Of a DNA stretch of 63,630 nucleotides, positions 1 to 63,630 are shown piece by piece (the stretch's first letter is position 1; each line of letters begins with the position of its first letter). The position numbers and the translations under genes are program-made. Origin of the DNA: Neopararhizobium haloflavum (GTDB lineage Bacteria; Pseudomonadota; Alphaproteobacteria; Rhizobiales; Rhizobiaceae). The stretch lies in NCBI RefSeq assembly GCF_002750855.1, contig NZ_NWUC01000012.1:1-63630 (forward strand). The letters are read 5' to 3'. A model generated the notes under the pieces. That model was not told the DNA's origin, did not search any database, and worked only from the letters and a program-made list of their open reading frames with translations.

Positions 1-77
1 GCACGGTCTGCTGGCCGCTATCAGCCTTATTTCTCGAGCATTTAGGCTGGCGCGGGGCGTGTCTGACCTATGCTGGC
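1..77. repeat. Terminal direct repeat, left copy (circular contig overlap)
   Basis: These 77 bases are identical to the last 77 bases of the window. The MFS reading frame that leaves the right edge continues in phase when the two copies are merged. The simplest reading is an assembly overlap on a circular molecule, not a biological repeat. The length 77 is a commonly used assembler k-mer size, which fits but does not prove it. Confidence 0.95.
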
Positions 78-737
78 ATCCATCTAACAATCTGCCTGCC
101 GCTCGTGATGCTGGTTCTTCCAAGCAACGGCAGGCCAAGGTCGACTGGCAGGAAAAACGAAACACCGCGCATCGACATGCACGGTCAAGAGCGCCGCGCC
201 TATCTCACAGTGATGGCGATTACGGTACTGGCCGGGCTGGGCGTCACTATCATCTCTGTGCATCTGCTCACCCTGCTGCAGCAACGCGGCCTATCGCTGG
301 CCGAAGCCGTTGCGCTCGGCGCGCTGATTGGCCCCGCGCAGGTCGCCGGCCGGATTTGCGAAATGGCGAGTGGGGGAAAACATCATCCGTTCTGGACGCT
401 TTTGATCGCTTCCGTGCTGAGCGCGGCAGGGATGACGATGCTCGCGGCGGGCTTCCCCATCATCGGCCTATCGCTCATCCTCTATGGGGCCGGCAACGGC
501 ATCTTCTCGATCGCAAGGGGGGCGCTCCCGCTTGCCCTGTTTGGACCTTCCCGCTATGCGCCGATCATGGGACGGCTGGCCCGCCCCGGTCTTGTCGCCC
601 AGGCTATTGGGCCAACATTAGGCGCGATTATGCTTTCAGTTGTTGGGACAGACCGAACACTTGTGGTGTTGGCAGCTCTCGCCGTTGCCAATCTTGTTCT
701 CGTTGCGCTGCTGTGGAAGCCAGTCAAAGATAACTGA
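3..737 (+). CDS. MFS transporter of the ars operon, C-terminal part (5' end lies at the right edge)
   Basis: This is the continuation of the gene that starts with GTG at 63088. Joined through the 77-base overlap the gene is 1203 bases and encodes 400 residues, a normal size for a 12-helix major facilitator. This part carries the second half of the helices, with a charged central loop around the stretch rich in R, K and E near position 160-190 and hydrophobic segments to the end, which reads LLWKPVKDN. The gene overlaps arsH by four bases (GTGA) and is the last gene of the arsenic operon. MFS proteins in this position are known in alphaproteobacterial ars operons and are thought to export arsenicals, but the substrate cannot be read from the sequence. 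Confidence 0.85.
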   Translation, partial: TVCWPLSALFLEHLGWRGACLTYAGIHLTICLPLVMLVLPSNGRPRSTGRKNETPRIDMHGQERRAYLTVMAITVLAGLGVTIISVHLLTLLQQRGLSLAEAVALGALIGPAQVAGRICEMASGGKHHPFWTLLIASVLSAAGMTMLAAGFPIIGLSLILYGAGNGIFSIARGALPLALFGPSRYAPIMGRLARPGLVAQAIGPTLGAIMLSVVGTDRTLVVLAALAVANLVLVALLWKPVKDN

Positions 738-906
738 GCACCGACCGTGCGTTCTAAGCAACGGTCGCAAAAATCCTAAGTCGTGCGACGCCGCGCTATG
801 GCAGCTTCCGACCCCATTTCGGCAGTTCCGAGATCAAAAGCGGCTTCCTGAAAGCGGTCGTTTCCACCGGGCTCGAGTGCTAGCATAGTCGGGGCCGACT
901 GCTGAC

Positions 907-1005
907 TGTCCGGTTCTGGCGATCGACCAGCGGTAAGCTGCCGCTCCGCACCCGACCCCTTCTCGGTCGCTCGGATGACTGCCGTCCCCACGCCAGAACC
1001 GGACA
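907..1005. repeat. Cruciform-like element: 15-bp perfect inverted repeat enclosing two hairpins
   Basis: The gap 738-1235 holds no convincing gene. Its one clear feature is a perfect 15-bp inverted repeat, TGTCCGGTTCTGGCG at 907-921 and its complement at 991-1005. Between the arms lie two smaller hairpins: GCGG/CCGC at 930-944 and CGACC/GGTCG at 953-969. The whole would fold as a multi-branched cruciform or RNA of about 99 bases. No transposase is nearby and I do not recognise integron attC core sites. It could be a minimal mobile element, an RNA, or a protein target. Confidence 0.55.
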
Positions 1006-1235
1006 TCAACGAACAGGTGTGGGTTCAGCGTCAACCACCTGCATGGCGACACGCTGCCTGCTGATCGCCAACCCGACGGTGACCAGGATGAGAACTACCC
1101 CGGCTACGAACAACGGCCCCATCCCAATGAGGCTACCGATTCCGGATTTGGCGGCGAGCCGGTGCGCCGAGTCCGGGATCCGAACGATGCCGTTCGCCTG
1201 GATCGACACGACGGGCGTCACACAGATTTCGCTTG

Positions 1236-1263
1236 AAACTTTACAAACTAGTTGGTAAAGTTT
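1236..1263. promoter_or_regulatory. 28-bp palindromic operator for the TetR-type repressor, with overlapping promoter
   Basis: The arms start AAACTTTAC and are symmetrical about AACTAGTT (1246-1253). Thirteen of the fourteen base pairs match; only 1245/1254 does not. It lies directly before the efflux gene. A possible promoter, TTGAAA (1233-1238) and TAAAGT (1256-1261) with a 17-base spacer, overlaps the palindrome, so a bound repressor would block RNA polymerase. TetR proteins commonly bind such 20-30 bp palindromes, and the tetR gene follows in the same operon. Confidence 0.75.
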
Positions 1264-1267
1264 GGGG

Positions 1268-2803
1268 ATGAACAACCCCGATGGCGTAACGATGACCTCC
1301 ACCCATTCCAACCGGTGGCTCCTGCTCCTGACAGTCGGCGCGGGCCTCCTCCTCATCACTCTCGACAACTCGGTGCTCTACACCGCGCTGCCGACCCTCA
1401 CACGCGAGCTCGGCGCATCCGCGGCTCAGGGCCTCTGGATCATCAACGCCTATCCGCTCGTCATGGCCGGGCTCCTGCTCGGCGCCGGCACGCTCGGCGA
1501 TCGCGTCGGCCATCGGCGCATGTTCCTCGTCGGACTGGTCCTCTTCGGCCTAGCGTCGCTCTTCGCCGCGTTCGCGCCCTCGGCCGAGGCCCTGATCGCG
1601 GCACGAGCCTTCCTCGCCGTCGGCGCGGCGGCGATGATGCCTGCGACGCTCGCCCTGATCCGGGTGACGTTCGAGGACGAGCGCGAGCGCAACATCGCGA
1701 TCGCCATCTGGGGCTCGCTGTCCGTCATCGGCGCCGCGCTCGGTCCGATCGTCGGCGGCTTCCTGCTCGGCCACTTCTGGTGGGGCTCCGTCTTCCTCAT
1801 CAACGTGCCCGTCGTCGTCGTGGCGTTCTTCGCGACCCTCGTGGTGGCCCCGAAGATCGCGGGCGACCCGAGCCAGCCCTGGGACATCGTCTCCTCGCTC
1901 CAGGCGCTGGTGGCGCTCTCGGCGCTCGTCATCGCCATCAAGGAGATGGCCCACGCGGGCAGTTCCTGGGTCACGCCGGTCGTGGCGTTCGGCGTCGCGG
2001 TCGTCGCGGCCACGGTCTTCACGCGGCGCCAGTTCCGCATGACCTACCCGCTGCTGGACTTCTCCATCTTCCGCAACAACGCGTTCCTCTCGGGCACGTT
2101 CGCGGCCGCCTTCTCGCTCTTCGCCATCGGCGGCGTCGAGCTCGCGACCACGCAGCGCTTCCAGCTCGTCGAGGGTTGGACGCCGCTGGACGCGGGTCTC
2201 CTGGTGTCCGTCGCGGCTCTCGGCTCACTGCCGACCGCCATCCTGGGCGGCGCGTTCCTCCACGTCATCGGCTTGCGCTTCCTGATCGCGGGCGGCATGG
2301 CCGTCGGCTCGGTCTCGATCCTGCTGGCGACCTACGGCATCGACCACGGTCTCGGCTGGCTGATCGCCGGGCTGTTCCTGATGGGGGCGGGCGTCGGCGC
2401 CTGCATGTCGGTCGCCTCGACCGCCATCATGGGCAACGCTCCGGTCCATCGGGCGGGCATGGCCTCGTCGGTCGAGGAGGTCTCCTACGAGTTCGGGAGC
2501 CTGTTCGCCGTCACCATCCTCGGCAGCCTGCTGGCCTACCTCTACACGGTGAACGTCATTCTTCCCGACGGCTCGCCGATCATCGCCCGCGACAACATGG
2601 CGGCCGCGATCGAGGCGGCGAACGCGATGGCGGGCGACGGCGACAGTCTGCGCTCGGCCGCGAGCACGGCCTTCGACAACGCCTACATCGTCGTCCTCTA
2701 TACGGCGGCGGCGGTCCTGGCGGCCGGATCGGTCGTGACGGCCGTTCTCCTGCGCAACTACGGGCCGGGGTCTGAATCCTCCGCCTACCAGACGGTCCAT
2801 TGA
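1268..2803 (+). CDS. DHA2-family (SmvA/QacA-like) 14-helix drug efflux transporter
   Basis: Proton-driven exporter of the inner membrane. The N-terminus has the motif LITLDNSVLYTALPTL typical of the EmrB/QacA/SmvA family, followed by GDRVGHRRMF (MFS motif A) and GPIVGGFLLG (motif C), and about fourteen hydrophobic segments over roughly 510 residues. The run of matches around WGSVFLINVP is closest to what I remember of SmvA/QacA, exporters of quaternary ammonium compounds, dyes and methyl viologen; the exact substrate is not established. The start is either the ATG at 1268 or the one at 1292. With the promoter described upstream, transcription would begin close to 1268, making the message nearly leaderless. 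The tetR stop-start gap is ten bases. The gene is visibly more GC-rich than the flanks, which suggests separate acquisition. Confidence 0.85.
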   Translation: MNNPDGVTMTSTHSNRWLLLLTVGAGLLLITLDNSVLYTALPTLTRELGASAAQGLWIINAYPLVMAGLLLGAGTLGDRVGHRRMFLVGLVLFGLASLFAAFAPSAEALIAARAFLAVGAAAMMPATLALIRVTFEDERERNIAIAIWGSLSVIGAALGPIVGGFLLGHFWWGSVFLINVPVVVVAFFATLVVAPKIAGDPSQPWDIVSSLQALVALSALVIAIKEMAHAGSSWVTPVVAFGVAVVAATVFTRRQFRMTYPLLDFSIFRNNAFLSGTFAAAFSLFAIGGVELATTQRFQLVEGWTPLDAGLLVSVAALGSLPTAILGGAFLHVIGLRFLIAGGMAVGSVSILLATYGIDHGLGWLIAGLFLMGAGVGACMSVASTAIMGNAPVHRAGMASSVEEVSYEFGSLFAVTILGSLLAYLYTVNVILPDGSPIIARDNMAAAIEAANAMAGDGDSLRSAASTAFDNAYIVVLYTAAAVLAAGSVVTAVLLRNYGPGSESSAYQTVH

Positions 2804-2813
2804 GGAGCACGGG

Positions 2814-3356
2814 ATGGCCAGAGCCAGCAAACGCGACGACGTCCTCGAAGCCGTCGTGACCATCATCGAGCGTGACGGCCTCACCGCCGTCACCCTCGAC
2901 GCCGTGGCGGAGGAGATCGGCATGACTCGGGCCGGGCTCCTCTATCACTTCCCGTCGCGCGAAGCGCTGATCCGGGCCACGCACGAGCATCTGACGGGCC
3001 AATGGGAGCGGGAGCTGGTCGCGAGCGCCGGCAAGACCGCGGCCGAGGCCAGCGAGGCCGAGCGCCACCTGGCCTACGTCAACGTCTCTGTGAAGGCCGC
3101 GCGACGGGTCGAACTTCTACTCATGCTCGAGAGCTGCGAGAACAAGGAGCTCGGCGACCTCTGGCAGGACGTCATCGATCGCTGGGCGCCCCCCTTCCCG
3201 GTCCCGTGCGATGACGCCGCGATGAAGCGGTTCATCGCACGCCTCGCCGCGGACGGGCTCTGGATGCACGAGGCGCTTTCGTCGCGTCCGGTGTCGCGGG
3301 AGCTGCGCCGGGATGTCATCGCCCGCCTGACGGACCTTCTCGACGGCGATGCCTGA
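2814..3356 (+). CDS. TetR/AcrR family repressor of the efflux gene
   Basis: A 180-residue DNA-binding repressor. The N-terminal helix-turn-helix reads TAVTLDAVAEEIGMTRAGLLYHF in two parts (about residues 23-46), the classic TetR arrangement ending in a YHF-type motif. The rest is an all-helical ligand domain. The ATG at 2814 has GAGGAG seven bases before it, overlapping the stop of the efflux gene, so the two are co-transcribed. It very probably binds the palindrome at 1236-1263 and releases it when a transported compound binds. Base composition matches the efflux gene, so both came together. Confidence 0.88.
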   Translation: MARASKRDDVLEAVVTIIERDGLTAVTLDAVAEEIGMTRAGLLYHFPSREALIRATHEHLTGQWERELVASAGKTAAEASEAERHLAYVNVSVKAARRVELLLMLESCENKELGDLWQDVIDRWAPPFPVPCDDAAMKRFIARLAADGLWMHEALSSRPVSRELRRDVIARLTDLLDGDA

Positions 3357-3402
3357 GGACGGCGTGGAGAACGAGCGCAGACCATCGAACACCGGAGGTC
3401 CC

Positions 3403-3482
3403 ATGCCGATCTCGATCAACGGCAAAGCTTACGACGTGCCTGCCGACGCGCGGGTCTCGCTCCTGGACCTCCTTCGCGACAG
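3403..3482 (+). pseudogene. 5' fragment of a (2Fe-2S)-binding oxidoreductase subunit gene, truncated
   Basis: An ATG with a good ribosome site (GGAGG) starts MPISINGKAYDVPADARV, followed by SLLDLLRDR. This is the N-terminal beta-grasp of the small subunit of xanthine-dehydrogenase/isoquinoline-oxidoreductase type enzymes. In intact members the chain continues to a GC..GQCG iron-sulfur motif; here the similarity stops at about 3482 and the frame runs into unrelated residues until 3600. The gene was therefore cut by an insertion or recombination event whose other side is the resolvase region. It follows tetR by 46 bases, so it was the third gene of the imported efflux operon. Confidence 0.7.
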
Positions 3483-3590
3483 GTACCCATCAACGTTGCC
3501 TGCCCTCCAGCCGGCTCATGAGAACGTCCGCTCATTCGCGTCCGACACCCGAAACGGACTGTCCGCTTTCCACCCCGTAGCCGCCATCGA

Positions 3591-3706
3591 TGTCGCATAA
3601 ATTGTAATTTATGCGACAGGTTTACCATCCCCGGAAAACCCAATGATGTTCCGTCGCATGTCTTTGTCGCAAGTGATATTAAACCTACGACATGATTTGC
3701 GACAGG
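3591..3706. promoter_or_regulatory. res site for the serine resolvase (three subsites)
   Basis: Subsite I at 3591-3618 is a perfect palindrome: TGTCGCATAAAT, a four-base centre, and its complement. Subsite II at 3665-3692 has the same outer motif, TGTCGCAAG facing CCTACGACA. More TGTCG copies (around 3652 and, inverted, 3699-3704) make up a compact third subsite that runs up to the resolvase ribosome site. Three clustered subsites just upstream of the gene are the standard layout for Tn3-type resolvases. The crossover point should be at the centre of subsite I. Confidence 0.75.
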
Positions 3707-3713
3707 AAGGCAC

Positions 3714-4298
3714 ATGAGCCGCCAACCACAATCAGATACCGACAGAGTTCTAATTGGATATGCACGCGTCTCGACAAGGGGCCAAGATTTAGACCAGCAG
3801 CGCGACACACTTCGGGCGGCTAACTGTACCCGCATTTTTGAAGAAAAGGCGTCAGGGGCGAAGCGTGACCGGCCCGAGCTGGTGCGGATGCTCGATCACC
3901 TACGCGCAGGCGACGTGGTGACCATTACCAGGCTGGATCGCCTTGCTAGATCCACGGCGGACCTGCTGGCAATAGCGGAGCGTATAAAGGAGGCCGGAGC
4001 GGGTCTGCGATCCCTAGCTGAGCCGTGGGCCGATACTACGACGCCTGCTGGGCGGATGGTGTTGACTGTTTTCGCCGGCATCGCCGATTTCGAGCGCAGC
4101 CTAATTGTTGAACGCACGAGCGTCGGACGGATGGCAGCAAAGGCTCGCGGCGTACGATTTGGGCCGCGCCCTGCCCTGTCGGGAGAACAGATCGCACACG
4201 CCAGACAGCTCATAAGCGACAACGAGAAATCAGTTTCAGAAGTAGCTCGCCTCTTAGGGGTCCATCGTGCAACGCTCTATAGGGCTCTGGCTTCGTAA
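3714..4298 (+). CDS. Serine recombinase (Tn3-type resolvase)
   Basis: A 194-residue small serine recombinase. The N-terminus reads LIGYARVSTRGQDLDQQ, with the nucleophile in YARVST, then TRLDRLARS and the conserved ERSLIVERT segment. The C-terminus ends in a Hin-type helix-turn-helix (SVSEVARLLGVHRATLYRAL). The start is fixed by AGGAAGG just upstream. A res site lies directly upstream, so it can resolve cointegrates or plasmid multimers. No Tn3 transposase or clear terminal repeat is present in the window, so this is either a remnant of a transposon, consistent with the truncated gene at 3403-3482, or a stand-alone multimer-resolution system. Confidence 0.9.
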   Translation: MSRQPQSDTDRVLIGYARVSTRGQDLDQQRDTLRAANCTRIFEEKASGAKRDRPELVRMLDHLRAGDVVTITRLDRLARSTADLLAIAERIKEAGAGLRSLAEPWADTTTPAGRMVLTVFAGIADFERSLIVERTSVGRMAAKARGVRFGPRPALSGEQIAHARQLISDNEKSVSEVARLLGVHRATLYRALAS

Positions 4299-4315
4299 CG
4301 GTAAACATCCATGGG

Positions 4316-4624
4316 TCAGCGGCCATGCTTTCCTCCGGCGAGGCAGTCATGGCTCCACGCGAAGTCCACGCTCGGAAACGATGCTGCAAAAGCCGCCGCA
4401 ACGGCGGCCATCTGATCGTCGGCAATCCAATCGTCCGCCATGTGAATGAGCCGCAGAGCGGGCAGCCGTCCAATCCATGCAAAAAGCTGATCGCGCTGCA
4501 TCGACTGATAAAACCGCGCCCCAATATGCAGGGATTCGACTTGGCCCAAGTTCGCGGTGTCTCGCAGCTCTATAAATGCTTCCGGTGTGCCGATCACCAG
4601 AGTTGTGCTGTCGCTCAACACCAT
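4316..4624 (-). CDS. Small unknown protein, last gene of the traAFBH-nuclease operon
   Basis: A 102-residue protein with no family I recognise. Its ATG lies inside the end of the nuclease gene (the two overlap by ten bases), so it is very probably translated by coupling. The chain alternates short strands and leucine-rich segments (VESLHIGARF, LPALRLIHMAD, FPSVDFAW), which looks like two or three leucine-rich-repeat-like units, but the match is weak. It is convergent with the resolvase gene. The consistent overlap and non-random composition make it likely to be real. Confidence 0.6.
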   Translation of the reverse strand: MVLSDSTTLVIGTPEAFIELRDTANLGQVESLHIGARFYQSMQRDQLFAWIGRLPALRLIHMADDWIADDQMAAVAAAFAASFPSVDFAWSHDCLAGGKHGR

Positions 4625-4983
4625 GCCTCGCGTCTGCCGCCCCACGTGCGGGCAAGCCCTTCACTGACCAGAACGTCGCCGGCGTCCACTCCGTTGACAC
4701 TCACGGCGGCAAGTGTCCGGCCATATCGGTCGGTGCCCTGCCGGTGAATGACGATCTGTTGGCCCGCCATTAGCTCGGCCAGTCGATTCTTCGACTGCTG
4801 GGCGAGATCCGTTTCGTAAGCGCACTGCCCATCAATCTCAGGCGCGTCGATGTTGAAAATGCGGATCGCTTCTGCTTCGCTGGTCATGCCAAGCCGAAGT
4901 GAATCGCCATCCCAAACCCGGATTTCGGCCGGTTCGCATTGGAAGGTGCAAGGCAGGATGGTGACGATGATATGGCTGTTCAT
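4615..4983 (-). CDS. Thermonuclease-family (SNase-like) protein linked to tra genes
   Basis: A 122-residue staphylococcal-nuclease-like fold. Family motifs are visible: RVWDGDSLRL early, FNIDAPEID (the calcium/arginine strand), then TDRYGRTLAAV and VLVSEGLARTW. These cover the aspartates, the arginines and the conserved glutamate region of the family. No clear signal peptide is seen, although the first fifteen residues are mildly hydrophobic. The ATG overlaps the traH stop (ATGA). SNase-like genes accompany many alphaproteobacterial conjugation operons; a role in processing DNA during transfer is possible but unproven. A second, secreted SNase is at 38711-39235. Confidence 0.8.
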   Translation of the reverse strand: MNSHIIVTILPCTFQCEPAEIRVWDGDSLRLGMTSEAEAIRIFNIDAPEIDGQCAYETDLAQQSKNRLAELMAGQQIVIHRQGTDRYGRTLAAVSVNGVDAGDVLVSEGLARTWGGRREAWC

Positions 4984-5612
4984 TGGTCCGATGTGTTCTC
5001 GCGATTGTGAGCGCCGATGCCTGTAAGATCGATCCGGATAGATGCGGAATTAGGGTCTTGCTCGCTAAATGGCGGCTCGGATGGCCCCGCCTCTGTTTCG
5101 ACCTGGGCGGCTTCGGCCGTTCCCGGCTCGGCATGCGACGTCGAGCGTTCGGGGGTCATAACCTCAACGTCCGGATCATCGGCGTAGAACACGCGCTCGC
5201 CCTCGAACCAACCGGTTCGATAGGCAATGATCGCGTCCTCGAACGCTGGCTCTGCTGGGCCGCCATACCATTCGGTCACAACGCGCAGCACCTTGCCAAA
5301 CAACTCGGTGCCCATGCGTAGATTTTCGCAGTTATCGAACAGGTCATAGCCGATCTGGCTGACCTCAGTGACGCCGAGGCCAGCCGGATATTGCGTCAGG
5401 CCGACGCGGACATTGGCCTGTCCCACCCATTCCTGAGTGGTTGCGACAGCCTGCTCGACCGTTTCAGGCTTCGGCACCAAAATGGTGCGATTGCCCTGTG
5501 ACACGAATACGGTCAGGTGGTCGGACGCGTTCATTTCGGACACGAACTGCTGCACGATCTCGACCTCGAGGCGGGGATCGGCACACATCTGAATCAATTC
5601 GGGATCGATCAT
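4980..5612 (-). CDS. traH: Conjugal transfer protein TraH
   Basis: A 210-residue protein of the Ti-plasmid TraH family. The diagnostic blocks are an N-terminus starting MIDPELIQMCADP, then VRVGLTQYPAGLG, CENLRMGTELFGKVLRVV and a C-terminal acidic, low-complexity tail. The start at 5612 is chosen because GGAG lies eight bases before it and because the longer open frame upstream is only the shadow of traB. It is the fourth gene of the traA-traF-traB-traH operon. The molecular role of TraH is not well understood; it is not essential in every related plasmid. Confidence 0.88.
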   Translation of the reverse strand: MIDPELIQMCADPRLEVEIVQQFVSEMNASDHLTVFVSQGNRTILVPKPETVEQAVATTQEWVGQANVRVGLTQYPAGLGVTEVSQIGYDLFDNCENLRMGTELFGKVLRVVTEWYGGPAEPAFEDAIIAYRTGWFEGERVFYADDPDVEVMTPERSTSHAEPGTAEAAQVETEAGPSEPPFSEQDPNSASIRIDLTGIGAHNRENTSDQ

Positions 5613-5625
5613 CGAACGCTCCGTT

Positions 5626-6849
5626 TCAGTGGTTGAAGGCCAGGACCAAAGGCAGGCCAAACAGCGAGGCCCACGCCTCGGCGCTCGCCTTCTGGATCGG
5701 GACAATGTTGGTATCGCCAGTCCACCATCCGTTGCCTGTTGCGACCATGACCTCGGGGTCAAAAAACATAGATTGCAGGACCGGCCAGATGATGAGTTGT
5801 TCGTAGCAAATGAGCGGCAGGATCGAAACACCGGCGAAGTCCACAACCGGATTTGCGAAGAAATGCGCGTTCGCCCCGCCTGTCGTCCAGGGTTGCCACA
5901 TGGACACCGGGACCGGCATTCTCTCGCGATAGATGACCTCGGCCCCTGCCCCGCCAATTTCGACCATGACGTTATCGTAGCCTGTCTGGTCAATGACGAT
6001 AGCGCCACCGTTGACCACCACGTCCAGCCCGGCCAGCTCCCGCGTCCAAAGCCGCTCGGTTGTGGCGGTCCAGATGCCTAGCGCGCTCTCGGGCAGAACT
6101 ATGGTCTGTGCGCCCCGCCCTGCGGCCTCCTTCACCTTGGCGATCGTTGCCATGTGTTGGTCATAGTCGGCGTACTGGCCCGCCTCGGTGAACTGGAAAC
6201 TGGTATTGATCCCCGCCCATCCTTCCGGCACGGTAGGCGGTGTCCAAGTTGCGGCGGACCAGAAAAACGCTCCTGCCCCCAGAAGCGTAGCGATCGGCCA
6301 GAATTTCGTCGTCATGACGAGTAGGCCGGTCGCTGTCGCGGCCAGCCCGAGCCACCCCCACCCCGGAAACAACACCCCCGCTGCCGTGATCGGGCTTGCC
6401 CAGCCGACAATACCGAATGGCGGCACGCTCATAAGGATGGCGGCGACGAGATACCGAACAGGGAGCTGCCAGTCCGTCCTTGCAGTCCAGAGCGCCGCGT
6501 GGACACCAACGAACATGAGCGAGGCAGCGAACCAGAGCGCCAGCCCCATCGACATGTCGGAACCATAGAATATCGCGGTGCCGACGGGCAGGCCTCGCGA
6601 TGCGCCAAGAAAATGGGCGAGCGCAACGAGAGCGGCAACGCCGCGCGAGGGCGCGAAAGCCCATAGTGCCGGGAACAGAAATCCGACCGCTAGAGCGAGG
6701 GTGTGACCGCTCCAACCGATCGCACCGGTTACAACGCCGCCCGCGATGAAGGCCGCCGATAGCGTGATGCTATGGGGCGTAGGTGAGAACTTCCCGGGCA
6801 AGCCCAAGCGTCCCCTCGGCCGGGATCGGCCCGAAATAGCGTGAATCAT
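5626..6849 (-). CDS. traB: Conjugal transfer protein TraB (nitrilase/Lnt-like membrane protein)
   Basis: An integral membrane protein. About eight hydrophobic segments (first 190 residues) precede a periplasmic nitrilase-superfamily domain like apolipoprotein N-acyltransferase. Catalytic residues fit: a glutamate in IVLPESALGIW, a lysine-like position near EVIYRERMPV, and a cysteine in LPLICYEQLI, followed by TGNGWW. TraB of Ti plasmids is known to raise transfer efficiency. The start is uncertain: the ATG at 6849 overlaps traF by about 80 bases, while TTG codons at 6807 and 6801 would shorten the overlap. The first firm hydrophobic segment begins after all three. Confidence 0.82.
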   Translation of the reverse strand: MIHAISGRSRPRGRLGLPGKFSPTPHSITLSAAFIAGGVVTGAIGWSGHTLALAVGFLFPALWAFAPSRGVAALVALAHFLGASRGLPVGTAIFYGSDMSMGLALWFAASLMFVGVHAALWTARTDWQLPVRYLVAAILMSVPPFGIVGWASPITAAGVLFPGWGWLGLAATATGLLVMTTKFWPIATLLGAGAFFWSAATWTPPTVPEGWAGINTSFQFTEAGQYADYDQHMATIAKVKEAAGRGAQTIVLPESALGIWTATTERLWTRELAGLDVVVNGGAIVIDQTGYDNVMVEIGGAGAEVIYRERMPVPVSMWQPWTTGGANAHFFANPVVDFAGVSILPLICYEQLIIWPVLQSMFFDPEVMVATGNGWWTGDTNIVPIQKASAEAWASLFGLPLVLAFNH

Positions 6850-7303
6850 AAGAACCAACGAAATCAGAGTGCAAAAACAGGGAGCCATCTGTCACTACGC
6901 CGCCGTCGTGGATCGGCATCGCGCGGCCCTCGGCGTCCGCATCGAGGACGGCAGAACGGGCAAGCGGTTCGCCGTCAATGATGACCTGGCCGTCGATCAC
7001 AATGGACTGGCCGGGCAGAGCAGCAACGGTTTTGATGAGCGGGCCGGTGCCTGACGGACACAATCCGCGCGGCAAGTATCCGCGTTCCAACCCCAGCTGC
7101 GATGTGTCGCCCGCTGGCGGGCAGACAAAGAGGCGATCCCCTACCCTGATTTCGCGGTCCAGCGGCTCGATTTTCCATAGGCCGTACGCATAGCTTGGCG
7201 TGAAATTCACGCGATAGCCGCCAAGCGCGAAGGCGGCGGCCATGCAGGCGAGCAAAAGAGCGCTGGCGCCGATGACCGCGATAGCTGTGCGCCTTTTTGT
7301 CAT
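6770..7303 (-). CDS. traF: Conjugative transfer signal peptidase TraF
   Basis: A 177-residue S26-family peptidase of the inner membrane. One N-terminal anchor (IAVIGASALLLACMAAAFAL) is followed by TPSYAYGLWKI, which holds the catalytic serine, and LIKTVAALPGQ, which holds the general-base lysine; the C-terminal block ends GSYDSRYFGPIP, as in leader peptidases. In RP4 and Ti systems TraF matures the TrbC pilin, making it cyclic. Its ATG overlaps the traA stop by four bases (ATGA), so the two are translationally coupled. The trbC substrate is encoded at 42848. Confidence 0.9.
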   Translation of the reverse strand: MTKRRTAIAVIGASALLLACMAAAFALGGYRVNFTPSYAYGLWKIEPLDREIRVGDRLFVCPPAGDTSQLGLERGYLPRGLCPSGTGPLIKTVAALPGQSIVIDGQVIIDGEPLARSAVLDADAEGRAMPIHDGGVVTDGSLFLHSDFVGSYDSRYFGPIPAEGTLGLAREVLTYAP

Positions 7304-10300
7304 CGGCTCATCCCCGGCCCGCGCGCAAGGGTTTGCGTCTGCGCTCTCGCCTGCGCGCGTTCCTGTCTTTGCTCATAAGCCGCCACTTGTTGGGCGGCGT
7401 GGAATAAGGGCCATGCCGTTGCGAGCTTGGACCGGTCGCCTTCGGCAACCTTGGCCGCTGCGGCTTCAAACGCCGGGCCGTTCGGTTCCTTTGAACCAAA
7501 GCTCCGCTTCCCGAACTTCTCGTCAAGGGACTTGTTGAGGCGGTCGATCTCGCCCTTGGCCATCTTATCGGAAAGCGCATAAGCCATGCCGGCGTCGATA
7601 TCGTTGCGGTCAATGGCATCACGAACCCGCTCAAGCACGTTGTTGCCGACCGCTGATATCGCCGGCACGTCCACCCGTTGAAGATCTCGCTCGCGCGACA
7701 GCTCGACAGTGCGAAGATCGGCAATCTCGCCCCGGAGGCGAACGTAATTGCCGATCTGAGATTGCAACGCGGGCACATTGTTGACGGCACGCTCCCGCTC
7801 GGCCTTGGCAGCGCCGGAAGCGAACAGGCCCGTCTTGCCGCGCAATGCGCCGTAGGCTTCGGGGTCGCGGCCAAGCTGGTCGTTGATCGCCTTGGCCGCT
7901 GACTGGTCGCCCTGCAACGCCTTTTCGAGCTGCATGGACGCCATTGCTTCCTGCGGATTGTCATAGACGTTCTTCATCCGGTCCTGAATCTGCGACCAAT
8001 GAATGGTGAGCTGGGCGTCCCCTTGCATTTTTGCCTCCACTGCTTGAGGGATCGAAAGCCGCCATGTCGCGCGCCCGCGCAACCATGGCTGCGAGGGTGC
8101 AGGCGATGCCTGCACGGCGGCGGGTTGTTGCCGACTGATGCGCTCGACAAAGGCGGCGAGCTTGCGGCTTACGCTGGCCAGTCGGTTCCGCTGACGGGCC
8201 AGCCAACGGGTCTGATTGAGCACCGCGGCCTTCATGACGCGGGCGCTTTGCAGGCCGCGTCGCGTCGCGTAAGCGACGGCCTGGCCATAAAGTTTAGTGC
8301 CGGCGAAATCGAGCGTCGTGGACTTGGCGGCCGACCGGGACAGACGGGAAACCAGTTGCCCGAACAGGGCAGACTTTTCCGGCTCACGCGCAAGACGAGC
8401 TGCACGCTCTGCGGCCAACTCCAGCCGGGTTGCCTCCCACACGTTGCGCTCGACAACGCGTTCCTCGAGGCGGTTCTTTCCCGTAACCGGATCTTTCGCC
8501 GTCACCTTCACGGTGACTTCCTCTGTCCCGCTGCGCTGCAATCTTACGGTATCACCAATCTCGACCCCTGCCCGCTCAAGGGCGGCGGGCAACGCCACGC
8601 CCCATAGCCGATGAATGATCCCATCGGGGGCTTTGATATCGGCATAGGGCGTGGGCTTGGCGTCAGGTTTGTCGCCAAAGCTTTCCTGGCCCGTGCCGAT
8701 CAACTCGCCGGTCACGCCGGACGCGTGGTCGACCTTGCCAGTTTTGCCGAACAAGGCTTCGGCCCCAACGCGGGAAAGCGTCGGGTCGCCAGCCTCGACG
8801 ATGCTGGCGGTCCAGACATTGCGCTCGGCAAGCCGGTCCTCAAACCGCTTTTCGCCGGTCGCGTCGTCCACGACTGCGACCTTGACCGTAACCTCGTCGG
8901 TTCCGTTGCGGCGAAGCGTTATCGTGTCGCCAATTTTAGCACCAGCATTCTCTACGGCTTTCGGAAGGCTGACGCCCCAAAGCCTGTGAGTGGTCCCGGT
9001 CGGGTCTTGCAGGTCAACATAGGGGCTGGGCTTGGCGTCGTCGGTATCGCGGAATTTTGCCTGACCCGCATCGACCATAAGACCGATTATTCCGGCGGCA
9101 TGATCGACGCGAACGGTGCGTTTGAATTCGTCGGCGCCGGCGTAAAGCTGAACCGCGTCGCGGTGCCGGGTGAGCGCCACATAGGTCAGGTGGCGGTCAA
9201 ACATGGATGAGGCGAGCACCTTCACCTTGTCGATCGTGACGCCCTGGGACTTATGGATTGTGGTCGCATACCCATGATCGAGCTGGGCATAGATATGCTG
9301 TTCGACCTCGACCCGTCGCCGGTCCTCTCCGACCTCTACAGTGACCTTGCCACGCTCTGCCTCCACCACACGCCCGATCATGCCATTCATGACACCAAGC
9401 GAGCCCTCGTTCTGCAGGAATACGATTTGATCGCCCGCCGCGAAGTTGCGAACGCCATTGGCTGTGCGGAACTCGTGACCGTCCTCGATTACGCCTTTGG
9501 CTTTAAGCCCTTCGCGGGCAAGCGCGTTCAGAGCGGCCACGTCTTTGCGCATGAACGCCATCATGAGCGTGGTGCGGTTCGGATCATAATCCGCCACCCA
9601 ATCGGCAACCATGCTCGATATGGCCTCGTCCTTTGTGGCCGTCTCGATGACATGGCCACGAGCCTGATATGCGGCCAGAGCGTCGCTGACATTACCGCGC
9701 GCCAACGCCATGGAGGCGTCTCGCATCCACTGCTCTCGCTGCCGGTAAATGGTCGATAGCTCGGCAAATCCGATCTGTTCAGCCAGAGCGCGGAAGGCCC
9801 CGCCCGCCTCGATGGGTTGAAGTTGATCGGCGTCACCAACAAGAACGATCTTGGCCCCGGCATGAGCGACAGCCGATATGAAATCGGCCATCTGTCGCGA
9901 CGACACCATTCCCGCCTCGTCCATCACGAACACGGTCTTATCGTCCAGGTGAAGCCGTCCCTGTTCCCATTGAAGCGCCCATGAGGCGAGCGTACGGCTC
10001 TCGATTCCGGCTTCTTGTTGCAGCCCCTCGGCCGCCTTGCCCGCAAGCGCACCACCCACGACGCGGTAGCCGGATGCCTCCCAAATCTCGCGCGCGGCTT
10101 TCATCATCGTGGTCTTGCCTGCGCCGGCACGACCGACGATCAGGGCCAAGCGTTCATTGCCAGTCGCAAGCTCAATGGCAATGCGCTGTTCGCCCGAAAG
10201 CTGGCTATGGGACGCCAGCACTTCATTGCGAATATGGCTTTGCGATCCGAAGCTGCCATGCGTGGCAAGGTGCTTGGCCTGCTGTGCCATCGTGTCTTCG

Positions 10301-11343
10301 ATCCGCACCATTTCGCGGGTCGCGAACTGGCTCGGCCTAACCTGCCCAGTCTCGAAATCAACACCCTCGCCCGCCAGCATGACCAGCTCGGGGCTGGCCA
10401 TTATGCGGGCAAGAACGTTCTGAAACTGCTGCCCATCGTCAATCCAGCGATGCAGATGCTTGGCAATATCGCGCTCATCAAAGACGCTCTTTTCGCGCGA
10501 AACGGCATCGATCACGATCTCGGGTCTGCGCGCTATTCGAGCGGCGTTGTCCCTTCGCAAATCCTCGTGCAGCGCCATGCGATCAAGGTCCGCTTCGCGC
10601 CCCTGCGCCTTGGCTTCTTTCGCGATATTGCGCGTGCGGACGCCGACCTTCCCCTGCGGCGTAAGCTCAATCCCCTGCTCTGCGTAGGAGTGATGGTCGA
10701 CACGCGCATCTATGCCGTGTTGGGCAAGATGCGCGTTTTGAACCTGTGCCCAGGCGGCACGAATTTCGTTCAACGTCGCGCGGTCGCCTGCCCATAGTCG
10801 ATACTGGATTTTGCCATCTTTACCGCGCTGCGGATTGCCGTCACCATCCAGAACGGCAACCTTCTTCGCGCCGAACCCTTCCTCGGTCAGCGGGCGCAAC
10901 GTGGTCATGATGTGGACGTGAGGATTTGCCTCTACATCGTGATAGACCCAATCGGCCACCATGCCACGGGCTAGAATTTGCTGACCGATGAAGTCGCGAA
11001 CCAGCTCGATATTCTGCGCCTCGGTCAACTCTTTCGGCAGCGCCAGGACAAACTCTTTGGCAAGCTGCGCGTCCATTCTGGCTTCGGACTGCTCGACCTT
11101 ATTCCAGAACGCCTCTGCAACCTCCGATGCACTACGCCCTTCCATCATCTGATGCAGCCAGACCGGCGCATCATCGGGGGCCATGAACTCGGTATGACTG
11201 ACATTCTTCTTGTTCGAAAAGTCCGCGATCCTATCTTCGCGTTCGAACTCCATCTTGGCGGCATGACGATAGGCAGCGGCGGCAACAACGCTGCGCCCGC
11301 CGCCCCGGCTGATGATCTGACTTTCCAGATGGTAGATCGCCAC
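7300..11343 (-). CDS. traA: Ti-type relaxase/helicase TraA (MOBQ)
   Basis: Nicks oriT, stays bound to the 5' end of the transferred strand and unwinds it. Domains in order: MobA/MobL relaxase (residues 1-240) with Tyr25 in AAYRH and the metal motif H135...PHVH at 142-144; a RecD2/TrwC-like helicase with Walker A VGRAGAGKTTM near residue 400 and the Walker B-like VFVMDEAGM; two copies of an unannotated repeat of about 75 residues (near 770-845 and 895-967, each holding HRLWGV and TVKV blocks); and a C-terminal BID-like T4SS-signal region (about 1110-1340) ending in a basic tail. GTG at 11343 is taken as the start because it gives the conserved MAIYHLESQIISR; an upstream TTG at 11352 is possible. 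It is divergent from traC across oriT. Length (1347) is above the usual 1100, explained by the doubled repeat. Confidence 0.93.
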   Translation of the reverse strand: MAIYHLESQIISRGGGRSVVAAAAYRHAAKMEFEREDRIADFSNKKNVSHTEFMAPDDAPVWLHQMMEGRSASEVAEAFWNKVEQSEARMDAQLAKEFVLALPKELTEAQNIELVRDFIGQQILARGMVADWVYHDVEANPHVHIMTTLRPLTEEGFGAKKVAVLDGDGNPQRGKDGKIQYRLWAGDRATLNEIRAAWAQVQNAHLAQHGIDARVDHHSYAEQGIELTPQGKVGVRTRNIAKEAKAQGREADLDRMALHEDLRRDNAARIARRPEIVIDAVSREKSVFDERDIAKHLHRWIDDGQQFQNVLARIMASPELVMLAGEGVDFETGQVRPSQFATREMVRIEDTMAQQAKHLATHGSFGSQSHIRNEVLASHSQLSGEQRIAIELATGNERLALIVGRAGAGKTTMMKAAREIWEASGYRVVGGALAGKAAEGLQQEAGIESRTLASWALQWEQGRLHLDDKTVFVMDEAGMVSSRQMADFISAVAHAGAKIVLVGDADQLQPIEAGGAFRALAEQIGFAELSTIYRQREQWMRDASMALARGNVSDALAAYQARGHVIETATKDEAISSMVADWVADYDPNRTTLMMAFMRKDVAALNALAREGLKAKGVIEDGHEFRTANGVRNFAAGDQIVFLQNEGSLGVMNGMIGRVVEAERGKVTVEVGEDRRRVEVEQHIYAQLDHGYATTIHKSQGVTIDKVKVLASSMFDRHLTYVALTRHRDAVQLYAGADEFKRTVRVDHAAGIIGLMVDAGQAKFRDTDDAKPSPYVDLQDPTGTTHRLWGVSLPKAVENAGAKIGDTITLRRNGTDEVTVKVAVVDDATGEKRFEDRLAERNVWTASIVEAGDPTLSRVGAEALFGKTGKVDHASGVTGELIGTGQESFGDKPDAKPTPYADIKAPDGIIHRLWGVALPAALERAGVEIGDTVRLQRSGTEEVTVKVTAKDPVTGKNRLEERVVERNVWEATRLELAAERAARLAREPEKSALFGQLVSRLSRSAAKSTTLDFAGTKLYGQAVAYATRRGLQSARVMKAAVLNQTRWLARQRNRLASVSRKLAAFVERISRQQPAAVQASPAPSQPWLRGRATWRLSIPQAVEAKMQGDAQLTIHWSQIQDRMKNVYDNPQEAMASMQLEKALQGDQSAAKAINDQLGRDPEAYGALRGKTGLFASGAAKAERERAVNNVPALQSQIGNYVRLRGEIADLRTVELSRERDLQRVDVPAISAVGNNVLERVRDAIDRNDIDAGMAYALSDKMAKGEIDRLNKSLDEKFGKRSFGSKEPNGPAFEAAAAKVAEGDRSKLATAWPLFHAAQQVAAYEQRQERAQARAQTQTLARGPGMSR

Positions 11344-11414
11344 TAGTACCAACCCGGCGCATCAGCGCTCAAGAGTTGGAAATGGTGGTTTGGCGATCCG
11401 CCCAAGTGAGCCTC

Positions 11415-11455
11415 CCGGCCAACGTCGCAACGCGACGTATAAGCGCGCATTTAGA
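11415..11455. other. oriT: Predicted origin of transfer (oriT) with nic site
   Basis: The divergent space between traA and traC is where Ti plasmids carry oriT. Here a perfect inverted repeat, ACGTCGC at 11422-11428 and GCGACGT at 11432-11438, is followed at once by ATAAGCGCGC (11439-11448). In the MOBQ family (RSF1010, Ti) an inverted repeat is followed by a TAAGTGCGC or TATAATTGCGC nick region. The predicted nick is just after the final C at about 11448. Assignment rests on position plus similarity from memory. Confidence 0.75.
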
Positions 11456-11585
11456 AATGAACCAAAAAAGCACCGGCAAGCCGGTTCAATCATTCTTTCT
11501 GCCCTTCGGGCACAGATATATTGCATATTTGGATATGGCTGCGCTACAATTAATCCACCTATTTGCGATCAAAGAAAGGATCATT

Positions 11586-11810
11586 GTGGCCAAGCGTTCA
11601 AAGACCCCAGCACAGATAAAGGCTGAAATAGCTAAGCTTTCAGCCGAATTGAAGCAGGCCGAAGCGCGCGAAGGTGAGCGTATCGGCGCAATAGCGATCA
11701 AGGCGGGGCTTCATGAAATAGATGTATCCGATGCTGACTTAACGCAGGCTTTTAAGGATATAGCCGCGCGATTTCAGTCCACGAAAAAAGAGCCTAAGCC
11801 GACGGCTTAA
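11586..11810 (+). CDS. traC: Conjugal transfer protein TraC
   Basis: A 74-residue, highly charged helical protein of the Ti TraC family, thought to assist relaxosome formation. The start is the GTG at 11586, preceded by AAAGGA at a good distance; the longer open frame from 11376 covers oriT and is not coding. The protein begins VAKRSKTPAQIKAEIAKL and ends in a basic KKEPKPTA tail. It is first in the traC-traD-traG operon that leaves oriT in the opposite direction to traA. Confidence 0.85.
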   Translation: MAKRSKTPAQIKAEIAKLSAELKQAEAREGERIGAIAIKAGLHEIDVSDADLTQAFKDIAARFQSTKKEPKPTA

Positions 11811-11826
11811 AGGTCGGATCAGACAA

Positions 11827-12114
11827 ATGGAGCGGGAGCTTCAATCAGCCAGTTCGGCAGATCGCCGAAAAGACGCCCATGAAAAAATCCTCCTCGGCGG
11901 CCTGGTCGCCAAGGCGGGCCTTAGAGATGAGGACAAGGCCGTCATTCTTGGCCTTCTGGCTGAAGCTGCCGACGCATTGAAGGACAAAGAGACGCGCGAG
12001 CGATATCGACAGCGCGGGAAAGCAATCTTCGACAATGACAGGCAAGCGGCTACTAATGCTGGCAGCGCCGGCAGTCCTGATGATCGGAGCGTTCATCGCT
12101 CTACTCGGGAGTGA
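11827..12114 (+). CDS. traD: Conjugal transfer protein TraD
   Basis: A 95-residue protein of the small Ti-type TraD family (unrelated to F-plasmid TraD). Its core, RRKDAHEKILLGGLVAKAGL, matches the family's conserved segment; the C-terminal third is disordered and overlaps the start of traG by 80 bases. Together with TraC it is an accessory of the relaxosome. Start ATG at 11827, sixteen bases after the traC stop. Confidence 0.8.
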   Translation: MERELQSASSADRRKDAHEKILLGGLVAKAGLRDEDKAVILGLLAEAADALKDKETRERYRQRGKAIFDNDRQAATNAGSAGSPDDRSVHRSTRE

Positions 12115-13984
12115 AAACTGGTTCGCGCAATTCGGGTCCACGGAATCGAGCTATCAAACATGGGGCCGCATTGGCCTCGCCGTGCCGTACATTCTTGCCG
12201 CCGTGCTCGGGGTGTTGTTCTTGTTCGGGTCGCGAGGCTCGCTTGCCGTGCAGGCAGCGGGCCAGGGCGTCATCATCGGCGCCCTAGCCCCTGCCCTCTT
12301 TGGGGTTGTTTCTGAATATCTGCGGTTGACCAGCATTGGCATTCCCGCTGACACACCCCTCGCCTTTCTCGACTATTACACCAGCGGCGGAATCCTCGCC
12401 TGTGCGTTCGTTGCGCTGTTCGCCACGCGCGTTGCGCTGCGGGGCAACGCGGCGTTCGGTGGCAGCGGTCCTCGGCGTCTGACGGGGAGCCGGGCAATCC
12501 ATGGTGAAAGCGAATGGATGAGCGAGGCGGCCGCCAAGACGTTGTTTCCAGCGTCGGGCGGTATCGTTGTCGGTGAAGCGTATCGACCGGACAAAGATAG
12601 CGTCGGCTCCGTCAATTTCGATCCGCGCCGAAAAGAGACATGGGGCAAGGGTGGCACTAAGCCCCTGCTCGGCTTTGATGCAGGATTCGGCTCGACGCAT
12701 GGTCTGGTTTTCGCAGGTTCGGGCGGATTCAAAACGACGTCTGTGGTGATCCCGACTGCGCTCAAATTCAAGGGATCGTTGATCGTTCTCGACCCATCTA
12801 CCGAAATCGCGCCGATGGTCAGCGAGCATCGCGATCGTAACGGGCAGATGGTCTATACCCTTGATCCCAAGACCCCCCATTTCGGATTTAACGTCCTCGA
12901 CTGGATTGGCCAGCACGGCAACACGCCAGAGGAAGATATCGCCTCGGTCGCGGCGTGGCTGATGAGCGAAAGGCCGCGTGTTACGTCTGGTTCTGATGAC
13001 TTCTTCCGGACCTCGGCCGAACAGCTCATTACCGCGATCATTGCCGATGTAGTGCTGGGCGATAATCCAGAATGTGATGAAAACGAGGATGGGACGACTT
13101 CACGCGAACGGTCCTTGAGAACGGTTCGGCGTCGGCTGGCCGAACCGGAAGAAACGCTCAAAAACAAGCTCGAGGAACTGCATAACGAAACCTCTTCGCG
13201 CTTCGTGCGGGAGGTGGTCGCTCCCTTTACAAACATGACGCCACAAACCTTTTCCGGCGTTTATGCGACAGCCGCCAAGGAAACGCACTGGCTCTCCTAT
13301 GAGAACTATGCGGCGGTCGTTTCGGGCAACTCATTTAAGACCGACGATGTAGCCGATGGGCGCTCCACGGTGTTCATCAACATCGACCTGTCCACGCTCG
13401 AAAATCATCCCGGCATGGCCAGGGTGATTATCGGCGCGTTCCTCAAGGCGATCTATAACCGCAATGGGGATATGCCTGAACGCGCCCTATTTCTACTCGA
13501 TGAGGCGGCACGGCTGGGCTACATGCGGATCATCGAGACGGCGCGCGATGCGGGCCGAAAGTACGGTGTCACGCTGTTGATGCTGTTCCAGTCGCTTGGT
13601 CAGATGCGCGAGGCATTTGGCGGTCGCGATGCGACCAGCAAATGGTTCGAATCTGCATCGTGGGTTTCATTCTCCGCGATCAATGACCCCGAAACCGCCG
13701 AATACATATCCAAGCGCTGCGGCACGACGACGGTGGAAGTCGGCCAAGTTTCGCGCACGTCGCGCGACATGGGGTCGTCGCGCACGCGCTCGATGCAGCT
13801 TTCACAAAGGCCGCTGATCCTGCCCCACGAGATCACTCAAATGCGATCGGATGAACAGATCGTTTTGACGAGCGGCAACCCGCCTCTGCGCTGCGGGCGC
13901 GCGGTCTATTTCCGGCGACCGGAAATGCTGCGCGTTGTAGGTCAGAACAGTTTCGGGCCGACCAAAACGGGGACCAAGAGCTAA
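12035..13984 (+). CDS. traG: Type IV coupling protein TraG (VirD4-like)
   Basis: The ATPase that recruits the relaxosome and other substrates to the mating channel. Three or four hydrophobic segments fill the first 115 residues, then a RecA-like motor: Walker A as AGSGGFKTTSVV near residue 228 and Walker B ALFLLDEAARLGYM near 490, followed by the LFQSLGQ and TGN/SGNPPLR motifs of the family. Length (649) is typical of Ti TraG. The ATG overlaps traD. It should recognise C-terminal BID-like signals on TraA and, by inference, on the Fic protein at 24064-25449. It converges with the Cys-rich ORF at 13981. Confidence 0.92.
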   Translation: MTGKRLLMLAAPAVLMIGAFIALLGSENWFAQFGSTESSYQTWGRIGLAVPYILAAVLGVLFLFGSRGSLAVQAAGQGVIIGALAPALFGVVSEYLRLTSIGIPADTPLAFLDYYTSGGILACAFVALFATRVALRGNAAFGGSGPRRLTGSRAIHGESEWMSEAAAKTLFPASGGIVVGEAYRPDKDSVGSVNFDPRRKETWGKGGTKPLLGFDAGFGSTHGLVFAGSGGFKTTSVVIPTALKFKGSLIVLDPSTEIAPMVSEHRDRNGQMVYTLDPKTPHFGFNVLDWIGQHGNTPEEDIASVAAWLMSERPRVTSGSDDFFRTSAEQLITAIIADVVLGDNPECDENEDGTTSRERSLRTVRRRLAEPEETLKNKLEELHNETSSRFVREVVAPFTNMTPQTFSGVYATAAKETHWLSYENYAAVVSGNSFKTDDVADGRSTVFINIDLSTLENHPGMARVIIGAFLKAIYNRNGDMPERALFLLDEAARLGYMRIIETARDAGRKYGVTLLMLFQSLGQMREAFGGRDATSKWFESASWVSFSAINDPETAEYISKRCGTTTVEVGQVSRTSRDMGSSRTRSMQLSQRPLILPHEITQMRSDEQIVLTSGNPPLRCGRAVYFRRPEMLRVVGQNSFGPTKTGTKS

Positions 13985-14091
13985 ACGGAAGTGCACGCGC
14001 CCAAATTCTCACAGGCTCGACCGTCGCAATGCTGAGCGCACAACTCAGGGCAGGTATCGACCCCGTCCCAGTCGCTCGTGTGGTCGGTCAT
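13981..14091 (-). CDS. Candidate 36-residue Cys-rich peptide (metallothionein-like)
   Basis: Too short for ordinary gene finding. The frame starts ATG at 14091 with AGGAG just upstream (only two bases from the ATG, which is short) and encodes five cysteines in twenty residues, spaced C-x3-C-x3-C-x4-C-x5-C, with a histidine beside the third: TCPELCAQHCDGRACENLGAC in two parts (TCPELCAQHC, DGRACENLGAC). Such spacing suggests metal binding. It sits 28 bases after the flavoprotein stop, as the last possible gene of the minus-strand metal operon, and overlaps the end of traG by four bases. Expression is inferred only from position and composition. Confidence 0.4.
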   Translation of the reverse strand: MTDHTSDWDGVDTCPELCAQHCDGRACENLGACTSV

Positions 14092-14119
14092 CACTCCTGA
14101 AACCGGACCTTCATCGTCA

Positions 14120-15214
14120 TCAGCGCCTATCGCCGCCGAAGCAGTATTGCACGCATAAGGCGACAATTACGGAAGCATCTTCGCCGGCACCCATGACGAG
14201 GGCTGAAGCACGATTCCGCTGCCATGGGCGACCTAGATGAAAAAGGCCAGGTACTGGAGCTAACCCGCCCTCTTGCAGAAAGCTTCCGTTGGGATGCGTA
14301 CTGCCTGGAATCTGGAGCCAAGCGCTGTCGTCGCGGTATCCAATGCACCAAATGACAGAATCAATCGCCCGTTTAGACTTATCGGAAAAGGTAGCGGTTC
14401 GGCCGTTTGCTGACACCAAGCGTCCCGAGATGGCCACGCCCATCCGTTGCAGGTCGCCAAGGCTGCGTCCCCGGTCAGGAAATGGGTCGGCGCGCCGCAT
14501 CAGGCGGCCTATCGCCGAACCGGGCGTTGCTCTCATCAAGCCGAGTGCGCGCAGCCACCACCACGTGCTCTTGCCCAAAATACGCTCCGGAAACAGTCGT
14601 CGGCCGCGTCCAACAGCCAGTACGACGTCATGGGTAGCGGACAGTTCCGCCGCAATGTCGCGCCCGCTTGCTCCATCTCCCACGACGAGAACGGTGCCAG
14701 TCTGGACGTCAGCAGTATTGCGATAGCTCTCCGGTGTCAGTTGCGTAACTGCACTGTCGAACTCGGTACCGATCGTTGGGAGAATCGGTTCCTGAAACGC
14801 ACCCGTCGCGACGATCACCGCCTTGGCGATTATGTGCCTGCCATCATCGAGTTGCGCGGCGAAACGCTCATCAGTTTGGCGTTCGAGCTGAGCCACGCCA
14901 TTTCCGGAGAGCACGGGTAGGTCGAAATGGCTGGCGTAGGCTTCGAGATAGTCCGCAAACTCATCTCGCGCTGGATAGCCTTCCGGATCGCCGTCGAGCG
15001 TAAGACCGGGCAGCGTACTAAATGCGCGCGGGGTGAACAGGGTCAACGAATCGTAGCGACAGCGCCAACTGTCGCCAATGCGGGCATGGCGATCAACGAT
15101 TACGAATGAAAGCTTTGTTCTGGCAAGATGGTAGCCGGCAGCGAGCCCCGCTTGACCAGCGCCGATCACCAGAACGTCTATTTCCTGCAAAGCTTGGGTC
15201 ACGGATACCTGCAA
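14120..15214 (-). CDS. FAD/NAD(P)-binding flavoprotein monooxygenase (CzcO-like)
   Basis: A 364-residue flavoprotein. The N-terminal dinucleotide fold reads VLVIGAGQAGLAAGYHL (FAD), with SWRCRYDSLTLFTP after it; a second fold VLVVGDGASGRDIAAEL (NADPH) lies near residue 170, and ATGAFQEP is the linking ATG motif. The C-terminus ends PGLFHLGRPWQRNRASALV, typical of COG2072/CzcO-type monooxygenases often found beside cation exporters. Substrate unknown. TTG at 15214 has AGGAG five bases upstream; GTG at 15202 is the alternative. It lies 95 bases after lspA, in the same direction as the metal operon. Confidence 0.8.
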   Translation of the reverse strand: MQVSVTQALQEIDVLVIGAGQAGLAAGYHLARTKLSFVIVDRHARIGDSWRCRYDSLTLFTPRAFSTLPGLTLDGDPEGYPARDEFADYLEAYASHFDLPVLSGNGVAQLERQTDERFAAQLDDGRHIIAKAVIVATGAFQEPILPTIGTEFDSAVTQLTPESYRNTADVQTGTVLVVGDGASGRDIAAELSATHDVVLAVGRGRRLFPERILGKSTWWWLRALGLMRATPGSAIGRLMRRADPFPDRGRSLGDLQRMGVAISGRLVSANGRTATFSDKSKRAIDSVIWCIGYRDDSAWLQIPGSTHPNGSFLQEGGLAPVPGLFHLGRPWQRNRASALVMGAGEDASVIVALCVQYCFGGDRR

Positions 15215-15309
15215 TCACGCTCCTGGTGGCCGGGACCATCGGAGCACCTTTGGGGTTGATTGTTGCCTGCCAGACGCCGGAGCTTGGATCTTTCCATTGG
15301 GCCGAGCCA

Positions 15310-15783
15310 CTATGGGCGTGTCAGGAAACGCATTTCCCTCCTGAATGCATCGAATAATAAGAGCATAACCCCGAGCACGATCGCCGTGTCAGCAAGGTTG
15401 AAGGCAGGCCAATGAATTCCTCCGATATGAAAATCGAGGAAGTCGGTAACGCCGCTGTGACGTAGCCGGTCGAGCATATTGCCCAAGGCACCTCCAATTA
15501 TGAGGCCCAGAGCCACGGCCGTTATCGGTTGTCTTTCCCGGCTCGCCCATACCAAAAGCATAAGCACGATTGCCAGGGTGATTCCGACAAGGAGCCAAGG
15601 CGGCGCTTCGTTGAAAAGTCCGAAACTGACACCCGTGTTGCGCCCCAGGACCAAGTTGAAGAAGCCCGTGACGGATATTTCCGTATGGCCTTCCATCACT
15701 TGGATCGCCCACCACTTGGATAACTGGTCAGCTCCGAAGGCGATGGCGGCCGCGAGCGATGTATATTTTAGAACTCCACGCAT
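15310..15783 (-). CDS. lspA: Signal peptidase II (LspA), metal-operon copy
   Basis: A 157-residue inner-membrane aspartic peptidase that cleaves prolipoprotein signal peptides. Four hydrophobic segments are present. Catalytic aspartates sit in GGALGNMLDR and in PAFNLADTAIVLG, and NTGVSFGLF is the third family motif. The start at 15783 is two bases after the ccdA stop. Extra lspA genes are known in lead/cadmium operons (pbrC of the pbr operon is of this type), so its presence beside a cadA-like ATPase is a family trait and not a misplaced housekeeping gene. Confidence 0.92.
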   Translation of the reverse strand: MRGVLKYTSLAAAIAFGADQLSKWWAIQVMEGHTEISVTGFFNLVLGRNTGVSFGLFNEAPPWLLVGITLAIVLMLLVWASRERQPITAVALGLIIGGALGNMLDRLRHSGVTDFLDFHIGGIHWPAFNLADTAIVLGVMLLLFDAFRREMRFLTRP

Positions 15784-15785
15784 CG

Positions 15786-16529
15786 TCAGCCGATCTGACC
15801 CAAAGCGGGGAAAGTAATCAGGAGCCAAATAGCGAAGCGCGTGAGTTGACCGGTCATCATGGCAATTCCCATAACAATCATAATTACGCCCGCTAACACT
15901 CGTAAGTATCGGCCAGCCCAACGTAAGGTTGGCATGCCTGCAATGAAGCGCTGCATGAAAAGAGCTGCCAAGATAAATGGCACTCCGAGCCCCAAGGAGT
16001 ACACAGTCAACAGGATTGCGCCGGTTCCGACAGTCGCATTTGCAGCTGAAAGTGTTAGAATAGAGCCTAGTACCGGCCCAATGCACGGGGTCCAGCCAAA
16101 GGCGAAGGCCAATCCAAGCAGGTAGCTCGTCCAAGGGCCAGCAACGTGCGGCCGGGGATGAAATCGCATTTCACGATCAAACCACGGGATAGGCACCAAA
16201 CCTGTTGTTACCACACCGAAAATGATAACGACCGCGCCGCCTATTAGGTTGGCTTCGTACAGGTAGGAGCGAAATAAGGCCCCCAATGCAGTTGCAGTAG
16301 CCCCTAACAACACGAAGATCGTTGTGAACCCGAGGACAAAATAAAGACTGTTGACGAGAGCCTGCCAGTTTGCCCTCAGACGATTTTGAACAGCAGGCTC
16401 CATGCGCGCGCCACCAGTGACGAACGAAATATAGCCGGGAACAAGGGGCAGAACGCACGGCGAAAGAAAGGAGATCGCCCCCGCAGCAAACACCGTTAGT
16501 AGGCCGACAAACGTGAAATCCAAATCCAT
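15786..16529 (-). CDS. CcdA/DsbD-type transmembrane thiol-electron carrier
   Basis: A 247-residue, six-helix membrane protein that moves reducing power from cytoplasmic thioredoxin to the periplasm. The redox cysteines are in SFLSPCVLPLVPGY (helix 1) and FAFGWTPCIGPVLG (helix 4), the two hallmark motifs. Its likely clients here are the Sco protein and other periplasmic thiols of the same operon. The ATG follows the stop of the 36-residue peptide with no gap (TAG-ATG), with GGAG in the overlap as ribosome site. Confidence 0.92.
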   Translation of the reverse strand: MDLDFTFVGLLTVFAAGAISFLSPCVLPLVPGYISFVTGGARMEPAVQNRLRANWQALVNSLYFVLGFTTIFVLLGATATALGALFRSYLYEANLIGGAVVIIFGVVTTGLVPIPWFDREMRFHPRPHVAGPWTSYLLGLAFAFGWTPCIGPVLGSILTLSAANATVGTGAILLTVYSLGLGVPFILAALFMQRFIAGMPTLRWAGRYLRVLAGVIMIVMGIAMMTGQLTRFAIWLLITFPALGQIG

Positions 16530-16640
16530 CTACTCCGAAGCGACTATCAGCGCCGCTGTCGCGGCGCTCGCTGAGATGAGCAGCGCAGAAGCCCCAAAGG
16601 CACCTCTGACAGTGGGCGTCATCATCACATCATCGTTCAT
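16530..16640 (-). CDS. 36-residue single-helix membrane peptide between sco and ccdA
   Basis: A short frame exactly filling the space between sco and ccdA. ATG at 16640 is three bases after the sco stop and is preceded by a G-rich stretch; the stop TAG touches the ccdA ATG. The peptide has a polar start (MNDDVMMTPTVRG) and one hydrophobic helix (AFGASALLISASAATAALIV). Position, coupling and composition argue that it is translated. No family recognised; a small assembly factor or regulator of CcdA/Sco is possible. Confidence 0.5.
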   Translation of the reverse strand: MNDDVMMTPTVRGAFGASALLISASAATAALIVASE

Positions 16641-16643
16641 GCG

Positions 16644-17258
16644 CTACCCCCCCGCCAAACGCCGGAGCTTCTGCAATCGGGTCTCGCGCGGCTCATGCAT
16701 GTCGAGCGTGCCCACGAAATTGCTTTCGGCATCCATCATGTAGACGCCGGCGGTGTGATCCATCGTGTATTCGCCCCCCTCCAGAGGCACTTTTCGCGCA
16801 TAGGCGGCAAAGGCCTTCACTACGGCGTCCGTTTCTTGTCGATTTCCCCGCAGTGCGAGGATGCGATCATCAAAGGCTGTCATGTATTGAGCCAGCAATT
16901 CTTGGGTGTCCCGTTCGGGATCGACGGTGAAGAACAGTACGTTGAACTGGTCAGCCACCGGCCCGAGCTCGTTCATGAGATCGCTTAGCTCAAAGAGCGT
17001 CGTCGGGCACACATCAGGACAATGGGTGAAGCCGAAGAAGGCAAGATAGGGTTTTCCAGCCAGCGCGGCATTGTCGATCGTCTCGCCTCGATGGGATGTG
17101 AGCTGGAACGGGCCGCCGATGGCTGCGATGCCGGTCGAGGACGCTACCGATACGGTTTGCTGTTGCCAGGGCTTGGACACAGACAGGCCGATGAAGAGCC
17201 CGCCGACGACGGCGACGGCAATCCAGGTAACGAGACGGAAGAGTTTGATGCCGCTCAT
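16644..17258 (-). CDS. SCO1/SenC-family copper and thiol protein
   Basis: A 204-residue membrane-anchored periplasmic protein with a thioredoxin fold. One N-terminal helix (ITWIAVAVVGGLFIGLSV region) is followed by FFGFTHCPDVCPTTL, the copper-binding CxxxC, and by the distal histidine in MDHTAGVYMMD. These three ligands are intact. Sco proteins load or reduce the CuA centre of cytochrome oxidase or handle periplasmic copper. The start overlaps the PCu(A)C stop by four bases. Confidence 0.92.
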   Translation of the reverse strand: MSGIKLFRLVTWIAVAVVGGLFIGLSVSKPWQQQTVSVASSTGIAAIGGPFQLTSHRGETIDNAALAGKPYLAFFGFTHCPDVCPTTLFELSDLMNELGPVADQFNVLFFTVDPERDTQELLAQYMTAFDDRILALRGNRQETDAVVKAFAAYARKVPLEGGEYTMDHTAGVYMMDAESNFVGTLDMHEPRETRLQKLRRLAGG

Positions 17259-17758
17259 TGCGCCGGCTCCCCGTGCCCGTCATGCTCGTTCGTTGTGGCC
17301 GGACCTGCACCCATACCCTGCACGGCAAACTCGACCTCGACGGTTCCGGCCTGCTCGAATGTGAGCTTCGCGGCAAACCGTTCCCCTTCCTTCAAAGGAC
17401 GCGATGGCTTCATGAACATGATGTGCATACCGCCAGGCTGAAGCTCGACCGTCTCGCCCGCCCCGATCTCGACGCCATTTGGCACTGGCCTCATGCTAGC
17501 AACCCCATTGCTTACGGCCGACTCGTGGATCTCTACCCGTTCTGACAGGGACGATGAGATCGAAACCAGACGGTCGGCCATGCCGCCATCGTTTGTCAGC
17601 GTCAGATAGCCGCCTGCTACCGGCGCGACCGGCGGAGTCGCGCGCGACCACGGATGATTGATGGTGATCGAACCGGCCTGGAAGTCGTGACCCACAGCAG
17701 GAGAGATCGACACTGCAAGGGCAAGAAAGGCGGCGGATAGGGCTCGTGAACTAGTCAT
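17255..17758 (-). CDS. PCu(A)C-type periplasmic copper chaperone
   Basis: A 167-residue secreted protein. The first 23 residues are a signal peptide ending SPAVGHDF. The family's copper motif H-x-M...H-x-M is present in part: EIHES with MRPV further on, and PGGMHIMFMKP. The C-terminus is rich in histidine (NEHDGHGEPAQ), a likely extra metal-binding tail. PCu(A)C and Sco proteins usually work as a pair in passing copper to oxidase. ATG at 17758 overlaps the CDF gene end by eight bases. Confidence 0.88.
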   Translation of the reverse strand: MTSSRALSAAFLALAVSISPAVGHDFQAGSITINHPWSRATPPVAPVAGGYLTLTNDGGMADRLVSISSSLSERVEIHESAVSNGVASMRPVPNGVEIGAGETVELQPGGMHIMFMKPSRPLKEGERFAAKLTFEQAGTVEVEFAVQGMGAGPATTNEHDGHGEPAQ

Positions 17759-18365
17759 GTTGTTTACCTTTCTCTCCAGCTTCCCCGGCTTTTTCAAGGA
17801 TTTCGAAGCCGCTTCTGACAACGACAATAACCACACCCAGGCCAATGATCAGGTCCGGGTAAGGCGAGTTGAAAAGGATCACGGCAAGACCCGAAACAGC
17901 GATCGCCGAGTTCACGAGCATGTCGTTTGTCGTGAAAATCCATGAGGCTTGCAGATGCACGCCGCCTTCCCGATGAGATTTCAGGAACCACATGCAGACC
18001 ATGTTCGTAAGGGCGCTTGCGATTGCCACGGCAATCATGATCGGCCCTATAGGATCGGAGCCAGTGAAGAAGCGTCGGCCGACTTCAAGCAGAAGGAGAC
18101 CGGCGAATACCATCAGGAGGATGCCCGACAACCGGGCAACGCGAATCTTCGCCGCCAAGCCGCGCCCTACAACGAAAAGACTGATGGCGTAGACACATGC
18201 ATCGCCTAGATTGTCGAGCGCAGAGCCCATCAGCCCTGTTGATTGAGCCCACCAACCCAGGCCTCCTACAATGGCCGCCTGGGCAGTATTGATCGCAAGC
18301 ACCCATGCGAGCGCCCATTGTTCGCTCTTCTCAGATGATTTTGCATTCCGGGGCTGATTGCTCAT
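17751..18365 (-). CDS. Cation diffusion facilitator (CDF) transporter, short form
   Basis: A 204-residue inner-membrane antiporter with five or six hydrophobic segments. Metal-site residues are visible as SALDNLGDACVYAISL in helix 2 (D-x3-D type) and TTNDMLVNSAIA in helix 5 (N/D site). The usual C-terminal cytoplasmic domain of about 80 residues is missing; the chain ends EKAGEAGEKGKQHD. Short CDF proteins of this kind are common beside P-type ATPases. Substrate is probably Zn, Cd or Co. It begins 66 bases after the cadA stop. Confidence 0.88.
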   Translation of the reverse strand: MSNQPRNAKSSEKSEQWALAWVLAINTAQAAIVGGLGWWAQSTGLMGSALDNLGDACVYAISLFVVGRGLAAKIRVARLSGILLMVFAGLLLLEVGRRFFTGSDPIGPIMIAVAIASALTNMVCMWFLKSHREGGVHLQASWIFTTNDMLVNSAIAVSGLAVILFNSPYPDLIIGLGVVIVVVRSGFEILEKAGEAGEKGKQHD

Positions 18366-18431
18366 TATTTACACATCGGCTTTCTCGGCAGGAAGCAGAA
18401 GCCGCAACCTGCACGCGCTCACTGTTTAAGC

Positions 18432-20564
18432 TCATTTGTCGCGGGTGCCGCGCCACGTCAGCAGGCGCAGCGCATTGGCCGTAACGAGGACCGTAGCGCC
18501 CGTATCGGCAAGGATGGCCATCCAGAGCGTGGTAACTCCCAACAGAGTCGTCACGAGGAAAACAGCCTTCAGCCCAAGGGCTAATGCGATGTTTTGCCAG
18601 ATATTGCCGAGCGTCGCCTGCGACAACCCGATGAGATCGGCGATACCCGTCACCCGGTTTTTGAGCAGCGCGGCATCGGCGGTTTCAAGCGCAACATCGG
18701 TGCCCGCGCCCATGGCAACGCCAACGGAAGCGGCAGCAAGCGCCGGCGCGTCATTGATACCGTCTCCCACCATGGCAATTGGCCCATCAGTCTTGAGGCG
18801 GCCGATCTCGGCAAGCTTGGCATCGGGCAGAAGTTCGGCTCTCGCCTCAAGGCCGAGGTGAGCCGCGATGGCGTCGGCCGTGCGCTTGTTATCGCCGGTC
18901 AGCATCAGAGGGCGCACACCGCGATCCATCAGCCGCTTCACACCTTCGACGGCGTCATCGCGTGGCTCGTCGCGCAACGCGATCAATCCCTCGACGGCCT
19001 TGCCCTTCATAAGCACGACGACCGTCTTGCCCTGGCTTTCCAGCGTGGTGATAGTCTGGGCGATGCTCTCTTCAAGGGCAGCCTGTTCGGCGGCGTGGCG
19101 GGGAGACCCGACCGAAGCGAAGCCGTCCTTCAACCGCGCTGTGACGGCCTTGCCGGGTGTGGCCATGCCGCCTCCGAAGGTGGCGGGCAATTCGAGCCGG
19201 CGCGCCTCTGCCGCCTCCACGATTGCAACCCCGAGCGGATGGCTGGTGCTGCGCTCGACAGCCGCCGCGATGGCGAGGACAGATTTCTCGTCACCTCTGA
19301 TCGGCACAATGTCTGTCACCTGGGGACGGCCGCGCGTCAGCGTTCCCGTCTTGTCGAAGGCAACGGTTACGACTTTGCCAAGTGTTTCCAGTGCCGCGCC
19401 GCCCTTGATCAGCAGTCCCTGCCGCGCGCCGGCGGCAAGACCGGAAGCGATGGCCGCCGGCGTGGAAATCACGAGCGCGCAGGGGCACGCAATCAGCAGC
19501 GTCGCGAGGCCGCGATACACCCATGTCATCCAGTCACCATCGAAGGCGAGCGGCGGCACGACAACGATCAGAGCCGCCACAACCATCGCGCCTGGCGTAT
19601 ACCAGCGGCTGAAACGGTCGATCATGCGGGCTGTTGGAGCCTTTGATTCCTGGGCTTCCTCGACCATGTGGATGATGCGGGCAATGGTGTTGTCGGCCGC
19701 GACATGGCTGATCGACACCCGCAGCTCGCCATTGGCATTGATGCTGCCGGCATAGACAGTTGCGCCGGCTTCTTTCAGCACGGGCACGGATTCACCTGTT
19801 ACAGGCGCCTCATCGACCTCAGATACACCGTCGATCACCGTGCCGTCAGACGGCACCCGGTCACCAGGCCGCACAACGACGACATCGCCGATGGCCAGCT
19901 CTTCGGCAGCGACCTTCTCAACGGCACCATCACGCTCGCGGAAAGCGACTCGGGGCACGAGATCAATCAACGCCTCAATGCCTGCCCGCGCGCGGCCAGC
20001 CGCGACGGTTTCAAGCAGTTCGCCCACTGCGAACAGGAAGATTACGACAGCAGCTTCTTCCGCCTCACCGATGGCGACCGCGCCCAGTGCTGCCACCGTC
20101 ATTAGTGTCTCGATGGTGAAGGGCGAACCAGACATCGCGCCGGCGATCGCACGCCTCGCGAACGGGATGACGCTGATCAACGCCGCGCCTGAATAGAGCC
20201 ATTGTTCCCATTCCGGCAGGATACGTGCGAGAGCGAAGGCAAGGACGAACAGCCCGCCGGTAAGAAGGACAAGCCGACCCTTGCTGCCTTTCCACCATGC
20301 CTCTGTGATGCGCTTCCGAGGCGGGCTCGCCTTTGGCTCGGCCTGCTCGATCACTGGGCTATAGCCGAGCGCTCGGATCTTTTGCTCAATGGCGGCGAGG
20401 GGCGTGCGGTCCTCGTCCAGGTGCAATGCAAGCGTCTCGTTGGCGTAGCTGACATTGATGCCGCTAACGCCCGGCAGGCGTTGCATCGCCGTTTCGATTT
20501 TCAACGCGCAAGATGCACAGTCCATGCCTTCTACACGCAGTCTATAGGGGCTCGCTGCCGTCAT
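18432..20564 (-). CDS. cadA: Heavy-metal P1B-type ATPase (Cd/Zn/Pb exporter)
   Basis: A 710-residue ATP-driven metal exporter. Order of domains: one N-terminal HMA metal-binding domain with GMDCASCALKIETA; transmembrane helices; actuator loop ending PVTGESVPV; the CPC metal site in LLIACPCALVIS; phosphorylation motif AFDKTGTLTRG; HP locus TSHPLGVAI; hinge MVGDGINDAPALA. The CPC motif plus the helix-8 residue pattern point to Zn2+/Cd2+/Pb2+ rather than Cu+. The promoter has a 19-base spacer under a MerR-type dyad (20603-20623), the arrangement of MerR-controlled cadA/pbrA/zntA genes. It leads the long minus-strand operon. Confidence 0.95.
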   Translation of the reverse strand: MTAASPYRLRVEGMDCASCALKIETAMQRLPGVSGINVSYANETLALHLDEDRTPLAAIEQKIRALGYSPVIEQAEPKASPPRKRITEAWWKGSKGRLVLLTGGLFVLAFALARILPEWEQWLYSGAALISVIPFARRAIAGAMSGSPFTIETLMTVAALGAVAIGEAEEAAVVIFLFAVGELLETVAAGRARAGIEALIDLVPRVAFRERDGAVEKVAAEELAIGDVVVVRPGDRVPSDGTVIDGVSEVDEAPVTGESVPVLKEAGATVYAGSINANGELRVSISHVAADNTIARIIHMVEEAQESKAPTARMIDRFSRWYTPGAMVVAALIVVVPPLAFDGDWMTWVYRGLATLLIACPCALVISTPAAIASGLAAGARQGLLIKGGAALETLGKVVTVAFDKTGTLTRGRPQVTDIVPIRGDEKSVLAIAAAVERSTSHPLGVAIVEAAEARRLELPATFGGGMATPGKAVTARLKDGFASVGSPRHAAEQAALEESIAQTITTLESQGKTVVVLMKGKAVEGLIALRDEPRDDAVEGVKRLMDRGVRPLMLTGDNKRTADAIAAHLGLEARAELLPDAKLAEIGRLKTDGPIAMVGDGINDAPALAAASVGVAMGAGTDVALETADAALLKNRVTGIADLIGLSQATLGNIWQNIALALGLKAVFLVTTLLGVTTLWMAILADTGATVLVTANALRLLTWRGTRDK

Positions 20565-20600
20565 GGTGTCACCTCGAACATTAGATGTGACACCGCAGAT

Positions 20601-20626
20601 AGACCCTGTAGCAACTACAGGGTCAA
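20601..20626 (-). promoter_or_regulatory. MerR-type operator-promoter of the cadA operon
   Basis: A perfect dyad, ACCCTGTAG-CAA-CTACAGGGT, spans 20603-20623. On the minus strand TTGACC (20626-20621) and TATCTG are separated by 19 bases, the over-long spacer of MerR-activated promoters. The sequence is nearly the one bound by ZntR/CadR/PbrR proteins. The regulator is most likely the gene at 21953. Confidence 0.88.
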
Positions 20627-20697
20627 GAGCCGACCCTGTTTAATCCTTTTTGCGCGGCAATCCGTGCGAATTCGCCGCACCGCTTCATGCAAGAGAC

Positions 20698-20721
20698 TTG
20701 ACCCTGTAGTGGGTATAGGGT
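20698..20721 (+). promoter_or_regulatory. Second MerR-type dyad, before dsbB-dsbA
   Basis: TTGACC (20698-20703) overlaps an imperfect dyad, ACCCTGTAG-TGG-GTATAGGGT (20701-20721). It faces the dsbB-dsbA genes. No good -10 hexamer is found at the 19-20 base distance (CAGAAA or AGAAAG), so promoter strength is unclear. The dyad puts the thiol-oxidation genes under the same regulator as cadA. Confidence 0.65.
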
Positions 20722-20783
20722 GCAGAAAGGCTCGATAAGCAAGCTTGATTGGAGCGAAACAGAACGATGCGAAAGCGAGTGCT

Positions 20784-21224
20784 ATGACCACCGGGGCGGG
20801 CACGGCTGCAAATAGCTGGGCTTTCGTGTTTCTGGCATGGCTCATCGCGCTTGCCGCCTCGCTCGGCGCTTTGTTCATTGGCGAGATCATGGGGCAGACG
20901 CCGTGCAATCTGTGCTGGCATCAGCGCGCTTTCATGTTCCCGCTGGCGATCATCCTGGCCGTTGCTAGCTTAAGAGGCGATGCCAGCGTTTCTTGGTACG
21001 GACTTCCATTGGCCGCCCTTGGCGCGGCGGTCGCGGCATTCCACTCTCTGCTTTATGCGGGCATCATTCCCGCAGCCATCGAGCCATGTGGACAAGACGG
21101 CCCATCCTGTTCGAGCGCGGATATGACGATCCTCGGCGTTTTGCCGCTCCCTTACCTATCGCTCGCCGCCTTCTTGAGCATCGCCCTTCTTCTCCTTCTC
21201 GCGCGCCGGAGGCGTTCAGCATGA
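20784..21224 (+). CDS. DsbB-family disulfide-forming membrane protein
   Basis: A 146-residue, four-helix inner-membrane protein that oxidises DsbA with quinone. The first periplasmic loop has the redox pair TPCNLCWHQR (CxxC followed by WHQR-like), and the second has EPCGQDGPSCSS, the two cysteines that exchange with DsbA. The ATG at 20784 is taken as start because the upstream part of the frame covers the promoter. It overlaps dsbA by four bases. Confidence 0.88.
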   Translation: MTTGAGTAANSWAFVFLAWLIALAASLGALFIGEIMGQTPCNLCWHQRAFMFPLAIILAVASLRGDASVSWYGLPLAALGAAVAAFHSLLYAGIIPAAIEPCGQDGPSCSSADMTILGVLPLPYLSLAAFLSIALLLLLARRRRSA

Positions 21225-21880
21225 CCAGACGGTCCATCGTTCTTCTCACTGGCCTTGTCGCATTGATCGTCTTTGCCGGCGGTGCCTTTTTTTACGACCG
21301 CTACGGCGGCCACCCGGCACAGCCGGTTGCAGCGGCGCAAGACGATGCGCTTGTCAGGGCGCATTCACCGATCATCGGCCCGGTGGATGCCTCCGTTACG
21401 ATAGTGGAATTCTTCGATCCGTCCTGCGAGGCGTGCCGGGCTTTCTATCCAGCCGTAAAGCAGATCATGGCGAATTTCCCAGACGAAACGCGCCTTGTCA
21501 TCCGATACACGCCCTTCCATGAGGGATCGGAGGAAGCCGTCAGGATTCTGGAAACGGCCCGTCTTCAGGACCGTTACGAACCCGTGCTGGAAGCCCTGCT
21601 GGCGCGGCAGCCGGAATGGGCCGTGCATGGTGCGCCCGATCTCGAAAAAGCCTGGGAGATTGCGGGGGCGGCGGGACTGGACGTCGAGCAGGCACGGCGT
21701 GAGATGTCATCGGCCGAGATCGACGCCGTTCTTGAGCAGGACTTGGCCGATGTCCAAAGCAATAACGTCCGCCAGACGCCGACGTTTTTCGTGAATGGAA
21801 GGCTACTGGAATCCTTCGGTCCGCAGCAACTCTACGATCTGGTGCGTGAAGAGGTGGAGAGCGCCAGAGCGGCGCAATAG
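21221..21880 (+). CDS. DsbA-like thioredoxin-fold thiol oxidoreductase
   Basis: A 219-residue membrane-anchored periplasmic protein. One N-terminal helix (IVLLTGLVALIVFAGGAFF) is followed by a thioredoxin fold with FFDPSCEACRAFYP (active site CEAC) and the cis-proline segment RQTPTFFVNG. The DsbA-type helical insertion lies between. The ATG lies within the dsbB stop (ATGA), so it is the natural partner of that DsbB. The pair may mature Cys-containing metal proteins of the same region. Confidence 0.9.
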   Translation: MTRRSIVLLTGLVALIVFAGGAFFYDRYGGHPAQPVAAAQDDALVRAHSPIIGPVDASVTIVEFFDPSCEACRAFYPAVKQIMANFPDETRLVIRYTPFHEGSEEAVRILETARLQDRYEPVLEALLARQPEWAVHGAPDLEKAWEIAGAAGLDVEQARREMSSAEIDAVLEQDLADVQSNNVRQTPTFFVNGRLLESFGPQQLYDLVREEVESARAAQ

Positions 21881-21922
21881 GCGCGCCCCTCAAGATCGAC
21901 AGACGTGCAGACCGAGCCTATA

Positions 21923-21946
21923 TTGACCCTGTATTCGCTACAGGGT
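21923..21946. promoter_or_regulatory. Third MerR-type dyad, before the regulator gene
   Basis: ACCCTGTA-TTCGC-TACAGGGT at 21926-21946 overlaps TTGACC at 21923-21928. It is the same motif as the two operators at 20.6-20.7 kb and probably allows the regulator to control its own gene. The dyad ends only six bases before the merR ATG, and a -10 at the 19-20 base distance would overlap that ATG. Transcription therefore either uses another promoter or the message starts inside the first codons. Confidence 0.7.
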
Positions 21947-21952
21947 CACACA

Positions 21953-22369
21953 ATGAGTTCTTCCATTCTGACGATCGGTCATCTTGCGAGGCAAACCGGT
22001 ACCAAGGTCGAGACGATCCGGTTTTACGAGAAAAATGGCCTCCTGCCGCAACCCTCCCGCACCGAAGGTAACTACCGCTCCTACGAGGAAGTTCACCTGA
22101 ATCGACTAAGCTTTATTCGACGCGCCCGTGATCTCGGTTTCTCGCTCGATCAGATCAGGGAATTTCTGAATTTGGCTGACGATCGTTCGCAATCCTGCGC
22201 TGCCGTCGATGCGATCGCTAAGGAACACCGGAAGGAAGTTGAGCGAAAAATCCAAGACCTGATTGCACTCAAGTCGGAATTGGACAGGATGATCGACCAA
22301 TGTGGATGCGGTCTGGTCGCAGATTGCAGGATAATTGAGAGCCTGTCTCCGATGCGAACGAGGACCTGA
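21953..22369 (+). CDS. MerR-family metal-responsive activator (CadR/PbrR/ZntR type)
   Basis: A 138-residue dimeric activator. The N-terminal winged helix reads LTIGHLARQTGTKVETIRFYE, typical of the family, followed by GNYRSYEEVHLNRLSFIRRAR and a long dimer helix. Cysteines at 82, 117, 119 and 125 (SCAAVD, DQCGCGLVADC) match the metal-site positions of Cd/Pb/Zn sensors, where one cysteine precedes the dimer helix and two or three follow it. It should activate the three dyads at 20603, 20701 and 21926. The upstream GTG at 21905 would add 16 residues reading through the dyad and is less likely. Confidence 0.9.
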   Translation: MSSSILTIGHLARQTGTKVETIRFYEKNGLLPQPSRTEGNYRSYEEVHLNRLSFIRRARDLGFSLDQIREFLNLADDRSQSCAAVDAIAKEHRKEVERKIQDLIALKSELDRMIDQCGCGLVADCRIIESLSPMRTRT

Positions 22370-22540
22370 TAAACTGCGCCTTGCGCAGCTTACATCCAAC
22401 GTCCGCTTGGAAGGGTTGACCGCTGGTAGCTGCCGTTCGGCTTCCCACCCCAAAGCGGAAGCCAGTCCGCCCCCGTTTACCACAGGCTCGGCCATCACTA
22501 CGGCGCTATATGGAAAGCGCGTTCTGGCCTCGCCTGCTCC

Positions 22541-22563
22541 GCCCGGTTTCCTTGAAACCGGGC
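22541..22563. repeat. Strong short hairpin in the merR-22.6 kb gap
   Basis: GCCCGGTTTC and GAAACCGGGC form a perfect 10-bp stem with a three-base loop. It lies in a 250-base stretch (22370-22620) with no gene. No T-run follows on either strand, so it is not a classical terminator; it may still mark the boundary between the metal block and the plasmid backbone. Confidence 0.5.
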
Positions 22564-22620
22564 TTCGGCCCTCTGGGCTGGAAAACGGGAGCGGCCAGGA
22601 AGTTATGATGAAGAGCCGCC

Positions 22621-22779
22621 CTATTGGGGCGGCTCGAAAAGCGCATTGAGGGCCGCTTCTTCGCTAGCGAGTTCGGCTCGGGCTGCGTCCAATTCGGCTC
22701 GGATCGTAGCCATTTCGCCAGCATCCATCGATGTCGCCAATTCCGCCCGAAGCTCCTGAATGTGATCGTAGATCGTCAT
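22621..22779 (-). CDS. Small conserved-looking charged protein, unknown
   Basis: A 52-residue helical, acidic protein beginning MTIYDHIQELRAELATSMD and ending NALFEPPQ. The start at 22779 is supported by AGGAGT ten bases upstream; the frame stays open far beyond it but that part overlaps inverted repeats and is not coding-like. The composition suggests a coiled coil. Small genes of this type accompany DUF736/ArdC genes on alphaproteobacterial plasmids. Function unknown. Confidence 0.55.
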   Translation of the reverse strand: MTIYDHIQELRAELATSMDAGEMATIRAELDAARAELASEEAALNALFEPPQ

Positions 22780-22872
22780 CGTCGTTACTCCTGTTTGAAA
22801 ACAGGGTCCGCCCATCGAGAACGTTCGGCTGGGTCCATAACGGCCGAAGGCCGCCAACGGGGATCGGGGGAG

Positions 22873-22913
22873 CCGATTTTGTTTCGGTGCCAAGGGCGCG
22901 GAAACAAAATCGG
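22873..22913. repeat. 13-bp perfect inverted repeat upstream of the 52-residue gene
   Basis: CCGATTTTGTTTC (22873-22885) and its exact complement (22901-22913) are separated by 15 bases. It lies 94 bases before the start of the small gene at 22621-22779, in its leader. A second small stem, GGCC-GAA-GGCC, follows at about 22842-22852. The design (A/T-rich outer arms, GC-rich middle) resembles the leaders of the DUF736 and ardC genes. Confidence 0.6.
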
Positions 22914-23146
22914 GGGAACCGATCATCATGGACGCAGATGGACGGTCTCGGTTAAATAGGTCCATGTTGAGAGAGGCACTGCCACAGTGCTCGCCCAGGG
23001 CAAGGGGTAGGTTCTCCCCATCCTCGCCGCTGCGCGCCTGCGCGTGGGACCGATCCCGGCATAGCCGCCCTTGCCCTCGGCTGCGCGCTGCGGCCATGCT
23101 GAAAGCATCGGGACAAAGGGCATCGCCCCTCGCCCCGCTCGATAAA

Positions 23147-23175
23147 GTTCGACCCGCCTCCGGCGCGGATCGAAC
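23147..23175. repeat. Hairpin downstream of the 65-residue gene
   Basis: GTTCGA (23147-23152) and TCGAAC (23170-23175) enclose a GC-rich inner stem (CGCC/GGCG). It lies ten bases after the stop of the small gene at 23185-23382, reading on the minus strand. Without a T-run it is not a clear terminator; attenuation or message protection is possible. Nothing else is recognisable between 22914 and 23184. Confidence 0.4.
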
Positions 23176-23184
23176 TAGGGGCAT

Positions 23185-23382
23185 CTAAATCGGTGTGCTG
23201 ACTTTCTCGATCAGCTGGTCCAGCTCGTCAGCTTCCAGCAATGCGACTTCACCGCAATTTCCGGCCAGATACGTAAGTTCTTCAGGGCGGCGATCGAGAT
23301 TGCGCCAGTGGATCAACGCCGCTTTGATGGTGGCCTGCTCGCTTGTATCAAGCGTGACGCCAAAGGAATGAAGCTTTACCAT
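23185..23382 (-). CDS. Small unknown protein
   Basis: A 65-residue acidic protein starting MVKLHSFGVTLDTSEQATIKA and ending EKVSTPI. ATG at 23382 has GGGAGA upstream. The composition is non-random and helical, but no family is recognised. It follows the DUF736 gene by 66 bases in the same direction and is probably part of the same plasmid-backbone unit. Confidence 0.55.
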   Translation of the reverse strand: MVKLHSFGVTLDTSEQATIKAALIHWRNLDRRPEELTYLAGNCGEVALLEADELDQLIEKVSTPI

Positions 23383-23448
23383 GTCGGTCTCCCTTGTTGC
23401 TCAACCGGGGGCGGCGCTACCGCCGCCGCCCTATTCCGGGCCGGTCCC

Positions 23449-23793
23449 TTAGGACCGGCGTTCGGTGTTGAGGTATTCGTTGGGGATGACTGCGTAGAGC
23501 GCGTCGTCGTCCTGGCCGGGATAGCGGCCAAGGTTCGCGTAGAACCGTGAGTGGCCGGTGTTGATGGTGAGCGTAAAGTAGGGCTGGTCTTCCCGGTTGA
23601 GGCGTTCCCAGATGCCACCGATTTCGACGCGGCGGCCGCGCGGGCTCTTTGTGAAAAGCCGGAATTTGGGGGCCTTCTCGTTGTCGCTGGTGACAGGTTC
23701 GCCAGTGATGTCGATGTCGAAGGCGATCGTTGCTATATTGCCGATGAGGCTCTTGGTATCGATCTGGATGAAGTTGGAGAGGTTGTCGGTCAT
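23449..23793 (-). CDS. DUF736-domain protein, copy 1
   Basis: A 114-residue protein of the DUF736 family, one of the commonest small genes of alphaproteobacterial plasmids and conjugative islands. Family features: the start MTDNLSNFIQIDTKSLIGNIAT, then FDIDITGEP, FRLFTKSPRGRRVEIGGIW, and NTGHSRFYANLGRYPGQ near the end. A predicted beta-rich fold; function unknown, often suggested to be a nucleic-acid-binding or antirestriction-like factor. A paralogue of about two-thirds identity is at 53093. The start has AAGGAG upstream. Its leader carries the covarying element at 23845-23945. Confidence 0.88.
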   Translation of the reverse strand: MTDNLSNFIQIDTKSLIGNIATIAFDIDITGEPVTSDNEKAPKFRLFTKSPRGRRVEIGGIWERLNREDQPYFTLTINTGHSRFYANLGRYPGQDDDALYAVIPNEYLNTERRS

Positions 23794-23844
23794 CGTTCTG
23801 CTCCTTTGATTTCGATTTGCCGATGGGAGCGAAAAAAGAGCGGA

Positions 23845-23945
23845 TACGGCCCTGACCGCACCCGGAGGGCCGAAGCGAAGCGAAGGGCTGAATGACGACG
23901 CGATTTTGATGCGCGAGGAGGCCGTAAGGCCGGGGAAAATCGTGG
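23845..23945 (-). promoter_or_regulatory. Covarying leader element, copy A (upstream of DUF736 copy 1)
   Basis: Outer arms CGATTTT (23901-23907) and AAAATCG (23936-23942) enclose GGCC-TTAC-GGCC (read on the minus strand) and a conserved CTCGCGC. A second module, read on the minus strand CCCTTCGCTTCGCTTCGG then CCCTCCGGGTGC, lies nearer the gene. The same two modules in the same orientation precede ardC and DUF736 copy 2, with different but still complementary outer arms. Confidence 0.6.
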
Positions 23946-24063
23946 CGGCGTGAGGTTGCTGGCGGGGCCGCCGCTCTTAGCTTCCCATGTCGGCTAATCG
24001 ATGCAAAACAAAGGGGCCGTCGCTCATGACCGCCCCATCCGATTCATTGCCTGGGATCGATGC

Positions 24064-25449
24064 TTACCGGATCGGCCCGTTGCGATCTGGTGCTTTCTGG
24101 TTGACCTGGGCGCGTTCTTGCTCGCGCAACTGAGCCACGCCCTTATCCAGTTTTCGCACAGTGTTCCGCGCTTCTTGCAGCGTCGATTGGTCGACACCGT
24201 GTTTTTCGGCAAGACCGGGCTTGAGCTTGACCAGCGTTCGCAAATGACCAGCATCATCGCCAAATCGCTGATCGAACGCCTTCACTGCGGCTTTCAGCTC
24301 GGATGCCTGCTGATCGGTCAATGGCTTTCCCAAACGGATCGCTTCGGACAGGGATTCCGACGGCAGTGGGACGGCCTGTAGGCCACGGCGGGCCAGGTCG
24401 TGCTTATCGTGGCTGATCTGCTCGCGGACCGAATGGATGAGAGCAACATACTCGCGAAGCTGCGATTTCAAAGCATATTGCATGGCAACTGCGTTGCGAT
24501 GCTCCTGACGTTCCTCCCGTCCAGAAAACCGCCCGTCCTTGCCACGGAACTCTCCGAACTGGCTGGGATCGGTGGCCAGTGCTTCGGCAACGGAATTTGT
24601 GCCGATGCGGCCAGTGAATGCCGCTTGTTCAGTGGCGGCAAGGATTTTGGCTGAATCTGCAAAAACCTGCTGCGCAACATTATGAAGGCTGGTTTTTAGA
24701 CGCTCGTAGCAGCGATTATTTGCCGCTGCCGCATTGATTTCCGCGAGGGTGACAGTGGCGTCGATCTCTCGAGCCGGTATTAGGATATTGGATGCAGGGG
24801 TAGTCATAGTCTCTGGCCCGAGGCCGGCGATCGTCTGTAACCGCATGACGTTGGCGCTGCGATCTAATGCGCCATCGCGGACAAAGGGTGAAAGGTAGGA
24901 ATCGAGATGCCCCTTGACGGGGCTCTGCAATTCGTTGGTGAGGGCCGATAGATATGCCGATTTCTCGGTTTGCGACCAATCAATATGGATGCCTGCCCGC
25001 CGACAAAGCTCGGCGTGAACAGTCATGATGGCCCGGCCATTTCCGTCAATAAAGGGATGGGCGTGGGCGAGATAGCCCATGATTTCACCGGGGCGATCTC
25101 GCATGACCGCTGCATTTTGTCCGCGATCGAGCGCATGATTGGCGGCGAGCTCGATGTCGAACGGATGGCTGAACAGTCCATTGATGCCGGCTTTGGTTAT
25201 TTCCAAATCAGGCGCGTTCACGCGCCGATCTTCACCAGCCCAAGGGTAGATCTCGGAGAACAGGATCGAGTGAACCTGTTGCAAGTCAGCGTATTCGAGG
25301 TGATCGCGCGATGCCAAAGCATCCATAGCTCGCGCGACATTGCCGCGAAAAGCGGAATGTTCGAGTTGCTTGACCTTCTCTAAATCTGATTGCGCTGCGT
25401 GGTTTCGTAAGTATCCGCGGCTCGCAAAGTCGCCGAACGGATCGAACAT
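24064..25449 (-). CDS. Fic-domain toxin with C-terminal BID-like T4SS signal (VbhT-like)
   Basis: A 461-residue protein. Residues 50-170 are a Fic domain with an intact catalytic motif HPFIDGNGRA (131-140), so AMP- or NMP-transfer to target proteins is expected. Residues about 240-420 align with the C-terminal domain of this plasmid's own relaxase TraA: both carry LRGK-G-F, then blocks YV-LI/R and a VPLPS/VDVPAIS segment, and both end in a basic tail. This is the BID fold used as secretion signal by relaxases and by Bartonella Bep/VbhT effectors. The ATG overlaps the stop of the 85-residue gene by one base (TGATG), the usual antitoxin-toxin coupling. It is inferred to be delivered through the TraG/Trb channel into recipients. 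Confidence 0.85.
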   Translation of the reverse strand: MFDPFGDFASRGYLRNHAAQSDLEKVKQLEHSAFRGNVARAMDALASRDHLEYADLQQVHSILFSEIYPWAGEDRRVNAPDLEITKAGINGLFSHPFDIELAANHALDRGQNAAVMRDRPGEIMGYLAHAHPFIDGNGRAIMTVHAELCRRAGIHIDWSQTEKSAYLSALTNELQSPVKGHLDSYLSPFVRDGALDRSANVMRLQTIAGLGPETMTTPASNILIPAREIDATVTLAEINAAAANNRCYERLKTSLHNVAQQVFADSAKILAATEQAAFTGRIGTNSVAEALATDPSQFGEFRGKDGRFSGREERQEHRNAVAMQYALKSQLREYVALIHSVREQISHDKHDLARRGLQAVPLPSESLSEAIRLGKPLTDQQASELKAAVKAFDQRFGDDAGHLRTLVKLKPGLAEKHGVDQSTLQEARNTVRKLDKGVAQLREQERAQVNQKAPDRNGPIR

Positions 25450-25706
25450 CAGCGAGGTGAACGCTCGTCAAGATATCGGGAATGCAGACGGGTCAGCTCG
25501 ATGCCGTCGACCTGACCGGACTTGCGCAAACCGACGATCAATTCTTCAACCTCGTCGAGTGTCACATCGTCACCGGCAAGGCGCGTCACATCATCCGCCC
25601 AATCGTCCAATTGAGTACGGACGACACCTATTTCGTGCTTCAAGGCAAGATCGCGAACAACCTGCTCAGCGCTGTCATGCCTGATTTTCTCGGCTACCTG
25701 AGCCAT
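25449..25706 (-). CDS. Small partner of the Fic protein, probable antitoxin
   Basis: An 85-residue acidic helical protein immediately upstream of and coupled to the Fic gene. Class I Fic antitoxins (VbhA type) are small upstream genes that block the ATP site with a helix carrying (S/T)xxxE(G/N). Here the nearest match is SGQVDG (residues 63-68), with Asp for Glu and close to the C-terminus, so the match is imperfect. The C-terminal half (TLDEVEELIVGLRKSGQVDG then IELTRLH) has the look of the VbhA antitoxin family. Role inferred mainly from position. Confidence 0.6.
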   Translation of the reverse strand: MAQVAEKIRHDSAEQVVRDLALKHEIGVVRTQLDDWADDVTRLAGDDVTLDEVEELIVGLRKSGQVDGIELTRLHSRYLDERSPR

Positions 25707-25785
25707 GCTTGAACCTCATATTTGTTTAGAGTTATAGCACATATAAACTGGCAAATCGACAGCTCCTTAGGGGTATTAGGGTGGC

Positions 25786-26670
25786 CTAAGCGGCCACCCT
25801 GCCCTCCTGCTGCTGATGCAGATAATCAGCGGCGGCCTGTGCCCGCGATGCGGCCCGGAAGATGGCCTTCTTGTCCTCTTTGAGACATTTCAGCCAGCTC
25901 GCCAGATACGATGCGCTCTCATCCCTAACGCTAACCGCAAGCGAAAGGTCGCTGCAAATAAAGCAGGCGGTAATTTCAGCGATTAATTCTTCGAACGCAT
26001 AGCCCTTGGTCTGCATATTGGTGCTGCTGATGCGATCGAGGCGACTTTTGCCACCTGTCCAGTGGGCCAACTCGTGGAAGAGCGTCCCATAGTACGCCTC
26101 GGGGCTGACAAAGGCCGCGAAGGGCGGCATCTGGATTTGGTCGGTTGCGGGAATGTAGCAAGCGCGATTTCCGCCGTGGCTGATCGCGGCTCGGGTATTG
26201 GTGGCAAAATCGTCAGCACGTTTGATGCGCTGTTCGACAGGGAGCGGCGTGTGTGCGGCGTAATGTTCGTCCGCTAGCCCGTCGATCTGGCTGAGATTGA
26301 AAACGGTGTAGCCCTTCACGTACGGAATTTCGCGGTCCTCGTCCTCGGCGGCCTCGCCCTTCTTGGTGATGGTGCCGTACTTGACGATGAGGGTTCCCCG
26401 CTCTCCCTTGCGGACCTGGCCGCCAAGTTCCTGCGCCTGCCGGTAGGTCATGAACCGCTCGTACTCAAACCCGTGTTCGGCTGTCGCCAGCCAGAGCAGA
26501 AGCACATTGATCCCGCGATATGGCTCGCCATTGGAGCGAAGTGGGCGGGGGAAATTGGAGCCGATATGGCTGGCATTCCAAGGCTTGACCCAGGGCCGTG
26601 TCCCAGCCTCAAGGGCCGAAACGATCGTGTTTGTAATGCGCTGATAGGTATCGATGCGTGTCTCGCTCAT
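25786..26670 (-). CDS. ArdC-like antirestriction protein with zincin metallopeptidase domain
   Basis: A 294-residue protein. The N-terminal half is the ArdC ssDNA-binding domain: DTYQRITNTIVSALEAGTRPW, then PWNA and NGEPYRGINVLLLWL. The C-terminal half is a zincin-like peptidase with the zinc motif FHELAHWTG (HExxH) and a downstream glutamate in FEELIAEITACF. ArdC proteins protect incoming plasmid DNA from restriction early in conjugation. ATG at 26670 has GGAGG upstream. The leader holds a covarying element. It lies between repC and the Fic module, an expected place for a 'leading region' gene. Confidence 0.9.
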   Translation of the reverse strand: MSETRIDTYQRITNTIVSALEAGTRPWVKPWNASHIGSNFPRPLRSNGEPYRGINVLLLWLATAEHGFEYERFMTYRQAQELGGQVRKGERGTLIVKYGTITKKGEAAEDEDREIPYVKGYTVFNLSQIDGLADEHYAAHTPLPVEQRIKRADDFATNTRAAISHGGNRACYIPATDQIQMPPFAAFVSPEAYYGTLFHELAHWTGGKSRLDRISSTNMQTKGYAFEELIAEITACFICSDLSLAVSVRDESASYLASWLKCLKEDKKAIFRAASRAQAAADYLHQQQEGRVAA

Positions 26671-26711
26671 GGTTGCCTCCTTGGCCTCGTCTTGCTGACG
26701 GAGGCTCGTGA

Positions 26712-26822
26712 GACGGGCCCTTGAGCTGCCCGCGCACCCGAAGGGCCGCAACGCAGTGAAGGGCATCGGCGGACGGAAAATTTGCTGCGCGAGGAAGGCC
26801 GAAGGCCGGGGAAATTTTTCGG
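26712..26822 (-). promoter_or_regulatory. Covarying leader element, copy B (upstream of ardC)
   Basis: Outer arms CGGAAAATTT (26774-26783) and AAATTTTTCGG (26812-26822) enclose GGCC-TTC-GGCC and CTCGCGC (minus strand). The second module (26720-26760, minus strand CCCTTCACTGCGTTGCGG then CCCTTCGGGTGC) lies nearer the gene. Same order and orientation as copies A and C. The remaining gap to repC (26823-27137) shows only a CGTTAC/GTAACG palindrome near 27121 and no gene. Confidence 0.6.
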
Positions 26823-27137
26823 ACTAGATGCTGCGCGGGCCGCGTGGCCTGTCAGCCATCCGTCCGAAAAGCAAGGCGAAGCCAAGGTGGCCAGATGCGA
26901 CCGCCTCAAAACTCGTCAGCTCATGCCACCCATGTTTATCCACATCTGGGCAAGCATGGTCGTACTGCAATTGTGCGGGGACTAGCTGTAACACCCCTGC
27001 CCCAGCTCGCGGACAACCGCTTGTTATGCAAAAGCATCAAATTCCTCGCGGTTGGCCCTCATCACAGCGGATTTGCACGAAGCGTTCTGGCGTAATGCAG
27101 TAAAATCAACACTTTAGGCCCGTTACAACTGTAACGC

Positions 27138-28382
27138 TCAGTGGAAATTTCGATTTGCAAGGCCATAAAGTGTGCGGTCGAGATGAAGATTCCCGGAAAC
27201 TGTTCTGTCGATCATGGCCCGGAAATATCCGCCTGGACTGCTGAGGTCGCTGCCTTTGCGGTACGTCTTTTCCATAACGGTCGCAAGGATTGCGGCGGCC
27301 ACTGCCGGTCCGACCCGGCCTGTCGCATCTAGCCAACCCGCCTCACTTAGTCCGACCATGACGCGCATGACTTTTGCGCTGTCGATAACGTCGTTCCAAC
27401 TCCTGAAATCACGGCTTAAGGTGGACTGCGTTTCGCGTGTTGCAGCGCTTAGAAGCCCTAATGGCACCGGCTTTGGATCACTTGCCCGCTCAGCCCCTAC
27501 CGACATTGCCTCATCGGGTTGGGTACTCCGCCCTACCCTCTTCTCCTGCTTTATTTCCAAAGCAGAATCGGCGGCGTAGCCGACGTTCTTAGAAACGTCT
27601 CGCTCGTTAGAGCGAGTCCGCATCTGATTACTCTTACGATGATTTTCTGGGGTTGTATTAGTATAGGAGGTGACGCTGATGTCACCCTCGGGTGGCATTT
27701 CATGGTGACTATCATCGATCATGGCCAAGGTCTCGATGTAGAGATCTTCCAGCTTTTCAGCCTTAGCATGGATGTCTTCCGAGCTCTCAAGGACCGCATC
27801 GCGCAGCTCCAGCACCCGATCCGCTATCGTCTCGTCCAATAAGCCAATCGCATCCGCAATTGCGCGCGCTCGCCGCGTTACCGTTCTCTGGCTTTCTCGC
27901 CGCCGATCGAGGTCGGCTTTGAATGCGTCCGCACGAGCCTTTAGTTCTGCAAACCTTATTCTGGCCGGTGTGAAGTCCAGGCCATAGGCTGCCAAGGGTG
28001 CACCGTCTTCGCCACGATAGACATAGCGCCGGCCTGTCGGACTATCGCGGTAAGCGACAATGCCGGCCTCTACGAGCTTGCGAATGCACCTGATTACGGT
28101 TCTCTGAGACCGCATTGTGTATTCAGCGAGCTTTTGGTTCGAAATAGCGACTACCGGACGGGCTTCTCCAATCCAGTCTGACGACCTGGATAAGCCCAGA
28201 AGGATATCGAGAATTTGATAAGCTGTGCCATCAATACCCAAAACGGGCGCGGCTTTCTTCAATGTAATTGCCACCTCGGCTTTTGAAACATCCGGAGCAG
28301 CTTCGCTTTGTGCGAGCTTGGCGCTGGCGAGGATAGCAGGGGTGACTGCCCTAAAATTTGCCACTGAAGGGGTCGATTGCAT
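27138..28382 (-). CDS. repC: Replication initiator RepC, copy 1 (repABC operon)
   Basis: A 414-residue initiator of repABC plasmids; it binds the origin, which in this family lies inside repC itself. Family features: helix-turn-helix near residue 85-130 (ISNQKLAEYTMRSQRTVIRCI), YRDSPTGRRYVYR, FTPARIRFAELKARADAF, and the C-terminal block GGYFRAMIDRTVSGNLHLDRTLYGL. ATG at 28382 is chosen over the longer frame because it fits family length. It is separated from repB by 229 bases holding the counter-transcribed RNA. A second, divergent RepC is at 39695. Confidence 0.92.
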   Translation of the reverse strand: MQSTPSVANFRAVTPAILASAKLAQSEAAPDVSKAEVAITLKKAAPVLGIDGTAYQILDILLGLSRSSDWIGEARPVVAISNQKLAEYTMRSQRTVIRCIRKLVEAGIVAYRDSPTGRRYVYRGEDGAPLAAYGLDFTPARIRFAELKARADAFKADLDRRRESQRTVTRRARAIADAIGLLDETIADRVLELRDAVLESSEDIHAKAEKLEDLYIETLAMIDDSHHEMPPEGDISVTSYTNTTPENHRKSNQMRTRSNERDVSKNVGYAADSALEIKQEKRVGRSTQPDEAMSVGAERASDPKPVPLGLLSAATRETQSTLSRDFRSWNDVIDSAKVMRVMVGLSEAGWLDATGRVGPAVAAAILATVMEKTYRKGSDLSSPGGYFRAMIDRTVSGNLHLDRTLYGLANRNFH

Positions 28383-28521
28383 AAGCGAGCTCCATCCCGC
28401 TCGCGACAGCGGCAGGAAATTAGTGTCTGGGGATGGGCCTGCTTGAAATCGCGCGCACGAATTCACGCGCTGCCAGAAGGCAACGCTTGATTCGGAACGA
28501 AACTCGCCGTAGATTGAGGGT

Positions 28522-28605
28522 GCTTAGGGTCTAGACGAGTGCGAACTCTGAAGGCCAGGGATCTAAAGGGCTTGCCGATTGCCGTCGGTAAGCCCTTTCC
28601 TTATT
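28522..28605 (+). ncRNA. Counter-transcribed RNA (incompatibility RNA) of repC copy 1
   Basis: In repABC plasmids a small antisense RNA in the repB-repC gap limits repC expression. Here, on the strand opposite repC, TTGATT (28487-28492) and TAGATT (28510-28515) with a 17-base spacer precede a strong terminator ending near 28605, predicting an RNA of about 80 bases starting near 28522. Position, orientation and size all fit the family. Confidence 0.75.
28565..28605 (+). terminator. Terminator of the repC-1 counter-transcribed RNA
   Basis: Arms AAAGGGCTTGCCGA (28565-28578) and TCGGTAAGCCCTTT (28585-28598) pair over 14 positions with one G-T wobble, followed by CCTTATTTCTT on the plus strand. 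The wobble is G-U only in plus-strand RNA, in keeping with the direction. Confidence 0.8.
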
Positions 28606-28611
28606 TCTTAG

Positions 28612-29649
28612 TCATTGTCTTTCCTCCTCGAACTGAGCGATGATCTCCGCCATTCGGCCTTCAAGCCATTGGGCGAGGCCCGGTGACACCTTCTCGTCAA
28701 TTGTGATGTGCGTCTTGCCTTTTGCACGCCTCCAATCGATGCCCGGAGCAAGTTGGGTCGCCTCCGGTTTGCTAGGCTTATCCCGGCTCTCAAACATGCG
28801 TCTGGCAAGATCGAGACGCCGGTCACTGGCTGCGCGTTTCCACGCATCACTTTCAGCAAGCTGGGCAAAGAGCTTCTTTTGCGTTTCGTTCATTGCCGCG
28901 TTTCGGATTTGCTTTGCCAGTGCTTCCCACTTTGGTCGACCGCTATTGGTCGCGGGACCAATGGCTCTCACGAGCTCCTGCGGGAGAGCTGCTGCCAGCC
29001 CAGTTAGGATGGAGATATACGCCAGCCCTTTTTCATCCCCGCGCCCCAGCGATGCAGCTATTGTGGCCCGCTGAAACTTCTTTTCCTTGAGCGTTAAGGC
29101 GAACAGCGCTTGCTCAATGAAGGAAAGGTTGGCTCGTTCAGAGTTTTCCTTGCCTTGTGCAACGACTAGCTCGTCGTCAGACAAAGAACGCACGATCGCT
29201 TTGACCGGGCGACCCAGTCTTTTGGCCGCCTTCAGCCGGCGGTGTCCGTAGGCAACCTGATATCTGCCCGGCGTGGTGGGGGATGGCCGAACCAGTATGG
29301 CGACTTGTTGTCCGCTCTGGTTGATCGATTCTACGAAAGCATCGAATTCCGGATCGTTATCTACGGCAATGCGATCGCTCACGAATGACGGATCGATCTC
29401 ACCTGGATCGATGTCGACAACCTGTTCGGTGTCCAGAAGCTGCTGACGCAACTTATCATTTTCAGATTCGATTGCTGAAAAAGCGCCTTGCATCGAGCGC
29501 ACAGCGCCAGATGATACACGTTTTTCAGCTGGGGCAGGATTGGGGGTAGGGCGCGGCACCACATCATCAGATGCTTGCTGCGCCAGTGTTTGCGGGTCGA
29601 GCCCACCAAACATTGCCCTCATCTTCTTATTTCGATCTGCAGCGGTCAT
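28612..29649 (-). CDS. repB: Plasmid partition protein RepB (ParB family)
   Basis: A 345-residue centromere-binding protein. Family motifs: VDIDPGEIDPSFVSDRIA then QVAILVRPSPTTPGRYQVAYGHRR (ParB box II, CTP-binding GHRR), KENSERANLSFIEQA, and a helix-turn-helix with ATIAASLGRGDEKG. With RepA it segregates plasmid copies. The ATG at 29649 overlaps the repA stop by four bases. Confidence 0.93.
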   Translation of the reverse strand: MTAADRNKKMRAMFGGLDPQTLAQQASDDVVPRPTPNPAPAEKRVSSGAVRSMQGAFSAIESENDKLRQQLLDTEQVVDIDPGEIDPSFVSDRIAVDNDPEFDAFVESINQSGQQVAILVRPSPTTPGRYQVAYGHRRLKAAKRLGRPVKAIVRSLSDDELVVAQGKENSERANLSFIEQALFALTLKEKKFQRATIAASLGRGDEKGLAYISILTGLAAALPQELVRAIGPATNSGRPKWEALAKQIRNAAMNETQKKLFAQLAESDAWKRAASDRRLDLARRMFESRDKPSKPEATQLAPGIDWRRAKGKTHITIDEKVSPGLAQWLEGRMAEIIAQFEEERQ

Positions 29650-30866
29650 TTGCGCCCCCAAACAGCTTCAATGTGAGCTAAAATTTCGGCGTTTACTGCG
29701 TCGACAGACTCGAGAGCACGGTTAAGCGTGTCTCTGACGACGCTGCCTCGGTCCATTTCGTACAAGGTCTTCTTTTCCAGCCCCGCACTGGCAATTGCGG
29801 TCGTTTCGACAACAGCGGCCGTCAAAACGTCGGTTGTGAACATTGAGCGCAGCAAGGCGGCGACATTGACCTGGGGCACATCGTGAGGATTGTGGCGCGT
29901 CATCACATAACGGATGAAATCGTGCTCTAGCGACCCGCCCGCATCTTCAATGACGCTCAGTATATCGCTCGTCATAGCCAAAAATTGGTTCATGCTTGCA
30001 ACATCAAGCATGGCCGGGTGTACCGTAATGAGCAGTCCAGTAGCCGCAAAGATCGCGCCAAGTGTGAGATATCCGAGCTGCGGAGGCGCATCGATGAGAA
30101 CCACGTCATAACGGTCTTCAACTTCGGCCAGTACCGTTTTGACCCGCCTGAAAAACATGCCATCGCCGCGCGCGCGCCCAGCTGCAATTGCTTGGGGGGT
30201 CTCGTGCTCATACTCCATGAGTTCGAGGTTGCCCGGGACAATGTCGATTCCATCAAAATACGTTTGGCGGATTACGTCAGATAGGGCGCGTCGCTCTTCG
30301 TCTTCGTATCTGATTGCTGCATAGAGCGTCTGGTTCGGATTGACGTCAAATTCGGGCTGGTAACCGAACATCGTCGAGAGAGATGCTTGGGGATCTAGGT
30401 CAATGACCAATACCCGAAGACCTTTCAGCGCAAGGTAGTGCGCCAGATGCACGGTCGTCGTGGTCTTTGCCGAGCCACCCTTGAAATTGGCAACCGCAAG
30501 CACTTGAAGCTTATCGCCCGCGGTTCTTCTCGGATTAAAGCGCTTAGCCTCGGACGGGCGTTTTGCTGCAAGATGCTGCCGCAACTTGTTGATCTGCGCG
30601 AGTGTGTATACTCTACGCCCGTTATCCTTGCGATCGGGGATGGCACCTTCGCCATCAATTGACATCTGGCGAAGGGTGGATTCAGCTATGCCCAACAGCG
30701 TCGCGACTTCGCGTGACGTGAAAGTTTTAAGCGACTTCATCGCTTCCGGTGGATACATCTGCTGCCGGAGGCTCTGTAGCTGTGCACTTAAAAGCTCAGA
30801 ATGCCGTCGTATTTTTTCGGATGACGATCCAGAGTTCGACAGATTATGCTGCTCTAATGCCGACAT
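29646..30866 (-). CDS. repA: Plasmid partition ATPase RepA (ParA family)
   Basis: A 406-residue Walker-type ATPase. An N-terminal DNA-binding part (FTSREVATLLGIAESTLRQM) is followed by the deviant Walker A FKGGSAKTTTTVHLA, VLVIDLDPQASLS and VVLIDAPPQLGYL. It drives segregation and represses the repABC operon. The start at 30866 gives the family length; the upstream frame to 31109 is not conserved-looking. Confidence 0.94.
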   Translation of the reverse strand: MSALEQHNLSNSGSSSEKIRRHSELLSAQLQSLRQQMYPPEAMKSLKTFTSREVATLLGIAESTLRQMSIDGEGAIPDRKDNGRRVYTLAQINKLRQHLAAKRPSEAKRFNPRRTAGDKLQVLAVANFKGGSAKTTTTVHLAHYLALKGLRVLVIDLDPQASLSTMFGYQPEFDVNPNQTLYAAIRYEDEERRALSDVIRQTYFDGIDIVPGNLELMEYEHETPQAIAAGRARGDGMFFRRVKTVLAEVEDRYDVVLIDAPPQLGYLTLGAIFAATGLLITVHPAMLDVASMNQFLAMTSDILSVIEDAGGSLEHDFIRYVMTRHNPHDVPQVNVAALLRSMFTTDVLTAAVVETTAIASAGLEKKTLYEMDRGSVVRDTLNRALESVDAVNAEILAHIEAVWGRK

Positions 30867-30954
30867 TTCGCCCCGACGGAAATTTGCTATCAATCGCTCA
30901 AAAAGCGTCGGAAGCACCTTTGCCCGATTCAGTATGAGCGTCAATAAGTTTTGA

Positions 30955-30971
30955 GTTAACGGGAAGTTAAC
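30955..30971. promoter_or_regulatory. GTTAAC dyad upstream of repA (possible parS-like or operator site)
   Basis: Two GTTAAC hexamers five bases apart form a symmetric 17-base site 89 bases before repA. The repABC centromere parS is usually described as GTT-N4-GC-N4-AAC; this site has GTT...AAC ends but one extra base and no central GC, so it may instead be an operator for RepA. Confidence 0.35.
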
Positions 30972-31011
30972 AGTCGCCGTCACGTACCGCCCATTTGAGG
31001 CGGCCATCCTG

Positions 31012-31221
31012 TCAGCCGGTTTCGCTGATCTTGGTGTTGTCGTTGTCGGCCTTGCCGCTGAATTTAACGTCATAGCCGAAGGTGATCGAGACAAAGGGCG
31101 GGATTCCAACAGTGATCCCGATACGTAGGCGACCCTCGTGGGTAGCCTTGCCGAGCAGCCGCTTAAGGTAATCCGAGACGCGTCGACCAGTGCGGCGCAA
31201 GTAGGTGATGATCTGTTTCAT
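31012..31221 (-). CDS. Small unknown protein upstream of repA
   Basis: A 69-residue protein beginning MKQIITYLRRTGRRVSDYLKR, with a basic N-terminal helix and a short hydrophobic stretch (IGITVGIPPFVSITFGY), ending in a polar tail. ATG at 31221 has GGAGG at a good distance. Its leader contains a CCC-GCAA-GGGG hairpin (31328-31342, minus strand). No family recognised; possibly membrane-associated. Confidence 0.55.
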   Translation of the reverse strand: MKQIITYLRRTGRRVSDYLKRLLGKATHEGRLRIGITVGIPPFVSITFGYDVKFSGKADNDNTKISETG

Positions 31222-31626
31222 AGCAGTCCTCCAAATGATGGTTTCGCTTGGTGCGAAGCAGGGCCACGCGCTGAACGGGCCGAAACTGCACCGCGTAGCG
31301 GTCGAAATGGAGCGCAGCAGAATGGAGAACCCCTTGCGGGTTGCTGTATCGGACTAAGCGCGTAGCTTGGCGAAGCAGACCATGCGCAAAACCATTATTG
31401 GACTGCGGAGAAACCGATTAGCACCGGTGATAAGCAACGTCGCGTTTTGGATTTGCGGCTGATCGGCAAGGCGGGGGAGGGCACATTGCGAATGGCGAGA
31501 CAGATCCCGCCCGATCGTTGGAATGGCGTTGATGTGAGCCAGGCCGATGACTTGCCTTATGCGACCGGCTGACAGGATCGTCGTCGCAAAGCGACGGCAT
31601 TTTTTCATGCGGGGGAAGGGGAGCGC

Positions 31627-31653
31627 GAGGGGAGGGGCTTTGGGGCTCCCCTC
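31627..31653. repeat. G-rich hairpin repeat, copy 1
   Basis: GAGGGGAG and CTCCCCTC form an 8-bp stem around a G-rich loop; 26 of 27 bases are shared with 34642-34668. Upstream G-runs (31611-31640) could form a quadruplex on the plus strand. The gap 31222-31730 has no other clear feature except the GCAA-loop hairpin at 31328-31342. Confidence 0.6.
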
Positions 31654-31730
31654 GTACCAGCCTGCGGGCCGCTCGATGCGGCCAAAGGCTGGCGGCGGCT
31701 GAGCCGGGGCCAATCATTGGCCCCAGACTA

Positions 31731-31958
31731 TCATTTGAAAAGGCTCAACTGCCGCTTGTTTGTAAGCTTGTCGCGGGTCGTTTCGAATGTGTAGCCATCC
31801 CAATCCGGCCAGCGTTCCCAACCGTTGTGCGTGGCTCGGCCGTACCAGACACAAACACGAATCCGGTACGCGTCGAGCTGGTCGATGATCTCCACTGTAT
31901 AAGAACCGCCCAAGCCCGACGGCGTGTCAAAAACCTCAACTGATCGGCGTTTAGACAT
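31731..31958 (-). CDS. Small unknown protein coupled to the methyltransferase gene
   Basis: A 75-residue protein starting MSKRRSVEVFDTPSGLGGSY and rich in aromatic residues (WYGRATHNGWERWPDWDGY). A perfect AGGAGG lies eight bases before the ATG and twelve bases separate it from the methyltransferase stop, so co-translation is likely. The fold looks beta-rich. No family recognised. Confidence 0.6.
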   Translation of the reverse strand: MSKRRSVEVFDTPSGLGGSYTVEIIDQLDAYRIRVCVWYGRATHNGWERWPDWDGYTFETTRDKLTNKRQLSLFK

Positions 31959-31970
31959 TGGCCGCGCCTC

Positions 31971-32798
31971 CTAAATTAATTCGAGCTGGGTGGCGGGAAA
32001 GGCGCTGTGAACCGGCAATGGCTTTGCAGCCAGGCGGGCACATTCCGCCTCTCGCCGCTCGCGGGCGGCGGCGAAGTCAAAACATGCGATTTCGCAGATG
32101 ATTGACGTATCTTTCCAGTCGTCGCGGAAAAGCGCGGTATCGACCCCGGCCCCGGCGTCCATTTCCAGCCCGGTCTTTTGCTCGAACTCGTATCCTCGCC
32201 CGCTCGCGCGTCGTTCAAAGCAATGGGAGCCAGAATATTTGAACGTCGCGGACTGCTGGGGAATGATGAATGCGCCATGGTCGGCAAGCTCGGCGGCAAT
32301 ATCGATTATGTGAAATTCAAACTCAGGGCCACGATAGCGGGGCCCGTTGGCGCTGCGGCGCACACGGCCAAATGGCGGATTGCCTATGGCATGATCGAAG
32401 CGGCCTAGATCAAGCTCGCGCCAATCGAACACATCGGCATTGATCCAACGGGCCTCCGGCAAGAGCTTGCGCCCGACCTCGACATAGCGAGGGTTTTGTT
32501 CAACGCAGGTAATATCGGCAACTTGGGTGCCCCAACGGCTTCGATGATGAACGAAATAGCTCAAGATGCCGATGCCCGCGCAAAGGTCGATGATGCGGCC
32601 TGAACCGGCATCGAGGGCGAAATCTGCGGCAAGGCCCCAAGGTGTGAAAAACGCGCCCGCTGCGCCGTTGATGTGGTTCGCGCCTTCGTGCCAGTTCTGG
32701 AAAACGAAATCGCGTTCGTCCTCGGTCAGCCGGTCCTTGGTCAAGATCGCCTCGGCTTCGGCATGGGCTTTGCGCTGTGCTTTTGTGAGTTTTGCCAC
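31971..32798 (-). CDS. Orphan class I DNA/RNA N-methyltransferase
   Basis: A 275-residue protein with an S-adenosylmethionine fold: IIDLCAGIGILSYF (SAM-binding motif I), ITCVEQNPRYVEVG (motif II), and HAIGNPPFGRV, the NPPF catalytic motif of N6-adenine and related methyltransferases. No restriction enzyme is next to it. Orphan methyltransferases are typical of conjugative plasmids, where they modify plasmid DNA against host restriction. The start is GTG at 32798. It is preceded by the long structured leader at 32810-33073. Confidence 0.85.
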   Translation of the reverse strand: MAKLTKAQRKAHAEAEAILTKDRLTEDERDFVFQNWHEGANHINGAAGAFFTPWGLAADFALDAGSGRIIDLCAGIGILSYFVHHRSRWGTQVADITCVEQNPRYVEVGRKLLPEARWINADVFDWRELDLGRFDHAIGNPPFGRVRRSANGPRYRGPEFEFHIIDIAAELADHGAFIIPQQSATFKYSGSHCFERRASGRGYEFEQKTGLEMDAGAGVDTALFRDDWKDTSIICEIACFDFAAARERREAECARLAAKPLPVHSAFPATQLELI

Positions 32799-32809
32799 GG
32801 TGTTTGCTC

Positions 32810-33073
32810 CTTTTTCCGTTCCCGCGAAGCGGCTCTGTCCCGCAAGGGGCAGGGGCTTCCGCTCCTGCTCCCGAGCAATCGGCGAACCGATCAGGGGAGA
32901 GGGGGGCAGGCTTCAAAAGGGCAGGGGGGACCACCCACGCGCAGCGCGCCCAAGAGCGGATCCGCGACAGCTAATCCGCGCCTGGGCGTCCTGCACCGAA
33001 CGAGTAGTGAGGGAAGGATGGGGGATGCCCGATTGGGGCTTGCTGGGGAGAGGGGGCAGCGCCCTCTTTCCCC
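32810..33073. repeat. Long structured leader repeat R1 (upstream of the methyltransferase)
   Basis: This 264-base block matches 37241-37533 through most of its length, with shared segments CCCGCGAAGCGG, CCGCAAGGGGCAGG, GCTCCTGCTCCCGAGCAATC and CCACCCACGCGCAGCGCGCC. Pairings kept despite changes: GCGGAT/ATCCGC (32956-32961, 32974-32979; GTGGAT/ATCCAC in the other copy), a long-range arm pair 32905-32923 with 33026-33044, and a terminal hairpin 33045-33073. Wobble pairs are consistent with a plus-strand RNA, opposite to the gene. Confidence 0.7.
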
Positions 33074-33093
33074 ACGGAAAATGGGAGTGGTCG

Positions 33094-33363
33094 CTAGCGA
33101 CCTCTATTTTTGTCGGGGTATTGACCCAGCTCGATCATCAGCAAGGCGCGACGGATGGCCTGATCTGTATCGAGGTTGGCTTGTGCCCCCTTCATCCGCG
33201 CAAGGGCGAGGTTGAGTAGGGCAAGCTCGACCTCGTTGGGATGCCAGCCCTTGCCAATGGCCTCGTCTGCGAGGGCGGTAAACGCTGGCTCAAGCGCAAA
33301 TTCACAATCGAGCGTTCTATCGGGATGGTCGGGGCCAGTGATTGGACCTTTGATCCCGACCAC
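33094..33363 (-). CDS. Small unknown plasmid protein
   Basis: An 89-residue helical protein. GTG at 33363 is taken as start because it falls directly after the stop of the membrane-protein gene. Core: CEFALEPAFTALADEAIGKG, WHPNEVELALLNLALARM; the C-terminus is charged. The helical, charged composition is protein-like, but no family is recognised. It is the last gene before the R1 leader. Confidence 0.6.
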   Translation of the reverse strand: MVGIKGPITGPDHPDRTLDCEFALEPAFTALADEAIGKGWHPNEVELALLNLALARMKGAQANLDTDQAIRRALLMIELGQYPDKNRGR

Positions 33364-33365
33364 GA

Positions 33366-33848
33366 TCAGAACTCGGTGCGATTGATATAGACCGTACGAT
33401 TTTGCTCGACCGATCCGGCCCGCGACCGGCTCCCGCCGCCTCCCGGGACACCGCCAAACACGGCAATAATGGCGAGCAATGCAAGTGCCCCGCTGAAATG
33501 CCATGCAATGGCTATTTGAAGCGCCGAGCCGAGTACGGCCCAGGTCCATTTGGTGTTGGTGAAATTGCGCCAGATGATGGCCAGGGCGAGGGCACCGGCA
33601 ACGGCGACCAGCCCATAGCCATAATTTTCATTCTGGCCCGATTGCGCGGCGGCGCTCTGCCACCACCAGCCGCCCCACCAGAACACGGACGCGACGGCCA
33701 TGGTGCCGACAACGCCGAAGCTCAGGAAGGGTTTACCGGCCTTCTTTTCGAGCCAGCCGTCGATGAAGAACAAGGCAATGAGGCCCACCACCAGCACGGC
33801 AATACCGGTGGCGATCGTCACCATGATATTTCCGAGCGAGTCTAGCAT
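33366..33848 (-). CDS. Multi-pass membrane protein, unknown
   Basis: A 160-residue protein with four or five hydrophobic segments (IMVTIATGIAVLVVGLIALF; FGVVGTMAVASVFWWGGWWW; LVAVAGALALAIIW; a pair near residues 100-135) and a basic C-terminus. ATG at 33848 has AAAGGAGG upstream. It lies 18 bases after vapC, perhaps co-transcribed with it. No family recognised. Confidence 0.65.
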   Translation of the reverse strand: MLDSLGNIMVTIATGIAVLVVGLIALFFIDGWLEKKAGKPFLSFGVVGTMAVASVFWWGGWWWQSAAAQSGQNENYGYGLVAVAGALALAIIWRNFTNTKWTWAVLGSALQIAIAWHFSGALALLAIIAVFGGVPGGGGSRSRAGSVEQNRTVYINRTEF

Positions 33849-33866
33849 TGGGCCTCCTTTTGGCTG

Positions 33867-34301
33867 TCACCAGCCTAGATCAGTATGGGTAAAGTCCTCA
33901 CCCTTGTACGCGATTTTAGTCCGATATGCTCTGGCGCAGGCATAGGCGAAACAATCACCCATGTTCAAACTGGCCGGGTGGTTGACGATCTTGCCGAACT
34001 GCTGTGCAGCGTCGAGCGCCTTGCTCGCCACATCGGCGGTAATCATGGTGTCCTTGGCCTCAAGGTCGAGGATGAATTGATCGACCATGGCCCGCGCGCG
34101 GGCCAGCATTTCCTTGGTAGCTGGTTTGTCCTTGCCCGCCAATCTGCGGGTTATCGACAATGCCGCTTCCACTCTCACCACTGGCGAGACGTATAGCTGG
34201 CGGTTGTCGGCAATGGCTGTTTCAAGCCGCGCCATCAACTCGTCGGCGTCTGTTTCATTGGTCAATATGGCGACGATGACCGACGCATCTACGAAAAGCA
34301 T
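33867..34301 (-). CDS. vapC: VapC-type PIN-domain toxin
   Basis: A 144-residue PIN-domain ribonuclease. Acidic active-site residues are in place: MLFVDASVIVAIL (first Asp), VRVEAALSI (Glu), and LNMGDCFAYACAR (Asp of GDCFAYA). VapC toxins cut tRNA or rRNA. The ATG overlaps the vapB stop by one base (TGATG). A plasmid-addiction role is expected. Confidence 0.9.
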   Translation of the reverse strand: MLFVDASVIVAILTNETDADELMARLETAIADNRQLYVSPVVRVEAALSITRRLAGKDKPATKEMLARARAMVDQFILDLEAKDTMITADVASKALDAAQQFGKIVNHPASLNMGDCFAYACARAYRTKIAYKGEDFTHTDLGW

Positions 34302-34540
34302 CAATCCTCGCCCCACATTTCATCGGTTTCGGCCTTGTGATCGCCGGGCGCGAACGGACCGGCCTCGCGGGCCATGGCGAGGGACTTAGCCAACCTATCG
34401 CGGATCGGCAGATTCCGCCTATGATTGGCAATCTCGTGTTTGAGCGCGGCTTTTACGGCCTCGACTTTAGACGTTCTGGTCAGGCCGATCAGCTCTTCGG
34501 CCAGCTTGTCGACCTCAGGGTCTTTGATATAGAGCGGCAT
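34301..34540 (-). CDS. vapB: VapB-type antitoxin
   Basis: A 79-residue antitoxin. The N-terminal half is a short strand and two helices (LYIKDPEVDKLAEELIGLT) as in ribbon-helix-helix VapB proteins; the tail with FAPGDHKAETDEMWGED is the flexible toxin-binding region. The start at 34540 gives the family length. It directly precedes and overlaps vapC. Confidence 0.85.
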   Translation of the reverse strand: MPLYIKDPEVDKLAEELIGLTRTSKVEAVKAALKHEIANHRRNLPIRDRLAKSLAMAREAGPFAPGDHKAETDEMWGED

Positions 34541-34641
34541 CGGTGCATATCCTTTTTCGGATATTAATATATCCTCGATTTCATATCCACGCAATGCAAG
34601 TCGCCCCGCAAGCAAAAGCCAGCGAGGCGGGAGGGGAGTTT

Positions 34642-34668
34642 GAGGGGAGGGGCCTTGGGGCTCCCCTC
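34642..34668. repeat. G-rich hairpin repeat, copy 2
   Basis: Same 27-base motif as 31627-31653 (26 of 27 identical), an 8-bp stem GAGGGGAG/CTCCCCTC. It lies between the relE/parE stop and the vapB start on the minus strand. Both copies sit between operons, so they may stabilise or end messages, though no T-run follows. Confidence 0.6.
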
Positions 34669-34691
34669 AATGGCAGCGACGATTAGGGTAC

Positions 34692-34982
34692 TTACTCACC
34701 ACTACGGGAACGGGCGGCTTTATAGACTTCACTGCGCTCTCGCCGCCCTATCGCGACCAGCGTTACGGTCACGGTCTGATCTTCCACCCGATAGACAAGC
34801 CGATAACCCGCGCTGCGCAGCTTGATTTTGTAATGATCGTCCATGCCGTGCAGTGCATCGGCCGGCACGCGTGGGTTTGTCAGGCGTTCTGCCAGTTTCT
34901 TGCGCATTTGCTCGCGGATCGTCGCGCCGAGTTTTTTCCACTCTTTGAGAGCGGATGGCAGAAACTGTAGTTCAAAGCTCAT
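34692..34982 (-). CDS. RelE/ParE-family toxin
   Basis: A 96-residue toxin starting MSFELQFLPSALKEWKKLG. Features of RelE: basic helix RKKLAERL, then HYKIKLRSAGYRLVYRVEDQ and a C-terminal strand VTLVAIGRRERSEVYK. Length and RLVYRV motif fit mRNA-cutting RelE more than gyrase-targeting ParE, but this is not certain. It overlaps the antitoxin gene by eleven bases. Confidence 0.9.
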   Translation of the reverse strand: MSFELQFLPSALKEWKKLGATIREQMRKKLAERLTNPRVPADALHGMDDHYKIKLRSAGYRLVYRVEDQTVTVTLVAIGRRERSEVYKAARSRSGE

Positions 34983-35217
34983 CGAGATTGACGCGAACAG
35001 GCGTTTCGTCGGCGCGCTCTTTGGCTATCCTGACCAGATCGAGGTCATCGAGCCGTTCAATCATGGCTTCGTAAATCTCGGCTGGGACCATATAGGCCAT
35101 GACGCGGTTATGATTAAGGACAGCCACGGCTTCGCCGTGGGCCTGATCGAGAACGCCAGAGGGACTTTTCTTAAGCTCCGAGACGCTTACCGCCACCTGG
35201 GCCTCTACGCGCTGCAT
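34972..35217 (-). CDS. Phd/YefM-family antitoxin
   Basis: An 81-residue antitoxin. The N-terminus (VSVSELKKSPSGVLDQAHGEAV, in two parts) and AVLNHNRVMAYMVPAEIYEAM match the Phd/YefM DNA-binding fold. The C-terminal part wraps the toxin in this family. ATG at 35217 is preferred; a short A/T-rich palindromic stretch with TATTAGGTACTATAT around 35240-35256 may be its operator. Confidence 0.88.
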   Translation of the reverse strand: MQRVEAQVAVSVSELKKSPSGVLDQAHGEAVAVLNHNRVMAYMVPAEIYEAMIERLDDLDLVRIAKERADETPVRVNLDEL

Positions 35218-35325
35218 GTTCGATACTCCATTAGGTGCCGTATTAGGTACTATATTTCGCACACAATATCAAGTGGGAAGCCGGTCGCGCCGGAGAGAGA
35301 CTGGCGCGACCGGCGACGGCTGGAA

Positions 35326-37224
35326 TTAATCAGCCGCGACGGGGAACTGGTGGATTTCGGCGCTTTCGTTGTCCTCGGCCTCTGGTGCGGTTACCCGAAT
35401 GGGGGCGGGGAGCCAGCCGGACTCCTTGACCGCTTTATGGGCATAGTCGACCGCTTCGGGCTTCTTCATCGCGGCAATGCCATCAGCGAAGTCAGACCCG
35501 CGCACCTCGGCAACTGCGGCTTGGATCGAAGTGCGATTGAGGTGCATGAAATAGCTGCCCCCGGTCGTCTCGAACCAATCGCGCATATCGACGTTGAGCG
35601 CCTTGCCGATCTGATTGGCGTGGGCAACGCCTTTCGTGCGGCCATGGAATTTTGGCTCCATCGCATTGAGGCTATGGGACGCGGCAAAGGCCAGAAGGCT
35701 AAGAAGCTGCTCACGGTGCTGATCGAGGCACCATTCCCAAAGGTCTGCCGGGTTGCCCGGAATCTGGTGTCCGAACGTTTCCTGCAGCTCGGCAAAGGCG
35801 ATTGCGGCCTTATTGTTTTCCGGCTGTTTCATAGCCCCTTCGTGGCGCTCGTAGGTGAGCGAGATTTGAAGGGCGGAATGCTCGCTGGCATGACGAAAAA
35901 CACTACCCAGCAAAAGAGCATGAACCACGGCGGCCAGAGCAATATCGGGATTGTCGGCAAGCTCGACGCGGAGCGCGGCTGTCTTTTGTGCGATCAAATC
36001 CTCGATCAGCGTGGCAGAGTGTTTTAGAACGATAGGCGCGGGGCCGCTGGCTTCTTCTCCCTCGACTTCGGTGGTGGAGCTGGGGTTCGTGGTCGCGGTG
36101 TCCTCCCGGCGTACCAAACCCCTTTCCACGGTCGCGCGGCCATAATAGTCGATAAAGACCATTGCGCCGGACGTGGCGAGGTTATCAGCGCTGAACGCTT
36201 CCTGCTTGTTCTGCAAGGCATCCATTTCCGCCTGAACCGCTTCAAGGCGCGGCTCTGCATTTTCGTCAGCCGCATCAGCCTCGATCAATTCGGCAAGGCT
36301 GTCGTGTTCTTCCGAAAGCTGGTCCAAACGGGCCTGATCGGCTTCGGGAAGGGGGGTCTGGTCGGGATAGACTCGGCCAAAACTGAAAATGTCGTCTGGC
36401 CGCTCGGTGTGGACCTCTACCCATTTCCAGCCCTCGGCCCTGACCGGATCGGCATGGGCTTCGAGTTTTGCCAAGACCAGTTTATCAACCAGCCCGGAAT
36501 CGGTCGCGTAGCCACCATCTTCGGGGTCGAACAGGTCACGTCGCACGGAGCCGCCAGCCGCCTCGTAGGCGTCCAGCCCGCCAATGAACTGCACCCGCTT
36601 ATCGTTGGCTGGGACTTCTTCACTGGCCAGCATCCGCTTGATGGTGTTGGCGTGGCGGCTATAGGTGGGCAGGCTTTCCCACACTTCGACCTGACGGGCA
36701 TGGTCATCGGTGATGGTGAAAGCGGTTAGCTGCTCAAAGCTGATTTCATTGCCACGATAGAGCGCGAAAATTTCCGGAGCCACGCGGGCAAGAGCCAAGC
36801 GGCGGTTGACGATCAATTCAGACACGCCGAACCGTTCCGCGATGTGGCTGGGGGTTTGACCAGCCTCGGCCAGCGTCAAAAATGCTTCGAACTCGTCGGC
36901 CCGGTGCATGGTTTCGCGCATGACGTTTTCGGCAAGGCTGATTTCGGTGGCGTCCTCGGCGGCGCGTTCCTTGCACTCGATAGGCAGGTCTTTGGCGATC
37001 TTGCCGGTTTCGGCCAGATGCTGAAAAGCCTTGAGGCGGCGACCGCCAGCGGTGACATAGAACCGGCCCTTTTTGTCGCCCGTCCGCACGATGATATTTT
37101 GCAACTGGCCTTTGGCCAGAAGGGATGCGGCAAGCTGCTCCACGCCTTCGGCGCTATAGGTTTTGCGCACGTTCTTGGGGTCGGCATCGAGCTTGTTTAA
37201 GGGGATGAATTTGCTCTCGGTCAT
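35326..37224 (-). CDS. Large ParB/Srx-domain protein
   Basis: A 632-residue protein with an N-terminal ParB-like nuclease/CTP-binding domain: FIPLNKLDADPKNVRKTY, then IVRTGDKKGRFYVTAGGRRLKA (ParB box II as GGRR), EISLAENVMRETMHRADEFEAF and a helix-turn-helix SHIAERFGVSELIVNRRLAL. The C-terminal 400 residues have acidic coiled stretches and a conserved-looking block near MRDWFETTGGSYF. Such long ParB-like proteins are typical of alphaproteobacterial plasmids and ICEs; they are not the RepB partition protein, and their function is open. The 5' region is the R2 leader. Confidence 0.85.
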   Translation of the reverse strand: MTESKFIPLNKLDADPKNVRKTYSAEGVEQLAASLLAKGQLQNIIVRTGDKKGRFYVTAGGRRLKAFQHLAETGKIAKDLPIECKERAAEDATEISLAENVMRETMHRADEFEAFLTLAEAGQTPSHIAERFGVSELIVNRRLALARVAPEIFALYRGNEISFEQLTAFTITDDHARQVEVWESLPTYSRHANTIKRMLASEEVPANDKRVQFIGGLDAYEAAGGSVRRDLFDPEDGGYATDSGLVDKLVLAKLEAHADPVRAEGWKWVEVHTERPDDIFSFGRVYPDQTPLPEADQARLDQLSEEHDSLAELIEADAADENAEPRLEAVQAEMDALQNKQEAFSADNLATSGAMVFIDYYGRATVERGLVRREDTATTNPSSTTEVEGEEASGPAPIVLKHSATLIEDLIAQKTAALRVELADNPDIALAAVVHALLLGSVFRHASEHSALQISLTYERHEGAMKQPENNKAAIAFAELQETFGHQIPGNPADLWEWCLDQHREQLLSLLAFAASHSLNAMEPKFHGRTKGVAHANQIGKALNVDMRDWFETTGGSYFMHLNRTSIQAAVAEVRGSDFADGIAAMKKPEAVDYAHKAVKESGWLPAPIRVTAPEAEDNESAEIHQFPVAAD

Positions 37225-37240
37225 GGGTTTTCTCTCCTGT

Positions 37241-37533
37241 TTTTCCCGTTTCCCGCGAAGCGGTTTTCCTGCCCGCAAGGGGCAGGAGCCCGCTCCTGCT
37301 CCCGAGCAATCGGCGATCCGATCGGGGGAGAGGGGGGCAAGCCAAAATCGGGGAGGGGGGACCACCCACGCGCAGCGCGCCCGGGCCGTGGATCCGCGAA
37401 GCAAATCCACGTCCTGGGCGTCCTGCACCGAACGGAACTGACGTCGGCAGCGCCGGCGGCATGGAGAGAGGGAAGGATGGGGGATACGCGATTTTGGCTT
37501 GCTGGGGAGAGGGGGTCAGCGCCCTCTTTCCCC
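37241..37533. repeat. Long structured leader repeat R2 (upstream of the large ParB-like gene)
   Basis: Counterpart of R1 with a 30-base insertion. Key pairings: CCTGCCC-GCAA-GGGGCAGG (around 37268-37286), GTGGAT/ATCCAC (37388-37393, 37405-37410), a 14-bp perfect long-range pair GCAAGCCAAAATCG (37337-37350) with 37489-37502, and a final hairpin 37504-37533. No open frame is convincing here. It fills the gap between the ParB-like gene and the tandem winged-helix gene. Confidence 0.7.
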
Positions 37534-37586
37534 GCCAGACAAGCAAAGTACGCGCGGCACGCGCGTTCTATCCGATAGACTGATTT

Positions 37587-38426
37587 CTAATCGAGCCGCG
37601 ACAGAGGCGCATAGATTTCGCCCCGGTCCGTCTGAAGCTTACGGCGAAGATCGGTCGCCATCTGCCTTAAACTGGCTGCTTCCTCCCAGCCCTCCTGCAT
37701 GACCTGCTTCCACAATTGCAACATGGAGCGGTTTGCATGGACGATGATCGGCCGCGGAATTTCGATACGATATTCCCGCGCATTGCTGACCTTTGATCTT
37801 TGCTCGTGAATCTCGATCAGATCATTGCGCTGCAAATATTCGATATGCCCGGTCAGGGCATGGGCTGTCATATCCAGGCGCTTCGCAAGAAGGGCCTTCG
37901 TCACTTCGACATTGGAGCCGGCGATCCGCGCTATGATGTTCAAAAGCCCCATACATTGCAGCACTTTCGCGGATGTATCACCTTCTCTGCGACCATTGAG
38001 AAGGCTTTCGTAGGCCATATGCCACATGGCCGGCGCGTCACGGTGATGGAGCGAGTTGGCGGTTCGATAGGTCAGTGGATCGCCGTAGTCGCGGCGGATT
38101 TCCTCGCAGCGTTTGATCGCCTTCTGCTTGTGCTTGATGAAGGGCTTGGCAACGGTGAGTTTGTTGGCGCCAACCAGTTCAATTCGCTCGAGGAAACGCA
38201 TGGTGGGCAGAATGCCCTGATACGTCATGCCAATTTCGCGAGCGATCGTGGAAATTGCCGCATCGTTATCGTGTGCCAGCAGGTGTGTAATGACGTTGTA
38301 AAGGCCGATTGCTTTGAGCGCGCGAGTCGGCGTTTCGTCTTCGCCCCGCATGTATAAAATGCGGTCGTAGGCGTGCTGATAGAATGCGGGAACGAGATGA
38401 ACGGGGATCGCTTCTAGCCGTCGCAT
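37587..38426 (-). CDS. Tandem winged-helix protein, unknown (probable plasmid regulator)
   Basis: A 279-residue protein with two similar halves. Residues 35-90 (ALKAIGLYNVITHLLAH, ISTIAREIGMTYQGILPTM) and residues 155-210 (VLQCMGLLNIIARIAGS, LAKRLDMTAHALTGHIEYL) both read as winged-helix DNA-binding domains, so an internal duplication is likely. The rest is basic and helical. The start at 38426 has AGGAGG upstream. Its leader carries a row of GGGC/GCCC palindromes (38604-38642). Could control replication or transfer genes; no family recognised. Confidence 0.65.
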   Translation of the reverse strand: MRRLEAIPVHLVPAFYQHAYDRILYMRGEDETPTRALKAIGLYNVITHLLAHDNDAAISTIAREIGMTYQGILPTMRFLERIELVGANKLTVAKPFIKHKQKAIKRCEEIRRDYGDPLTYRTANSLHHRDAPAMWHMAYESLLNGRREGDTSAKVLQCMGLLNIIARIAGSNVEVTKALLAKRLDMTAHALTGHIEYLQRNDLIEIHEQRSKVSNAREYRIEIPRPIIVHANRSMLQLWKQVMQEGWEEAASLRQMATDLRRKLQTDRGEIYAPLSRLD

Positions 38427-38603
38427 CTATCCTCCTAAACGCGATGAACCGAACGGTGATTTTGGCTCTTGAGCCGCGCAAGGGATAGTCCCCGGACGGC
38501 AGAGACGCCCCGAAGGGCAAGGTTGGCATTCTTGTGCTGGCACTGGCTCAGAGAGACAGTTCCGGCCCTAGATTGCCCCATAGCCCAAGGAAAGGTGGCT
38601 CGG

Positions 38604-38642
38604 TGCCCGTAGGGCAGGATTAGCCCGGTCGGGCAATTGCCC
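38604..38642. repeat. Row of three GGGC/GCCC palindromes
   Basis: TGCCC-GTA-GGGCA (38604-38616), GCCC-GGTC-GGGC (38623-38634) and GGGCAATTGCCC (38631-38642) follow each other, the last two overlapping. They lie 180-220 bases before the tandem winged-helix gene. The rest of 38427-38710 has no gene. A binding-site array or competing hairpins (a switch) are both possible, because the shared GGGC can pair left or right. Confidence 0.55.
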
Positions 38643-38710
38643 GATGCGTCATCAATTATTCAACTATGACATGTCGCCAGTGATGTAAAAAGTTCGTTAC
38701 TTAGGGACCG

Positions 38711-39235
38711 CTACGGCCGATATAGCTGATTTCCCAGCATAAAATTTGATGACCACAACCCGCGCTTCTGCCCTTTGGCTTCCTGTTCTAGAGGGCCATA
38801 TTCGCGAACTACTGGCTCGCCATCCTCATAGACCGCCCATGCGAGCCCTTCTTCAAGCGCAAGCCTTGCAATATCTTCGCCCGTTGGCAGGAAGCATCTT
38901 GCTAAGATTGTAGCATACTGATCTGGCGCTCGACCTTCCTCCAGGCATTCAATCCGGTAGCCCAAGGTAAGCTGGGTCAACCATCCTGTTGCAACCGCCC
39001 CACATGGCCAGGCTACACCGTTCAAATGGGCCACCTGGCTCGCTGCGCAGGTCTGGATTCCGTAAAGCTGATAATCGAGCGTTCCGTCCACCATCCGAAA
39101 AGAAACTCCTGTTCGCACCGATATCAAACCGGTTTTAACCTCAGCAGTGGTGACAGGAATACTGGTAAAGGCGGCCAGGAAGCCGACGGTCAAAGCAAAA
39201 GCTATTCGTGAGGATTTGGATTGCGCTCGGACCAT
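38711..39235 (-). CDS. Secreted thermonuclease-family protein
   Basis: A 174-residue protein with a clear signal peptide (FALTVGFLAAFTSIPVTTAEV). The mature part resembles staphylococcal-nuclease-like proteins: SFRMVDGTLDYQLYGIQTC, then ATILARCFLPTGEDIARLALEEGLAW, and a C-terminal KGLW-like KGQKRGLW. Several nuclease arginines are replaced and cysteines are present (QTCAAS, WPCGA, ECLEE, RCFLP), so activity is uncertain; disulfides may stabilise it. It overlaps the Rrf2 gene by 34 bases. Confidence 0.65.
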   Translation of the reverse strand: MVRAQSKSSRIAFALTVGFLAAFTSIPVTTAEVKTGLISVRTGVSFRMVDGTLDYQLYGIQTCAASQVAHLNGVAWPCGAVATGWLTQLTLGYRIECLEEGRAPDQYATILARCFLPTGEDIARLALEEGLAWAVYEDGEPVVREYGPLEQEAKGQKRGLWSSNFMLGNQLYRP

Positions 39236-39672
39236 TCCATAGCCTTTCTTTGCGCGTTTTCGACGACGTGTTCGTTGAGCAAATCGCTCATGTTCCAGCC
39301 TTCGGCCATTTGCATAAAGCTCGCCTGAAACTGGCGAAACATGGCGTTCAGCGTGCAATCGCCGGCCATCAGGCAATTGCAGTCGGCGCGGCGGTCGCAC
39401 TCGGTAAATTGCCAGCCTTCGCTTTCGCCCAAGGCGATCAGCTCGGCCACATTCACGTGCTTGAGTTGGCGGGCGAGTCGAGTGCCGCCGTACCGGCCAC
39501 GCCGGGCTTCGACAACGTTTGCCTCGGCAAGATCTGCCAACAATCGCTGCACGGTTGCATGGCCCAAATCGATCGCGTGGGCAATTTCGAACCGGCTGAC
39601 CAGCCGTTCTCGATGGACCTCAAGATAGAGGCAGATTTTCATGGCGGCATCGGTTTGGGTTGAGAATTTCAT
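39202..39672 (-). CDS. Rrf2-family iron-sulfur regulator
   Basis: A 156-residue regulator. N-terminal winged helix: MKFSTQTDAAMKICLYLE, ISRFEIAHAIDLGHATVQRLL-type segment and GRYGGTRLA (Rrf2 wing motif). Three to four cysteines follow (ECDRRADCNCLMAGDC), the cluster ligands in IscR/NsrR-like members. The chain is most like NsrR/RirA-type sensors of nitric oxide, iron or redox state. It follows the second repC by 22 bases in the same direction, which links plasmid replication or the nuclease gene to cell redox or iron status. Confidence 0.85.
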   Translation of the reverse strand: MKFSTQTDAAMKICLYLEVHRERLVSRFEIAHAIDLGHATVQRLLADLAEANVVEARRGRYGGTRLARQLKHVNVAELIALGESEGWQFTECDRRADCNCLMAGDCTLNAMFRQFQASFMQMAEGWNMSDLLNEHVVENAQRKAMEWSERNPNPHE

Positions 39673-39694
39673 TTTTGGGGCGCTCTGGTTCGCT

Positions 39695-41074
39695 TCAGGG
39701 TCGATTATGATCAATGGGTTTTTTATCGCGGCTCGTCGCGTTTTTTCGCGGCTTTCGCCAGTGGAACAGGGAACTTGGGAGGTCGAGTTTGCCCTTTTGC
39801 GCCCGGTCGATCATCCCGTTCAGGTAAGCACCGGGGCTGTCGATAAGCCCATCATTGTGCTTTTCAAATATCAATGCGACGGCGGCCGCGGCCCTTTCCC
39901 GGCCTAGCAGCCGGCATGCCGTTTTCCACGTCGACGGCGGAATTTTCATCATCGGCCCGATCGCCCTCTCGGCGGCGTCTATAATTTCCGGCCAGGCTTT
40001 TGGCGACTGGACGAACTCTGCGTAATCGGGGCAAAGCGCCATCAGTGTTCGGGAGTCTATGGGCTGCGCCAGTTTTTGCGGCTCTTGCTCGGCGCTCGCC
40101 TCGCGCTCAGGCTTTATTCCAAAGCCCTCTTCACTGGCGGAGCCAGTGTTAAGTAGATTTAATTGTTCGGCGTTAGCCGAACGCCGTTCATCTTCGTACA
40201 GATAATGTATATTTCTGGGGCTTGTATTCTGTATGGGGGGTTCACTGGTGGACCCCACGGGGTCCATTTTATCTGCATAATCGACCTGTCGCGTGGATGC
40301 AGCCCGAGCCATTTCCACATCATCGGCCGTAGGCTTGGCCGGAAAATCTTTAGCTGCGTCGGCGTAAGCGGAATTGGCACGCTCGAGAACGGCAATGAGC
40401 TGATCGTGCAGATAGGAAAGGGTGGTCAGCGCACCGCTGTTGCGCAGACCTTCGCGCTGCGCCTGAAGGCGGCGAAGCTCAAGGTTTAACTCTTCCCATG
40501 GCCCGGGAATGGCTTCGGCCAAGCCGGCCTCAAGGATGGAAACCAGCCTGCGGCGATCGCGCGTATATTGCGCCACGAGGTCGCGCCATTCGATTTGCTG
40601 GTTCTTTTGCATGGATACGATCATTTCCAGCTCGGGCGTTTTGAGGCCCAGGGGGGAAAGGTCGATGCCATAGGTCCGGTCGAGCACGATCCGGCCGTCA
40701 TGGTTGTTGCGATGGCCGATACGGCGACCAGTCGGACTATCCTTGAACGCTATAAGTCCGGCTTCGGCCAAGGCGCGCAAAGACCGTTTGAGTGCTGACA
40801 ATGATCCGAGGGCGCATTGCTCTAGCAAGCGCTGATTGTCCGGCCAGACGATCGGGCGCGATGTGCCATCCCAATCGATCTCTTTCGAAAAGCTGAGAAG
40901 CTTGTTCATCAGCTCGATCAGGTGCGAGCGCAGCCCGAGATACTTGGTGCAGGAATTAAAGGCGGTATGAGCGCGCTTCTTGGTTACGGCTGTCTGTGGT
41001 CCCCACAGATCGGCCGTCTCATAGGCTCTGAATATTCCGGGCGTCATTGCGCGGAAGCCGGTAGGTCGCGGCAT
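39695..41074 (-). CDS. repC: Replication initiator RepC, copy 2 (repC-only unit)
   Basis: A 459-residue RepC-family protein, divergent from copy 1. Shared landmarks: a helix-turn-helix region with QRLLEQCALGSLSALKRSLRAL, FKDSPTGRRIGHRN (the same SPTGRR motif), a long charged middle, and PGAYLNGMIDRAQKGKLDLPSSLF at the C-terminus (compare GGYFRAMIDR in copy 1). ATG at 41074 has AAGGAG upstream. No repA or repB is adjacent, so it is a repC-only replicon; its own counter-transcribed RNA is encoded upstream. It is followed by Rrf2 and nuclease genes. Confidence 0.88.
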   Translation of the reverse strand: MPRPTGFRAMTPGIFRAYETADLWGPQTAVTKKRAHTAFNSCTKYLGLRSHLIELMNKLLSFSKEIDWDGTSRPIVWPDNQRLLEQCALGSLSALKRSLRALAEAGLIAFKDSPTGRRIGHRNNHDGRIVLDRTYGIDLSPLGLKTPELEMIVSMQKNQQIEWRDLVAQYTRDRRRLVSILEAGLAEAIPGPWEELNLELRRLQAQREGLRNSGALTTLSYLHDQLIAVLERANSAYADAAKDFPAKPTADDVEMARAASTRQVDYADKMDPVGSTSEPPIQNTSPRNIHYLYEDERRSANAEQLNLLNTGSASEEGFGIKPEREASAEQEPQKLAQPIDSRTLMALCPDYAEFVQSPKAWPEIIDAAERAIGPMMKIPPSTWKTACRLLGRERAAAAVALIFEKHNDGLIDSPGAYLNGMIDRAQKGKLDLPSSLFHWRKPRKNATSRDKKPIDHNRP

Positions 41075-41163
41075 GGGATCTCCTTTCGATAGGACAAGCG
41101 ATCCCGTTCGCCAAAGCGGCGTTTTGTATTGACAGAACTGTCGGAGAAAACTATCTTCTGAGC

Positions 41164-41246
41164 CAAGGTTTGATGCGGCTCTCGGGTTGGCGCCCGATGG
41201 TTGTGAAGATAGGCTCCGTGCTCCGGCTACGGGGCCTTTATCTTTT
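41164..41246 (+). ncRNA. Counter-transcribed RNA of repC copy 2
   Basis: Opposite to repC copy 2, a consensus TTGACA (41129-41134) and TATCTT (41152-41157) lie 17 bases apart, and a rho-independent terminator ends near 41246. The predicted RNA starts near 41164 and is about 80 bases, just like the one of copy 1. Same distance class to its repC start. Confidence 0.72.
41212..41246 (+). terminator. Terminator of the repC-2 counter-transcribed RNA
   Basis: GGCTCCGT (41212-41219) pairs with ACGGGGCC (41229-41236) with one T-G wobble, followed by TTTATCTTTT on the plus strand. Direction matches the promoter at 41129-41157. Confidence 0.75.
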
Positions 41247-41353
41247 CTGGGCTATTGCATGTCGTTGCGAATCTCCAATTGTCTAATCACCTTATCCATT
41301 TAGCTTGACAACGAGCTGTCTCTCAACCCCTGAATTCTCGGGCTAAACGTTCA

Positions 41354-41369
41354 TGAGGTTTGAACCTCA
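41354..41369. promoter_or_regulatory. 16-bp palindrome in the repC2-trb intergenic region
   Basis: TGAGGTT-TG-AACCTCA is a perfect palindrome. The 785-base gap 41075-41859 holds the counter-transcribed RNA of repC2, this site and, near 41782-41810, a weak promoter-like TTGACC...GGATAC that may serve the trb operon. No gene is convincing in the gap; a 77-codon minus frame at 41367-41600 has no protein-like features. Confidence 0.45.
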
Positions 41370-41859
41370 CGCATGTTCAACAGTTCGATGCCTGCACCGT
41401 TTGCAACTCGTGTTGGATCGCCGAGTGTAACGGTCCGTGAAACCGACTCGTTTGTAGGCTCCACCCACTCGATGATATCCGATTCCAAACCGTGACAAGG
41501 CTGCTGGTGGAGCGAAGAGTGAGTCGCACCCAGCTTTCAGCACCAAATCCCTAAAATGTTCCGCCTTTGCCGAGTTTATGCGTGCAGGGGACGGCGTCAT
41601 GTTGCTCAGGCGGCACTGTTTCGACAGGGCTACTGCGTACAGCGACGTTCAAGGCGTCCAGCGCCGTGAAGACACCTGAAGCTAACCGAATGTCCTTTGC
41701 GGTTTAGAGGTGACACGGACCAAACCGTGCTCTTGTGGCCATGATTGCGAAAACCTGCAGACGATTTTGCCGGTCAGGGGGTTGACCGGATAACTATCCT
41801 TATTGGATACAGGCCCTAGTACTTAACTCATATGACTTTGGGGGAAGGGGCCAACAACA

Positions 41860-42858
41860 ATGGCCATAGACAGGGGCGCGGAATCCCTCAGGAGGTTGGT
41901 CAACAACCTCAAATCATCGCTCGGTGAAACGATCGTTGCGGCTTTGCAAGATCCCACCGTTGTCGAAGTCATGCTCAATCCGAACGGCAATCTTTTCATC
42001 GAGCGCATTGGCAAGGGCATCGAGCTTGCCGGCCATATGAGCGCCGAGGACGCCGAAATCGTCATCGGCAAGGTTGCTCACGCACTCAAAACCGAAGTCA
42101 CGCCCGAACGCCCGATTATCTCGGGTGAGCTTCCGCCCGACGGCAATCGGTTCGAAGGCATACTTCCTCCGGCCGCGCCATCCCCGGTTTTCAATATCCG
42201 CAAGCGGGCCTCGATGCTGATCCGGCTCGACCAATATGTGAGCGACGGGATCATGACAGACCGGCAGGTCCAGGTGATCCGCGAGGCGATAGCCCAGCGG
42301 CTCAACATCGTCGTTTCTGGCGGCACGGGGACGGGCAAAACGACGCTGACCAACGCCATTTTGGCGGAGTTGGTAGAAGTTGCACCCGACCATCGGCTCG
42401 TGATCCTTGAGGACACGGCCGAGATTCAATGTTCGGCGGAAAACCACGTATCTCTGCACACAACCGATGCGGTCGACATGGGCCGCCTTTTGAAATCGAC
42501 GATGCGTCTGCGTCCAGATCGTATCATCGTGGGCGAGGTTCGCGACGGCGCGGCCCTGACGCTCTTGAAGGCGTGGAACACCGGCCATCCGGGCGGCGTG
42601 ACAACCGTTCACTCCAATTCGGCTTTCGCCGCGCTGACGCGCCTCGAGCAGCTTGTTGCGGAAGTGTCCACGCAACCGATGCCCGAAGTCATTGGTGAGG
42701 CGGTCGACTTGATCGTGTCTATCGAGCGCGCCCCGAAAGGCCGCGTGGTTCGGGAAATCCTACGGGTCGATGGGTTCCGCGATGGAGCCTACAGAACCGA
42801 GAAAATTGGCAATTCTCAATCCTCCGACAGCATGCAGGGAAAGCTCCATGTCGCGTAA
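41860..42858 (+). CDS. trbB: Conjugation ATPase TrbB (VirB11 family)
   Basis: A 332-residue hexameric traffic ATPase at the cytoplasmic base of the mating channel. Motifs: Walker [17 protein letters not shown] near residue 150, Asp box [12 protein letters not shown], Walker B-like [13 protein letters not shown] and the His box [13 protein letters not shown]. It opens the trbBCDEJKLFGHI operon, whose gene order is that of Ti and RP4 systems. The ribosome site GGGGAAGGGG lies a little far upstream. Confidence 0.95.
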
Positions 42859-43216
42859 AATCCTTTCGGTAACGCTCGGCCTCGCCGCAGCGTCTCTTTT
42901 CATGATCGACCCAGCACTTGCCGGTGGTGGCGGTGGCGGCGGCTTGCCGTGGGAGGCGCCGCTTCAACAAATTCAGCAATCCATTACCGGGCCAGTCGCG
43001 GGCGCGATTGCCTTGGCAGCCGTGGCTATTGCAGGCGGTATGCTGATCTTTGGCGGCGAGCTGAACGATTTCGCGCGTCGCCTGATGTACGTCGTTCTGG
43101 TCGCCGGCATCCTGCTCGGCGCAACGCAGATCGTCGGTCTCTTCGGTGCTGGTGGGGCGTCTATTGGCGTGCCGCAGAGTGCCGGCATCGAAACTGTGGT
43201 TCCAGCGGATGGCTGA
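42848..43216 (+). CDS. trbC: Pilin TrbC
   Basis: A 122-residue propilin. A signal peptide ([22 protein letters not shown]) is followed by a glycine run and two hydrophobic helices ([35 protein letters not shown]), the standard VirB2/TrbC design. TraF is the expected maturation peptidase. ATG at 42848 overlaps the trbB end by eleven bases. Confidence 0.92.
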
Positions 43217-43508
43217 GGTTGGCGACAACCTTGAACGGGCGCGGATACACCGCGCCCTTTCCCGCCCGACGCTTCTGTTCGGCGCGGATCGCGAGCTGGT
43301 GCTGTTCACCGGCTTGCTGGCAGTGATCCTCGTATTTGTGGTGCTGACGCTGGTTTCTGCCGTGCTGGGGGCGGTCCTGTGGATCGTTATCGTCGGCATT
43401 TTGCGCATGATGGCCAAAGCCGATCCGCTGCTACGCCACGTCTATGTGCGGCACATCAAGTACCGGTCCTTTTACCGGCCAACTTCGACACCCTGGCGGA
43501 AATACTGA
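43209..43508 (+). CDS. trbD: Mating channel protein TrbD (VirB3 family)
   Basis: A 99-residue inner-membrane protein with two adjacent hydrophobic segments ([38 protein letters not shown]) and the motif [17 protein letters not shown], typical of TrbD/VirB3. Overlaps the trbC end by eight bases. Confidence 0.9.
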
Positions 43509-43510
43509 AC

Positions 43511-45949
43511 ATGGTTGCGCTCAAGAAATTTCGGCACTCGGGGCCGTCATTCTCCGATCTTTTGCCTTATGCTGCCTTGGTAGAGAACGGCATTATGCTG
43601 CTCAAGGACGGCTCGCTCATGGCGGGCTGGTATTTTGCTGGCCCCGACAGCGAAAGCTCCACCGATTTTGAGCGCAACGAGGTGTCGCGCCAGATCAACA
43701 CAATCCTCGCCCGCCTTGGTTCTGGCTGGATGATCCAGGTCGAGGCAGTTCGGGTTCCGACCACATCGTACCCGACGCGCGAGCAATGCCACTTTCCCGA
43801 CCCTGTGTCGGCGCTTATCGATGATGAGCGCCGCAAGAGGTTTGAGCGCGCTGACGGTCACTATGAGAGCCAACACGCGATTGTCCTGACCTATCGCGAG
43901 CCGGAACAGCGCAAATCGGGGCTGGTTAAATACGTCTATTCGGACGCGGACTCCCGGCGCGAAACGAACGCTGACCGCATCCTCTCCAAGTTCAAGACCG
44001 CCATCCGCGAATTTGAACAGTACCTGGCCAATGTCGTTCAGGTGCGGCGCATGGTAACGCACGAGGTCGAGGAACGCGGCGGCTACAGGGTCGCCAAGTA
44101 TGACGACCTGCTGCAATTCGCCCGCTTCTGTATCGTGGGCGAGAACCATCCGGTTCGGCTCCCCGATATCCCGATGTATCTCGACTATATCGCGACGGCC
44201 GAGTTTCATCACGGCCTCTCGCCTCTGGTCGACAACCGTTATGTCGGTGTCGTCGCCATTGACGGATTTCCGGCCGAAAGCTGGCCCGGCATCCTCAATT
44301 CACTCGATCTGATGCCGCTGACCTATCGCTGGTCCAGCCGCTTCATGTTCCTCGATCCCGTCGAGGCGCGGCAAAAGCTCGAGCGGACCCGCAAAAAGTG
44401 GATTCAGAAGGTTCGGCCTTTCATGGATCAGCTTTTCCAGACCAATTCCGGCGCCATCGATCAGGATGCGGCGCTGATGGTGGCTGAAAGCGAAGACGCC
44501 ATTGCGGCGGCGAACTCCCAGCTTGTCGCCTATGGCTACTACACACCGGTCATCATCATTTTTGAGACCGATGATGCCCGCCTTCGCGAAAAGTGCGAAG
44601 GGGTGCGCCGTCTGATCCAGGCCGAAGGCTTTTCAGCGCGGATCGAAACGCTCAATTCGACCGAAGCCTTTCTCGGGAGCCTTCCGGGGAACTGGTACGC
44701 CAATATCCGCGAACCGCTGATCCATACGCGCAACCTGGCCGATCTGGTGCCCCTCAATTCTGTTTGGTCGGGCGAGACGGAATGTCCATGCCCGTTTTAT
44801 CCAGCCGGCTCACCGCCGCTCATGCAGGTGGCCTCCGGGTCCACCCCGTTTCGCCTTAACCTCCATGTGGGGGACGTTGGCCATACGCTGATCTTTGGGC
44901 CGACCGGTTCGGGTAAATCGACGCTTCTCGCGCTGATCGCGGCACAATTCCGCCGCTATGAAAACGCGCAGATATTTGCCTTCGACAAGGGCAAGTCGAT
45001 GTATCCGCTCACGGTCGCGGTTGGTGGCGATCACTACGATGTGGGATCGACCGACACGCTCGCCTTCGCGCCGCTGTCCGAACTGGATACGGATGGCGAT
45101 AAGGCATGGGCCTCTGAGTGGATCGAAACCCTGATTACGATGCAGGGGGTCAAGGTCGATCCCGATCATCGCAACGCGATCAGTCGTCAAATCGACCTCA
45201 TGGCCGCTTCGGACCATCGGTCGTTGTCCGACTTCGTGTCGGGTGTGCAGAAGCGCGACATCAAGGACGCGCTGCAACACTACACGGTCGACGGGCCGAT
45301 GGGCGCGCTGCTCGATGCGGAACGCGACGGCCTCAAGCTGTCCTCGTTTCAGACATTCGAGATCGAAGAACTCATGAATATGGGCGAGCGCAATCTTGTG
45401 CCGGTGCTGCTCTACCTGTTTCGTCGCATTGAAAAGCGGCTGACGGGCGAGCCCAGCCTTATCATTCTCGATGAGGCGTGGCTGATGCTCGGCCATCCAG
45501 CATTCCGTGACAAAATCCGCGAATGGCTCAAGGTGCTGCGCAAGGCCAACTGTGCCGTGATCCTTGCCACGCAGTCGATTTCCGACGCTACGGGTTCGGG
45601 GATCATCGACGTTCTAAAGGAAAGCTGCCCGACAAAAATCTGCCTGCCCAACGGGGCGGCACGGGAATCCGGTACGCGCGAATTTTACGAGCGCATCGGG
45701 TTCAACGAGCGGCAGATCGAGATCGTCGCGACGGCCACGCCAAAGCGCGAATATTATGTCGCTTCGCCCGATGGGCGGCGGCTGTTCGACATGGCCCTTG
45801 GGCCGATCACCCTGTCTTTCGTAGGTGCGTCCGGCAAGGACGATATCAAGCGGATCAACGATCTGCGCCACGCCTACGGCGACGACTGGACCACCCATTG
45901 GCTTGAATCGAGAGGAGTCGAAGATGCGACACAACGCCTTGCTTCGTAG
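43511..45949 (+). CDS. trbE: Conjugation ATPase TrbE (VirB4 family)
   Basis: An 812-residue ATPase that energises pilus assembly. The N-terminal CagE/TrbE domain (about 1-400) is followed by the motor with Walker A FGPTGSGKSTLLAL near residue 463 and Walker B PSLIILDEAWLML, then ATQSISDATGSG. The start is the ATG at 43511 three bases after trbD; the frame is open further upstream but lies inside trbD. Confidence 0.95.
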   Translation: MVALKKFRHSGPSFSDLLPYAALVENGIMLLKDGSLMAGWYFAGPDSESSTDFERNEVSRQINTILARLGSGWMIQVEAVRVPTTSYPTREQCHFPDPVSALIDDERRKRFERADGHYESQHAIVLTYREPEQRKSGLVKYVYSDADSRRETNADRILSKFKTAIREFEQYLANVVQVRRMVTHEVEERGGYRVAKYDDLLQFARFCIVGENHPVRLPDIPMYLDYIATAEFHHGLSPLVDNRYVGVVAIDGFPAESWPGILNSLDLMPLTYRWSSRFMFLDPVEARQKLERTRKKWIQKVRPFMDQLFQTNSGAIDQDAALMVAESEDAIAAANSQLVAYGYYTPVIIIFETDDARLREKCEGVRRLIQAEGFSARIETLNSTEAFLGSLPGNWYANIREPLIHTRNLADLVPLNSVWSGETECPCPFYPAGSPPLMQVASGSTPFRLNLHVGDVGHTLIFGPTGSGKSTLLALIAAQFRRYENAQIFAFDKGKSMYPLTVAVGGDHYDVGSTDTLAFAPLSELDTDGDKAWASEWIETLITMQGVKVDPDHRNAISRQIDLMAASDHRSLSDFVSGVQKRDIKDALQHYTVDGPMGALLDAERDGLKLSSFQTFEIEELMNMGERNLVPVLLYLFRRIEKRLTGEPSLIILDEAWLMLGHPAFRDKIREWLKVLRKANCAVILATQSISDATGSGIIDVLKESCPTKICLPNGAARESGTREFYERIGFNERQIEIVATATPKREYYVASPDGRRLFDMALGPITLSFVGASGKDDIKRINDLRHAYGDDWTTHWLESRGVEDATQRLAS

Positions 45950-46709
45950 TGCGGCGATCGCCGGCATTCTTGTCGCCGGTTTCACTGGCGCTGCCCATGC
46001 CGGGGCCGCGGCGGGCGGCGCGACCGAATGGACGCAGATACTCAACAACGTGCAGTTGATCGATCTGGCAGGGACCAACATCGAACAGGTTGGCCAAAAC
46101 GCCCAGCAAATCGCCCATCAAATCACGCAGATCGAAAACCAGCTCGCGCAATACCAAACGATGCTGCAGAACCTCGAACGCTTGCCCGATAATATTTGGG
46201 GCGATGCGGTCAACGACCTCAACCGTCTGCAAAGCCTCGTGCAGCAAGGCGAAGGCATCGCCTTCTCCATGGGCGGCCTCGATGACGTTCTCAGAGACCG
46301 ATTCGGCTCATATGCCGACTTTTCGGGAAATCTCCCTGAGGACTTTTCGTCCATGTGGGATTCGTGGTCGCAAACCAATCGCGACACCATCGCGGGCACG
46401 CTCGCCGGCGCAAACCTGACGGCTCAACAGTTCCAGACCGAATCCGACACCATGGCCCAATTGCAGCGCCAGTCGGAATCCTCGGTTGGTCAGATGCAGG
46501 CGCTACAGGTTGGCCACTCGATCGCCAGCCAACAGGTCGAGCAGATGCAAAAGCTACGTGGGCTTCTGTCTCAGCAAACGACGATGATGGGCACTTGGTA
46601 TCAGTCCCAGCAAGCCGAAGCCGATCTTGCCCAGGCGCGCCGCGATAGCTTCTTTGACAGCACCGCACCATCGACTTCTGGCGGGCAGGAAATGGAGCCT
46701 CGCTGGTAG
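45924..46709 (+). CDS. trbJ: Mating channel protein TrbJ (VirB5-like)
   Basis: A 261-residue periplasmic protein with a signal peptide (SAAIAGILVAGFTGAAHAG) and a long helical body rich in Q and N (QIAHQITQIENQLAQYQTML), as in pilus-tip proteins. AGAGGAG precedes the ATG. The last residues, STSGGQEMEPRW, are nearly repeated at the end of the next gene product, which is unusual. Confidence 0.9.
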   Translation: MRHNALLRSAAIAGILVAGFTGAAHAGAAAGGATEWTQILNNVQLIDLAGTNIEQVGQNAQQIAHQITQIENQLAQYQTMLQNLERLPDNIWGDAVNDLNRLQSLVQQGEGIAFSMGGLDDVLRDRFGSYADFSGNLPEDFSSMWDSWSQTNRDTIAGTLAGANLTAQQFQTESDTMAQLQRQSESSVGQMQALQVGHSIASQQVEQMQKLRGLLSQQTTMMGTWYQSQQAEADLAQARRDSFFDSTAPSTSGGQEMEPRW

Positions 46710-46711
46710 TG

Positions 46712-46972
46712 ATGCCGTCCATTTCGCTTCCCATCGTTCTCGCAATAGCGCTCGCCTCGGCGGTAGTCGGCGGAGCGATCACCTATGTGGTCGTGCCCAA
46801 TGATGATCCCGCTGCGCGAGAGCTTTTGGCGCGACAGGTCGAATTGCTTGAACAGGAAGCGGCCGCTCGCGAAGCGGCGTCGCAACGTCGCCAGGACTTC
46901 TTTGGGTCCAACTCCGACAATTTCCCGACTTCGGGCGGCCAGGAAATGGCCCCTCGCTTCGACACGAACTGA
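46712..46972 (+). CDS. trbK: TrbK-position protein (putative entry exclusion)
   Basis: An 86-residue single-pass membrane protein: an N-terminal helix (LPIVLAIALASAVVGGAITYVVV), a charged coiled segment (RELLARQVELLEQEAAAREA) and the tail PTSGGQEMAPRFDTN. It lies between trbJ and trbL where Ti and RP4 plasmids have the entry-exclusion lipoprotein TrbK, but here no lipobox cysteine exists. The tail, preceded by RRQDFFGS, closely repeats the TrbJ tail (RRDSFFDS...SGGQEMEPRW). Function by position only. Confidence 0.75.
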   Translation: MPSISLPIVLAIALASAVVGGAITYVVVPNDDPAARELLARQVELLEQEAAAREAASQRRQDFFGSNSDNFPTSGGQEMAPRFDTN

Positions 46973-46982
46973 GGGGCATGTG

Positions 46983-48152
46983 ATGCGCGCCACAACATTC
47001 ATGCGTTTTTCCGTCGTCTTGGTCGGCCTGGCCGTCCTGATCGACCCGGCAATGGCTCAAGACGGCTCGGTTCTCACCGAAATGGAGAACCAAGTCATCC
47101 AAGCGACGCGAGGGTGGCAGGATCGCGTCATGCAGGCGGCCACATCATTGTTCTGGATTCTCGCCGGCATTGAAGTTGGCATTGCCGCCGTAATGCTGGC
47201 GATATCGGCGCCCGCGCTCGACGCATGGTTCGGCGAGCTGGTTCGCCGCATCCTGTTCATCGGCTTTTTTCTGTTCGTCCTGCAAGTCGGGCCGGAGTTC
47301 GCCCGCGCTGTAGTCGATAGCCTCTTTCAGATTGGCGCTGACGGTGGCTCGGCCTCGCCCGCGAACGTTTTCAATGCCGGCGTTAGGGTTGCATCTGAAC
47401 TGTCCAATCAGGTCCGCTTTGGTATTTTCGAGGACAACGCCATGGCTATGGCGGCGGTCTTTGCCATGATCGTCGTGGTGATCTGCTTCGCGCTCGTTGC
47501 GGCGATCTTCATTTCCGTACTGGTCGAAATGTATGTCGGCCTCTTGGCCGGCATGATTATGCTCGGCCTTGGCGGCTCGTCCTTCACTAAGGACTTCGCG
47601 GTTCGCTATCTCGTCTATGCGTTTTCCGTCGGCATGAAGCTGATGGCGCTCGTCATGATCGCCCGCATCGGCTCGGAAGTGCTGATAGGCATGTCGAACA
47701 ACACCACGTCCGACGATCAGTTTTTGACCACGCTGACCATCGCCGGGATTTCGGTCGTCGTGTTCATGATCGCAATGTACGTGCCCAACATCATTCAAGG
47801 CGTGGTGCAAGGCGTATCCGTGGGCAGCGGAATGGAAGCATTCCGCTCCGGTGCCCAAGTGGCAGGATTCGCCGCTGCGGGTGCTGGAATGGCCCTCGGC
47901 GGGGCTGGTGTCATCAAAGGCGGCATGGCCGCCGCGAGTGCTGCCAAAGGTGCCGGTGCTGGTTTCGGCGGACAGGCCGGAGCTGCCATGAAGGCCATGG
48001 GCGGGTCGGTCGGGTCAGCGGCAGCAGACAAAATGATGGGCATCCCCGGCGCGCGCATGGGGTCCACCCTCGGCCTCGCCAACCAGAAGCTCCGCGACAG
48101 CCAGAGCGGCGGCGGAAGATCCAACAACAAACCTATGGACGACGGTAAATGA
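46983..48152 (+). CDS. trbL: Mating channel protein TrbL (VirB6 family)
   Basis: A 389-residue polytopic membrane protein. After a signal-like start (FSVVLVGLAVLIDPAMAQ) come about six hydrophobic segments with MYVGLLAGMIMLGLGGSSFTKDFA, the conserved TrbL/VirB6 motif, and a glycine/alanine-rich cytoplasmic tail (residues 285-389). The start at 46983 follows trbK by ten bases; longer frames overlap trbK. Confidence 0.93.
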   Translation: MRATTFMRFSVVLVGLAVLIDPAMAQDGSVLTEMENQVIQATRGWQDRVMQAATSLFWILAGIEVGIAAVMLAISAPALDAWFGELVRRILFIGFFLFVLQVGPEFARAVVDSLFQIGADGGSASPANVFNAGVRVASELSNQVRFGIFEDNAMAMAAVFAMIVVVICFALVAAIFISVLVEMYVGLLAGMIMLGLGGSSFTKDFAVRYLVYAFSVGMKLMALVMIARIGSEVLIGMSNNTTSDDQFLTTLTIAGISVVVFMIAMYVPNIIQGVVQGVSVGSGMEAFRSGAQVAGFAAAGAGMALGGAGVIKGGMAAASAAKGAGAGFGGQAGAAMKAMGGSVGSAAADKMMGIPGARMGSTLGLANQKLRDSQSGGGRSNNKPMDDGK

Positions 48153-48181
48153 TTGTCCGCGTCAGCATCGAGGCATAGCGC

Positions 48182-48844
48182 ATGGCTAGACGAGTCCCCG
48201 ACAACCCCTATCTCGCCGCGCGTTATGAGTGGAATGAGCGTTATGGCAATTATGCCCGTTCTGCCCTCGCATGGCGCACGGTCGGGCTCATTTCGATGAC
48301 CATGGCGGTGATCGGCTTCGGCTATGCGCTGTATCAGTCAACGCAGGTTCGCCTTGTCCCTTACATTGTCGAGGTCGACCAGCTCGGCAACTCGGCCACG
48401 GGCGGTTTTCCCGCGCAGATCGAATATGCTGACGAGCGCGTGGTCCGCGCCATGCTCGGCCAGTGGGTGACGAATTTCCGTTCGATCACGCCCGATACGG
48501 TCGTGCAGACTGGCTACATCAATCGCACATACGCGATGTTGCGCCGGCAGGACCCCTCGACCGAAAAGGTCAATGCGTGGTTCCGCAATCAGTCACCATT
48601 CGATGCGGCGCGCGAAAAGACCGTTTCGGTCGAAATCAACAACGTCGTCGCGCTTTCAAACCAGTCCTATCAGATCGATTGGACCGAGATTGAGCGCGAC
48701 AGGTCGGGCCGTGAAACGGCCACGCGTCGCTGGCGCGGAGTGGCGACCGTTACCCTATCGCCTCCCCAGGACGAGACTATCATTCGACTAAACCCGATCG
48801 GTCTGTATCTCGCAGACTTCGATTGGACGGCCCAGCTCACGTAA
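48182..48844 (+). CDS. trbF: Mating channel protein TrbF (VirB8 family)
   Basis: A 220-residue bitopic protein: one helix near residue 33-53 ([19 protein letters not shown]) and a periplasmic VirB8-type domain with the start [27 protein letters not shown] and the C-terminal [14 protein letters not shown], family signatures. Needed for channel assembly. Confidence 0.94.
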
Positions 48845-48867
48845 TCCCATCGCTCGCGGAGAGAGTA

Positions 48868-49692
48868 ATGTTCAACACGAGATTTATGCGCGCGGGCGTG
48901 TGTGTGTTTGCCTTGTCGGCATCCAGCCTCGCCCCCACGACAACCCTTGCAGCCGACCAGAACGCCCAACGGGGCACAACTCTGTCGGGTCAATGGCAGA
49001 ACCAGACGGCGGTTATGACGCGCGGCGCCGATGGCACGGTGATCTATCTCTATGGCGAAACACAGCCCACCGTCGTTTGTTCCCCACTCCAGCTCTGCGA
49101 AATCGCATTGCAGGCCGGAGAAGCCGTGCGCGATGTTCTGGTAGGTGACACCGTTCGTTGGCAAGTCGAACCGGCGTCCTCTGGATCGCCCGAAGGCCCG
49201 CGTATCCACCTTGTCGTCAAGCCCGCCGAAGCGGGGCTTTCAACGTCGATGGTGGTGACGACTTCGCGCCGGACTTACCATATCAACCTCCGCTCCCAGC
49301 AAACCGGCTATATGGCCCGCGTGGCGTTCTCCTATCCCGAGGACATTCGCCAGCAGATCGCGGCCGTCAATCAGCAGATTCAGGACAGCATCATTCCCGG
49401 CGCGGGCGTCCCGGCCGAGAACCTGAATTTCAATTTCACGATGAGCGGCAACGCTCGCTGGAAGCCGACGCGGATCTATACCGATGGCATGAAAACCTAC
49501 ATTCAGTTCCCCGGCCATTTGGGTAGCGGCGATGCGCCGATCCTGTTCGTCCAGTCAGGTGGTCAGCAGCAGATCGTAAATTACCGGCTCAACAACAACA
49601 TGATGGTCGTCGACTACCTGATTGACCGTGCGGTCCTCGTCAACGGCGTGGGCAACAACCAGCAACGCATCACTATCCAGAGAAGGGGTTAG
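48868..49692 (+). CDS. trbG: Mating channel protein TrbG (VirB9 family)
   Basis: A 274-residue periplasmic/outer-membrane complex protein. A signal peptide ([22 protein letters not shown]) precedes the VirB9 fold with [36 protein letters not shown] and the C-terminal [10 protein letters not shown]...[12 protein letters not shown]. The ATG at 48868 has GGAGAGAG upstream. Confidence 0.94.
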
Positions 49693-49694
49693 TC

Positions 49695-50153
49695 ATGGCT
49701 GGCGTCTCCAAGTTCGCTCGCGCCCTTTCTGTGGCGCTCATTTCACTGTCGCTTGCCGGGTGCATGACCACCGGTAGCGGGTACTTCGCCGCTGGTTCCA
49801 GCACCGACACTGCCAACCTTGATGCTTTCGCCGCCAATGCAGTCGCCGGCGACATGGTTGCGCAACTGGCGGAGCATGTCGGGCCGGGCACCGGTACGAT
49901 CGCGCTCAAGACGGACGGTTCGCTTATGTCGGCCGCGCTCGAGGAACAATTGCGCGGCTGGGGTTATGCCGTTGATCCGTCCGCCAGCGGTCAGGGCGCT
50001 ATTCCTCTGGCCTTCACGGTCAGCGCGTTTGAGGGCCAGGTCCTCACGCGTATATCGACGCCCTCGGTCGAACTGGCCCGCACCTATGCCGTGACCTCAG
50101 CGGGTGCGCAGCCTGCCAGCCCGCTTTCGGTCATGCGTCGCACCACAACGTAA
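49695..50153 (+). CDS. trbH: Mating channel lipoprotein TrbH (VirB7-like)
   Basis: A 152-residue lipoprotein: signal peptide with lipobox LSLAGC (Cys23) followed by a soluble domain. In Ti/RP4 systems TrbH supports the outer-membrane complex with TrbG and TrbI. It starts two bases after trbG. Confidence 0.9.
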   Translation: MAGVSKFARALSVALISLSLAGCMTTGSGYFAAGSSTDTANLDAFAANAVAGDMVAQLAEHVGPGTGTIALKTDGSLMSAALEEQLRGWGYAVDPSASGQGAIPLAFTVSAFEGQVLTRISTPSVELARTYAVTSAGAQPASPLSVMRRTTT

Positions 50154-50166
50154 GGGAGAGTGCACG

Positions 50167-51534
50167 GTGAGTTCGATCGATCTCGATGGCGCCGGCGATG
50201 ATCGGCCGAAAATCCGTCGCCTGAACCGCTTGCCCATCATCGCCTTCATCGTTCTGGTGGTGGTGTTTATAGGCGTCGTCTTTTGGGGCCTTTCGCAACG
50301 TGGTTTTCGCCCCGGCGACGGCGGGCCGGGAACGTCCAGCGGACAGCCGGCATCCGATCTGGCCGATGAACTGACGCGGGGCGTCCCGCCCGGCATCATC
50401 GGTGAACCGGCGCGGCCAACGACGCCCACGATTCCCCAGGTTGATGAGGATGGCCAGCCCATCATCACCAATCCCTTCCAGCCTCAACCGACGCAAACGC
50501 CACAACGGCCACAGGTCCAGCAAATCCAGACCCAGCAACAGGCGAGCGAAAGCGAAGCTGAATGGCGCGCTCGACTGCAACGCGAGTTTGAGGAAGCCCG
50601 GCTTCGCGAAGAGCATCGCCAGGAAATGGCCCAGATTCAGGCGCGGCCCACGGCGGCCAATAGCCCCATGTCGATCGACCTGAGCAATGTCGAGGCCGCG
50701 CAAGGGGGCCAACAGGGAGGCCAGCCTGCCGGGGGAGCCGGGCAACGCGCCGGCTTTGGCGGCGCTGCGGGCAATCCTGCCGTGCAGGATCTCTACGCAG
50801 CGGCGATGCAGGCCGGATTGGGCGGGCAGGGCGCTCGACCCGATTCGAATAATCAGGCAGGCAAGGACGCCTTTTTCAATCAGGAAATTACCGACCTCGG
50901 CTATCTGCCCAATCAGGTCGTTCCGCAAATGTCGCGCTACGAGCTAAAGCGCGGTTCGGTCATCCCCGCAACGCTGCAAACCGGCATCAATTCCGATCTT
51001 CCCGGCCGCATCACGGCCCAGGTTCGACAGAACGTATTTGATAGCGCGACAGGCCACCGGCTTCTGATTCCGCAGGGAACACGGCTCATTGGGCGCTACG
51101 ATTCCAACGTCTCATTTGGGCAAAGCCGCGTTCTGGTTATATGGACCGATCTTGTGTTCCCGAACGGGTCAACGCTGCAAATCGGCGGCATGCCCGGCAT
51201 GGATTCCGAAGGCTATAGCGGCTTCCGCGATCAGGTGAATAATCGCTATCTCGAAACGTTCGGGTCCGCGATCCTGATTGCATTGATCGGGACTGGCATC
51301 GATGCGGCGCTACCGCAATCGAACACCTCGCCTTTCCAGCAAAACCAGAACAGCCTTGAGGACGCAGCGCGCCGCAATTTCGCGGAAACCTTTGGTCGCG
51401 TGGCCGATCAAACGATCACCCGCAATCTCGACGTCCAGCCTACGCTCGAAATCCGGCCAGGCTATCAGTTCAACGTCTTTGTTGAGCAGGACATTATTTT
51501 CCCCGGCTCGTTCAATTCGCCTTGGGGACGCTAA
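50167..51534 (+). CDS. trbI: Mating channel protein TrbI (VirB10 family)
   Basis: A 455-residue protein spanning both membranes. One helix near residue 25-45 (IAFIVLVVVFIGVVFWGL), a proline/glutamine-rich periplasmic stalk (residues 60-210), and the VirB10 beta-barrel with VIPATLQTGINSDLPGRI, LLIPQGTRLIGRYDSNV and GYQFNVFVEQDIIF. The start is GTG at 50167. It closes the trb operon before a strong terminator. Confidence 0.94.
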   Translation: MSSIDLDGAGDDRPKIRRLNRLPIIAFIVLVVVFIGVVFWGLSQRGFRPGDGGPGTSSGQPASDLADELTRGVPPGIIGEPARPTTPTIPQVDEDGQPIITNPFQPQPTQTPQRPQVQQIQTQQQASESEAEWRARLQREFEEARLREEHRQEMAQIQARPTAANSPMSIDLSNVEAAQGGQQGGQPAGGAGQRAGFGGAAGNPAVQDLYAAAMQAGLGGQGARPDSNNQAGKDAFFNQEITDLGYLPNQVVPQMSRYELKRGSVIPATLQTGINSDLPGRITAQVRQNVFDSATGHRLLIPQGTRLIGRYDSNVSFGQSRVLVIWTDLVFPNGSTLQIGGMPGMDSEGYSGFRDQVNNRYLETFGSAILIALIGTGIDAALPQSNTSPFQQNQNSLEDAARRNFAETFGRVADQTITRNLDVQPTLEIRPGYQFNVFVEQDIIFPGSFNSPWGR

Positions 51535-51537
51535 CCA

Positions 51538-51562
51538 ACGGCGGCTTAGGCCGCCGTTTTTC
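51538..51562 (+). terminator. Rho-independent terminator of the trb operon
   Basis: ACGGCGGC (51538-51545) and GCCGCCGT (51550-51557) pair perfectly with a four-base loop and are followed by five Ts. It starts three bases after the trbI stop. It is the clearest intrinsic terminator of the window. Confidence 0.92.
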
Positions 51563-51580
51563 TATGAGTAGGAGTTCATC

Positions 51581-52198
51581 GTGAAGCTAACGAAAGCTGG
51601 CGTCCGATTGCCATTCATCCTAAGCGCGACGGTTTTTCTGACTGGCTGCTTAGCCCCCGAAACCATCAATGCCGACATAACGACAAACGGTAACGACTAT
51701 ACGCTGCGAATCGAAAGCACGATGGCCGACGCTCGCGCTGCCATGGCGGCCGCCGAAGGGAGGCTTTCGGCCCAGGATGACGAGGGCGCGCGTCGAATGG
51801 CTGCAAATGACGCGGACATGCCCGGCTTCGAGCGCTTTGAATATATCGGTGAGGGGCGGTTTGAGCTTGTGGTCGATCTCGCCGGTACGCTTGCCGAGGG
51901 CGAAAGCATCGGCTTTCCGAACACGCGCACCAATACCGACAACTATCTGCGCCTCGAGCGACTCGAGGATGGCACGATTGAAATTAGCTCGCCCGAAATT
52001 CCGGCCAATAATCTCGCCCAGCTTGAGCAATTGCCGTTCACGCCGACGGGAACCGTAAGAGTGACGCCGGCAGCCAATGATCGCGTCCTCGACCACAATG
52101 CCGATCGCGCGCCTGCAATGCTCGATCGCGCGTACGTTTGGAATGTGGAGGCCTGGGAGGACCGAATTTTCATTCGGATCGAACCAAACGGGGGGTAA
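51581..52198 (+). CDS. Lipoprotein, unknown, next to the trb operon
   Basis: A 205-residue lipoprotein: GTG start with AGGAG upstream, signal peptide and lipobox FLTGC (Cys23). The mature part is acidic, with a beta-rich repeat-like region (GRFELVVDLAGTLAEGESIGF; TVRVTPAANDRVLD). It is separated from trbI by the terminator and coupled to the next gene. A surface-exclusion or mating-related role is possible from position only. No family recognised. Confidence 0.7.
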   Translation: MKLTKAGVRLPFILSATVFLTGCLAPETINADITTNGNDYTLRIESTMADARAAMAAAEGRLSAQDDEGARRMAANDADMPGFERFEYIGEGRFELVVDLAGTLAEGESIGFPNTRTNTDNYLRLERLEDGTIEISSPEIPANNLAQLEQLPFTPTGTVRVTPAANDRVLDHNADRAPAMLDRAYVWNVEAWEDRIFIRIEPNGG

Positions 52199-52206
52199 AT
52201 TGGGCA

Positions 52207-52812
52207 GTGACCGGACCAAATCAATTGCGCGTACAGCGCATCAGTCGCAGCAAGTTTAAAACGATCTATCAGGTGGTGGCCGACCATTGTGGGCAACCCA
52301 TAACAGTCGATGGCCTGACATATGAGCCGCAGAACGATTTCAATCCGTCTCATGACGAGTTGATTTTCCCCTCGGGCGTTAGCTGTCCTGCGCTCGCCAC
52401 AAGAAACCGGCTATGGCCGGCTGTCGAGGCGGCCGAGCTTCGCGCGGATGCGAACCTTGCAACCCATTGGCAGGGCGTCATTCCAGCCGAGTTGCATGGT
52501 ATAAGCGGCAACGCCTTATCGGTCGAGTTCGGCAAGCATCTTGCCGATTACCTCGGATCGGTTGTGCATCTTGTCGTCCTGCCTCCTTCGATGGCCGAGA
52601 ATGCACGACTTCGGGCACTTTGCACCACGCGGGAAGTCGGCCCGGAAGGCTTCGGGCTGAAGAACCGTTTCAACCTGAGCGTCGCGCAGCGCCGAAAGCG
52701 CGGATTCCCGATATCGCCCCGGACGGAGCTTAGCGATCTCCGCGCGGCTTGGGACAGGTTGTGTTCCGGCTATGTCGGTCGCAGAAACGCTACCCTGGCA
52801 GCGGCCTCATAA
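52207..52812 (+). CDS. MobA/MobL-like domain protein lacking the metal-binding histidines
   Basis: A 201-residue protein that follows the shape of a relaxase N-domain: LRVQRISRSKFKTIYQVVAD at the start, LWPAVEAAELRADANLATHW, VIPAELHG, and TTREVGPEGFGLKNRF. In TraA the corresponding stretch has PHVH followed by TTLRP; here it is NARLRALCTTREV, so the HxH metal ligands and the tyrosine region are lost. GTG at 52207 is nine bases after the lipoprotein stop. It is either a decayed relaxase or a domain reused for DNA binding. Confidence 0.6.
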   Translation: MTGPNQLRVQRISRSKFKTIYQVVADHCGQPITVDGLTYEPQNDFNPSHDELIFPSGVSCPALATRNRLWPAVEAAELRADANLATHWQGVIPAELHGISGNALSVEFGKHLADYLGSVVHLVVLPPSMAENARLRALCTTREVGPEGFGLKNRFNLSVAQRRKRGFPISPRTELSDLRAAWDRLCSGYVGRRNATLAAAS

Positions 52813-52943
52813 TTGAAAACCGGGACGGACATAGCGAGGGCCTGCCATCTTCCTGCTGGTTCAAGTGCGGCCATGACTGACTGGCTCGCGTTTGCGGGTG
52901 TGCTGCAAGCTAAGTCCGGGTCGCTTCTGGCAACCACGTCACC

Positions 52944-53034
52944 CCCGAATTTCCCCGGCCTAGTGCCTTCCTCGCGCTGCAAATTCGGGTCTGGCGCGGT
53001 CCTCTGCTTTGCGTCGGCCGTCCCGGTGCCAGCG
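52944..53034 (+). promoter_or_regulatory. Covarying leader element, copy C (upstream of DUF736 copy 2)
   Basis: Outer arms CCCGAATTT (52944-52952) and AAATTCGGG (52981-52989) are perfectly complementary and enclose GGCCTAGTGCC and CTCGCGC. The second module (CTCTGCTTTGCGTCGGCC then GTCCCGGTGC, 52998-53030) follows. Same order and orientation to its gene as copies A and B, here on the opposite strand of the plasmid. Confidence 0.6.
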
Positions 53035-53092
53035 GCGCTTTTCCCCGGCCATCGTCTGTTTGCATCACCAACGCGAACCCAGGAGTTCTCAA

Positions 53093-53428
53093 ATGACCGA
53101 TCTCACTAACTTCGTCAGGATCGATGAAAACAAGCTCATCGGCAATGTTGCCACGCTGACTTTCGATATCGACTTCACCGGCGAGCCGGTCGATAGCGAC
53201 AATCCCGACGCACCGAAATATCGCATCTTTGCGAAAAGCCCTCGTGGCAGAAAGATCGAAGTAGGGGCGATCTGGCAGAACACCAATCGCGAGGATAAGC
53301 CCTACTATTCGCTCTCGATGAACACGGGTCATTCGCGGTTCTATGCCAACCTGGGTCGCTATCCCGGCCAGGAAGAGGAAAATGTGTTCGCTGTCATCGA
53401 GCAGCAGCGGCGAGGGCAGGGGGCTTAG
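53093..53428 (+). CDS. DUF736-domain protein, copy 2
   Basis: A 111-residue DUF736 protein with the same landmarks as copy 1 (LTNFVRIDENKLIGNVATL, FTGEP, AKSPRGRKIEVGAIW, NTGHSRFYANLGRYPGQ). ATG at 53093 has AGGAG upstream. The two copies sit in separate parts of the plasmid and both have the covarying leader, so leader and gene were duplicated or inherited together. Confidence 0.88.
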   Translation: MTDLTNFVRIDENKLIGNVATLTFDIDFTGEPVDSDNPDAPKYRIFAKSPRGRKIEVGAIWQNTNREDKPYYSLSMNTGHSRFYANLGRYPGQEEENVFAVIEQQRRGQGA

Positions 53429-53540
53429 GCCCCCTTTTCCCATGCTTCGCCTCAGCGGTTCAAGCTAGGCGCCGTCCGGTATCGCTCGTTCAATTTTTCC
53501 TCCCGGCGCAACATTGAGCTTGACCGGAACTTCCAAGCAT

Positions 53541-53555
53541 GTTCCTGCTTTGTTC
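53541..53555. promoter_or_regulatory. SOS (LexA) box upstream of umuD
   Basis: GTTC-CTGCTTT-GTTC matches exactly the alphaproteobacterial LexA recognition sequence GTTC-N7-GTTC. It is 33 bases before the umuD ATG, so umuDC should be induced by DNA damage through the host LexA. Confidence 0.85.
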
Positions 53556-53587
53556 CTTTCGCTGAAATCGAAAGGATACCTTTTTGA

Positions 53588-54028
53588 ATGTTCATCCGGC
53601 TCAAATTCGAGGCCGAAATCTCGGTCCCCATGTTCGAACATGGGCTATGCGCCGGCTTTCCAAGCCCTGCTGACGACTTTCTGGACGAATCTATCGACCT
53701 CAATGTCCTGCTGGTCCGCAACCGACCGGCGACATTCCTTTGGCGCGTCGACGGCAGCTCTATGCGTGATGTCGGTATTTTCCACGGCGATATTTTGGTG
53801 GTTGATCGATCTCTGACGCCCATTGATGGCGATGTCGTTGTGGCGATCGTACACGGCGAACGCTCGCTCAAGCGCCTGCGCCTCGACGGAAAGCGACCGC
53901 GGCTGATGTTTGAGAACGCTGATATGCCGCTTTTTGAGCTGCCAGAGATTGCCGAAATCGAGATTTGGGGGGTTGTCGTCTGCAACATTCACTGGCTGCG
54001 CCGTCAGCCGGGCAGGGGCGTGCAATGA
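53588..54028 (+). CDS. umuD: UmuD-like self-cleaving polymerase V subunit
   Basis: A 146-residue S24-family protein. Cleavage site region GLCAGFPSPADD (Cys21-Ala22-Gly23), catalytic Ser58 in VDGSSMRD and Lys95 in GERSLKRL. RecA-assisted self-cleavage activates the UmuD'2C polymerase. It overlaps umuC by four bases. The upstream SOS box is described above. Confidence 0.93.
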   Translation: MFIRLKFEAEISVPMFEHGLCAGFPSPADDFLDESIDLNVLLVRNRPATFLWRVDGSSMRDVGIFHGDILVVDRSLTPIDGDVVVAIVHGERSLKRLRLDGKRPRLMFENADMPLFELPEIAEIEIWGVVVCNIHWLRRQPGRGVQ

Positions 54029-55332
54029 GCCGTGCCCTGGCCCTTGTCGACGGCAACAGCTTCTATTGTAGCTGCGAGCGTGTGTTCGATCCCAAAATCG
54101 CGACCAGGCCGGTGATTGTGCTTTCCAACAATGACGGTTGCGCCGTGGCGCGAACGGCAGAGGCGAAAGCCTTGGGCATCGGAATGGGAGAACCGTATTT
54201 TAAGATCCGCGAGCTGTGCGAACAGAACAAGGTGGCGGTTTTCTCGTCCAACTACACCCTGTACGGCGACATGAGCGCACGGCTCAACGCGATCTATCGC
54301 GAATGGGCTCCGGAAGTCGAAATCTACTCGATCGATGAGAGCTTTCTCGATTTTACGACAATTCCAGAACGGGACCGCTTGGCCTACGGGCGCGATCTCC
54401 GCGCGACCGTGCGCCAATGGACGGGGATTCCGACCTGTGTTGGCATCGGCCCGACGAAAACGCTCGCCAAACTGGCCAATCATATCGCGAAAAAGAACGA
54501 CGATCTGGGGGGCGTCTGTGACCTGACCGACCCCGCCGTGCGCGATCGCTGGTTGCCCAAGATCGAGGTGGGCGAGGTGTGGGGAATAGGCGGGGCTTCT
54601 GAACGTAAGCTGCTGCAACTTGGCATCGAAACCGTCGGCGACCTGCGCGATATGCCGGCGCGATCAGCACGCCAGTTGATGACTGTCGTTGGCGAAAAAA
54701 CCGTCCTTGAACTGCGCGGGATCTCGTGCATGGAGCTGGAAGAATTGCCGCCCCAGCGCAAGGGGTGCGCTGTGACGCGCAGTTTCGGCAAGCCAGTGAA
54801 GACGCTCGATGCAATGCTCGAGGCCGTTTCCGCCTATGCGACCCGCGCTGGTGAAAAGCTGCGTCGGCATGGGCTGGAAACCTCGCATATGGTGGTATTC
54901 ATGCACACATCGCGATTCAATCAGCGCGACCCGTCTCATAGCGCGTCAAAGACGATCCACCTTGCCGAAAGCTCGGCTGACACGCTCGATCTGATTGATG
55001 CGGCCAAACGCGGCGCGCGCGCCGTGTTTCGTGAGGGCTTTGCCTACGCCAAGGCTGGCATCATCATGGATGATCTGATCGTCGCTGGCAGTGGGTCGCG
55101 TCCGCTGTTCGATGCGCACGATCGGGAAAAGTCCGCCGCGCTGATGACCGCTCTCGATGCGATCAATGGCAAATACGGCCGGGGGGCTTTGGTGCCAGCC
55201 GCGGCCGGGATCAAAAGACGGGAGTGGCAGACGAAATTCGACCGCCGTTCTCCGCGCTATACGACACGGCTGGAAGCGCTACCCACTGCGCTGAGTGGAT
55301 GGACGACAGGTGCAGAAAATTCAATGGTGTGA
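54025..55332 (+). CDS. umuC: UmuC-like Y-family DNA polymerase (Pol V catalytic subunit)
   Basis: A 435-residue translesion polymerase. Catalytic carboxylates: ALVDGNSFYCSCERVF (first Asp) and EIYSIDESFLDF (Asp-Glu). The fingers motif VIVLSNNDGCAVARTAEAKALG, helix-hairpin-helix and a C-terminal DUF4113-like end (RREWQTKFDRRSPRYTTR) are all present. Plasmid umuDC (as in mucAB, rumAB) raises mutation rate and survival after damage. Confidence 0.95.
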   Translation: MSRALALVDGNSFYCSCERVFDPKIATRPVIVLSNNDGCAVARTAEAKALGIGMGEPYFKIRELCEQNKVAVFSSNYTLYGDMSARLNAIYREWAPEVEIYSIDESFLDFTTIPERDRLAYGRDLRATVRQWTGIPTCVGIGPTKTLAKLANHIAKKNDDLGGVCDLTDPAVRDRWLPKIEVGEVWGIGGASERKLLQLGIETVGDLRDMPARSARQLMTVVGEKTVLELRGISCMELEELPPQRKGCAVTRSFGKPVKTLDAMLEAVSAYATRAGEKLRRHGLETSHMVVFMHTSRFNQRDPSHSASKTIHLAESSADTLDLIDAAKRGARAVFREGFAYAKAGIIMDDLIVAGSGSRPLFDAHDREKSAALMTALDAINGKYGRGALVPAAAGIKRREWQTKFDRRSPRYTTRLEALPTALSGWTTGAENSMV

Positions 55333-55385
55333 GCGGTTTCCCACCCGGGTTCGGGTTGTTCAGTAACTCGATTGCCGCTTACTAT

Positions 55386-55406
55386 CTAATCGATTTAAAC
55401 GATTAG
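55386..55406. promoter_or_regulatory. 21-bp palindrome before the 55.4 kb gene
   Basis: CTAATCG-ATTTAAA-CGATTAG is fully palindromic in its arms, and its right end touches the ribosome site of the next gene. It may be an operator or a start-site hairpin. Confidence 0.5.
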
Positions 55407-55415
55407 GAGGCCAGG

Positions 55416-55775
55416 ATGCCGATTAAACGAGGGTCGGGACCGCTCTTTTGGTGGAACTGCGCAGCTTTCCTCGCCTGCTTTACTCCGGCGTGGTTCTTCT
55501 ATCATCAGTATGACCAAATCGCTGTTGGCAGCGGGCTTTTGGCTCTTGCTATCACTCAGATGGCTCTAGGAGTGTTTGACCAAAGCGGACCACCCTTCGC
55601 GATCAAATGGGAAATTGACTATTTGAACAAACACGTCGCGCGGGAAGGGGCGCAATTCAATTATCAGGTGGTCATTCCCGGCATACTGCATAGGGTTGTG
55701 AAGCACCGCGATGGGTCGGGCCGAAAGGAAGCCCTCGAAGCTGACGAAATTGAACCGGTATCGGGATCGGTCTAG
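55416..55775 (+). CDS. Small membrane protein, unknown
   Basis: A 119-residue protein with two hydrophobic segments near the N-terminus (WWNCAAFLACFTPAWFFY; GSGLLALAITQMALGVF) and a polar C-terminal half. AGGAGG lies seven bases before the ATG. Lower GC content than the backbone suggests recent acquisition. No family recognised. Confidence 0.65.
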   Translation: MPIKRGSGPLFWWNCAAFLACFTPAWFFYHQYDQIAVGSGLLALAITQMALGVFDQSGPPFAIKWEIDYLNKHVAREGAQFNYQVVIPGILHRVVKHRDGSGRKEALEADEIEPVSGSV

Positions 55776-55811
55776 TGTAGGTAGGCTGACGATAAATCTC
55801 TCAGGTGCTCT

Positions 55812-56426
55812 ATGCTCATTACGCGCAGTGATTATGAGCGAATTTACCGTGTCATAAACTCGCTATTGTTGAACGAGAACGCAAACCCCTCAGAGTGTTG
55901 CCTCTGGTTTAGTATGTACGGCGCGTTCATTCTCGAACAGAATTACAAGATCAACGCGAGTGCGCGAGCTGGCGTCGTTGGCTACAATCTAAATGATACA
56001 TTCATGCTCTTCGGCAGCCAAGACGAAACCGGGGCCGTGTCAGCCAATTCCAGCGCATTTCACTGCTGGGTCGAGGCTGATGGATGGCTGATCGATTTCA
56101 TGGCTCCTGCATTTCCTCGGCTTTTTGCTGCGGAGAACCGGCTCCCTTCAAAGATGCTGCAAAAGCCGCTCTCGATGGCAAAAGACTCACTCGATGAGGT
56201 TGACGTTTCGGGCGATTTTTTCGTTGCGCATTCACCGGAATTAACTCTCGAAATGACTCAGCACATGGCGTCGGCAGCTATGTTTGCCGATCTCGCTCAT
56301 ATCGCAAATGCCTGGTTTAGAAAGGCACCCAAAAAGATGAAGCGCTTTGCCGGAGTGTCTAAAGGTGCTGGCAAGCCCGTGCAGTCTGTCGAGCTTGTGG
56401 GAACACCACTGAGCGGCACTTGGTAG
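55812..56426 (+). CDS. DUF2026-like protein
   Basis: A 204-residue soluble protein. The stretch SMYGAFILEQNYKINASARAG, then FHCWVEADGWLIDFMAPAFP, is what I recall of the DUF2026 family, whose fold resembles cysteine peptidases/transglutaminases; Cys-His (FHCW, early CCLWF) are present. Function unknown. It sits in a low-GC accessory block with its neighbours. Confidence 0.6.
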   Translation: MLITRSDYERIYRVINSLLLNENANPSECCLWFSMYGAFILEQNYKINASARAGVVGYNLNDTFMLFGSQDETGAVSANSSAFHCWVEADGWLIDFMAPAFPRLFAAENRLPSKMLQKPLSMAKDSLDEVDVSGDFFVAHSPELTLEMTQHMASAAMFADLAHIANAWFRKAPKKMKRFAGVSKGAGKPVQSVELVGTPLSGTW

Positions 56427-56450
56427 CTTGATGGGAGCGGCGGGCTGGGG

Positions 56451-56933
56451 ATGAACGACTTCTCAAAACAGTCGATATCGGAACTGCTGAAAACCCATGC
56501 GAATGTGATGGAGGAACTGCGAAGCAGGAATGTTTTGCGGTCAGCAAATAATCCGACAGGCGATTTGGCAGAGTATTTGTTCTGCGCTGCCTTCCAATGG
56601 GCGCAGGAAACGAACTCGGCAAAGGCGTTTGATGCTAGAGACGATGCAGGTGTTCTCTACCAGATAAAGGGCAAGCGGATTCACAGCCGCAATAAGTCTC
56701 GACAGCTTTCAGCTATCCGCTCATTAGAAGGCTTCGATGTGCTGGCCGCCGTGCTGTTTGATGACGATTATCGAGTTACGCGTGCGGCGTTGGTACCAGC
56801 CGAGATTGTGCGTCAAAACGTGACTTTTAGAGCGCATACGAACAGCTACAAATTCATGTTGCGGGACGCCATCTGGAACATGCCAGATGTGGCCGATGTC
56901 ACAGAACGGCTCCGTGCCGTCGAGCAAGCTTGA
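56451..56933 (+). CDS. Possible PD-(D/E)xK-fold nuclease-like protein
   Basis: A 160-residue protein with GDLAEYLFCAAF followed by DARDDAGVLYQIKGKRI. An acidic residue, then D and Q-x-K separated by about 25 and 10 residues is the arrangement of restriction-endonuclease-like folds. The C-terminal half (EGFDVLAAVLFDDDYRVTRAALVPAEIV) also fits that fold, similar to domains found in anti-phage or restriction loci. It follows the DUF2026-like gene by 24 bases, so the two may act together. Confidence 0.55.
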   Translation: MNDFSKQSISELLKTHANVMEELRSRNVLRSANNPTGDLAEYLFCAAFQWAQETNSAKAFDARDDAGVLYQIKGKRIHSRNKSRQLSAIRSLEGFDVLAAVLFDDDYRVTRAALVPAEIVRQNVTFRAHTNSYKFMLRDAIWNMPDVADVTERLRAVEQA

Positions 56934-56964
56934 TATTCTACGCGTTCGCCTTATCTGGGCATCA

Positions 56965-57648
56965 TCAAAGCGAATTGACGACGGGCTTCTTGGTGTCTTC
57001 GCCTTGGTAGCGGGAAGAGTTGACCTCACGGCCAACCCGGAAGAATTCGAGCTGGTCGTCAATCTGGCTTTCGATCAGTACGGCTTTCGCGTCTGCGCCG
57101 GCAATGCTGGTATCAAGCCACGTATCATAAGAGACCGGATCGAGGATGATCGGCATCCGGGTATGAATGTGGGCAATGTTATCGACTGCCGGCGCGGTGA
57201 TGATCGTGCAGCTCGTCACGCTAAGCCTCTCGTTATGCGCCCATAGGCCAGCAAAAGAGAACGGCTGCGCATCGGGAAGCTGCAATAGCCAAGGGTCTTT
57301 CTTGCCGTCCTCGGCATTCGTCGTCCATTCAAAATACCCATCTGCCGGAATCAGGCATCGCTTTGATTTGAATGACTCGCGAAAGGCTCCTGAGGTATCG
57401 ACGGTCTCGATCCGGGCGTTAAACATGGCATGCTTGCCGATCTCCTTGGCAAAGAACGGCACCAGCCACCATCGGCCGTAATCGATTTCGAGCACGCCAG
57501 CTTTGTCCTGATGGGCAAAGAAAACGTCCTGTGTCGGCGCGATGTTGAATTGTGGCTGCACATTGGACGGCGGCAGGGCGCTATCGTGGATCGAATAGAG
57601 CGCGTGGATCTCGGCCCATGTCATTTGATTGGTAAAGCGACCGCACAT
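56965..57648 (-). CDS. SOS response-associated peptidase (SRAP; YedK/HMCES)
   Basis: A 227-residue protein that covalently traps abasic sites in single-stranded DNA. The essential Cys2 is present (MCGRF), with FNIAPTQ, FNARIET, RCLIPADGYFEW and HTRMPIIL, the full set of family motifs (active-site Asn, Glu and His). The start is fixed by the need for Cys2. It begins one base after the ligase stop, forming a repair operon. Confidence 0.93.
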   Translation of the reverse strand: MCGRFTNQMTWAEIHALYSIHDSALPPSNVQPQFNIAPTQDVFFAHQDKAGVLEIDYGRWWLVPFFAKEIGKHAMFNARIETVDTSGAFRESFKSKRCLIPADGYFEWTTNAEDGKKDPWLLQLPDAQPFSFAGLWAHNERLSVTSCTIITAPAVDNIAHIHTRMPIILDPVSYDTWLDTSIAGADAKAVLIESQIDDQLEFFRVGREVNSSRYQGEDTKKPVVNSL

Positions 57649-57649
57649 T

Positions 57650-58705
57650 TCATTCGTCCAAGCTGTAGACCGATCCGCGATCGGCCTTGTCGCGCATCCC
57701 TTTATAGGAGGCATGGCGAAGCTTACCGTCATTCGTCCATGCACGAAATTCGATTTCGGCTTCGAGGGCAGGGCGTACAAAAACCGCCCTTTTCGCACGG
57801 ACTGGCGCTGCTGGCGTGGCCACCTTGAGGTTGTCGAGACGGGTTTTCAGTTCCGTCGCCTGCGCGAACGAAAACCCCGTGCCAACCGATCCAACATAGA
57901 CTAGCTCTTCGCCGCGCTGGGCGGCGAGCATCAGATTAGCGATTGCGCCCGGCAATTTGGTCGATGGTTCATAGCCGATAACGACGAACGTTTCTCGCGA
58001 CACGCATTTGATCTTCAGCCAGTCGCCGTTCCGCCCAGGGCGATAAGGCTTATCGCGACGCTTCGCGATGATGCCTTCAAGCCCTAGGTTGCAAGCCGCT
58101 TCGAGAAACGCCTTTCCATCGGCGGCCACTTCCTCGGACAGCCGGATCGTTCCACCAGGCTCTCCTATAAGATCTTCGAGCATGTGTCGGCGTTCGTCGA
58201 GCGCCATGCGGGTCAGATCGTGGCCGTCGAAATAAAGCAAGTCAAACGCGTAGAAAACGACCTCGCCGCCTGTGGCTTTCTTGCCGCCGCGCCCGCCCAA
58301 TGCGTTCTGCAGGGCATTGAAGTCGGACCGGCCTTGATCGTCCAGAACAACGGCCTCACCGTCTAAAATCACCGTGGAGACGTGCAGCGCTGCGATCGCC
58401 CTTTCTAGCGCCGGAAATCGCTGGGTCCAGTCGTGGCCATTGCGGGTCAGGATACGGATCGAGCGTCCGTCGTTGTGAAGCGCCAGCCGGTATCCGTCCC
58501 ATTTGACCTCAAAGGCCCACTCGTCGCCATTGGGCGGCTCGACCGCCAGCTTGGCAAGGCAAGGTTCGACGCGGCTTGGGATAGGATCAAAGGGAAGTTG
58601 GGGCTGGTCGCGATCACGCGGCCGTCGCGCCTGACTGCGAACAGCCGGTTCCGGCTCCTGTTGGAGCCCGATCGATTTAGGCGGTTTGGCTGGCCTTTTC
58701 ACCAT
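57650..58705 (-). CDS. ATP-dependent DNA ligase (LigD/LigC type)
   Basis: A 351-residue ligase with the nucleotidyl-transfer motif EVKWDGYRLALH (Lys nucleophile), DGEAVVLD, FYAFDLLYFDG, EGIIAKRRDKPYRPGRNGDWLKIK and an OB-fold end. It has the ligase domain of LigD only: no polymerase or phosphoesterase domain. No ku gene is in the window, so it needs a host Ku or acts in nick repair. It is co-directional and nearly contiguous with SRAP. Confidence 0.93.
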   Translation of the reverse strand: MVKRPAKPPKSIGLQQEPEPAVRSQARRPRDRDQPQLPFDPIPSRVEPCLAKLAVEPPNGDEWAFEVKWDGYRLALHNDGRSIRILTRNGHDWTQRFPALERAIAALHVSTVILDGEAVVLDDQGRSDFNALQNALGGRGGKKATGGEVVFYAFDLLYFDGHDLTRMALDERRHMLEDLIGEPGGTIRLSEEVAADGKAFLEAACNLGLEGIIAKRRDKPYRPGRNGDWLKIKCVSRETFVVIGYEPSTKLPGAIANLMLAAQRGEELVYVGSVGTGFSFAQATELKTRLDNLKVATPAAPVRAKRAVFVRPALEAEIEFRAWTNDGKLRHASYKGMRDKADRGSVYSLDE

Positions 58706-58854
58706 TGTGCAAGTAGGCCAGATGATCATTAAAATTTCGACAGATTTAGCGCGCGCAATTTCGGTCTAGTGATCGGCACCAAAACGCGTGATAATGATTT
58801 AAAATCAATCGCTTAGTTCCATAAGATAGATTATGCGATTTTTCTAGGGGCACA

Positions 58855-59301
58855 ATGTCGGCTACATTTTGGGAAAGCGTAATTGCGAGCCTCACTGCCG
58901 CTGCGTTAGGTGGAGCATTTGTTTATCTGTGGCGAGCCCGCAAATCCTTCCGTGTACCCAGAATCAAGCCGTTAAAAAGCTTGGATCATCGCATCTTGGA
59001 AGCCCGTAAGGCGCTCAATGGTAGAACTTTATCTGAGTACCGCGCCCACGTATCGCTGGGAGCCTTCGGCCTGGTACTGATAACAATCGGGGCTTTCTTT
59101 TACCTGCAACTGATGGCCCGCCTGTCTGGCTATTTCGGCCTTAGCTGGACAGTGATTTACGACATAGGTTCGTATCTCGTTGTCATCTGGGGCTGCGCAT
59201 TGAGCTTATCGCTTATAGTGCGTGTGGCCCGAGTCTATGAAACCCATACTGAGTATCGCTCTCGACGCGATGCTCGAAAGCCATTGAGTAAAGCGGATTA
59301 G
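58855..59301 (+). CDS. Membrane protein, unknown
   Basis: A 148-residue protein with three hydrophobic segments (SVIASLTAAALGGAFVYLW; VSLGAFGLVLITIGAFFYL; YLVVIWGCALSLSLIVRV) and basic loops. The gene is AT-richer than the backbone. No strong ribosome site except AGGGG. No family recognised; last gene of the low-GC accessory block. Confidence 0.6.
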   Translation: MSATFWESVIASLTAAALGGAFVYLWRARKSFRVPRIKPLKSLDHRILEARKALNGRTLSEYRAHVSLGAFGLVLITIGAFFYLQLMARLSGYFGLSWTVIYDIGSYLVVIWGCALSLSLIVRVARVYETHTEYRSRRDARKPLSKAD

Positions 59302-59377
59302 AGCCAAACAGTCCGGCAAGATATTAGGATGTCGCAGGTTTCGGGATTTTCACGACACAGCACTGGCTCGGGAGAGC

Positions 59378-59875
59378 CTAACCACAACAGGCCGGCACAC
59401 CCTCCGGCTGAGCGCGGTGCCTAGGCTTGCATATTGCCGGGCGCGGAGTGAGCCGCACAATCGCCTGATCGGTCTCAAACTCGATGCCGGCCACGTCGTA
59501 GATCTGCATCGGCTCACCGGGTCGGCTGACTTCCCATGTCAGCCGAGCGTCTAGGTCGAGTTGAATCTTGCTGCCGACTTGGCCCAAGATCGACCGAAAT
59601 TTTGCGACGGTCATGGGAGCGCTACCTTGGGTCAACGGTATGTCCTCCACCTGCAAAATCGCTTCCCGCCACGCATCTGGATTGCCGCCGCAATCAAGCG
59701 TGACGAAGGAACCGGCTTTTACCTCCGTAATGTGATAGCCGGATTGAACCTGCCGTCCGTCGCCATAGGCAAGGACCAGCGCCTTATCGGCATGGGCTTC
59801 CAAAAGCGCGAGGATCGGCCCAAGTGAGGCGTCATCAGGAAATTCCGTGATTATGGGGCTGGCATCATCGATCAT
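59378..59875 (-). CDS. DUF6428-type protein, divergent from the ars operon
   Basis: A 165-residue acidic protein. I recognise it as the DUF6428 family known only from arsenic loci: LVLAYGDGRQVQSGYHITEVK, then VTLDCGGNPDAWREAILQ and a C-terminal tail ending PEGVPACCG. The paired cysteines at the end and Cys in TLDCGG could bind As(III). It shares the promoter region and ArsR operator with the divergent arsR. Function not established. Confidence 0.8.
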   Translation of the reverse strand: MIDDASPIITEFPDDASLGPILALLEAHADKALVLAYGDGRQVQSGYHITEVKAGSFVTLDCGGNPDAWREAILQVEDIPLTQGSAPMTVAKFRSILGQVGSKIQLDLDARLTWEVSRPGEPMQIYDVAGIEFETDQAIVRLTPRPAICKPRHRAQPEGVPACCG

Positions 59876-59893
59876 GTCGGTGTATCCATTAAT

Positions 59894-59915
59894 TCAATAA
59901 CTATTGAGATATTGA
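59894..59915. promoter_or_regulatory. ArsR operator between DUF6428 gene and arsR
   Basis: TCAATA-AC-TATTGA is a perfect 14-bp palindrome (59894-59907), followed by a third half-site TATTGA (59910-59915). Such TCAAT/ATTGA repeats are the usual ArsR targets. The 47-base gap between the two divergent starts leaves room for only one regulated region, so both directions should respond to arsenic. Confidence 0.8.
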
Positions 59916-59922
59916 GGCGACA

Positions 59923-60285
59923 ATGGATGAAAAGCAAGCCCTCTCAGCGTTTGCGGCGCTTTCCCAGGAAACCCGGCTGCGCATCGTGCGCCTGTTGGTG
60001 ACGGCCGGGCCGGAAGGAATGCCGGCCGGTGCGATCGGGGAAGCGATGGACGGCGCATCCTCGTCACGCATGTCCTTTCACCTGAGCCATCTTGAGCAAT
60101 CCGGCCTTATCGCGTCGCGCCGAGATGGCCGTTCGATCATCTACAGCGCTGCCTATCCGGCGCTGTCTGGCTTGGTCGAATTTCTCATGCGCGACTGCTG
60201 CCAGGGGCATCCCGAAGTCTGCACCCCGGCTGTTGCCGCACTCGCCGCCTGTTGTGTTCCCGCCAAGGACAACGCCCATGCCTGA
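59923..60285 (+). CDS. arsR: Arsenic-responsive repressor ArsR
   Basis: A 120-residue winged-helix repressor: FAALSQETRLRIVRLLV at the start, SSSRMSFHLSHLEQSGLIAS recognition helix and GRSIIY wing. Cysteines lie at the C-terminus (DCCQGHPEVC, ACCVP), the arrangement of the ArsR type where As(III) is bound near the dimer C-terminal helix, not in the ELCVCDL type. It overlaps the next gene by eight bases. Confidence 0.92.
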   Translation: MDEKQALSAFAALSQETRLRIVRLLVTAGPEGMPAGAIGEAMDGASSSRMSFHLSHLEQSGLIASRRDGRSIIYSAAYPALSGLVEFLMRDCCQGHPEVCTPAVAALAACCVPAKDNAHA

Positions 60286-60820
60286 TAACACCACGCCTGA
60301 ACGCATTTTCAATGTCCTGTTTCTTTGCACCGGTAACTCGGCTCGCTCGATCCTGGCAGAAAGCATCTTGAACAAGGACGGCGCGGGCCGCTTCCGTGCC
60401 CATTCGGCTGGAAGCCAGCCCAAGGGAACGATCAATCCACTCGCTACCAAGACCCTGGCCAACTTCGACTATCCCACCGACGGGTTGCGCTCGAAGGCAT
60501 GGGACGAATTCGCCGGAACTGACACCCCGGTCATGGATTTCGTATTCACCGTCTGTGACAACGCGGCCGGCGAAGCCTGTCCGGTCTGGCCGGGCCAGCC
60601 GATGACGGCGCATTGGGGGATCGAAGACCCCGCCGCCGTCGAGGGCACTGATATCGAGCGCCAGACGGCTTTCGTGACCGCGTTCCGCTATCTGAAGAAC
60701 CGCATCGCGATCTTTACCGCGCTCCCCTTCACCAGCCTCGACAAATCCTCCCTTCGCACCCGACTGGTCGAGATCGGCCAGAGTGAAGGGGCGACGTCGC
60801 CCCGCGACAGCGCGGCGTGA
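60278..60820 (+). CDS. arsC: Arsenate reductase, low-molecular-weight phosphatase type
   Basis: A 180-residue enzyme of the thioredoxin-linked ArsC/LMW-PTP class. The P-loop is FLCTGNSARSILAE (catalytic Cys in CTGNSARS) and the general acid region is VFTVCDNAAGEACPVWPG, which supplies the second and third cysteines. It reduces As(V) to As(III) for export by Acr3. Start at 60278 is inside the arsR end. Confidence 0.92.
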   Translation: MPDNTTPERIFNVLFLCTGNSARSILAESILNKDGAGRFRAHSAGSQPKGTINPLATKTLANFDYPTDGLRSKAWDEFAGTDTPVMDFVFTVCDNAAGEACPVWPGQPMTAHWGIEDPAAVEGTDIERQTAFVTAFRYLKNRIAIFTALPFTSLDKSSLRTRLVEIGQSEGATSPRDSAA

Positions 60821-60827
60821 GGCAGCA

Positions 60828-61253
60828 ATGGATATCATCATCTACCACAACCCCGATTGCGGCACCTCGCGCAACACGCTCGGCCTGATCCGCAATTCCG
60901 GCGTCGAGCCGCATGTGATCGAATACCTCAAATGCCCGCCGTCTCGCGCGCTGCTCGTCCAGCTCATCGCGCGCATGGGCATTTCCGTGCGTGACCTCAT
61001 CCGTGAGAAGGGCACGCCCTACGCAGAGCTTGGCCTGGACGATCCGAGCCTAAGCGACGAACGCCTGGTCGACGCGATGATGGAACACCCCATCCTCATC
61101 AATCGTCCGATCGTCGTCAGCCCCCAGGGCGTGCGGCTCTGCCGCCCTTCGGAAGCCGTACTCGATCTCTTGCCCCCGCAACGGGGCGCGTTCGCGAAGG
61201 AAGATGGCGAGCGCATCATCGATGAGCACGGGCGGCGCATTGCTTCTGCCTGA
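60828..61253 (+). CDS. arsC: Arsenate reductase, glutaredoxin-linked (Spx/ArsC fold)
   Basis: A 141-residue enzyme, exactly the usual length. Active site YHNPDCGTSRNTL (Cys11) with the arsenate-binding arginines in RDLIREKGTPYAELGL, RPIVVSPQGVRLCRP. It uses glutathione and glutaredoxin. The operon thus carries two unrelated arsenate reductases with different electron donors. It starts seven bases after the previous stop. Confidence 0.94.
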   Translation: MDIIIYHNPDCGTSRNTLGLIRNSGVEPHVIEYLKCPPSRALLVQLIARMGISVRDLIREKGTPYAELGLDDPSLSDERLVDAMMEHPILINRPIVVSPQGVRLCRPSEAVLDLLPPQRGAFAKEDGERIIDEHGRRIASA

Positions 61254-61289
61254 CTTCAGCATCCGCAAGCCCGCAATTGGAGAATACTC

Positions 61290-62378
61290 ATGGCTTCCCT
61301 CAAGCCAGCGTCCCGCCTTGGTTTCCTCGACCGCTATCTGACCGTGTGGATTTTCGCCGCAATGGCGCTTGGTGTTGTGCTCGGCACAATATTCACCGGC
61401 CTGCCGGATGCTCTTAATGCCATGTCGGTCGGCACGACCAACATACCGATCGCCATCGGCCTGATCCTGATGATGTATCCGCCGCTCGCCAAAGTCCGCT
61501 ACGAGGAATTGCATCAAGTCTTTTCCGACAAGCGGGTGCTGATCCTCTCGCTGGTGCAGAACTGGATCATCGGCCCGACGCTGATGTTCGCCCTGGCCGT
61601 GATCTTCCTGCGCGACCACCCGGAATACATGACGGGGCTGATCCTGATCGGGCTCGCCCGCTGTATCGCCATGGTGCTGGTCTGGAACCAGCTCGCGCGC
61701 GGCGACAACCAGTATGTCGCCGGTCTGGTCGCCTTCAACTCGATCTTCCAGATTTTGTTCTTCTCCACCTATGCGTGGTTCTTCCTAAACGTCCTGCCGC
61801 CTCTCTTTGGCCTTGAGGGCAGCGTGATCGACGTAGGCTTCTGGACCATCACCGAGGCGGTTCTGATCTATCTCGGCATCCCATTCCTTGCCGGATACCT
61901 GACGCGCCGCATCCTCGTCGCCCGCAATGGTGGGGATTGGTATGAGCGAGAATTTCTGCCGCGCATCAGCCCGATAACATTGGCCGCGCTGCTGTTCACC
62001 ATTGTCGCCATGTTTAGCCTCAAAGGCGCGGATGTCGTGGCGCTGCCATTCGATGCGCTGCGTATAGCGATCCCGCTGGCGCTCTATTTCATCATCCAGT
62101 TCCTCATTAGCTTTGCCATGGGTCGGCTGATCGAGGCGGACTATCCGCGAACCACGGCGATCGCCTTCACGGCGGCGGGCAACAATTTCGAGCTGGCCAT
62201 CGCGGTCGCCATTGCGGCGTTCGGCCTCGCTTCGCCGGTGGCCTTTGCCGCCGTGATAGGGCCTCTCGTGGAGGTGCCGGCGCTGATCCTGCTCGTCCAT
62301 GTGTCTCTTAGGCTCGGCGCAAGATGGTTTCCCGAAACCACGACACCTGTTGGCATACAGGCCGAGGCCAAGCCGTGA
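61290..62378 (+). CDS. acr3: Arsenite exporter Acr3
   Basis: A 362-residue, ten-helix membrane carrier. Family signature: [48 protein letters not shown] (the conserved cysteine in helix 4 that binds As(III)) and [20 protein letters not shown]. It exports As(III) against the proton gradient. GGAG-type site upstream; overlaps arsH by four bases. Confidence 0.95.
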
Positions 62379-63091
62379 CGATAGAAAACCTTCCCAACGT
62401 GGTTCGCGCGGCGCTCGACAATCCAACGATCGAGCGCCTGCGAGCGACGCCCTCGGCTCATCCGCCGCGCATTCTCCTGCTATACGGCTCGTTGCGTGAA
62501 CGCTCCTACAGCAGGCTGCTCAGCCACGAAGCCGAACGGCTGCTTAACCATTTCGGGGCGGAAACCCGCGTGTTCGACCCGCACGGGCTGCCGCTGCCCG
62601 ATGGTGCGCCCGTCGATCATCCGAAAGTGCAGGAACTTCGAGAACTATCGCAATGGTCCGAAGGGCAGGTCTGGACCAGTCCCGAACGCCATGGCGCCAT
62701 GAGCGGAATCCTCAAGGCGCAAATCGACTGGATACCGCTCGCGGTCGGCGCGGTCCGCCCGACGCAAGGCCGCACATTGGCGGTGATGCAGGTTTCCGGG
62801 GGCTCGCAGAGCTTCAACGCCGTCAACCAACTTCGGGTGCTCGGTCGCTGGATGCGGATGATCACCATCCCCAACCAGTCCTCTGTCGCCAAAGCATATC
62901 AGGAGTTCGACGAAGCGGGCCGGATGAAGCCATCATCCTATTACGATCGGGTGGTCGATGTGATGGAGGAACTGGTGAAGTTCACACTCCTGACCCGCGA
63001 TGTCGCTCCCTACCTCACCGATCGCTACAGCGAACGCAAGGAAACGGCCGATAAGCTGGAAGAGCGCATGGCGCTCAAGAGCGTCCGGTGA
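62375..63091 (+). CDS. arsH: Organoarsenical oxidase ArsH
   Basis: A 238-residue NADPH-dependent FMN flavoprotein. FMN site [22 protein letters not shown], then [34 protein letters not shown] and [18 protein letters not shown] are hallmark blocks. ArsH oxidises trivalent methyl- and aromatic arsenicals and can act as quinone reductase. GTG at 62375 overlaps the acr3 stop (GTGA). Confidence 0.95.
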
Positions 63092-63630
63092 CCACAAATT
63101 TGCCGGCGCAACCGGATTCCCCGGACGCGCGAAGATGGCCGGTCATCTCTGCGCTCGGCGTGGTGCAGATATTCACATGGGGCAGCTCCTACTACCTGCT
63201 GGCGGTTCTTGCAGCCCCGATCGCGGCCGACACAGGCTGGCCCCTTTCATGGATCGTCGGAGCTCTCTCTATTGGCCTACTTGCGGCCGGTATCGTGTCC
63301 CCGCACGTTGGTGACGCCATCGGCGAGTATGGCGGGCGGCCAGTTCTAGCTGTCGCCTGTCTCCTGCTCGCTGCCGGTCTCGTTATCCTGGCACTTTCGC
63401 CTTCGCTGTGGGTGTTCATCGTCGGATGGGTCGTGCTCGGTGTTGGCATGGGAGCCGGCCTCTATGACGCGGCGTTTGCCACGCTCGGCGGCTATTATGG
63501 ACGTTCGGCCCGATCCGCAATTACGACTCTGACCCTATGGGGCGGGTTTGCAAGCACGGTCTGCTGGCCGCTATCAGCCTTATTTCTCGAGCATTTAGGC
63601 TGGCGCGGGGCGTGTCTGACCTATGCTGGC
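63088..63630 (+). CDS. MFS transporter of the ars operon, N-terminal part (continues at 3-737)
   Basis: GTG at 63088 overlaps the arsH stop. The 181 codons in the window hold about five helices with [16 protein letters not shown] (MFS motif A) between helices 2 and 3 and [23 protein letters not shown]. Joined to the left edge through the 77-base overlap it encodes a 400-residue protein. Similar MFS genes after arsH are common in alphaproteobacteria; probable role is export of an arsenical. Confidence 0.87.
63554..63630. repeat. Terminal direct repeat, right copy
   Basis: Identical to bases 1-77. See the left copy: it shows that the molecule is circular and that the true length is 63,553 bases. 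Confidence 0.95.

Follow-up and report, generated by a model that had tools for sequence, protein, structure and literature searches.

We examined a 63,630-nucleotide stretch of the Neopararhizobium haloflavum contig NZ_NWUC01000012.1 (hereafter the window), in which a structured element occurs twice on the plus strand, each time ahead of a minus-strand gene. Copy A (32811..33074; nhmmer 178 bits) lies upstream of a methyltransferase gene (31971..32798; PF05175, 5.2e-05; phrog_3820 DNA methyltransferase, 1.1e-93), and copy B (37241..37534; nhmmer 191 bits), 4.4 kb away, lies upstream of a large ParB-like gene (35326..37224), a homologue of the leading-region ParB-like gene of F. The two copies, each ~290 bases, are 79% identical, in agreement with an original prediction that the blocks at 32811-33073 and 37241-37533 are diverged copies ahead of unrelated genes; a repeat finder reported them as its D1 (93-nt) and D3 (51-nt) families. 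An ArdC anti-restriction gene (25786..26766) belongs to the same minus-strand gene array, and no element copy was found before it in the window.

Four plus-strand pairings had been claimed for these blocks. The pairing GTGGAT/ATCCAC against GCGGAT/ATCCGC is present in the sequence, as is the terminal hairpin T (33044..33074 in copy A; 37503..37534 in copy B), which in copy A is GGGGAGAG/CTTTCCCC and in which G·T is frequent. Copy B also bears a central hairpin, CGTGGAT..ATCCACG (37387..37411). The long-range helix Px joins GCAAGCCAAAATCG (37337..37350) to its perfect complement CGATTTTGGCTTGC (37489..37502) in copy B; in copy A its arms (32905..32923 and 33026..33043) give 16 duplex positions with 3 G·T and 2 mismatches, which agrees with the 17 of 19 originally counted. 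The fourth pairing, CTGCCC/CTGTCCC around a GCAA tetraloop, proved weaker. Its tetraloop is not conserved, because the loop differs across homologues (38 of the 44 copies entered one comparison bearing on this loop), and a GGCAGGAG..CTCCTGC hairpin competes with it and is better kept, as judged from a consensus fold from which near-identical copies (45 reduced to 37) and then three poorly aligned ones had been removed.

The Px helix is preserved by compensatory changes. We scored cognate arms against swapped ones in the 31 of 44 non-redundant copies that could be anchored (the remaining 13 failed anchoring), and cognate Px arms had a mean score of 27.3 versus 18.9 when swapped, above every one of 300 shuffles (top shuffle 21.0). 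The T helix likewise scored 22.3 for cognate and 19.6 for non-cognate arms (top shuffle 21.0; same 31 copies). Across copies Px is formed with three or four Watson-Crick pair types, and the prediction that the stems are maintained through compensatory changes was thereby upheld.

We then compared the two strands. Read on the plus strand, the 31 copies contained 11 G·T versus 2 A·C in Px and 54 versus 4 in T; swapped arms gave 18.6 A·C in Px and 14.4 in T, and none of 300 shuffles was as low in either helix. The folding strand is therefore antisense to the genes, since the plus-strand reading purges A·C and largely tolerates G·T. This bias agrees with the predicted plus-strand reading, and the accompanying claim that wobbles are G-U solely on that strand holds as a strong tendency (65 G·T versus 6 A·C over the two helices) rather than as an absolute rule. 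A composition-corrected version of the test on MAFFT columns was weak (Px, p 0.02; T, p 0.14; P1, p 0.12).

Folding energy of the two window copies leaves the strand undecided, because the minus strand folds also. As DNA, the plus strand gave z -4.4 for copy B (37241-37537) and z -1.5 for copy A (32811-33077), the latter a weak fold when taken alone (16 of 200 shuffles fold equally well), and the minus strand gave -3.5 and -1.1; as RNA, the corresponding values for copies B and A were -4.1 and -3.8 (plus) and -4.0 and -3.0 (minus). Across the family, 43 of 44 copies folded more stably on the element strand than on the complementary one, by a mean of 6.9 kcal/mol, of which shuffles account for 4.3; the excess over shuffles was negative in 35 of the 44 (p 2e-6). 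The two Frpo copies of F show the same sign (T-strand versus complement, -98.7 versus -90.9 and -103.4 versus -92.9).

These measurements bear on whether the element acts in cis as a leader on the minus-strand mRNA, such as an attenuator or a riboswitch-like 5′ UTR. Copies do precede the start codons of several gene families, whichever way they face relative to oriT and including the X-class described below, and the minus-strand folding just noted would suit a leader. Yet read on the minus strand the pairing pattern would mean tolerating C·A and purging G·U, and it is the complement that is less stable in nearly every copy. We found no preservation of structure on the mRNA-sense strand (the 6 A·C, equivalent to minus-strand G·U, against 65 G·T; weaker on the column alignment), which makes a leader distinctly unlikely and supports the earlier view that the element is more than a 5′ UTR.

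The same strand preference is what a structured plus-strand RNA, antisense to the genes, would show: either an ncRNA (~270 nt) or a regulator acting in antisense on the start of the gene. In its favor, plus is the folding strand with the RNA z-scores given above, a plus-strand terminator-like site lies 15 bases past copy A (33089-33102), and an RNA, being indifferent to which strand is transferred, accounts for the X-class. However, in at least five gene families unrelated to one another the conserved block opens at the start codon, and therefore no conserved promoter for an ncRNA would be expected upstream. The window scan found no plus-strand terminator-like site after copy B, and over the family such sites followed 2 of 44 copies (copy A among them) versus 1.2 in mononucleotide shuffles, which is chance level. 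The Rfam search called for by the original prediction returned no described family for the window at gathering score, and at a permissive threshold applied to six sources the lone match was sX7 over copy B (24.6 bits against a cut-off of 55; E 1.2). We consider a plus-strand RNA unlikely.

To identify the transferred strand (T-strand), we used the candidate oriT at 11422..11452 on the plus strand, an inverted repeat ACGTCGC..GCGACGT followed by TATAAGCGCG/CATT. Its nick we take, by analogy with RSF1010 and pTi, to lie near 11447/11448; in the papers on relaxases and oriT that were consulted we found no nick sequence corresponding to this motif. Judged by nic orientation, the plus strand of the window is the T-strand, and a TraA-type relaxase gene with a MobA_MobL domain (7300..11352) lies on the minus strand, opposite to the elements. 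Ordinary copies followed the same arrangement across plasmids, lying on the T-strand in 22 of 22 cases (11 plasmids with a recognizable nic, the window included) and opposite the relaxase gene strand in 24 of 24 (12 plasmids with a relaxase match), an orientation that is not independent of gene orientation because most neighbors in the window array point one way.

The element family is present on many rhizobial plasmids. Around 80 ParB-anchored loci, 35 of 36 matches (25 loci, E<=0.01) lay on the ParB-consistent strand, the sole exception being a weak match over a stretch already matched on the opposite strand. Searched with model R1, at least 5 of the 397 genomes sampled from the order carried the element (E<=1e-4; the genome of the window is among them), a rate that is a lower bound because nine candidates were scored per listed genome. 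Upstream of ParB we also observed a different type of element, whose 3′ arm bears invariant CTTGCC and CTATCG spaced 19 nt apart. The X-class copies lay on the non-transferred strand in all plasmids that could be oriented (5/5 by nic; 6/6 by relaxase match), as did one weaker unclassified copy (W02:15393). They stand before a small ORF near the VirB/resolvase end; this ORF had no match to Pfam in 4 members or to PADLOC in one member, and a single weak PHROG match among 3 members.

Two further explanations were weighed. A single-strand initiation site (ssi) that primes second-strand synthesis in the recipient, with no promoter, would suit a folded element on the T-strand, and Frpo reportedly serves both transcription and priming (a 1997 finding credited to Masai and Arai), which we count in its favor. 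Priming, however, needs neither a position at the start codon nor repetition gene by gene, and we regard a pure ssi as improbable. The inverted repeats could alternatively form a double-stranded binding region for a plasmid regulator (e.g. a ParB-like protein), or the element could be a feature of the lagging-strand template in vegetative replication, as several plasmids carry copies on the template that is lagging with respect to repC. But tolerance of G·T on one strand is unexpected in a duplex site, and the lagging-template rule, which we derived by locating repC and assuming that the origin lies within it, has exceptions in both copies of W06 and in one or more copies of each of W10, W13, W07 and W01. 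We hold this pair of readings to be highly improbable.

The families headed across copies comprise ParB-like, methyltransferase, ArdC, DUF3846 and DUF932 genes, which are probably needed by a conjugative plasmid upon reaching a new cell. Two have F homologues lying behind Frpo (ParB-like, 31% over 636 columns, E 4e-70; DUF932, 44%, E 8e-78). In F, Frpo1 and Frpo2 lie ~5 kb apart and are described as needed for early expression (PMC9849209). Like them, the window elements are non-coding folded T-strand sites, present as two diverged copies at similar spacing, ahead of leading-region genes transcribed toward oriT, with a T-strand stabler than its complement. They differ in showing no similarity to the Frpo sequences (searching the F leading region with R1 gave 0 matches at E<=10), in a GC-rich multi-helix fold rather than one long hairpin, in lacking a -35/-10 recognizable to the E. 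coli-type scan, and in their hosts and relaxases (Alphaproteobacteria with MOBQ- and MOBP-type, versus MOBF for F); the opposite-strand X-class further sets the family apart. Leading-region repeats on the T-strand before anti-defence genes are likewise described for ColIb-P9, as ssi/Frpo-like sites, and among the Frpo′ candidates (Samuel et al., 2024, PMC11541004). The STAXI motif is also structured, near SSB and antirestriction genes, and its authors considered an ssDNA function (Weinberg et al., 2010, PMC2864571); STAXI, however, is described as tandem pseudoknots, and the window matches no Rfam family at gathering score.

Together, these observations make it probable that the element is an ssDNA promoter, working like Frpo but unrelated to it in sequence, on the T-strand of conjugative alphaproteobacterial plasmids. 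Counting against this reading are the placement of the X-class and of W02:15393 on the non-transferred strand, the lack of sequence similarity to Frpo, the weak strand signal on MAFFT columns, the weak DNA fold of copy A, the dependence of T-strand placement on gene orientation, and a sigma-70 scan of the window, which returned 3 promoter-like matches versus 2.1 in shuffles, with none inside the elements; the boxes searched were of the E. coli type, and alphaproteobacterial ones are looser. Of the alternatives in the original prediction, a structured element stands, and the folded strand during transfer, given there in brackets, fits best because nic orientation identifies the plus strand as the T-strand; a stand-alone plus-strand ncRNA is less supported. 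As the leading region arrives in the recipient as ssDNA, its plus strand would adopt the helix set P1, Px and T in vivo, and RNA polymerase, not a primase or plasmid protein, would start RNA synthesis at the folded element, with the T-strand as template, leftwards into a gene a few bases off (in the window, the methyltransferase and ParB-like genes). RNA started on the incoming T-strand would thus let establishment genes be expressed ahead of second-strand synthesis, as Frpo does in F, and initiation would presumably be shut off once the DNA is double-stranded. A broader reading, which we think rather unlikely, is a large and sequence-diverse superfamily of ssDNA transcription starts in Alphaproteobacteria, without visible sigma-70 boxes and recognized as a folded GC-rich strand; T-strand copies would serve recipient genes, and those of the X-class, lying on the retained strand, would serve a donor gene while that strand is transiently single-stranded.

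Studies of single-stranded promoters cover few plasmids (F, ColIb-P9), and Samuel et al. obtained their Frpo′ candidates by BLAST with five known Frpo/ssi sequences or through -35/-10 motifs in four islands (PMC11541004, whose main text does not contain the terms Agrobacterium and Alphaproteobacteria). Such promoters have so far been sought by similarity to few known sequences. Our results, which rest on structure and strand logic, suggest that rhizobial and related plasmids own a counterpart of the single-stranded promoters of F. If so, the element would mark establishment and anti-defence genes on plasmids of soil and plant bacteria, where early expression could be tested, and expression from incoming ssDNA would be widespread or have arisen more than once.

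The window, contig C3 of the assembly, has identical ends (1-77 and 63554-63630), and this 77-base overlap makes it most likely a closed circle. Judged by its gene content it is a conjugative repABC plasmid, with a TraA-type relaxase (7300-11352, minus strand), traC, traD and traG (plus strand), ArdC (25786-26766, minus strand), repABC (27138-31109, minus strand) and a VirB/Trb-type secretion system (within 41860-51534, plus strand). The same minus-strand gene array as ArdC holds a VbhT-like Fic/BID-domain protein (24064-25449), and Fic and VbhA-antitoxin genes recur next to elements on several of the plasmids compared. A second repeat pair of 43 nt (31611-31653 and 34626-34668; 86% identity) carries a G-rich hairpin, GAGGGGAG..CTCCCCTC, and an antitoxin-like ORF (34301-34615) starts 11 bases away from one of its copies.

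The original prediction of two diverged copies of a structured element was borne out (copy A, 32811-33073; copy B, 37241-37533; 79% identity). The long-range arms pair in copy B exactly as described there and in copy A with three G·T, while the proposed pairing around a GCAA tetraloop was not conserved among relatives. The single-sequence fold of copy B was significant on either strand; copy A was marginal when folded as DNA, at z of -1.5 and -1.1, and gave a clearer signal when folded as RNA (-3.8 and -3.0). Closely spaced G runs occur on the transferred strand of the element (for example 37323-37363, plus strand), and these could form G-quadruplexes in competition with the helices.

DNA similar to copy B was present in 96 of 72,556 plasmid records and to copy A in 38 of 72,556, with Sinorhizobium the commonest genus among such records. 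A model built from sequence only (R1) found 35 copies on 14 whole plasmid records (W01-W14); these were chosen from the similarity matches, so that a copy in 14/14 reflects the selection, and seven of the records gave sequences to R1. A second sample was taken as the best 80 loci anchored on the ParB-like protein, 25 of which carried copies of the element (type I), with 35 matches at E ≤ 0.01, all opposite the ParB strand, and one extra weak match on the other strand over a stretch already matched. Among 41 of the loci without a clear match, inspected by eye, 14 had another large structured leader of different sequence (type III). Core words, including GGAGGGGnATCnCCC, CTGCACAAG and GGGGAgACC, persist in several further loci (Roseibium/Labrenzia, Bradyrhizobium, Sphingobium). 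The element family is widespread and real. On a Bradyrhizobium barranii chromosome (L088), weak element-like matches lie at 9740-9854 and 13113-13284, one of them upstream of ParB, perhaps within an integrative conjugative element.

The genes behind the element encode ParB-like, methyltransferase, ArdC, DUF3846 (named psiB in some records) and DUF932 proteins, and a small ORF, X. Since the start codon (TCAT) falls within the first alignment columns in many copies, the element usually begins within about 30 bases of it; in one exception (L014:25132) about 100 bases separate it from the closest annotated gene, which encodes a hypothetical protein and has a methyltransferase gene behind it.

Column covariation was examined in 34 non-redundant copies, in which the long-range helix (Px) showed three or four Watson-Crick types per pair at columns 117/262, 118/261, 126/253 and 127/252; the consensus fold scored -135.8 on the plus strand versus -120.1 on the minus. 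We paired the 5′ and 3′ arms of each copy with each other or with arms from other copies (31/44 copies anchored). Cognate arms paired better than swapped ones both in Px (27.3 versus 18.9; maximum of 300, 21.0) and in the terminal hairpin T (22.3 versus 19.6; maximum 21.0), figures that are not probabilities because the copies share descent. A·C mismatches have been removed from cognate arms of both helices (Px, 2 versus 18.6 when swapped; T, 4 versus 14.4), and G·T partly in Px (11 versus 21.9) and hardly in T (54 versus 57.5). A composition-corrected G·T/A·C test was significant on duplex alignments (p 0.008 and 0.001), and weak on raw MAFFT columns (Px, p 0.02; T, p 0.14; a further helix, P1, p 0.12), in our view partly an effect of slips in the alignment. 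The element strand was stabler than its complement in 43/44 copies, by a mean of 6.9 kcal/mol, of which dinucleotide shuffles explain 4.3, and the excess was negative in 35/44. It is one strand of the element that folds.

Six plasmids with a MobA_MobL relaxase (the window, W04, W06, W08, W10 and W11) carry, a short way upstream of the relaxase gene and on the strand opposite to it, an inverted repeat followed by an RSF1010/pTi-like nick core (found by pattern in the window and W11, by eye in the others). Six with a PF03432 relaxase (W02, W03, W05, W09, W12 and W14) have an RP4-like TATCCTG/CC core, likewise upstream and opposite, looser matches elsewhere in W03 and W14 being set aside; W01 had no convincing RP4-like core. 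We take the transferred strand to be the one reading the inverted repeat, then the nick. Classed by the following ORF, the 35 R1 copies comprised 26 ordinary, 8 X-class (ahead of X, truncated in W01) and 1 unclassified. Ordinary copies lay opposite the relaxase strand in 24/24 cases (12 plasmids with a relaxase match, the window included) and on the transferred strand as judged by nic in 22/22 (11 plasmids): ordinary elements sit on the transferred strand. The X-class copies (W03:30471, W05:26705, W09:38591, W12:27229, W14:152682, W01:166928, W07:86892 and W13:138787) occupy the strand opposite to ordinary copies of the same plasmid, namely the relaxase strand (6/6) and, where nic was located, the non-transferred strand (5/5); the same opposition holds in W07 and W13, which have no relaxase match. 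The unclassified W02:15393 is on the relaxase strand, like the X-class. ORF X is small (about 90-115 aa), gave no Pfam match in the four members tested and, in plasmids whose annotation was inspected, is found close to a resolvase or to the VirB end. The X-class plainly contradicts a pure transferred-strand rule.

A terminator-like hairpin with a T-run lies on the plus strand at 33089-33102, 15 bases past copy A, and would suit a plus-strand RNA, but such sites follow only 2/44 copies versus 1.2 in shuffles and are no general family feature. A different role, that of a single-stranded promoter, is suggested by plasmid F, where a ParB-like gene follows ssb behind repeat copy Frpo2 and a DUF932 gene stands behind Frpo1 with one small ORF between (names from PMC9849209, assigned to F coordinates in this analysis). 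Both F proteins are homologous to their element-headed counterparts (ParB-like, 31% over 636 columns; DUF932, 44% over 268 columns); the window methyltransferase showed no similarity to the F methylase. Frpo1 and Frpo2 share the sign of the strand-stability difference with the rhizobial element; by sequence the element falls outside the Frpo family. An E. coli-type sigma-70 scan found nothing within the elements. The type III leaders upstream of ParB (L026, L028-L032, L037, L041-L044, L046, L056 and L065) are highly conserved, and the 10/14 members aligned share invariant CGCGCTTGCCCATTGG and CCTATCGTAAGAGCGG and have an outer stem whose 3′ arm holds an invariant CTTGCC and CTATCG 19 nt apart; one member, L029, folded with a z of -5.4 antisense to ParB versus -3.4 on the other strand. 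The CTTGCC..CTATCG pair sits where Frpo-like boxes would need to be, which is suggestive only.

Samuel et al., 2024 searched by BLAST using five known Frpo/ssi sequences and added candidates found by motif in four islands (PMC11541004), and a 2026 plasmid host-range study used the same five with 13 putative ones from that work (PMC12826799). Within one literature collection, judged mostly by titles, items on Frpo with rhizobia or Agrobacterium offered no description of such elements in rhizobia. The element looks made to work like Frpo, and its geometry agrees with an Frpo-like start: with the plus strand folded and its 5′ side as template, RNA would run leftwards into the headed gene. On balance, we lean towards the element being an alphaproteobacterial single-stranded promoter.
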